From Arctopsyche grandis (lineage: Eukaryota; Arthropoda; Insecta; Trichoptera; Hydropsychidae): a stretch of DNA of 64,000 bases. Below the pieces are notes generated by a model that did no database searches, was not told where the DNA came from, and was given only the letters and a program-made list of their open reading frames with translations. The stretch spans positions 29,116,290-29,180,289 of the forward strand of contig NC_135356.1 in NCBI RefSeq assembly GCF_051622035.1, written 5' to 3'. A program made the translations under genes and the position numbers. Of this stretch, positions 1 through 64,000 are shown in pieces. Numbering within the stretch: position 1 is the stretch's first letter; the number at the start of each line of letters is the position of its first letter.

Positions 1-108
1 GTAATATTGACAGCAATTATTTATTCGTAAGGGCCCTTCTATTATTATTAAATTTCTCTGGTCTGAACATACCTTTACAAAACTCGAAATCCTCGGCGGT
101 AGTTATCT
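1..108 (-). repeat. Fragment of a piggyBac-type MITE (family B)
   Basis: The stretch around 60-105 (ACCTTTACAAAACTCGAAAT then CCTCGGCGGTAGT) matches the body of the complete TTAA-flanked elements at 24458-24993 and 36054-36616. The same orientation is seen at about 36440-36500. It is cut off at 108 by the hairpin element that follows. No terminal TTAACCC is present in the window. Confidence 0.4.
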
Positions 109-347
109 GGTAAGCGGACTACTAGTCATATGCGAACCAGTCACAGGACAACCGGTCGCTCTAGATCGGTCACGCGTGATCACCCGTCACACTAAAACTG
201 GTCACACCCTAAAATCGGTCACGAGAAAACTGGTTAACCGATTTTAGGGTGTGACCAGTTTTCTCGCGACCAGTGATCACGTGTGACCGATCTAGAGCGA
301 CCGGTTGTCCTGTGACTGGTTCACATATGACTAGTAGTCCGTTTACC
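109..347. mobile_element. Hairpin MITE, GGTAANCGGACTA family (copy 1)
   Basis: A ~239 bp near-perfect inverted repeat. It opens with GGTAAGCGGACTACTAGTC and closes with the complement, ending GTCCGTTTACC. Inside are repeated GGTCAC/GTGACC words, giving a strong hairpin. A related, less symmetrical copy lies at 17734-17986. The 8 bases on each side do not match, so no target duplication supports a clean insertion here. The copy may have been joined to its neighbours by rearrangement. Confidence 0.7.
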
Positions 348-354
348 GAAAACG

Positions 355-560
355 TGATCATTGGCGCCGTCCACACACACGATATCTACTACCGATATTT
401 CCGGGGACGCGACAATTGGTGCAAGGCCAAAATGTTCAACGACAAAATGTACCCGAAAATTAGTGCACTGACAAAATGTACCCGCGACAAAATGTACCCG
501 CGACAAAATGTACCCGCGACAAAATGTTCAAAAATGTTCAAAATGTTCAAAAATCCTAAA
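355..560 (+). repeat. Left terminal inverted repeat with CGACAAAATGTACCCG motifs
   Basis: The outer ~85 bp is the inverted end shared with the right terminus. From about 439 it passes into four or five short direct copies of CGACAAAATGTACCCG, decaying into ATGTTCAAA repeats by 550. Short subterminal repeats of this kind often serve as transposase binding sites in DNA transposons; that role is inferred. Confidence 0.65.
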
Positions 561-3500
561 TTATCCTATTTTAATGGCAAAAGTAACTTTTTATTGTATT
601 ATATTTATCGATGTATATGGTACTTTTTATCGTATAGATCGCGGATGTTATTAAATTATTATAAATTAAAGGTGTTCTCAACCGTACCAACATATTTAAA
701 TTGAACAATTACATTTTAAGCTAATGTCATTGTGACTCATTGAATATCATTTTAAGATGTCATTGAATTAGTATAAATGACAGGGGTTCTCAACCGTATC
801 CAATATTTACGTATTTAAATTGAAAAAAAAAACTTTCCGAGCGTATGAACCGCAGATTACATTGCATTAGTTTATATGGCAGGGCTTCTCAACCGTCTCC
901 AAAATTTTCTTTATTTCAAATGAATAATTTACTTTTTATCGTACACATCGCGGGCGTTATTAAATTAGTATAAATGACAGGGGTTCTCAACCGTATCCAA
1001 TATTTACGTATTTAAATTGAAAAAAAAAAACTTTCCGAGCGTATGAACCGCAGATTACATTGCATTAGTTTATATGGCAGGGCTTCTCAACCGTCTCCAA
1101 AATTTACTTTATTTCAAATGAATAATTTACTTTTTATCGTACACATCGCGGGCGTTATTAAATTAGTATAAATGACAGGGGTTCTCAACCGTATCCAATA
1201 TTTACGTATTTAAATTGAAAAAAAAAACTTTCCGAGCGTATGAACTGCAGATTACATTGCATTAGTTTATATGGCAGGGCTTCTCAACCGTTCTCAAAAT
1301 TTACTTTATTTCAAATGAATAATTTACTTTTTATCGTACACATCGCGGGCGTTATTAAATTAGTATAAATGACAGGGGTTCTCAACCGTATCCAATATTT
1401 ACGTATTTAAATTGAAAAAAAAAACTTTCCGAGCGTATGAACTGCAGATTACATTGCATTAGTTTATATGGCAGGGCTTCTCAACCGTTCTCAAAATTTA
1501 CTTTATTTCAAATGAATAATTTACTTTTTATCGTACACATCGCGGGCGTTATTAAATTAGTATAAATGACAGGGGTTCTCAACCGTATCCAATATTTACG
1601 TATTTAAATTGAAAAAAAAAAACTTTCCGAGCGTATGAACTGCAGATTACATTGCATTAGTTTATATGGCAGGGCTTCTCAACCGTCTCCAAAATTTACT
1701 TTATTTCAAATGAATAATTTACTTTTTATCGTACACATCGCGGGCGTTATTAAATTAGTATAAATGACAGGGGTTCTCAACCGTATCCAATATTTACGTA
1801 TTTAAATTGAAAAAAAAAACTTTCCGAGCGTATGAACTGCAGATTACATTGCATTAGTTTATATGGCAGGGCTTCTCAACCGTCTCCAAAATTTACTTTA
1901 TTTCAAATGAATAATTTACTTTTTATCGTACACATCGCGGGCGTTATTAAATTAGTATAAATGACAGGGGTTCTCAACCGTATCCAATATTTACGTATTT
2001 AAATTGAAAAAAAAAACTTTCCGAGCGTATGAACTGCAGATTACATTGCATTAGTTTATATGGCAGGGCTTCTCAACCGTTCTCAAAATTTACTTTATTT
2101 CAAATGAATAATTTACTTTTTATCGTACACATCGCGGGCGTTATTAAATTAGTATAAATGACAGGGGTTCTCAACCGTATCCAATATTTACGTATTTAAA
2201 TTGAAAAAAAAAACTTTCCGAGCGTATGAACTGCAGATTACATTGCATTAGTTTATATGGCAAGGCTTCTCAACCGTTCTCAAAATTTACTTTATTTCAA
2301 ATGAATAATTTACTTTTTATCGTACACATCGCGGGCGTTATTAAATTAGTATAAATGACAGGGGTTCTCAACCGTATCCAATATTTACGTATTTAAATTG
2401 AAAAAAAAAACTTTCCGAGCGTATGAACTGCAGATTACATTGCATTAGTTTATATGGCAGGGCTTCTCAACCGTCTCCAAAATTTACTTTATTTCAAATG
2501 AATAATTTACTTTTTATCGTACACATCGCGGGCGTTATTAAATTAGTATAAATGACAGGGGTTCTCAACCGTATCCAATATTTACGTATTTAAATTGAAA
2601 AAAAAAACTTTCCGAGCGTATGAACCGCAGATTACATTGCATTAGTTTATATGGCAGGGCTTCTCAACCGTCTCCAAAATTTACTTTATTTCAAATGAAT
2701 AATTTACTTTTTATCGTACACATCGCGGGCGTTATTAAATTAGTATAAATGACAGGGGTTCTCAACCGTATCCAATATTTACGTATTTAAATTGAAAAAA
2801 AAAACTTTCCGAGCGTATGAACTGCAGATTACATTGCATTAGTTTATATGGCAGGGCTTCTCAACCGTCTCCAAAATTTACTTTATTTCAAATGAATAAT
2901 TTACTTTTTATCGTACACATCGCGGGCGTTATTAAATTAGTATAAATGACAGGGGTTCTCAACCGTATCCAATATTTACGTATTTAAATTGAAAAAAAAA
3001 ACTTTCCGAGCGTATGAACTGCAGATTACATTGCATTAGTTTATATGGCAGGGCTTCTCAACCGTTCTCAAAATTTACTTTATTTCAAATGAATAATTTA
3101 CTTTTTATCGTACACATCGCGGGCGTTATTAAATTAGTATAAATGACAGGGGTTCTCAACCGTATCCAATATTTACGTATTTAAATTGAAAAAAAAAACT
3201 TTCCGAGCGTATGAACTGCAGATTACATTGCATTAGTTTATATGGCAGGGCTTCTCAACCGTTCTCAAAATTTACTTTATTTCAAATGAATAATTTACTT
3301 TTTATCGTACACATCGCGGGCGTTATTAAATTAGTATAAATGACAGGGGTTCTCAACCGTATCCAATATTTACGTATTTAAATTGAAAAAAAAAAACTTT
3401 CCGAGCGTATGAACTGCAGATTACATTGCATTAGTTTATATGGCAGGGCTTCTCAACCGTCTCCAAAATTTACTTTATTTCAAATGAATAATTTACTTTT

Positions 3501-4800
3501 TATCGTACACATCGCGGGCGTTATTAAATTAGTATAAATGACAGGGGTTCTCAACCGTATCCAATATTTACGTATTTAAATTGAAAAAAAAAACTTTCCG
3601 AGCGTATGAACCGCAGATTACATTGCATTAGTTTATATGGCAGGGCTTCTCAACCGTCTCCAAAATTTACTTTATTTCAAATGAATAATTTACTTTTTAT
3701 CGTACACATCGCGGGCGTTATTAAATTAGTATAAATGACAGGGGTTCTCAACCGTATCCAATATTTACGTATTTAAATTGAAAAAAAAAACTTTCCGAGC
3801 GTATGAACCGCAGATTACATTGCATTAGTTTATATGGCAGGGCTTCTCAACCGTCTCCAAAATTTACTTTATTTCAAATGAATAATTTACTTTTTATCGT
3901 ACACATCGCGGGCGTTATTAAATTAGTATAAATGACAGGGGTTCTCAACCGTATCCAATATTTACGTATTTAAATTGAAAAAAAAAACTTTCCGAGCGTA
4001 TGAACTGCAGATTACATTGCATTAGTTTATATGGCAGGGCTTCTCAACCGTTCTCAAAATTTACTTTATTTCAAATGAATAATTTACTTTTTATCGTACA
4101 CATCGCGGGCGTTATTAAATTAGTATAAATGACAGGGGTTCTCAACCGTATCCAATATTTACGTATTTAAATTGAAAAAAAAAAACTTTCCGAGCGTATG
4201 AACTGCAGATTACATTGCATTAGTTTATATGGCAGGGCTTCTCAACCGTCTCCAAAATTTACTTTATTTCAAATGAATAATTTACTTTTTATCGTACACA
4301 TCGCGGGCGTTATTAAATTAGTATAAATGACAGGGGTTCTCAACCGTATCCAATATTTACGTATTTAAATTGAAAAAAAAAACTTTCCGAGCGTATGAAC
4401 TGCAGATTACATTGCATTAGTTTATATGGCAGGGCTTCTCAACCGTCTCCAAAATTTTCTTTATTTCAAATGAATAATTTACTTTTTATCGTACACATCG
4501 CGGGCGTTATTAAATTAGTATAAATGACAGGGGTTCTCAACCGTATCCAATATTTACGTATTTAAATTGAAAAAAAAAACTTTCCGAGCGTATGAACCGC
4601 AGATTACATTGCATTAGTTTATATGGCAGGGCTTCTCAACCGTCTCCAAAATTTTCTTTATTTCAAATGAATAATTTACTTTTTATCGTACACATCGCGG
4701 GCGTTATTAAATTAGTATAAATGACAGGGGTTCTCAACCGTCTCCAAAATTTTCTTTATTTCAAATGAATAATTTAGTTTTTAAGCGTATGTCATTGAAT
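561..4800 (+). repeat. Left arm satellite array, ~197 bp unit, about 20 copies
   Basis: Units repeat every 197-198 bp, the difference being the length of an internal A-run. Each unit is itself a decayed dimer: two half-units carry GGCAGGGCTTCTCAACCGTC and GACAGGGGTTCTCAACCGTA about 100 bp apart. Copies at 561-780 are diverged, as at an array edge; those from 781 to 4700 are nearly identical. Two variable sites (AACCGCAG/AACTGCAG and CCGTCTCC/CCGTTCTC) alternate with a period of four to five units (790-990 bp), indicating higher-order block duplication. Confidence 0.95.
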
Positions 4801-4805
4801 TAGTT

Positions 4806-4890
4806 TAACACCGAAGACCTCTGTGAGGGACAGTACATATAAGATAATTATAAATTTTAGAGTTAAGTAATTTTAAAATTAGCTTGATAG
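4806..4890 (+). mobile_element. 3' scrap of a CR1/Jockey-like LINE
   Basis: About 85 bp including GGGACAGTACATATAA and TTTTAGAGTTAAGTAATT matches the 3' end of the LINE fragment at 53820-54420, where the same bases encode and follow its last residues. It sits just inside the left satellite array, so it is either an insertion into the foldback element or captured sequence. Confidence 0.55.
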
Positions 4891-5312
4891 CTAAGATAAT
4901 ATATAAATAAATAAACGTTGATCGCCACGTTTTATTTTGATAAAACAGTTCCCAGCCAGCGGTCACGTGTACTTCGAGTTTTAACATTGAATGTGACCTT
5001 TACGGCGTCTCTAAATCAAATTCACATAATTTTTTTCCAAAATTTTGTTTAAAAATGCAATTATTTTATTTCTTCTGCAAATAAGTCTTCTAGTGTACAT
5101 TCGCAAGCTATATGTAAAATGAAAGTTTTTTTTAAACTTAATATTTCATTATACAATTATATGGCAAGAATATCAAATATTAATTAAGATAAATTTAATG
5201 TATTATTTTACAATCAAGTCTCGAATTACGACTATTAGGATTTATGATGGAGAGATTTTACTTAGTGTTTAACAAAAAACAAATGTATGAATCGGACATT
5301 GTATTGGAGAAA

Positions 5313-5424
5313 AAAGGAGGTATGTAAAAAAGGCAGACATTAGAAATTTACAATAGTCAACCTTTTTTTTTTGGGCAACGGGTTCCTTAATCCCCAGCTA
5401 AAATTATTTTTACATACCTCCTTT
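5313..5424. repeat. Small hairpin, 17-18 bp arms
   Basis: AAAGGAGGTATGTAAAAA at 5313 is mirrored by TTTTACATACCTCCTTT ending at 5424, with an ~80 bp loop. It lies in the loop of the foldback element; no function is evident. Confidence 0.5.
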
Positions 5425-5912
5425 ATGTTTCACATTAATATTGCATCATTTACAACTAACTATTATTATTGCATACAAAATTTCATTTTGACATGTAAAA
5501 GACACACGATTGATGTAAAATGCAATTAAAATGTAAATGTAAAAAAAATCACGCGCGTTGAATAGAGATGGCAAAACAATAATATATTTTGAAATTAGTT
5601 CTATGATTGACAGATGAATTGTCTACACAAATGGACGAAAATATGTAAAAAGACAAATGGGTTATAAAATTTTACTACCCTCATGTTAGAGGCTATTGAA
5701 TGCATTTTTTTCTTTGCGTAAAACCCTAGGACAATAGGCAAATGGTGGGTTCAAAATCTCTTCAATGTCCTCTTCAACTTCGGTTTGTAGCATTAGAATA
5801 ATAATTTTTAGCTATTCACAGTTGATAAGCTCGATCACATTTATTATAGAAAAATATACATATATCTATGTAATAAATTTATAATTTCTCTGGTATTATA
5901 AAGTTCTAATAA

Positions 5913-6194
5913 GGTTATCAAGTTAACAATACTGACATATGGAATGTTCGAGACCGAATAATACATAATTATGGAAAAACAGATAACGAAGTGGAAGGCT
6001 GCCATATGAAAGTTGGCTATACAATTGGAGCCCAATTTCCAAACCTCTGGAAATTTTTGAAAGCCCTTCAAGGTCTCCAAGCCGAGACCGAGAAGTTAGT
6101 AGAAGAACTAAACTCCGGAGTTATGGGAATACAACAGCGGCCGAAATACGTACAATTGGCAGAGGATAAAAAACGTCACAGCCAATTGGGCTAA
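5913..6194 (+). pseudogene. MULE transposase C-terminal relic
   Basis: An open frame of about 93 codons, closed by TAA at 6192-6194 and with no initiation codon of its own. Read from about 5940, it contains IWNVRDRIIHNYGKTDNEVE, then EGCH, GAQFPNLWKFLKALQGLQAE and RPKYVQL. This is the known order of the C-terminal part of animal MULE transposases: a W-N-V segment, an RTNN-x-VEG-x-H motif, an H/F-P-N-x-W-K-F helix, a Q-x-x-T/E segment, then a K-Y-x-x-L tail. Here the usual RTNN is KTDN. The DDE catalytic core and any FLYWCH or other zinc finger upstream are missing: the 1.1 kb before it within the loop is AT-rich with stops. It is therefore a dead fragment, but it assigns the surrounding inverted-repeat element to the Mutator-like superfamily. 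Confidence 0.75.
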
Positions 6195-7215
6195 TCGACA
6201 AAGTTTGGAGACATACCTAAGAGGAATATCGTATAATTTTTAAACACGTTAGTTTTTATTCTAAAATATTATTTCGTTAAAATTTTGTATATAAAATAAT
6301 ATATAACATTCATTTTCAGGTGCGTACACAGGATATTTTTCTCGCAGCAGTCAAGTCAAGGGCGAATAGGGTTCTAGTTTATATATCTAGTCACATACTT
6401 ACGTATATTATATTTAGTTATTAATTTTAAATCCTTGTATTTTAAAACTAAACTAAACTTATTTAATATGAAAAATATTAAATTCCTTTTAATGTACATA
6501 TGTATGTATATATCTACATTATTTAAATACTGTCATACCATTTTTTAATCTTACTAATTATGGATTTTTTAATATTATATACAATATTTTTATTTCCTTT
6601 TAGTACATTTTTGTATCTTTTTTTTATAAAAGCTTCCTCTTATTATCGATATTCCATCAAATGCACAACGTTTTGCTTATTTATTTCTTATTATTTAAGA
6701 ATGTATAAATTAAGTCATAATATACTCAAATTTTTTAAATGACATCAATATTTTTTATGCAGCGGTAGCTGTTGATAAGCAATTATATTATAACTAAATA
6801 TGTCACTGATGTTAGGTATTTTAAATTTTTAATTTAACAATTATTGTTTTAATCTGAAAATTGATAAATTTTGTGTTTTAATGTTTTAAATTTAATGACA
6901 TGTGCATTTCAACAGTTCGAACTATGATGATTCCATTATTTGAGAGCAGATCACTTTTAATCTTACAATTAATGATGTATTATTTTAATTGAATATTGTT
7001 TATTTATTAAAATAAATATTATTACAAAATTAAGTAATAAATTTAAAAATGATTTTAAAAATACATGTCAAATAATGATCTTTTTTCTTTATCTATTTTG
7101 TATGCTCATATTATGTTTAAATGATTTTTGTTTTGTTTTCAACTGAATACAACTTATTTCATATGAAGAAAAGATTTGTAATTATGGCTTTTATTTATTT
7201 ATTTTCATTATAAGA
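6195..7215. other. AT-rich loop remainder, nothing recognised
   Basis: Very AT-rich sequence between the transposase relic and the right satellite array. The short open frames are low-complexity and show no family resemblance. Confidence 0.5.
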
Positions 7216-9850
7216 TTTTATATTACGGTTGAGAAGCCCTGCCATATAAACTAATGCAATGTAATCCGCAGTTCATACGCTCAGAAAGTTTTTTTTTTCA
7301 ATTTAAATAAGAAAATATTGGATACGGTTGAGAACCCCTGACATTTATACTAATTTAATAACGCCCGCGATGTGTACGATAAAAAGTAAATTATTCATTT
7401 GAAATAAAGTAAATTTTGGAGACGGTTGAGAAGCCCTGCCATATAAACTAATGCAATGTAATCTGGAGTTCATACGCTCGGAAAGTTTTTTTTTTCAATT
7501 TAAATACGTAAATATTGGATACGGTTGAGAGCCCCTGTCATTTATACTAATTTAATAACGCCCGCGATGTGTACGATAAAAAGTAAATTATTCATTTGAA
7601 ATAAAGTAAATTTTGGAGACGGTTGAGAAGCCCTGCCATATAAACTAATGCAATGTAATCTGGAGTTCATACGCTCGGAAAGTTTTTTTTTTCAATTTAA
7701 ATACGTAAATATTGGATACGGTTGAGAACCCCTGTCATTTATACTAATTTAATAACGCCCGCGATGTGTACGATAAAAAGTAAATTATTCATTTGAAATA
7801 AAGAAAATTTTGGAGACGGTTGAGAAGCCCTGCCATATAAACTAATGCAATGTAATCTGCAGTTCATACGCTCAGAAAGTTTTTTTTTTCAATTTAAATA
7901 CGTAAATATTGGATACGGTTGAGAACCCCTGTCATTTATACTAATTTAATAACGCCCGCGATGTGTACGATAAAAAGTAAATTATTCATTTGAAATAAAG
8001 AACATTTTGGAGACGGTTGAGAAGCCCTGCCATATAAACTAATGCAATGTAATTTGGAGTTCATACGCTCGGAAAGTTTTTTTTTTCAATTTAAATACGT
8101 AAATATTGGATACGGTTGAGAACCCCTGTCATTTATACTAATTTAATAACGCCCGCGATGTGTACGATAAAAAGTAAATTATTCATTTGAAATAAAGAAA
8201 ATTTTGGAGACGGTTGAGAAGCCCTGCCATATAAACTAATGCAATGTAATCTGCAGTTCATACGCTCAGAAAGTTTTTTTTTTCAATTTAAATACGTAAA
8301 TATTGGATACGGTTGAGAACCCCTGTCATTTATACTAATTTAATAACGCCCGCGATGTGTACGATAAAAAGTAAATTATTCATTTGAAATAAAGAACATT
8401 TTGGAGACGGTTGAGAAGCCCTGCCATATAAACTAATGCAATGTAATTTGGAGTTCATACGCTCGGAAAGTTTTTTTTTTCAATTTAAATACGTAAATAT
8501 TGGATACGGTTGAGAACCCCTGTCATTTATACTAATTTAATAACGCCCGCGATGTGTACGATAAAAAGTAAATTATTCATTTGAAATAAAGAAAATTTTG
8601 GAGACGGTTGAGAAGCCCTGCCATATAAACTAATGCAATGTAATCTGCAGTTCATACGCTCAGAAAGTTTTTTTTTTCAATTTAAATACGTAAATATTGG
8701 ATACGGTTGAGAACCCCTGTCATTTATACTAATTTAATAACGCCCGCGATGTGTACGATAAAAAGTAAATTATTCATTTGAAATAAAGAACATTTTGGAG
8801 ACGGTTGAGAAGCCCTGCCATATAAACTAATGCAATGTAATTTGGAGTTCATACGCTCGGAAAGTTTTTTTTTTCAATTTAAATACGTAAATATTGGATA
8901 CGGTTGAGAACCCCTGTCATTTATACTAATTTAATAACGCCCGCGATGTGTACGATAAAAAGTAAATTATTCATTTGAAATAAAGAAAATTTTGGAGACG
9001 ATTGAGAAGCCCTGCCATATAAACTAATGCAATGTAATCTGCAGTTCATACGCTCAGAAAGTTTTTTTTTTCAATTTAAATACGTAAATATTGGATACGG
9101 TTGAGAACCCCTGTCATTTATACTAATTTAATAACGCCCGCGATGTGTACGATAAAAAGTAAATTATTCATTTGAAATAAAGAAAATTTTGGAGACGGTT
9201 GAGAAGCCCTGCCATATAAACTAATGCAATGTAATCTGCAGTTCATACGCTCAGAAAGTTTTTTTTTTCAATTTAAATACGTAAATATTGGATACGGTTG
9301 AGAACCCCTGTCATTTATACTAATTTAATAACGCCCGCGATGTGTACGATAAAAAGTAAATTATTCATTTGAAATAAAGAACATTTTGGAGACGGTTGAG
9401 AAGCCCTGCCATATAAACTAATGCAATGTAATTTGGAGTTCATACGCTCGGAAAGTTTTTTTTTTCAATTTAAATACGTAAATATTGGATACGGTTGAGA
9501 ACCCCTGTCATTTATACTAATTTAATAACGCCCGCGATGTGTACGATAAAAAGTAAATTATTCATTTGAAATAAAGAAAATTTTGGAGACGATTGAGAAG
9601 CCCTGCCATATAAACTAATGCAATGTAATCTGCAGTTCATACGCTCAGAAAGTTTTTTTTTTCAATTTAAATACGTAAATATTGGATACGGTTGAGAACC
9701 CCTGTCATTTATACTAATTTAATAACGCCCGCGATGTGTACGATAAAAAGTAAATTATTCATTTGAAATAAAGAACATTTTGGAGACGGTTGAGAAGCCC
9801 TGCCATATAAACTAATGCAATGTAATCTGCAGTTCACACGCTCAGAAAGC
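7216..9850 (-). repeat. Right arm satellite array, ~197 bp unit, about 14 copies
   Basis: The same unit as in the left arm, in reverse orientation. From about 7800 two unit types alternate. One has CTGCAGTTCATACGCTCAGA with GAAAATTTTGG; the other has TTTGGAGTTCATACGCTCGG with GAACATTTTGG. This gives a ~394 bp higher-order repeat, broken once near 9200 where two units of the first type are adjacent. The left arm does not carry this alternation, so the two arms have been homogenised separately. Confidence 0.95.
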
Positions 9851-9996
9851 ATTTGAACATTTTGGACTTGCACCAATTGTCGTGTAACCGATATTTCCAT
9901 ATCCAGTTCCCAAATAGCAACCGCAGGTTGCAATATGGCAACTGGATATGGAAATATCGGTAGTAGACATCGTGTGTGTGGACGGCGCCATTGATC
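9851..9996 (-). repeat. Right terminal inverted repeat with an internal hairpin
   Basis: The outer ~45 bp and the inner GTGCAAGTCCAAAATG segment match the left end. Between them is an extra palindrome at about 9888-9962: CCGATATTTCCATATCCAGT is mirrored by ACTGGATATGGAAATATCGG around a ~29 bp spacer. The left end has no such insertion. It looks like a snap-back duplication of part of the terminal repeat. Confidence 0.7.
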
Positions 9997-10191
9997 GATT
10001 CTGAGTTCGAATCAGTCAAAATCTCAAGTTCGAATTTTAGCATGGTCACACAACGCCATCTATTGTTACTACGTACATACATAGATAAAGCAAAAATCAA
10101 ATATGTATAATAATAAAATCTATTTATAAAAAAAAAAAGAATACAACATATTGAATGAAAAAATCAGTTCACCCTGTATTAGGCTAGAATA

Positions 10192-10347
10192 TTAAAAAAA
10201 ATTAGCCCATTCTTTGCATTGGTTGATGAAATTACGACTGTATTTGTGTATGTATATACCTGGAAATGGTCCTACGCATATGGGAACAAAATGGCGGAAA
10301 AATCGATTGAGCATTGCTAAAATTAGACTGTCCACAGCCCTGGTATA
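10192..10347. mobile_element. Possible hAT-type MITE ending CCACAGCCCTGG
   Basis: The segment shares ATTGGTTGATGAAAT-TACGACTGTAT-like sequence with 12071-12198 and ends in CCACAGCCCTGG, the common insect hAT end read inwards as CAGGGCTGTGG. The left end is not clear and no target duplication is visible. Another CAGGGCTGTGGAAT end lies alone near 23091. Confidence 0.4.
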
Positions 10348-10416
10348 AACTGTATATGTAGAAATGACTAGAGTGCATGTTGGCAAGAGAGGTGTGAAGG
10401 CTGGGGGGGTGATAAA

Positions 10417-10546
10417 TAGAGGTAGGACCGGAAGCGCGCCGTATATTGTTCCATTATTGTAAATGCTTTGTAAAAAAGGTTCGGCAAACCTTTAACAATG
10501 CATTTACATGTGAACAATGAACAGCGCGCTCTGGGTCCGCTCTTTA
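10417..10546. mobile_element. hAT MITE family A, copy 1 (TSD GTGATAAA)
   Basis: A 130 bp element beginning TAGAGGTAGGACCGGAAGCG and ending CGCTCTTTA-like inverted sequence. It is flanked on both sides by GTGATAAA (10409-10416 and 10547-10554). An exact 8-bp duplication is the hallmark of hAT transposition. Related copies lie at 38965, 41529 and 52353. It is too short to encode anything and must be mobilised in trans. Confidence 0.85.
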
Positions 10547-10923
10547 GTGATAAATGATTGAGTAAAAATTCACGTGAAGTTTAAATATGATAATATAATA
10601 TAGAGTAATCACCGAACCAGTTATCTAGGGTAGAGATCTAGGATTTGTTTGAATTAGCTGAAGTGTGTACTCACATCCATTATTGACATTTTGGCTGCGA
10701 TCTGATGGAGGAGTAATTTGCCACGACCTCTGTCCGCCAATCTCTCACGAGCTCTCCAAGCTTATCCACTTGCACATGCGCAGTTGCCATTTAGTTAAGC
10801 GTGTATCGACCCACACTCTCCGGCGGTCTTGACAGTCCGTTTGTCGGCCAGTACCATATTGAAAAAGTTCACTAACGATTCCGAGAGTAGGTAGGGGAAA
10901 CAATTTACAATGGCTTGTATTGA

Positions 10924-11030
10924 ACCCTTTAATTGCTGACGTCTTTTCTGTTGAAAGTCCACCATGCTGAAAATTTCACCCTCATTTCCAATTAGAATTA
11001 TTTGGAAGTCCAATAGATAGCAGGCATAAA
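10924..11030 (+). repeat. Fragment of piggyBac-type MITE family B
   Basis: From AACCCTTTAATTGCTGACGT onward the sequence matches the left end of 24458-24993 through TTTTCTGTTGAAAGTCC and the following ~70 bp. The TTAA is not preserved and the right part is missing, so it is a truncated old copy. Confidence 0.6.
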
Positions 11031-11381
11031 AACCCTAGTGTTCCTACGCCAGGCGTTCTCAATCAAGATGCCGCCGTGACGTAGTTGTAGTCATTTTTGC
11101 GCCGAAAATAGCTTCCACGTTGGAACAGGTGTCCTTCCAGGAACACGTACTAAAGGTAAACCGTGGACTGACCTGGACGTGTCGTAGGAGTTCTCCTGTT
11201 TCTATAATCTCGTCGTCGAAGCGTAGCCAGCTGTACGAGCGGGGGGGGGGGAGAAAATTGGCAATGTTGCCAACTGAAGGGGCGATGAGGAGGACGTCGT
11301 ATTACAGTATAAAATATAAATAATCAGTATAATAACTAAAACATTGGCATAAAATATAAACAGTCAGTATTAAAATACCAC

Positions 11382-11408
11382 AGCGTCAGCATGAAATATG
11401 CTGACGCT
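11382..11408. other. Perfect 11-bp stem-loop
   Basis: AGCGTCAGCAT, a GAAAT loop, then ATGCTGACGCT. The stem is perfect but no U-tract or known RNA family accompanies it. It may be the core of a decayed MITE. Confidence 0.4.
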
Positions 11409-11451
11409 TTGCCATGCCCTTTTATCAAAAAACTTGTCAGCCCGTTGTTCT

Positions 11452-11655
11452 GGTAATTGGACTATTCGTCACATTGGGGTGGTCACAAAGACAATTTTTG
11501 CCATGAAAATCGCGAATACACAATATTTGGCACTCAAGTTCTCGTTACTATGATAGTTATCGTTAGTACGATGGACTTTTCGGCTGCCAGATGTTCCGTT
11601 ATAGAGATTTTAGTGACTTTGTGACGAGTAATTTGTGACCAGTAATCACCGAACC
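11452..11655. mobile_element. MITE family C, copy 1 (TSD GTTGTTCT)
   Basis: A 204 bp element starting GGTAATTGGACTATTCGTCA and ending AGTAATCACCGAACC, flanked by GTTGTTCT on both sides. The second copy, at 37374-37553, also has a matching target duplication. The ends resemble those of the hairpin family at 109-347 (GGTAANNGGACTANTAGTC), so the two are probably related families moved by one hAT-like transposase. Confidence 0.75.
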
Positions 11656-12070
11656 GTTGTTCTTACATATGTATATAAGAGATTTTTCATCACAAGAACC
11701 TAATTAAAATAAATAAAAATACAAAAACGTGATCGACCCCCGACCAGTCGATTCCGAATCAACATTTGGTCGATTTCAATAATTACGATTGTGACGTCAT
11801 TATTTTAAAATAAAATATAAAAAAAAAATTCTATTAGATGTAAAGCGCTCTGGAGAGTCACGATGAAGTGAGGTGGTTGAATAAAGAAAATGAGAACATT
11901 TTTAATTGAGAGAAAGGATAATAGTTTGACCTATCTTCAAAAAAACATTTGCATCATATCGCAATGACCAGATATCCCGAATCCCATTGGATGTGTAACC
12001 GTTTCCAAAACATGCTGCCATTGTGTATGAACATCAATCACCTTACAATATGTTTTTTTTCCATAAAAAA

Positions 12071-12198
12071 ACCAGAGCTATGGAGCCACAGTCGTGGATG
12101 TTCAAAAATTGGCCCATCCGTCGCATCGATTGGTGAAATCACGACTGTATCTATGTACCTGAAAATTTGACATTTTTTTTCATGACTCCACAGCCCTG
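12071..12198. mobile_element. Old hAT-type MITE, CAGRGCTRTGGAG ends
   Basis: A 128 bp segment beginning CAGAGCTATGGAGCC and ending GACTCCACAGCCCTG. The flanks are A-rich, so the target duplication is only approximate (TAAAAAA on both sides). Confidence 0.55.
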
Positions 12199-12272
12199 TA
12201 AAAAATAGAATCAATCTGAATAATTTCAATAAGATAAAGAATACACAACGCAAAGGATTATCTGAACAATAA

Positions 12273-12730
12273 TTTATTTATTTAAGAATTCTTGGGAAAG
12301 GCGGCATAGCCGATGGACCCAAAGGTCAAAAAAAAGACAACTTCAATAACAAAAGGTTATTTAATAATATATTATATATACACAGATATTCTCTAAATTG
12401 TAAACAAATATCTGTACATAGAAATGCTTAAAAGAATGCAAAAACTTGACAATCAATAAAATTACAATATCGGGCAAAGATAGTCAATGTATCGGAGGCC
12501 GCCTCAAAACAGCAAATTGGTAACATTTTACAACAATTTCCACTACAACTAATCAATACATACATTGTATAAACAAAATAAACGATATTAGTAGTGATTT
12601 CGACGCATATAGAATTGTACAAGCGCTATTTTTATTGTATAATAGAGAAATCGTCGCGCAAGCAAACTGACTAAACGCAGGCAACATCTTTATGATCACT
12701 AGTAATCTTACATTGACAATTATCACAAAT
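12273..12730 (-). other. PTGES2 3' untranslated region
   Basis: AT-rich sequence following the stop codon at 12731. Two overlapping AATAAA signals on the minus strand lie at 12273-12282 and suggest the transcript end is near 12250. The exact cleavage site cannot be read from sequence. Confidence 0.5.
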
Positions 12731-17240
<4,510 letters not shown>

Positions 17241-18848
17241 CAGGACTTTGGTCTTATACGAGTGACAGATAGCAACGCAGCCAGGATATATATAATATAT
17301 ACAGTGTTGCCAGCATGCTTCGTTCGGGGCTGCCACTTTAGATAATATTTTTAAATAAATATAATTTGGTAAACGGATTATGTATTTCGCACATTGTGAT
17401 CGTGCACAAGATAATCGCTGCCACGAAAATCATTAATACGGAAAATCTACCACTTGAGTCTTCATTAGTTCGCGTGGATGGAATTTTGGAATTTTCGGGT
17501 GTCAGTTGTTCCATGATCGCGATTTTAGTAACGTGTGCGAGATCACTTATCAACAAACCATATAATTTGACTCAGTTAAAAGAAAACAATTGTACTAAAA
17601 ATAAATTCTAGCTATTTTTAGTAAAAACTCTAATTTACAAAAATATTTTTGAATGCAGACGAAAAAATTTCTCATTTATTCTTCAAACTTCTTAATTCTG
17701 AATTCTTTCACTATTAGAATATAGAAAAATGGGTAAACGGACTACTAGTCATATGTGAACCAGTCACAGGACAACCGGTCGCTCTAGATCGGTCACACGT
17801 GATCACCCGTCACACTAAAACTGGTCACACGTGATCACCCGTCACACTAAAACTGGTCACACCCTAAAATTAGTCACGAGAAAACTGGTCACACCCTAAA
17901 ATCGGTCAACCAATTTTCTCGTGACTGATTTTAGGGTGTGACTAGTTTTCTCGTTACCAGTATTAGGGTGTGACCAGTTTTCCCTTCAGTCTACACTGTA
18001 GGGTAATGTTGAATTTTTACCAGATAAACTCCACCCCTGATCTCTATTCTCTGGAACTTCTATGCATTACTTCAAAGAATGGGATCCATTCAAATATGAA
18101 GTTATTAAATAAAATAAATTTGTTGGTGCTGTATTTGATCCGCACGCCGTCGCAATTTATTTCAAATACCTTTGAAATATATTTATATTTAATATTTTAG
18201 TATGAAAAAAAATGATAAAAACTACCTACCTACCTACATATAAAAAATATAAAACACCAATAGAAAAATTAATTAATTAATTAAATAAATTTTCAATAGA
18301 TGGCGCTAAATGTTTAGAGACTAATTTGCCTAGAGGAAACATTGGTAGCAAATAGTATATATATGTATATAGAAGATTTTTGTTGATCTGTTATTATGTT
18401 CGTATTGTATTCATATGTTTTGATGGCAGTGATTTAACTGTGACGTACATATGTCGAATCAAAAAGAATATTATACTACGGCGTGCCTTATTTTACACAG
18501 ACATATAGAATTGCGATATTATATGTATATGATGATTTTTCTAATAGTTCTGATAGATTTTTCGCATATTAAAAATAAATCTAAAAAATCTTTTTTTAGT
18601 TCGTCATAGAAGCCGGAATTATTTTTCCCAGGGCCCGGGATTTCTCTCGGCGGCCCTGTTTACAAGTGTTAAATTTTCTAATGACATTTTAGTATGTTTT
18701 ATTAACCAGATTTTATATATAATTACTGATCATTTTGGTATAAAAATACTGATCGCTTAGTTAAATAAATAGTGATCAAAATATATTCATTCCATTCGAA
18801 ATATCATTCCATCTTGATGTAAACTGCATAATTTTATTTTTATTACAG
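17241..18848. promoter_or_regulatory. Shared upstream region of PTGES2 and elgi
   Basis: The two genes are transcribed away from each other from this interval, so it must hold both promoters unless distal exons exist. A TTACAG acceptor-like site at 18848 suggests that elgi has a spliced 5' untranslated exon. Positions 17360-17560 resemble a badly decayed family C MITE, and 17734-17986 is a hairpin MITE. No TATA box or initiator could be assigned with confidence. Confidence 0.4.
17734..17986. mobile_element. Hairpin MITE, GGTAANCGGACTA family (copy 2)
   Basis: GGTAAACGGACTACTAGTCA onward is nearly identical to 109-230. An internal block (GTGATCACCCGTCACACTAA) is duplicated, and the fold-back half is shorter, so the terminal repeat on the right is missing. 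It lies between the divergent PTGES2 and elgi genes. Confidence 0.75.
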
Positions 18849-19001
18849 CGGTCATTCCGAAGAGATCGGGTTGGTACGGTGGGTCGTGAATAAGTAGCCG
18901 CTGTATTAACACGGTTAGGCGAGTTGGCCGAGTCGTTTCGACGGCTTCGGTTCCATTTGGCGATTGCTCGGCTTCACTGCTGTCAATGCCGCTCTTGCAT
19001 C

Positions 19002-22000
19002 ATGGGCTTCGAGGTGAACCGGTTCAAGAGCGAAGTCGACGACGAGCTCATCTGCCCCATTTGTTCATGTGTGCTCGAGGAACCCGTCCAGGTACGCATA
19101 CACCCCACCTCCTTCCGCAGTCACCTGCAGCTTTCTAGTTTCTGATCAGGACACACAGGGGGGGCACCATGAAAACTCAACAAATATTTTTAAAACACCA
19201 CCCCGCGCAAAATTTTCGCCACCCCTCGTTAACATATTAAATTATTTTAAAAACTTTCAAAAATTTTTTAACCTTTCAAACGAAAACAATATCAGAAAAT
19301 TTTAATAATAATATCAACAAAAATACTTTTACTATTATTAATAGAAATGCACCGTTTTAAACATTACTGAATGCCTTTTGTGCTTTCGGCAGTGCTCTTG
19401 TTCATCGTAATTTGTTATGAATGTGGGACCGTTCATGCCAATTAAGCATACATGATAAAATTTTCGCATAAAAACCACTAATCATTGAGTAGTTACATTA
19501 ATTTTATTGAATCACTCTTTTAAGAAAGGAATTCAGCTACACCATTCAACGGAACCAGTATATGTAGATTTCATAGGAATAAACTATATACACGAAATAA
19601 TTAGTCAGAAGTCAAACAGTTTCAATTAAAGTAGACACCGCTTTGTATAAGAGGCATTAACTTTTGACTGCTTAAAATCTACAAACACTTGAAAAGAGTA
19701 TAAACAAAATCAATAACGAGAGCGTAGTCAAGCAAGTGGTCATATAATTGCCACCAGTTCATACTCCGTACTCAATTCCGAGCCTAGCAGATTTCACCAT
19801 GTTCAACATTTGTACTAATTGCTATATAATGAAGTTGTCTCGAATAAGATTTACCATTTCCAATGGTTCTCATTAGCTTTCTAGAGCTGAAAATATAGAC
19901 ATTGAAATTGTATTATAATTTTGGTGGGTAAGTTAGATTATTTTTGATGCCAATTTTGTATGGAACCGTCTCAAAAATCATTAGATTAAACCTGCAAATT
20001 CAAACAACAGACAATTCCAGCTTTGCCAGCCTTGATAGACCTACATATTTTCAAAAATTTAACTAACGGCTCATTTTTTTTTAAATATGCAATAATAATT
20101 GCATGTTCTTACACATTCGATATAGCGATGATAAACTACGGAAACCATATATGCTATTTTGATACGTGAATATGCGTAAACGAATTAGTCACGGTGTTCA
20201 TTATTCAAACGGTTCAAAGGTCAAACCACAAATTACGAAGAATTGAGGTTTTACAATCGGTATATTTAATAAAATGTACATTACGCTATTTTGCAGGCAC
20301 CTGTTTGTGAGCATGCTTTCTGTAGATGCTGCATCACGGAATGGATCAGCACTCAACCGACGTGTCCGGTGGACCGGCAAGCCGTAACCTCCGGACAACT
20401 CCATCCTGTTCCGAGGATATTAAGAAATTTATTAGCAAGGTTCGATTGACTATTTAGTGTACAAGATGGGACGGAAACAATTGTATTTTGAAATGAAATG
20501 TAAATATTCACTGAATGAAAGCAATCCTCTGTGCTATAGTATCATACTGCAGACTGATTTTAAGTATCATATCACTCGTACGAGATCTCAGTCAGCATTT
20601 TTATAACATTGCTTTGGTTCAAACAGAACGAGGCACAATTTGATGGATGCATACGAGTTTACGAAATAAAATTGCGTGCGAACAGTCGAAAAAATGCTCT
20701 TGCAAGACGTCACGTCTTGTTTCGGAGATGTTATCTGGCTTCAATGATCGTCTGATTTATCTGCGAAGCTATTTTAAAGAGAAATTGTATTCTCATTGAC
20801 AGAATTGAAGGATAATTCAACGAATTTTGAAAATATCTTGAGTAAATGACGGATAATGTTCGACAATGTGCTGAATTTTCTTTTTAAAAAAATTCAGAAG
20901 ACTGAAGAAATGTTTCGCCATGTAGTATAGTTTCGTTTAGCTGTTTAATGTTAACTTATGAAGAAAAGTGTTCACTTTCAAGGTATTAACTCATTATATA
21001 TCGTCGGAATCTTCCGAAAACTCTATGAGAGTCTGCGTATTTTCCGCAAAGTAACGGTAAAAATTATAGTTTTTGTAAATTAAACATAACTCTTAAACCG
21101 TTCCATCAATTAAATTAAAAATTTGAATACAGCTACTTTACAGTTGTCTTCAACTGTATGATTTATCAGATCAGTATTTCTCAAATTGCGGTGATTGCTG
21201 TATTAAATTTTGTATCAAATTTATATATAGCTGATCAGACGGACATCGAAATATTTAGTGTTACTTTTGTTCAGTTTGTTAGATGCATTAAAAATATTAT
21301 TTTTCTTTATTATTATGATTTCACTAATTTTTTTTGTTATATAAATAAGTATGTCATGTGATAAACCGCATATTATTGTTTCCATTACTTTTTCTATTGA
21401 TACCGTTTTCTTTTATTCTTATTTTTTATATTATATGACTTACTGAAATAGATTCTTACCTGTACAAATAAATAAATATAGGTTTCAATATATTTTCTCG
21501 TAATAAACGATATCCATCTTATAGATCATTTGAATGAATGATTCAATTTGAGTAAAATATATAGTACGCGAGAAAAAATCAGCCAATTTGGATATCTGAT
21601 ATTATTATTTTATAATATAATCAATAAATTCATAGGGAAAATAAAGTCAAACTTTGAACCGTAGAAATATATATATTTTTTAATTTATTTATCGATTTTT
21701 TGATAAAGATATACTGGTATGATATCTACGAATAGAAGTTTGTAACTAAATCTTTTAAACGATTTATTTTTTGTATGAATTTTGAAGGATATAAAAACAC
21801 ACGCTGTGTTGGCGGCCTTTGAATGTAATTTTATTAAAAAAACACAGCATTTGAATGTGTTTACGGCCTGTAATGAGTTAACCATCCAATTGTCTCTTCC
21901 CCATACTGTATATATACTGTTGGCCATTGTTTAAATTGTGTTGAAATGTTTTCAGATTAACCATCAGCTGTGATAATGCATTGTTTGGATGTCCACTAGT

Positions 22001-25000
22001 AGTCAATTTAGATTCATTAAGTACGCACTTGAAAGATTGCGAATACAATCCAAAAAGACCGATACCCTGTGAGCAGGGCTGCGGCATGATCATTCCCAAG
22101 GATGAGTTGAAAGAGCACAACTGCATACGAGAGCTCCGCTCGATCATACAATCTCAGCAGACTAATTTTAATGCGTACCAGCAGCAAATAAGCGAGTTGA
22201 AATTTATCATGAACGAATATAAACGAGAGCTCACACTTTTAAAGGTAAATTTTAAACGTGAGCAATTCATTGTTTCACCATTCTATATAATACATATATG
22301 TATCTTGGCGACCAATTTTCTTATATTATTGCCGTATTTTGTTGAATGCTTTTATTTGTTTCAAATGGGTGACCGTGAAAAAGTCGAAAATGTTCGTTTT
22401 CCATGCATACATATGAAAAACGGTTAGTATATATATATACCAGTGGCGTGCGGTAAAATTCTTTCTCTCCCCCCGTCGTACATCCTCACTTAATTTGCGC
22501 GGGCAGGACACAACAGGAACGAGAGGAACAGGCTTTTCCTCCTGTATCCCGCGCGCGCACATTACACAAGGCCGTATGACAAAAGAGAGATAATTTCACC
22601 ACATGCCACTCATATATATTATATAAACATAGTACCGTTTACCATGCACTCTTTTTTTTGATCTTTCGACTTAAGATCTTTCGATTTTCGATCTTTGCCT
22701 TCCGATATTTGCTTTTTCGACCTTTTCACTTTTGGTGCCGTGAGGTAGACTAGAATGAAGGCTTTTGGCATCAAACTTTCAAACATAATCATAATCTTAT
22801 ATTATATATATATAAATATGTAAGAATCATATCACATTGTACGATGAGCTCACAATCGATTATCTGTGAAGAAGTAGCACTAAAATCTTGTATTTTTTTG
22901 TGAATAGCTTTTATTATTCAGTTTTATTTTCATTTGAAGGTGATGTTGTAAATTTTTAAACGATTTCCACTACATTTGAATAGAAGAAGCCATTTTTGAT
23001 ATAAAATTTTTTATATACACGATTATAACTTAATATTAATACAATGGTTATAAAAGTTTCAAAGTTTGCAGCTCAGCGTTTGTTAAAACCAGGGCTGTGG
23101 AATCCGAGTAATAAGAAATCAACCGACTCCGACTTGTTTTTAATAGTATTACAGTATTTTTTTTTTTAGTTAATTAATACCAGGAAGGCCTAACAGGTAA
23201 CCCCAATGTGCCTTCCTAGCCAGAAACATTGTACATTTGATACAAGTATTAATATACAAAGTAAATACATATCAATTAACATCCACAGAGAAATGTACCG
23301 TCAAATTTGTACATTTGCAGCATTTTATACAATTCAGTGAAATTCGATATTGGTGATAACTTGAGATTTGCGAGAAAATGGGTAAGGTTGCCGATTTGTT
23401 GGAACCGTTTCAATGAAAATCAGATAAATTGGCCAACTCTGATAGGAAACTATCGACCTGGAGTCACAAATCCAAGGTCTGGCCAGCAGAAACGAGTGGG
23501 ATTTGAACCTGTGACCACTTTGTTCAAAGCATTATATGCTAGTCTATTCTGCTGGTTTGAGTCTCCAATTATATCGAAGTAAAACGACTAATAAGTTGAA
23601 ATTTAATAATTTCTTTATTAAAATCATCAATTAAATTACATTTAAAATAAAATCGTTTAATTGCACATGTTTTTGTGTTCTGGGCAAAACCGACATTTCT
23701 TCTGTCTCATACTTTTTTTTTTTTTATTAAATTGATTTGTTTCTGTATGAAATTACACTGTGAATGTATTTACTTTTTATTTAATCATTACCAATAAATT
23801 CAACAAATTGGGTTACATGTCAATTTTTAATGGCATAAAAGTCAATCTTACCAAAATTGAGTCGGAGTCCTAGCATAAGGTAAAAGTCTAAATTTGTTGC
23901 TAAATTTGAAATTGACTCTACGCCCAGGTTATAACAAATTTGTACTATTTTCAACATTCATTATTATAATCACTAAGCCTTTAATTTGATAAGCATTTTA
24001 TATGCCAAGAAATCATTCTACAATTATTCGTCGTTTCTTTTTATTAGAAATGCTAAACAAGTTCAAGGAAGTAGAGAATTGTCATTTCAGCTCTGAAATA
24101 TTGAAATTCCTTTTTAATTTAAGCTCTTCAATAAGGTGGGGCGGAAACAATTAGTCAATTAGTATCTTGAAAATAAAAAGTAAGTATTCATTAGCTGAAT
24201 ATGTATAACTTAATGCCAGTATTTTTTTTTAAATAATGTCTGGTGTTATCTACTTGACATTTAAGCAAACCGCAACACGATTCATTGTCTTCCTCGACAA
24301 AATTACTAAACTTCTGGAATGGCTGGGTTCCAAAAGGATGGAGCACGACTATATAAATGAACTAGGCATAAAGTTCAATAAAAGTTATGCTCATCAACCC
24401 AAAACTATATAAGAGTTGAACATCCAAGCGGAAATCCAACAAATTCTAATGTAATGCTTAACCCTTTGAGTGCTGACGTCTTTTCTGTTGAAAGTCCGCC
24501 ACGCTGAAAATTTCGCCAACATTTCCAACTAGAATTATTTAGAAATCCAATAGAAAGCAAGTATAAAAATTGTAGCTAATCCAAACAAACCCTAGATAAT
24601 CACCGCCGACGATTTCGAGTTTTGTAAAGGTGTGTTTAGACTCTCTAATATATCTTGCAACAATATAAAATAAACAAAACAAGTCTATTAATGAATGTAA
24701 TTTTCCAAAACTAGTTCCATCTTCTTCATCGTTGTTAAAATGTAATGCTCACAATCTAAAAGACTCAGCAGTTAGTGATTTCCATCGAGAAATTCTGCTA
24801 TGGTTATAAATTCAGAAATTCCGGTGTAAACCAGTCTTTTTAAACATTGACACGGACTACACAACCCATTTTCAATGCTACCTGGAAAGGCTCAGCGGAT
24901 AGTATTCTTGTTTATTTTTTAAATGCTCCAAAAACAACGCCTATCGACATATTTCAAGATCGTGGACTTGTTGGTCAGCATTCAAAGGGTTAAGAAAGTG

Positions 25001-28000
25001 ATTGATTTGAAATCTGAGTGAAAATTACCGGTAGATATAGAGATATACCATGCATTTTGATTTTATTTGGTTAATGAACGTTTACTTTTGATTTGAAGTG
25101 TTTATTCTCAAGATTCTACGTACGAGTATAATTTCTTCCGCTCCACTCTGCATTTTATGTATATTTAGAAAATCCTTTGTGCCCCGTCATTTCGGGATTG
25201 GGTATTTTTGAGTAACGAAATGAATATATGTATGACATGTTTAGGATTTCATGAGAGCGATGAGAATATCGAATCCGGCGATGCGCGCTATAGCAGACCA
25301 AATGGAACGTGACGAGGTGGTAAGATGGAGCGGAACCCTCGCACCGGCGAGAGTCACCCGTTGGGGAGGCATGATATCCACGCCGGATGAAAATTTACAG
25401 GTTTGCCATATGTTTTGCACACGTTGACGATGTACTCGTGACAAATTGCCATGTTGAAATGCAACTGCGTAGCGCTGCGTTAATTCGTATTAACGTCTTG
25501 TTGTCGTTTCTTTGAATATTTTGCCGTGCGTTCTCACTATATTTTATGTAAAATGTTGTTATTTGCCGTGTGCTTTGTCGTTCCCTGCTCTCGCCTAATT
25601 TTGCAATGACGTTGTCTTCAGAATATAATTAAACGTTCGCTCTCCGAGTCCGGGTGTCCTCCGCACATCATCGACGAGCTCATGGAGAACTGCCACGAAA
25701 GAAGATGGCCGCCTGGATTGTCGTCTCTAGAGACGAGACAGAATAATAGACGGTAATGGTGTTTCTTCAATACAAATTACGTTTTTTTTTTTTACTATTT
25801 ATTATATGTAGAATTGTATCTATGTACATACATAATTAGGTTTGTTACTACATAATTCCCCTTTTCGGTCAGTAACTTCAATCATTTTTCTGTAATATGT
25901 CTATCAAAATGGTCAAGATGCTTGTAATCAGTTAACTGTTTGCCCGCGGCCGTCTTCTATGGAAGTTTTGCGCGACAAGTCTGTAGCGCGGCTGTCTTCC
26001 ATAGAATTTCTGAACTTTGCATGGGATTTTGGGCCTTATATGCGCCTATTTCAACTGTTTTAAGGTTCAAAGTTGGTTGAATATATTACTGAGAGTTGAA
26101 TGCCATCTATTCAATTTGCTTAAAATTCATATATACCAGTCAAAATTTGTTTTTTGTGGAACCATACTGAAACCTCGTTTATGTGACGTCACGTCTGTTG
26201 AACAATGGCGACGATACGTCTCAATTGTATGAAGAATGATTATTTGACAATTAATCCAAAAATACGAGATATATTATGTATTTTATTTTTAATAATAATA
26301 CTTATGTGTTAATTAACATATCTGGTTACTTGAGTAAATATTAAAATCTGTATTTAAGGTCGAAAACTCGATTGCCAAAAATCGATCGCGAAAACGGTGC
26401 CGCCGCGTACAGGGCTTGTTCGCTATATTTATTGCCGCGGGCACAGGGTTAATAGAGTAAATGGTCTGTAATTAATTCAAAAGAAGAATACTGTCATGAA
26501 CAGTTCGATGATGTGTCTTTGAGATAATAATTGGAAAACACATATGTACGATTGAACTTTCCTGTAAAATAAATGCATGAAATATTCTTAGAGAAAGTAT
26601 TGACACTATGGTGGCCGCTGACTCATATTTGTATCATGTTGGGTGCACAACGCTTACTGGCCGCTGATACATATATGATTCACGACCGCGCGAATATATT
26701 TTTCAGTCCGCTGATATATATTTGTATCATAGGCCACAAACGATTGACGCAAACGTGATACAAAAATATATCAGCGGACTGAAACAGTTGGCGCAGTCGT
26801 AAATCATATATGTACCAACGGCCACTGAGCGTTGTGCACCCAGCATGATACAAATATGAGTCAGCGGTCACTATTGTGTTAAAAAAAACTGTACGGAAAT
26901 ACGAATATTAGTCTTGGTCTAGTAGAAGAGTGGAGTTTAGACCATACCGAGATACCAGAATCAGAAAATTCAGCATATATGATGTCTCACAATCTAAAAT
27001 ATTGCCCAAAAAATTTGTTGCCTTTATTATATGCACTATAAAGTTATATGGCTTATACCGTGTTCCAAGCTCTCAGTTAAAAATATGTGTTTTAAGTTAA
27101 AATAATGCAAAATCTGCGAGGTTAATTATTGTAATTAGCTATAAAAATCATTAAACATCGAATATTAATGGACTCTCCGTGAAAATAATTATTTCTGTTG
27201 ATATTGATCAATGTTTTTATTTCGCAATGACATCATTCGAATCATAGAGGTTTTGATGAGGAATACATAAAATTTTAAGACCCCGGCATTCAGTATATTT
27301 GGAAAAATAGATTAAAATATAAGTCCTCATCACTCGCCATCTATCACAGTGCGGCAATTGTTGAAGGCAATGGTTGAATAAAAATGAACTTAAATAAATT
27401 TTCACAATGTTATAGAAGTGTGCAAATTAGTTTTACTATTTTTAATTTGATATATTCCCATTAAATGTTATAAATTGTCTTACAAAGTATCCCAAAATAC
27501 TTTATTTTGAAAATAATGTCTACGTTACGGTCAGAGTGTATCACCAGTTTTTTTTTAATCAATTCAATTTTGATTAGTTTAAACACGTTTCATCTATTCC
27601 ACGTAGTTATTTCATACAACATAGTGGATTTACAATCTGACTGGTCAGAATCAGTCAATACGTATTCCGTATTCTGCTTTTTTTATCCACTTTTCGAATA
27701 TGATACACATAACCGAGCCTTTCAATGCGACCTGATTTTGATGTATTTTATTCACACTACATACTGACTGCTTTTCGTTAAAATGTAACTTGACAGGTAT
27801 CTAATTTGAGTCGGAACGTCACATTTTTGTTTTGAACACGTTCTTTAGAGTTATTGTAATATAAAACTCATTCCATAACTCGTAATATTAACGCATTGTT
27901 GATTCTTAACAATAGATATAGCGAACAAGCCCTGTACGCGGCGGCACCTTTTACGCGATCGATTTTTGGCAATTGAGTTTTCGACCTTAAATACAGATTT

Positions 28001-28823
28001 TAATATTTACTCAAGTAACCAGATATGTTAATTAACACAAAGTATTATTTTAAGCAATAAAATATATAATATATCTCGTAGTTTTGGCTTAATTGTCAAA
28101 TAATCATTCTTCATACAATTGAGACGTATCGTCGTCATTGTTCAACAGACGTGACGTCACATAAACGAGGTTTCAGTATGGTCCCACAAAAAACTCATTT
28201 TGACTGGTATTTATGCATTTTAAGCAAATTGAATAGATGACATTCAACTGTCAGTAATATATTCAACCAATTTTGAACCTTAAAACAGTTGAAATAGGCG
28301 CATATAAGGCTCAAAATCCCGTGCAAAGTTCAGAAATTCTATGGAAGACAGCCGCGCTACAGACTTGTCGCGCAAAGCTTCCATAGAAGACGGCCGCGGG
28401 CAAACGGTTAAAGCATTTTGTAAAAAAATCTCAATCGTCAAAGCTTATATAATGTATAGTAATAGGCGAGCACTATATTTTGTCTGTAAAAACATAATCC
28501 ACTTGTTAATTTGTATTGGAATATGTGATAGAATATATATTACAACTGGTAATACACTGACAGTAACTATGGTTACATATTTATTATTATATTTGACTCA
28601 ATTTCAGTATGTCTTTGGACTTATATACAACTGTGTTAATGTAATATGTGTTTTTTTTTAATTTCGAATGTCTGTGCATTTCAGTTTGTACGAGAATTAT
28701 ATTTGCAAACGAGTTCCCGGCAAGCAAGCCGTTCTGGTGCTGCATTGCGACAATACGCACATAGGAGAAAATATGATGGTGGAGCCGGGTCTGGTGATGA
28801 TATTTGCTCACGGCATTGAATGA
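19002..28823 (+). CDS. elgi: E3 ubiquitin ligase RNF41/NRDP1 (elgi), 6 coding exons
   Basis: Exons: 19002-19091, 20297-20439, 21956-22244, 25245-25400, 25622-25752, 28685-28823. All introns are GT-AG and phases agree, giving 315 aa (human RNF41 is 317). An N-terminal RING of the unusual form with a final aspartate is complete: C18, C21, C34, H36, C39, C42, C53, D56. A zinc-binding segment follows (LFGCPLVVNLDSLSTHLKDC, EQGCGMIIPKDELKEHNC), then a coiled coil (SQQTNFNAYQQQISELKF) and the C-terminal substrate-binding domain (VTRWGGMIST, KRSLSESGCP, RVPGKQAV, EPGLVMIFAHGIE). In mammals the protein ubiquitinates ErbB3, BRUCE and others; Drosophila elgi affects oocyte maturation. The start is set by MGFEVNRF, matching the family start. 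An upstream in-frame ATG at 18924 lies in probable 5' UTR. The introns contain most of the local MITEs. Confidence 0.96.
19092..20296 (+). other. elgi intron 1, no recognisable element
   Basis: 1.2 kb of AT-rich sequence between coding exons 1 and 2. It contains a short run of G and C homopolymers near 19157 but no repeat shared with the rest of the window. Confidence 0.5.
22441..22611. mobile_element. hAT-like MITE with CAGTGGCGTG ends
   Basis: The left end CAGTGGCGTGCGGTAAAATT and the complement of the right end (GAGTGGCATGTGGTGAAATT) agree at most positions. The flanks are AT repeats (ATATATAC/ATATATAT), so an 8-bp duplication is plausible but not decisive. Part of the body recurs inverted at 50990-51080. 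Confidence 0.6.
22630..22745 (+). repeat. Dispersed GATCTTTCG repeat
   Basis: CCGTTTACCATGCAC followed by several GATCTTTCGA/GATCTTTGCC words. It is shared with 51065-51185 and, more loosely, with 41925-41990. In both the 22.4 and 51.0 kb copies it is adjacent to the CAGTGGCGTG MITE body, so the two may belong to one composite repeat. Confidence 0.55.
23188..23566 (-). mobile_element. tRNA-derived SINE, copy 1
   Basis: On the minus strand it has CCAGCAGAATAGACTAGCAT, then the B-box-like GGTTCAAATCCC, then CTGCTGGCCAGACC, a ~200 bp body and the tail GCACATTGGGGT...GGCCTTCCT. The same order is present at 62831-63265. Pol III-type internal promoter boxes and a conserved tail identify a SINE family. 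It lies in elgi intron 3, antisense. Confidence 0.7.
24458..24993 (+). mobile_element. piggyBac-type MITE family B, complete copy
   Basis: A 536 bp element bounded by TTAA at both ends. It begins TTAACCCTTTGAGTGCTGAC and ends GTCAGCATTCAAAGGGTTAA, inverted. TTAA duplication is diagnostic of piggyBac transposition. A second full copy in opposite orientation lies at 36054-36616; fragments lie at 1-108 and 10924-11030. It is non-coding. Confidence 0.85.
25932..26452 (+). mobile_element. piggyBac-type MITE family A, copy 1
   Basis: 521 bp with TTAA at 25932 and at 26449. The ends read TTAACTGTTTGCCCGCGGC and, inverted, TTAACCCTGTGCCCGCGGC. It is non-coding. It lies in elgi intron 5, facing an inverted copy at 27906-28411. 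Confidence 0.85.
26601..26880. mobile_element. Large hairpin MITE, ~130 bp arms
   Basis: GTGGCCGCTGACTCATATTT at the left is mirrored near 26870, and the inverted match continues through GGGTGCACAACGC to a centre near 26745 (CAGTCCGCTGATATAT). The arms are roughly 85% identical by eye. It may be an independent MITE inserted between the two inverted family A elements. Confidence 0.7.
27795..27903 (-). repeat. Dispersed repeat D, partial copy
   Basis: On the minus strand AATGCGTTAATA...AACGTGTTCAAAACAAAAAT matches the ends of copies at 43957-44250 and 62141-62425. It is immediately followed by the family A MITE. Confidence 0.6.
27906..28411 (-). mobile_element. piggyBac-type MITE family A, copy 2 (inverted)
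   Basis: Bounded by TTAA at 27906 and 28408. It is nearly identical to 25932-26452 in reverse orientation over ~480 bp. About 13 bp of its left terminal repeat (CCCTGTGCCCGCG) has been deleted, so the end reads TTAACAATAGATATAGCG. With copy 1 it could fold the elgi intron 5 transcript into a long hairpin. Confidence 0.85.
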
Positions 28824-29667
28824 ACGGATATTCTAAAAATTATTATAATATATGCGTAAGACGATTTCGGGGATGGGTGTCGTCATGACTTTTCGTTTGA
28901 ATATAAAATAGATATATTTTTTACTATAGAACCGACGGTTGGAACAAAAAGGTTACGGAGTGACTCTCATCCTTGGAGTAATCTCATTTACTCCAGACTT
29001 ATTCTAATATACGGACTGATCTGTGGCGTACGGAATCATATGTATGATCGTATCCGTGCGTGGAAATCAATATATTGACCGTACAGAACTAGAGCTTCGT
29101 AGATTTGGTGTTGGCCTTTGGAAATGTTATTGGTTTTTATAAGCTTCGCCATTTTGTGTTGGTGTTTCCCTGGATATGTTGAAGATCTTAATATTTGAAA
29201 CTCACTTTTGTATATTTTATTTCTCTTATGTACATACGTATATGTCGGGGCAAAGTCACGTAGGCCACCATGGATTTTTTTAATTGATATCCAAAATAGT
29301 GTTATATAATGAAAAATGTTATATTAACATTATGCGAAACGTTGATTCATTGAATGGAGTATATTTTAAAACTTTTGCAATATTATTACTTTTTATCGCT
29401 AATCAATGTGCAGTGGAAATTTATTAAAACACACTAGTCTTACGGGACCAGAATATTCTATTGAAAAAGTATTATATATATAATATAATAAATAGTTGAC
29501 AGTATTTTATCATATATGTAAGACGTCAATTTATTTCATCTTGTTTTTTTTCTGTATTTGTTGGTCTTTGGATGTATTAAAGTTAAAAAACAATACTTTT
29601 GCAGTTCCAATACCAATATTTTACCATCGATTGACGTTTAAAGTATTGTTTGAATTTGAGTGGTCAA
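28824..29667 (+). other. elgi 3' untranslated/downstream region
   Basis: Sequence from the elgi stop codon to the piggyBac insertion. An AATAAA at 29487-29492 is a plausible polyadenylation signal. If the transcript normally extended further, the piggyBac insertion would have cut into it. Confidence 0.4.
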
Positions 29668-32600
29668 TTAACACATAGGATACCACGGGCTATTGCTAAA
29701 GAAACAGGCGTGCGGCGGGGAGAATTTGCGCTAATCTTTGCATAAAACTGTAACTGTTTAAAATGTCATATCTCTTTTACCAGTAAACGTATAAAAGTGA
29801 AATTTGAAATGCAGTTTCGTATGGACTATCTTAAAATTTCGTAATTGTAAAATCAGTAAAAGTCAAACTGTGAGTCGCGTACTAATAAAATAAATAATTA
29901 AAATGTGTATAAATATGGCAAATATACATATTTTATAAATAAACAAAAAAAATCTAGCAGCAGTGAACCTTTGTGTAACAAAAACAACAAATGTCGTTAT
30001 TTGAAACCTATAAATACAATGCAGTCAGATGCAATTCCATATGCGCTTTGGAATTGCCGACATCCAACAAGGTTAATCCTCTTTCGTCATAAATAACAAT
30101 ATCAGTGAGAGAATTTTAGGACATCGGCAAAATCTAAGAGGAACATAAAACAGATGTGAGAAAAAAAAAAGGTCCCCCCAAAATGTGTTTATTACCTAGT
30201 GCAGTGGTTAGTAACCAGGAGTCAAGTGTAGGCAATAAATTACCGAAGAAATATAAAAGGGCACATAGTAAACAATGGTGATATTTTCTTCAGAACATGA
30301 ATATAAAAAAAATCAAACATATTTATTCAACTAAAAACACAAAAAAAGCACTCACCCAGCAAACTGCACCCCTTATGTAGATATTCACATTTGATTGATT
30401 GGTAGATATTTACACAATATTTATTTAAAAGTTTCCTTTATATTATAATATATTATCGATAAACTCACTTTATGTATATTTTTATTATTTACACACACAC
30501 ACGTTATTTAAACACAATATGAAATTCGTACACTAATGAAATTTTATATCTAATATTTTTTTTTTGTATGGTAGTCTTGATAACACTTTCCAACATGTAG
30601 TGGAATTTTACATTGTTTACACATAAAAGCACTCAGTTTACGAATTTTTAGTTTTGCACACACTCGACAATTACGTCTCACTAATTTATTCGTTTTTTCA
30701 TTAGTTATTTTCACTAATTCATGATCTTTTATGAAACCACGTAGTCTTTCGTTCGGATCAATGCTGGGAGTCCTCGTCATGACAGAAGTTGAAGGTATAT
30801 TGGAATGTGTGTCTGATGTACCTGGTGTATTGGAAATGTTACTCTGAAGCCATGCCTCTGCGACTTTCAGCATAAACTCTTGGAATTTCCAATTCGTCCC
30901 ATTCAACTTTTTGTGGATATGATAAGCGTTCAAAATTCCGCAATGCATCAGATACATTGCGGCTTTCTTCGTCCACTTGATGGTTTTCCGTGAAACGGGG
31001 TTGTACGATAGGTACTGATCCGCGAGATCGACTCCACCCATAAATTTATTATAGTCCATGATGCTGATTGGCTTCTTGATGGGTTGATTTGTTTTCCTGT
31101 CGATTTTGCCAGTTTCTACAATTTGCGCCTGATGGATGGTTGAAATAATTCTGACGTCTCGTTTTTTGTTTGTCTTCCAAATTTGAATCAATATATCCCC
31201 CTTTCTTCGATGTATTGATTCATGAATTTGTAAGCGGGCGTTTTTCAAAATTTGCGGTAAGCCACGATTTTTTCTAATAGTTCCGCATATTCTTGTTTTA
31301 GCTCCCAATAAATTGGTAGCTAAATTAACGCTATTGTAATAATTATCAGCGTAGACATTGTACCATTTATTTAAGTACGGAGATAACAAATCGGTGATAG
31401 TGTTATTCAAAGAAGTACCTACACCCGAATACAATTTGAAATAACAAATATAGCCACTTTTTGCTTCACATATCATCCTATTTAGAATCCCGTACTTAAC
31501 GATCTTCATAGGGTTATACACCTTGCATTTGAGGCGCCCCCTCCACGGTATCATGCCTTCGTCCAAAGACAGGTTTTGCGTCGGTGTGTACGTCTCTTGA
31601 AACTTTTTCGTGAAGTAGTCTATTATGTTTTGAATTTTAATTAGGCGATTTGGACTGCCGGTCGGAATCTTCTCATTGTCAGAAAAGTGGAGATACCTTA
31701 AAATCTGCTGAAATCTATTTCTGCTCATCGTCTTTCGAAAATATGGAGTTTCGATAAGAGGATTGGTGCTCCAATAGTCGCTGATGGAATTTTTTCTGAC
31801 AATAGCCATTATCAGAACTAATCCGAACCATTTTTTTAGCTCGGGAACGAGAACATCTCTCCATTTTCGCGAGTGTGTGGAAGTTGGATATTTGATATTA
31901 TTTTTGGCATAATATCGGTTTGTCTCCTCGGCTATAATACCAAATAAATCATCTCCAATGAAGAGTGAAGTCACGTCTCCCACGTTAGATGGATTATCAG
32001 GAAAAATGTTCAATCCTGGTAGTCCTTCAAAGCTGTTGAGATTTCTAGGAGGATCAAATTCGGACCAATCCAATGTCACATCAGGGATACCTTCTTCTGA
32101 AGAATTTTCAGATTCTGACTGGTTGACACGTGGTTCTGAAGTTTCTGACTCAGAATCTCCACTTTCTTGGACATAAGCCTCATCGATGTCTTCTTCACCT
32201 TCGCTAGGAGGTTGAGAAAGTTGGTCTTCGAAAGTCTCGTCAAAAAATGAATCTTCTCTCTCAGCCATTTTATAACGATAACACAAAACAGAAAACACGA
32301 AATTTCACAATAAAATCAGAGTTTTATAAAATAGTCACAAAAACACAAAATCCATTTATAACAATAACACAACAGAAAACACGAAATTTCACAATATAAT
32401 CCAAAAGAGTTTCACAAAAACACAAAATCCAAAAAATAGAATCCAAAAAGCATCGAAAATCAAAATAGTCAAAGATATCAAATAGAACACGAAATCTAAA
32501 AAATAACGCGTATATTTATCGATAAACGTTTCCTCGTCACGGTCAGAAAAGGACTGAAATGATCTCGACCTTTCTGAAAATATAGCACCCTTATTTTTTT

Positions 32601-33082
32601 CTACCTATATCTTTTCTACGAATTAGTAAATATGTCAATAGAAAAAAAATCTGTTATGCATATGTGAACATATGTGAGCTTTCGCTGGTTTCGAACCTCT
32701 GAAAAGGTCGATGACGATCTGTTCTATTATTTTTACAAGCCTCCTATACGCTTTAGTTAAATAAAATAAAATTTGAGACATCTTCGGCATAACCAAAGAA
32801 ATATTTTGTAAATTTAAAGAAATATTTGGTACATTTGCTATAGTCCAGTTTCTAACCTTCTGGATTTTTCAGTATCGACTATTTTTAAATTATTTTAGTT
32901 AAATATCACCAACGACATCTTTTACTAAGCCCCGATATGAATAAATTACAAGAAATACGAGGTTCAACGTGTTTTTTCTTTATATGAAGTAGGAGTGACG
33001 CAACGCACAAATTTGTGCGCACGGTAGCCAGAGGAAGTTTTTCAAACGCACAAATTTGTGCGCACGGTATCCTGCGTGTTAA
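29668..33082 (-). mobile_element. piggyBac transposon, apparently complete (3.4 kb)
   Basis: TTAA lies at 29668-29671 and 33079-33082. The ends read inwards TTAACACATAGGATACC and TTAACACGCAGGATACC. The right end has a subterminal motif ACGCACAAATTTGTGCG, itself palindromic, repeated twice (about 33003 and 33048). Between the ends is one uninterrupted transposase frame. It sits between the convergent elgi and forkhead genes. Its ends differ from both MITE families with TTAA sites, so it is a third piggyBac-type lineage here. Confidence 0.9.
30550..32268 (-). CDS. piggyBac transposase, intact frame
   Basis: 572 aa from MAEREDSFFDETFEDQ, single exon. An acidic N-terminal region (residues 1-75) is followed by the DDE transposase domain, called DDE_Tnp_1_7. 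The three catalytic aspartates expected of the family are visible in NLSLDEGMIPWRGR (D236), YADNYYNS (D308) and FMGGVDLADQ (D414, with D417 beside it). The C-terminal cysteine-rich domain is complete: CRVC, CKQC, H, C, H at 534, 537, 550, 553, 558, 562, 567, which in this family binds the terminal repeats. Transposition is by cut-and-paste at TTAA with precise excision. No stop or frameshift is seen and both ends are present, so this copy could be active. The start at 32268 was preferred over an in-frame ATG at 32298 because the acidic MAE start is typical. A domesticated host gene is less likely given the flanking TTAA repeats. Confidence 0.93.
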   Translation of the reverse strand: MAEREDSFFDETFEDQLSQPPSEGEEDIDEAYVQESGDSESETSEPRVNQSESENSSEEGIPDVTLDWSEFDPPRNLNSFEGLPGLNIFPDNPSNVGDVTSLFIGDDLFGIIAEETNRYYAKNNIKYPTSTHSRKWRDVLVPELKKWFGLVLIMAIVRKNSISDYWSTNPLIETPYFRKTMSRNRFQQILRYLHFSDNEKIPTGSPNRLIKIQNIIDYFTKKFQETYTPTQNLSLDEGMIPWRGRLKCKVYNPMKIVKYGILNRMICEAKSGYICYFKLYSGVGTSLNNTITDLLSPYLNKWYNVYADNYYNSVNLATNLLGAKTRICGTIRKNRGLPQILKNARLQIHESIHRRKGDILIQIWKTNKKRDVRIISTIHQAQIVETGKIDRKTNQPIKKPISIMDYNKFMGGVDLADQYLSYNPVSRKTIKWTKKAAMYLMHCGILNAYHIHKKLNGTNWKFQEFMLKVAEAWLQSNISNTPGTSDTHSNIPSTSVMTRTPSIDPNERLRGFIKDHELVKITNEKTNKLVRRNCRVCAKLKIRKLSAFMCKQCKIPLHVGKCYQDYHTKKKY

Positions 33083-35371
33083 TTATAGCCAAGTGTATTG
33101 TTTCTTCTACAACTTTTACTGAATTCACTTTTTATATTATATTAATATACTATAATTCACGATGCAAAATTACATTTGTATGAAAGTATTGTAAAAAAAA
33201 TAAGAATGGGTAGGATTTCATTAAACGGTCATCGTCTCTAATTGTCAACGCGACTGTATCTGATAAAAAATTTAACTTGCGTATTTTTTAATGTGTATTC
33301 ATATTGTATATTTGTTGCGTATCAAAAACCATAATATTTGTATGTATTTTTAAAAAAAAAATGGTCATATTTAGTTTTTTTTCAATTTTGTTTTAGTCAT
33401 TTTAATTGGCATATATGTTTTTATTTTAAATTTTAAGTTGTACAGTGTGATATTGAAATGTAAGAATATAATTACAAATTTATTCGTTGCAAAATTGCTT
33501 TGTTGAAACAAAATGTTTTTTATCGGTCTGTGTTTGACCTTTTTTTGTTATTATTATATATAATATACATTACATATTAACTTAGTTAATGTTATGAACT
33601 GAAATCGTCTAGGAAAGAATTTTGTACGCTAGTGGCACGTGCAAATTTATGAATCTCCAATTGTGGCAGGGGTTAATTTATAGTCTTACCTGATGTCTAT
33701 GGATATCCATGCATCTTCAGTTCTCATCAACCTTTATATCATATACAAAAATCTTTGTTTTGAAGATTTAAATTTATTTTGCTTATTCATATGATGAATT
33801 ATAAAATTTATAGTTGATTTCTTTTTACAGACCGCACTCGAGTCGATTGCCACGTTTTTTTTTTTTTTTTTAAATTCAAATATAATACTAATTTTAACAA
33901 ACGCTAACTCATTAAAATCTCCAATTATACAACAATTAAGAATCTTTTTTTTAATTACATATTGATATTAGACTAATTTTGTGATCTCCATATGTCTTTT
34001 GTCAGCATTGGTATATTTTTTTGTATTGTATGTGTATATTTTCTCACTGCTTGGTAAATTTGGTCGAAAAAGACAGAGACAGCATCTGAAACCCTCAATC
34101 TTCATAGTGTGATATTATGCTGTTAAAATTTTTTTTTTTTTCATTATAAATAAATAATTGATTTTAATAATTGGTAGTTTGCATGTACATATATCTGCGC
34201 ACATACATTATTACTGTCTTTCATAATATAATGTAACTTTTTTACCTTTTTCATAATTGTATGCAACCATATATCTTAAATAATTATGTACAACTGTTTG
34301 TGTATATATAAATATATATACATAATTACTTTTTATTTGTTTTATTCACCTTATCTTATGTTTTAGTGGGATGTAATAATAAATTCGAATAATTTTTGGA
34401 AATTTATTCTAACAAAAAAAAAACGTAAATAATAATAATTAATATAACATACGGCAAAATCTCAATTTAATTATGTTATTATTTTTAATTCAGCTTTTGT
34501 CTTTTTTAATGCAAAAACCAATTTTTGTTTAAACATTTACAAATATTAAGATTTCACTTCGAAGCCGAAGTTTCGCTGCGTTGTATATTAATTTTGATGA
34601 CAATATGTATAAAATTTCAACATTTATTCATAGCTACAATGGAATACGTAGACTAAAATTTAAAAAAAATATATTCACAATAATACTTAATACAATCGAA
34701 ATTAAAACTATTTCATTCATAGTACATCAACATGTTGCAATATAAATATATAGCCTATCATCAGAATATTAACTATTTTTGGATTAAGGAAAATTGATAT
34801 GATTTTGTACAATATCAAAATATGTTGTACTATGAATTTGAATATATTAATATTCATTCTAAAGTAAAAAAAATTAAATTATAATACATTGATTTAAAAT
34901 CCAAGTCAATATCTACTTAATTGTACAAATCCACTTAAATGTAATGATCAAAATAAATTTGCATAATTTAAAGTGAATTTTGAAGAAAAAAAAAACAATT
35001 ACAAACTACACGGCCTTGGGCACTTGAAAAATCTTAAATCAGAATAAGTACAAATGGAAAGTTTCATGGGTTCCGCAAAGGCAGATCTCAAACTTATCTA
35101 AATTTCTTGATAAAATGAAAAACAACTTACAATGACACAATGATTCAATTTTGAACAATCCGAAATGGAGTACACAATGAATATTTTATGTATTAAAATA
35201 TGTGGGTATATATATGTATATGTATAATGGAAACGCTTGTGTTTCCTAATTTAGAGCATTCGAATTTGATACGTGATTACACAATAATATCGTAGTAATA
35301 ATAATTAGTATATGTGTTTGTGCGTTTTCGCTAAAATTGTCACTCAATGTGCACAAATGCTGAACGTAGAT
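33083..35371. other. AT-rich intergenic / forkhead 3' UTR
   Basis: 2.3 kb between the piggyBac element and the last forkhead coding exon, which would be transcribed into it. Several minus-strand AATAAA signals occur (for example near 34623). A poly-T run lies at about 33855. No coding region or repeat shared with the rest of the window was seen. Confidence 0.5.
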
Positions 35372-57266
<21,895 letters not shown>

Positions 57267-57586
57267 CTGAAAAGAAACGAGAGAAGCGCTATTATTGTTT
57301 ATCTATGTATGTATAATATTTGTGATCAAACTAGAAATAAAATAATAAACGATCATAAATGTAATAAATCCTGCACACAGATAATAAAAAAAAACATCTT
57401 TATTTTATTGATATAAGATTATGATACTTCCAACTACATAGATTAGGGTTGCCAAACGTCCCGGTAGACCGGGACAAGTCCCGGTTTATACATATGTACA
57501 GTCCCTGCTCATAATATTACGCCACCCCGATTGAATCGCGTTCGCGCCCATTTGTAACGGTTATAAATAATTCACAATAAGATATT

Positions 57587-58538
57587 TTGGGCTAGTTTTT
57601 TTTTGTAAGCTCATCCTTATTTGCTACTCTATTCACCAACAAAAAATAATACAACATTATCATTCAAAATGTCTTCAAAAATAAAAGTGAAATGATAGAA
57701 ATGAGTTTGCTCCTGAATTACGTAAAGCATATACGAGCGTTTCTGAGAAGATTTTTTATTATTTCGTTAACAACACCGTGATTTTTTCTTTTGCTACAGC
57801 TTTATTATATTTTTAGGGTAAGTTGGTGATTCATTTGTAAAAAAATTTCTTTCATTTATGTTTTAAATTGCTCGTGAGTCTTAAATAGATTATTTTTTAG
57901 ATTAGTCGGAAAGCAATTCTTTTTAAAGAAAGAAATGCAAGTATTATAGCATTTAAACTGGAATGTTTTATAAATATAAAATCGTGACAATAGAGGGTGT
58001 AAGTAAATAAGGCTGTTTGCAAAATAAGGAAACATCTGGAACAAAGTGACTTTATTAATGTTATAATATTAAAACTGGAATGTTTTATAAATATAAAATC
58101 GCGACAATAGAGGGTGTAAGTAATACGGCTGTTTGAAAAATAAGGAAACATCTGGAACAAAGTGACTTTATTAATGCTATAATACTTGCATTTCTTTCTT
58201 TAAAAAGAATTGCTTTCCGACTAATCTAAAAAATAATCTATTTAAGACTCACGAGCAATTTAAAACATAAATGAAAGTAATTTTTTTACAAATTAATCAC
58301 CAACTTACCCTAAAAATATAGTAAAGCTGCAGCAAAAGAAAAAATCACGGTGTTGTTAACGAAATAATAAGAAATCTTCGCAACAACGCTCGTATATGCT
58401 TTACGTAATTCAGGAGCAAACTCATTTCTCTGATTTCACTTTTATTTTTGAAGACATTTTGAAGGATAATGTTGTATTATTTTTTGTTGGTGAATAGAGT
58501 AGTAAAAAGGACGAGCTTACAAAAAAAAACTAGCCCAA
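57587..58538. repeat. Large palindrome, ~365 bp arms with duplicated centre
   Basis: The left arm (57587-57952, from TTGGGCTAGTTTTTTTTT) and right arm (58172-58538, ending AAACTAGCCCAA) are near-perfect inverted copies with a few substitutions. The ~220 bp centre holds two direct copies, ~117 bp apart, of a segment containing AACTGGAATGTTTTATAAAT, CGACAATAGAGGGTGTAAGT-like and GGAAACATCTGGAACAAAGT. One arm reads as NEFAPELRKAYTSVSEK, faintly like a Tc1-type transposase start, but this is weak. About 100 bp to the left is a CAGTCCCTGCTCATAATATT motif resembling a Tc1 end. Confidence 0.85.
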
Positions 58539-58846
58539 GAATTATTCTAAAATCCATTCATATTTGTAACTGTTTCCATATGTAATTATGTACTTTGCAG
58601 AAAATGTATTGTACCAGATCTGGAAAAGGAAGATGTGCATACAATTCGGCATACATATACATACATATGCAGGTATATGAATCAACACATACGTATTACA
58701 AAATAGAGCCGAATAGAGACCTCCAACTTCGTCATCCAAAGGTACATACATAAGACCCTGTAGCATACATACATATGTACAGTCAACTAAACGCATTCGC
58801 AGAAGGGAATAACCTCATATGGGGCCCATTGTTGATCGAACACAAT

Positions 58847-58903
58847 ACCGGTTCATATGAACCGGTCGCCATTTCCTAAAGGTGATAATCGATTCGCGAA
58901 TCG
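58847..58903. other. Two perfect palindromes, 20 and 14 bp
   Basis: ACCGGTTCATATGAACCGGT (58847-58866) and CGATTCGCGAATCG (58890-58903) lie 23 bp apart in a short GC-richer interval. Such dyads can be dimer-binding sites; no known factor is assigned. Confidence 0.6.
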
Positions 58904-59059
58904 GCGACTTTTGCGAAAGTTCACATCAGCGATTATACCGGGTTCAACGAAACGACACGATCCAATTTTGAGAATCATTCAAACATAAGTATGTACATAC
59001 ATGTGGATATGTAAGCCACAGGTCGCCACGCGGGTTTTTTGGCTTAGTTCATTTTTTTT

Positions 59060-59690
59060 TCCAGTATTATCCTACTGACCTATATTTTATCTGAATTACC
59101 ATTACTAACCTATGCTTCACCTGTATGGAATAACGACTCGAATACCAACCTTTCCAAGCTCCAAATAATACAAAAATAAATCCCTAAAAATAATTTATAA
59201 TACACCTCTATACATATACTAACTTGAAAAAACTGCATGCCATAAATTTCCTTTTGTTACAGACATTACTTACAAACTAATCAGTAGATTCTATGTCACT
59301 ATTCTAATCACTAATAAGTAATAACCATACTAATTCACCTGTGAAGAGTCTCGGTGATTACAACAAAATGTCTATGCCCTTCAGGTATAACACACAGATT
59401 GCCTAAACACAATCTGCTTTAGGTCATCGACTTTAGAGTCTTGAATTAATATTATGTATTAGATGTATTATGAGCATTTATAAGAATTGTGAATAGGTAT
59501 TTGAGCTCTTTTTCCTATTATGCTGTACATTAACATTAGAATATAATAATATGATTATTAACAAAATTAAATTAAAATTGTAAAATAGAAAATGATCAAT
59601 AGATCAGTAGCTATTAAAATAGATATTAGATGTATTGTGAACATAATGTAGTAATAATAAATGGCATTTAAAAATCAAAAGAAATATTTT
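59060..59690 (+). pseudogene. Jockey-like LINE ORF2 C-terminus with 3' UTR
   Basis: Decayed frame pieces LCFTCMEITTRI-like, LQIIQ/NKSLKIIYNTPLYT, NLKKLHAINFLLLQTLL, followed by short KSLGDYNKMSMP and a 3' UTR (59488-59685) ending AATAAATGGCATTTAAAA. The order L-x-Y-A-x-P-V-W-N, L-Q-I-I-Q-N-K-x-L-K-I-I-Y-N-T-P, L-H is the known Jockey ORF2 C-terminal region. The shared 3' UTR links it with the copies at 43560 and 54025. Confidence 0.75.
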
Positions 59691-59821
59691 ATCTGTAGGT
59701 GCAGTGAACAGGGGTTTTCAATACAAAATATGATATGTTTTTTAGTAAAATAAATAAACAAGTATTATGTATTGTAATAAAATAAATCAATAAAAATCTA
59801 AATATTTTAGATAAGATCCGT

Positions 59822-60535
59822 CGTTTCCTTTACTATTACTATTTGGCTCCTTTGAGAGTATCATTTTTAAATAATATGAAGATCACTGCTGACAGCTAAA
59901 TAATGTCTTGTATAGTTAACGGTAATTTCATACTGTCAAGATTTTTTTGGTCAAGAAATTCAACATTATTCGTTCGTATAATTTGACTTTTATTTTTTGT
60001 TAGTTTTGTTTCGCGTTTTGAAATATTTACATTAGTAAAATTTTAATATAAAATACTCAAGTTGTTGATATTATTTATGGAATATGTATAAGTTTAAAAT
60101 TAATGGAAATTTATATTTTTTAGACGATAAAAGTAATTATCAACGTCATGTTGTGGACAACAAAACTTACAGTAATATTGTTAAAGACCTTGCATTGAAT
60201 TATATTGTAATAATATTATTATATCGTTCAATAAATAAGATATAATTTAATAAAAATAAATAAATTATATTACGTCCTTCGTTAATGAATGAGTTCGTTA
60301 ATGATTAAACTCCTTTAGCTTTATGTAGAAAGAAGGCATTAGATTACTTCAATGTTAGGTAATCCCCGTAATCAGATCACAAATATTTTACGGGCAGGAA
60401 TATCATGGAAATAATAGAGTCAAGCTAATAAAAGTCTTGTAAAAATTAAACTTTTTCAAGACAATTGTAATAAGTCTACGATCTATGTTAGAGTGCCATG
60501 AAATATTGAACAAAATTTGTGAATCTGTAATGAAA
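59822..60535. repeat. Duplicated segment E, copy 2
   Basis: The partner of 45370-45995, same orientation. It has extra segments, for example GTTGTGGACAACAAAACTTA near 60150. It begins ~135 bp after the Jockey-like 3' end. Confidence 0.75.
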
Positions 60536-61255
60536 GCTATATTTTTCATAACAAACAAACAAACGTTCATCTTTATATGGAATAAAATAATTAAAATGCT
60601 GAACTTTCCAATAAATATTAGATTGAACACACGATCAGAGTTGCAGATCTAAATCAGCAATTAATGGGGCATGTAGAAAGTGCTCGATCGTCACCCGAGA
60701 GAGTGCCATGGAATTAGACGAAGATGACAGGAGTGGAAGAGGTGTATGCTGAACCATAATATTACTGGCGAGAAGGAAAAAAAATATCACAGTATAAAAA
60801 ACAAACGAAGAAAATCCCACAATCTGGGAAAATTAAATTGTTTTCGCAACGCTGACACTTAAAAGTCGGAAAATCGACGATAAAATTGGCGTAAAATTAA
60901 AATAGCACATTACGATAAATAAGATTGACTTTTGATCTGGGTGTGTTGTAAGAATTGCGCAAGTCTCGAATTAATTATAACGTTGATTAAATTAATATAT
61001 GTATGTACTACACTTAATATTTATTATTGCTTACGATTTGAAAAACATGTACGTTACTTAATACATGTGATTTTACACGAATTGCAGGTACAGATAGGTT
61101 ATTTGCAAACCATTGGTATTCAAAAATTAATTTTTATTATAATATATGACGTATTGCCCTTTGAATTGTCTGTCTAAAGGTTTTTCGTCAAAGTGAGGAA
61201 CATATCGATCGCTTGGTCTACAGATTTGTATGTAAATTTTTGAACTTGTGTCAAA

Positions 61256-61410
61256 TTTTAAGTTTGTATTGAATTTTAAGTTTGTAGATGCTGGAATAAT
61301 TAAGGTTTTTCTTTCAGGGCTATTTATGTATACCACCTAAATTACCTTGAAAGGAAAAACCTGAATTATTCCAGCATCCACAAACTCAAAATTCGATACG
61401 AATTCAAAAT
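61256..61410. mobile_element. Hairpin, ~70 bp arms
   Basis: GTAGATGCTGGAATAATTAA at left is mirrored by GAATTATTCCAGCATCCACA at right, with the inverted match continuing outwards through AAGTTTG and inwards through GGTTTTTCTTTCA. The loop is only ~26 bp. It is likely a small MITE, but no target duplication was found. Confidence 0.6.
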
Positions 61411-62140
61411 GGACATACAATATCAGTGCACCAAGCCATCAATATGTACTAATTAATATATGTACATTGTATGTTTTATGTTCAAATTAATCATTAAATA
61501 TGCATATAATATACATATGTACATATATAATTGGCAATTATAACGAACACACAGATATTTGGGTCTAATCTCGACCTTCCGACGAATCGAGCGATTGTGA
61601 GAATCCTCCGATGACGTCGATCTATTTTTTTTTTTAAATCAGACAAAATTTTACGATATTCAAACACCACAAGCACAACGCGTATATGTAGATATGTACA
61701 CGACATATTATACATTTGGACCGATAGTCACGGGTGACCCAATATCGAGTCAGATAAAACGCTCGCATAAAATAGAGCGAGCAAACAACGTGTGAAATCA
61801 CACGCATTTTTTTTTTTCAAAAGACTTTCATCGAAATCGGATCGCGAAGTTTGGAAAGGATCGTATTTCTATCCAATTAAATGTTAAAAAATACAGGTTT
61901 CAAACGCTTCGTGGGCGTCAAAGTCTAGTAGACGTACGAAAGTGGAAAATTAAGCACGTGTGTATAAATCGCGCTCGATTGAATTCAAATGAGCCGTGAA
62001 AACTAAATAAAAACAATTTTATTATTGTTTTAAAATATAATTGATATGCAATTAATAACAAGACGACGAGACTTGACAGCATCGCCTAAATGCAACGTGC
62101 GGTATAATATATATATATATACTTTTTAAATTAATGTATG

Positions 62141-62425
62141 TGTTACAGTCGAAGTGTATTTTCAGTTGTAATATGTATATTCCAACTGGCGGTTTATGTC
62201 ATTAATATTCGAATACAATTCAACTTGTAAATTACATATCTATAAGAACAGATACACTTTCAACAATGTGGGCCAGTTGTAATATAACAGTTGAGTTTTG
62301 ACAGCTCTGATGTTTTTACGAATGCTTTAGATATCAATAATGCGTTCATATTTGCTAGGTATTACGAATGAAGCTACCATATTACGATAACTTTAAGAAT
62401 GTGTTCTAAACAAAAATGTGACTCC
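62141..62425 (+). repeat. Dispersed repeat D, copy at 62 kb
   Basis: Matches 43957-44250 (AACAGTTGAGTTTTGACAGC, GATGTTTTTACGAATGCTTT, CTAGGTATTACGAATGAAG). It is followed at 62470-62815 by several inverted and direct copies of TATAGTTGAACTGTA / CAACTGAAAATATAC words, a fold-back region that may belong to the same element. Confidence 0.65.
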
Positions 62426-62830
62426 AACTCAATTTACTAGTTGAATGACGGTTTTACGATAACCTAATCTTTCCATCTTACCTGGTACCGAATTATAGTT
62501 GAACTGTAATTTCAGCTGTAATATATTTTGACCAGTTTTAATGTAATTCGCAACATGAATCAACTAACGTGGGTTACACGCAATATATTCCAACTAGTCA
62601 AAGTATATTACAACTGAAAATATACTTCAACTATAAGGGTAGTTGGTACCAGGTTATTTGGAATATATTCTAACTAGTCAAAATATATAACAACTGGAAG
62701 ATACACTTCAACTGGGTCTACGTGACGAGCCAGAAAGCTCCATCCAACCTAACAACCAACTTATAGTTGAACTGTATATTCAGTTGTAATATATTTCAGC
62801 TGTGATATTTTTATTTTACATAGATATATA

Positions 62831-63265
62831 CGAGGAAGGCTTGAGAGGAAGACCCCAATGCGCCTCCCTGAACAATTAATTACAAACAATGCAGCATTTT
62901 ATTATTACATAAATCACTGTATTTCTAAGTGTAAGTTGAAGAACACGAAATAACAATTAATTGATTAATTAATTACATAATTAATCCATTGAGACATCTA
63001 TGGATTTAGATTTTGTATATATTTTTTACAAACTATACACACAATAAATACAGAAGATTTGTGACAGCAGGAAAGATGATTTTTTTCCCAATTTTGAGGA
63101 ATCGTTTCAATCATGATCAGATAAAATTCTCAAACTCCGATAAGAAACGATCGATTCGGAGTCACAAATACCCCCAAATCTAACCAGCAGTATAGCGGAT
63201 CGAACCCACTGATCACTTGGTGCTAAACATACACGCTACTATTAAGCCATACTGCTGGCTTAAAT
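62831..63265 (-). mobile_element. tRNA-derived SINE, copy 2
   Basis: On the minus strand it has CCAGCAGTATGGCTTAATAG, TAGCGTGTATG, the B box GGTTCGATCC, CTGCTGGTTAGATTTGGGG, GTGACTCCGAATCGAT, and the tail GCGCATTGGGGTCTTCC...AAGCCTTCCT. The order agrees with 23188-23566. The intact B box and A-box-like TGGCTTAATAGT support derivation from a tRNA. Confidence 0.75.
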
Positions 63266-63340
63266 ATGAAACGATCGACTTGGAGTCACAAACCAAGGTC
63301 TGGCCAACAGCTACTAGTGGGAATCGAAGCTGTTGGCCAT
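63266..63340 (-). repeat. Fragment of a third SINE copy
   Basis: TTGGAGTCACAAACCAAGGT, TCTGGCCAACAGC and GTGGGAATCGAAGC correspond, on the minus strand, to the head and junction of the SINE. It directly abuts copy 2. Confidence 0.6.
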
Positions 63341-63539
63341 ACATATACATATATCAACAACACATGGTCATTGTTGCATCAATATGCACTGAGCTATTAC
63401 GTATAATTCGAAAAGAAGTCACATTACATTAAAAAAAAAATTTTCAAGGTCCCGGTGTTGCAAGTTCGTGTTTATTTATGCAGTCCAGACATAGTATACA
63501 TATAACGTTGAGAGTAATTAGCCAGGGATGGGGGAAGAA

Positions 63540-63600
63540 ATATTGGGTTCGCGCACGCGCCCCCCCGCCGACCGGAGCCCCCGGGGGCGCAGTCTCTATA
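63540..63600. other. Short GC-rich island of unknown nature
   Basis: GCGCACGCGCCCCCCCGCCG and GGAGCCCCCGGGGGCGC stand out from AT-rich DNA and are followed by the palindrome GTCTCTATAGAGAC. Frames run through it on both strands (about 60-70 codons) without a recognisable product. Confidence 0.35.
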
Positions 63601-64000
63601 GAGACAGAAAGGCAAAACCTTGACAACCTGCCGACTAATTATCAAGTCGACCGGATCCATTAGCAAATTATCCGAAAATGTCATAATACATTAAAGTACT
63701 AGAATTCAGGGGTAGGAAACATCGACTCCGATTGCCACAAGTGGAATTTCGAATATATGTACATAGGGCTTTTTTTATTCCCATGTACCGCGTTGGAGTG
63801 GCGTTTCGGCACCTTTTTGTCTCAGCATTTTTTTTATATTTCAAACGAATATTCAATATAATATAATTTGAATATAATCTTTTCCAATAAAAAACTTGAC
63901 AAGAAGTGAATTCCGGCACCTTTTAAAAAAAAAAAAAAGCCCTGGATATACATATAAATCGTCCTGGATTCCAATAATGCAAGAAAAAACGTAAATATGC

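Follow-up and report, generated by a model that had tools for sequence, protein, structure and literature searches.

Foldback (FB) elements carry inverted arms of tandem repeats (PMC3169594). Tetris of Drosophila virilis is described as a foldback element with 8-10 bp target-site duplications, whose inverted arms contain ~220-bp tandem repeats that form kilobase-sized arrays and vary in number from copy to copy (PMC4079207). The same description records three structurally complete copies with arms of up to 1,735 bp and contigs with arrays of the unit alone; its authors suggest the Mutator superfamily, the copies are reported without a transposase, and the authors found none (PMC4079207). Tm1 of root-knot nematodes, as described, encodes a 496-aa transposase with FLYWCH and MULE domains (Phantom-type) and has mostly 9-bp duplications, variable-number tandem repeats in its inverted arms, a distinct 7-bp tip on each end, and non-coding and MITE-like derivatives (PMC3169594). 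Galileo is reported to have long, internally repetitive inverted arms, with variable ~210-bp tandem repeats in one subfamily and chimeric copies (PMC3573991). Rehavkus is reported to be Mutator-like, with 9-bp duplications, a minisatellite adjoining the terminal repeat and a PHD finger (PMC6446971).

We have analyzed a window of 64,000 nucleotides from Arctopsyche grandis (NC_135356.1, positions 29,116,290 to 29,180,289). Positions 403-9889 of this window very probably represent a non-autonomous deletion copy of a cut-and-paste Mutator family with a FLYWCH and MULE transposase and foldback architecture. The family is new and its kind is known: it combines published features of Tetris and Tm1, and is set apart from described systems by their descriptions. 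Compared in this way, it shares with Tetris the foldback form, tandem-repeat arms, 8-10 bp duplications and variable unit number, with a unit of 197 bp rather than ~220 bp. It differs from Tetris as described in having complete transposase frames between the satellite arms, and in 15 complete copies examined rather than three, with arms that reach 4 kb and more. Among the first 100 listed of 853 unit matches, no free array was seen. The likeness to Tm1, again by description, lies in transposase layout and size (487 aa here), mostly 9-bp duplications, unlike 7-bp tips, variable arm repeats, and non-coding and MITE-like derivatives. The Tm1 repeats of ~14 bp resemble a 16-bp minisatellite found here, whereas satellite-size arrays are not described for Tm1 in that account (PMC3169594). 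Galileo, by its description, has a P-superfamily transposase and 7-bp duplications, in contrast to the MULE transposase and mostly 9-bp duplications of this family; for the THAP domain that characterizes the transposases of Galileo and the P superfamily, Pfam gave no match here at E <= 1, and MULE and FLYWCH were listed instead. Rehavkus as described is similar in its Mutator-like nature, 9-bp duplications and minisatellite near the end, but has a PHD finger where this family has FLYWCH; no PHD finger was matched in L055 or in the distant relative L057 (Pfam, E <= 1). Foldback (FB) of Drosophila melanogaster is alike, by description, in its inverted arms of tandem repeats. Its arm repeats are much shorter than the 197-bp unit.

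Borders, ends and target site

A sequence-only reading of this locus had recognized an element with satellite arms, a loop and a transposase remnant, all of which stand, and had placed its termini at 355 and 9996, which do not. Whole-genome comparison with other family copies set the borders at 403-9889 (9,487 bp). Forty matches were scored of 879 candidates; with the window itself excepted, they start at query positions 35-49 (window 389-403), and the ten best of the other matches start at window 402/403. The element starts with GGGGACGCGACAATTGG and ends, on the reverse strand, with GGTTACACGACAATTGG. Its two ends are 23 bp each and have a common 16-bp core and distinct 7-bp tips: end A (403-425, plus strand) is GGGGACG plus the common core CGACAATTGGTGCAAG, and end B (9867-9889, minus strand) is GGTTACA plus the common core, with the minus-strand reading GGTTACACGACAATTGGTGCAAG. 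Flanking these ends is a perfect 9-bp target-site duplication, GATATTTCC, at 394-402 and 9890-9898. A subterminal minisatellite at 446-560 (plus strand) is composed of a 16-bp unit, GACAAAATGTACCCGC, and shorter relatives; the tandem-repeat scan reported period 16 at 470-527 and period 10 at 521-554, and the minisatellite was matched in all four of the short copies examined.

The rejected termini had been read as matching inverted GGCGCC repeats ending a unit of 355-9996, and a 45/47-base inverted match between 356-402 and 9950-9996 does speak for such a unit. This match represents the two arms of a 145-bp palindromic target repeat that was split by the insertion, with its left part at 356-402 and its right part at 9899-9996, both outside the element. 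The genome contains the GGCGCC repeat dozens of times, in many cases as an uninterrupted palindrome (plus- and minus-strand matches offset by ~35 bp), and family copies are alike from 403 inward, not from 356. No convincing target duplication was found at 355/9996, because the true borders are 403/9889. The empty site itself is represented by a paralogue (L063) ~17 kb upstream, where the palindrome is uninterrupted and a single GATATTTCC lies at the insertion point; its 264-base alignment runs without a gap through the predicted junction and differs at other positions by 5 mismatches and a single 2-bp gap. The GGCGCC-ended unit is refuted by this paralogue and by the shared borders, and we give it practically no credence.

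Satellite arms, loop and transposase

The arrays of a ~197-bp unit in opposite orientation were confirmed by the tandem-repeat scan. Arm A (762-4752, plus strand) contains 20.2 units with 99% matches, and arm B (7225-9849, minus strand) contains 13.3 inverted units with 97% matches; the arms are complementary up to 98% over 1,792 bases. Each unit consists of two ~98-bp halves with a nearly unbroken common block of ~45 bp around TTCTCAACCGT and a more diverged remainder. The sequence-only reading that satellite makes up most of the mobile unit holds for the window copy, at 70%, but in the other 14 complete copies the share is only 16-46%. By eye the unit recalls the CENP-B box, a likeness that was dropped because the positions essential to that box are not kept. 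Rfam and tRNA scans of the whole window gave no matches.

The loop between the arms (4753-7224, plus strand) is AT-rich, with 26% GC over 4820-7224. It contains a 93-aa open frame (5913-6191, plus strand), a C-terminal remnant of a MULE transposase, as had been suggested, which is 92% identical to intact transposase copies of the same genome. Its length is not significant, since dinucleotide shuffling of the loop produced an equally long frame in 40 of 300 cases, and Pfam, NCBIfam and PDB contained no convincing relative: the best Pfam match, HEPN_RES_NTD1 (0.024), was under its cut-off, and PDB matches had E values of 0.3-1.1. Viral and prokaryote contigs likewise yielded no relative of the frame; ten viral contigs retrieved with a MULE motif pattern showed no relationship to it (best E 0.16), and a second motif pattern had no matches. 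Since length and curated families were uninformative, proof that the frame derives from a transposase comes from the genome search, in which tblastn returned 96 matches. Alignment to copy L055 places a deletion junction at 5933/5934 (plus strand), where the window copy lacks ~2.23 kb of the transposase gene: the two aligned blocks, at 99.0% and 99.1% identity, are separated by 2,233 bp of L055.

Near-identical frames of 480-487 aa, differing by 0-14 nt, were found in eight copies (L022, L024, L025, L026, L028, L029, L031 and L033). The Pfam domain scan covered one copy among these near-identical frames, L055, whose 487-aa frame (4832-6295, minus strand) has a MULE domain (PF10551, 1.9e-14, 54.3 bits against a cut-off of 27.6) and an N-terminal FLYWCH zinc finger (PF04500, 7.7e-10, 39.2 bits against a cut-off of 23.6). 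By this domain layout the family is assigned to the Mutator superfamily, Phantom-type, and the unbroken transposase of other copies probably moves its members. Two more distant relatives of the transposase, L057 with 493 aa and L058 with an open frame of 514 aa, show no 197-bp arrays; a 122-bp unit occurs three times near L057, and L058 has an 82-bp inverted pair.

The family across the genome

The end sequences occur at 518 genome sites, 259 of each end, while a reversed-pattern control gave 0. Among 100 listed of these sites, 29 convergent neighbors lie less than 15 kb apart, and all 29 join an A end with a B end (17 AB and 12 BA; p = 1.4e-9 under random pairing) over spans of 237-11,648 bp; 42 of the same 100 fall outside convergent pairs. 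Exact 8-10 bp target duplications, within the 8-11 bp expected for the Mutator superfamily, flank 12 of 15 complete copies, eight of them with 9 bp, and are absent in L039 (7/9 match), L041 and L053 (none in either); two of four short copies also have a duplication, and two do not. Common ends at other loci (here counted for the true ends), 8-10 bp duplications and a full transposase in some loops had all been anticipated for an FB-like Mutator foldback element, and the genome bears out that classification.

The exact 197-bp unit was found at 853 places. Among the 100 listed, each of the 17 unit clusters lies within 8 kb of an element end, and no array was seen away from element ends; these 100 matches thus give no support to the earlier suggestion that the element could seed satellite arrays around the genome. 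A correctly oriented end lies within 6 kb of 89 of these 100 matches, compared with 0.4% of random places; six more have their own end 6.7-7.7 kb away, and for five there is no exact end in the correct orientation nearby.

The arms, which as in other foldback elements are inverted sets of direct repeats in variable number, range from 1.5 to 20.3 units in the 15 complete copies, with just 1.5-3.5 units per arm in L052, L053 and L054. One arm of L046, an 11,561-bp copy, has ~24 and 5 units with a 1.7-kb interruption between them. Array length changes fast: L053 has 2.5/2.5 units and L055 has 5.5/5.5, although their transposase frames are identical (compared as L025 and L028) and their loops differ by 13 substitutions in 4,633 aligned bases. 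Units differ by 1.3% within an arm, 2.2% between the arms of one copy and 1.9-2.0% between copies, the mean between-arm value being dominated by the many units of the window copy, for which the separation by arm label was reached in 0 of 5000 permutations. When each copy is taken separately, the two arms resemble one another slightly more than they resemble other copies in 8 of 13 cases, so exchange between them may occur. Of 19 oriented copies, 5 (L041, L042, L044, L048 and L051) carry the loop in reverse with respect to the ends, which gives indirect support to the earlier idea of rearrangement by arm pairing. Three of these five, L042, L044 and L048, retain a 9-bp duplication that matches, as expected if the inversion occurred inside one element; independent inversions could number as few as two.

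Proposed passenger role of the satellites and other explanations

We propose that the transposase from complete copies recognizes an A end together with a B end, and perhaps also the adjoining minisatellite, and would then excise the element and insert it elsewhere. The satellite arms would be passengers during transposition, growing or shrinking through unequal exchange or slippage within each arm, and pairing between the inverted arms would now and then flip the loop. Movement itself probably does not depend on the arrays, given that L060, a copy of 322 bp lacking any complete unit, has a perfect 9-bp duplication.

That copy also bears on a different role for the units, in which they would be functional and not passengers, offering additional binding sites that increase transposition. 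This role has been proposed for Galileo, whose repeats reportedly contain secondary binding sites (PMC3573991), and in the arms studied here the block common to both halves, whose TTCTCAACCGT motif is kept even in a degenerate outer unit, would agree with such a role. L060 and the few units of L052, L053 and L054 argue against it, and we consider it unlikely. Far less probable is that the locus is an artefact of the assembly or a plain satellite, with an inverted pair arisen by chance: the tandem units are satellite-like in their 97-99% matching, and the exact unit places seen are 100 listed of 853, but these clusters lie near element ends well beyond random expectation, and the same architecture recurs at 15 complete loci, 12 of them with duplications. 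A rolling-circle carrier of the Helentron type, as in the Pacific oyster, is hardly conceivable; such elements are reported to spread satellite-like arrays too (PMC7492417), but the inverted ends, the 8-10 bp duplications and the MULE/FLYWCH transposase are at odds with it.

Tetris, as described, linked foldback elements to satellite DNA, yet no transposase was found for it in that work (PMC4079207). Here, one family joins satellite arms, non-equivalent ends, complete Phantom-layout frames, an empty site and length-variable arms, and their joint presence makes array growth in a mobile element and loop flipping by arm pairing directly testable. More tentatively, and with somewhat more doubt than confidence, the family could exemplify a class of satellite that is spread by a transposase, in which the 197-bp unit is confined to an autonomous foldback Mutator family, arrays change faster than substitutions accumulate, and the loop flips repeatedly between non-equivalent ends. 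If so, loop flips could change the element's own expression or competence.

Borders, target site and surroundings

The sequence-only reading had placed the inverted termini of the foldback element at 355 and 9996, on a 47-bp GGCGCC match (356-402 and 9950-9996; 45/47 bases). When window 355-554 was searched against the source genome (475,669,232 bp, 189 contigs; 40 scored matches of 879 candidates), matches other than the window itself began between query 35 and 49 (window 389-403), the top ten at window 402-403, from where they reached the query end at 99-100% identity. The sequence common to the fetched copies opens with GGGGACG on one side or GGTTACA on the other, followed on each by CGACAATTGGTGCAAG. 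These shared ends and the border search therefore place the element at 403-9889 (9,487 bp), with GATATTTCC on either flank as target duplication.

The GGCGCC sequence, taken earlier for the termini, is a separate palindromic repeat outside the element, its target. A search with window 9890-10049 returned at least 85 matches. The majority stopped at query 99-108, and many came as plus- and minus-strand hits ~35 bp apart, the pattern of an uninterrupted palindrome. The whole query, flank included, was covered by two matches (98% and 97% identical), which neighbour each other in opposite orientation, ~17 kb upstream of the element. The first of them, L063, aligned to the joined window flanks, minus one duplication copy, over 264 bases with 5 mismatches and a single 2-bp gap; the junction itself is free of both and carries one GATATTTCC. 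L063 is a paralogous locus at which the site is empty. The rejoined target repeat measures 145 bp (47 + 98).

A palindromic repeat with ends GGTAAACGGACTACTAG or near immediately precedes the target repeat (109-347), with a related copy at 17.7 kb (17732-17981) and a further one in L063, between two GGCGCC repeats of inverted orientation. Pieces of a dispersed repeat family (61-108, 10923-11032, 24458-24974, 36087-36616) flank the element region on both outer sides, the right piece inverted. A 584-aa stop-to-stop open frame (30550-32304, minus strand) has a piggyBac-type transposase domain (DDE_Tnp_1_7, 5.4e-79), around which no TTAA-flanked inverted pair turned up in a simple scan. The 2,480-bp element at 25932-28411 has 503-bp inverted repeats, 95% identical and starting with TTAAC at both ends; the TTAA at its ends suggests a piggyBac-like non-autonomous element. 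Also present are a 952-bp inverted-repeat element (57587-58538; 367-bp arms, 96%) enclosing a 116-bp tandem doublet, minus-strand gene exons with a forkhead domain (54557-55009; 1.8e-36) and a glutaredoxin/GST-like domain (16405-16818; 5e-11), and a perfect (AT)78 dinucleotide tract (49166-49321).

Family copies and transposase

The sequence-only reading had proposed looking for other loci with the same ends, for 8-10 bp target duplications at them and for a full transposase in some loop; all three were found. The two-tip end pattern had 259 forward and 259 reverse exact genome matches, and the reversed control had 0. Among the first 100 listed ends, 58 fell into 29 convergent neighbour pairs less than 15 kb apart, spanning 237 to 11,648 bp, and 42 were unpaired by this rule. 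All 29 pairs joined end A with end B, the two element tips (17 AB, 12 BA; p = 1.4e-9 if random).

Besides the window, 20 regions of 10 kb and four short copies (L059-L062) were sampled. Fifteen copies, the window included, were complete, with both exact ends inside the stretch; the six remaining regions held one end only or a cut copy (L043, L046, L051, L056) or distant relatives (L057, L058). Exact target duplications of 8 bp (2), 9 bp (8) or 10 bp (2) flank 12/15 complete copies and are absent from three: L039 matches at 7/9 positions, and L041 and L053 have none. The short copies are family derivatives, 237-938 bp long, in which the ends and the minisatellite are preserved. Nine-bp duplications are present in L060 and L061 and absent in L059 and L062; the 197-bp repeat persists as units or fragments in L061 and L062, as a 28-bp match only in L060 and not at all in L059.

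The 93-aa frame in the window loop (5913-6191, plus strand) found no convincing relative in Pfam, NCBIfam, PDB, or viral and prokaryote contigs, and its length, equalled in 40/300 shuffles, is unremarkable for this loop. Against the source genome it gave 96 matches, fifteen of 92% identity, eight of which sit in open frames of 487-494 aa; its earlier description as a C-terminal MULE transposase relic thus holds. From the first methionine these frames (L022, L024, L025, L026, L028, L029, L031, L033) encode 487 aa in seven and 480 aa in one, with 0-14 nucleotide differences between any two over 1,440-1,461 positions. In L055, the same copy as L028, Pfam recognized MULE (1.9e-14) and FLYWCH (7.7e-10). 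The transposase contains the motifs LMDGTFK (194), VMMDFERA (262) and DNEVEGFH (401), whose acidic residues we take to be the catalytic triad. The distant relative L057 encodes 493 aa with both domains; 197-bp arrays were not found in the fetched regions of L057 or the more distant L058.

The window loop (4753-7224) is 99.0-99.1% identical to that of L055, except for 2,233 bp absent at 5933/5934. Because this gap takes out most of the transposase gene, the window copy is a deletion derivative.

Satellite arms and loop orientation

Tandem Repeats Finder resolved arm A (762-4752) into 20.2 copies of the 197-bp unit (99% matches) and arm B (7225-9849) into 13.3 copies (97%). The arms are in opposite orientation, with complementarity up to 98% across 1,792 bases. 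The unit is built as a doublet: its two ~98-bp halves have in common a ~45-bp nearly unbroken block around TTCTCAACCGT, a motif preserved in a degenerate outer unit.

No array distant from an element was seen among the first 100 listed of the 853 exact genome matches to a 32-bp core of the unit (452 + 401; control 0). These formed 17 clusters, each with an element end within 8 kb, and for 89/100 a correctly oriented end lay no more than 6 kb away, vs 0.4% of random positions. Six of the other 11 lay 6.7-7.7 kb away, inside an 11.6-kb copy, and five had no correctly oriented exact end nearby, just one on the opposite side. Satellite had been said to make up most of the mobile unit; this is true of the window copy (70%), the extreme, but not as a general rule, the array share being 16-70% over the 15 complete copies.

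In those copies arm A carries 1.5-20.3 units and arm B 2.5-13.3, and the two lengths correlate (Spearman 0.63, p = 0.012; 0.55, p = 0.044 without the window copy). Array length changes quickly, since L053 and L055, with identical transposase frames and loops differing by 13 substitutions in 4,633 aligned bases, have 2.5/2.5 and 5.5/5.5 units per arm. Over 110 units, in averages dominated by the window copy, divergence was 1.3% within an arm, 2.2% between arms of one copy and 1.9-2.0% between copies. The lower value within than between arms favours change inside each arm over copying between the two. Unit variants alternate in the right arm of the window element, and none of 5000 permutations split its units by arm label as well as observed. 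Copy by copy, however, 8/13 copies with values had arms that resembled one another slightly more than they resembled other copies.

The loop is reversed relative to end A in 5/19 copies, namely L041, L042, L044 and L048 of the 15 complete and L051 of the four partial. Matching 9-bp duplications are intact in L042, L044 and L048; L041 has none. Exchange between the inverted arms would explain the reversed loops. The inversions may number as few as two, because two loop types are involved: that of the four complete cases, whose loopA is 89-90% identical to the window, and that of L051 (99%).

Relation to Tetris and Tm1

In the available text of its description, Tetris of Drosophila virilis has ~220-bp repeats in inverted arms, kb-size arrays and 8-10 bp duplications, and its authors found no transposase (PMC4079207). 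The A. grandis family shares the duplication lengths but has 197-bp arm repeats and complete transposase frames. The accessible text of a 2026 D. virilis study mentions Tetris once, in its reference list (PMC12910113). Among the titles and abstract starts found in openly licensed literature, none gave another description of a Phantom-layout transposase between satellite-size arms, weak evidence of novelty since only that literature was covered.

FLYWCH with MULE is the layout described for Phantom, and Tm1 of root-knot nematodes, as far as the available text describes it, has a Phantom-type transposase of 496 aa, 9-bp duplications, arms with short tandem repeats and a 7-bp tip that differs between ends (PMC3169594). 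Both families have a Phantom-layout transposase, mostly 9-bp duplications and different 7-bp tips, whereas the arm repeats are short in Tm1 and 197 bp here. The A. grandis family joins features of Tetris and Tm1.
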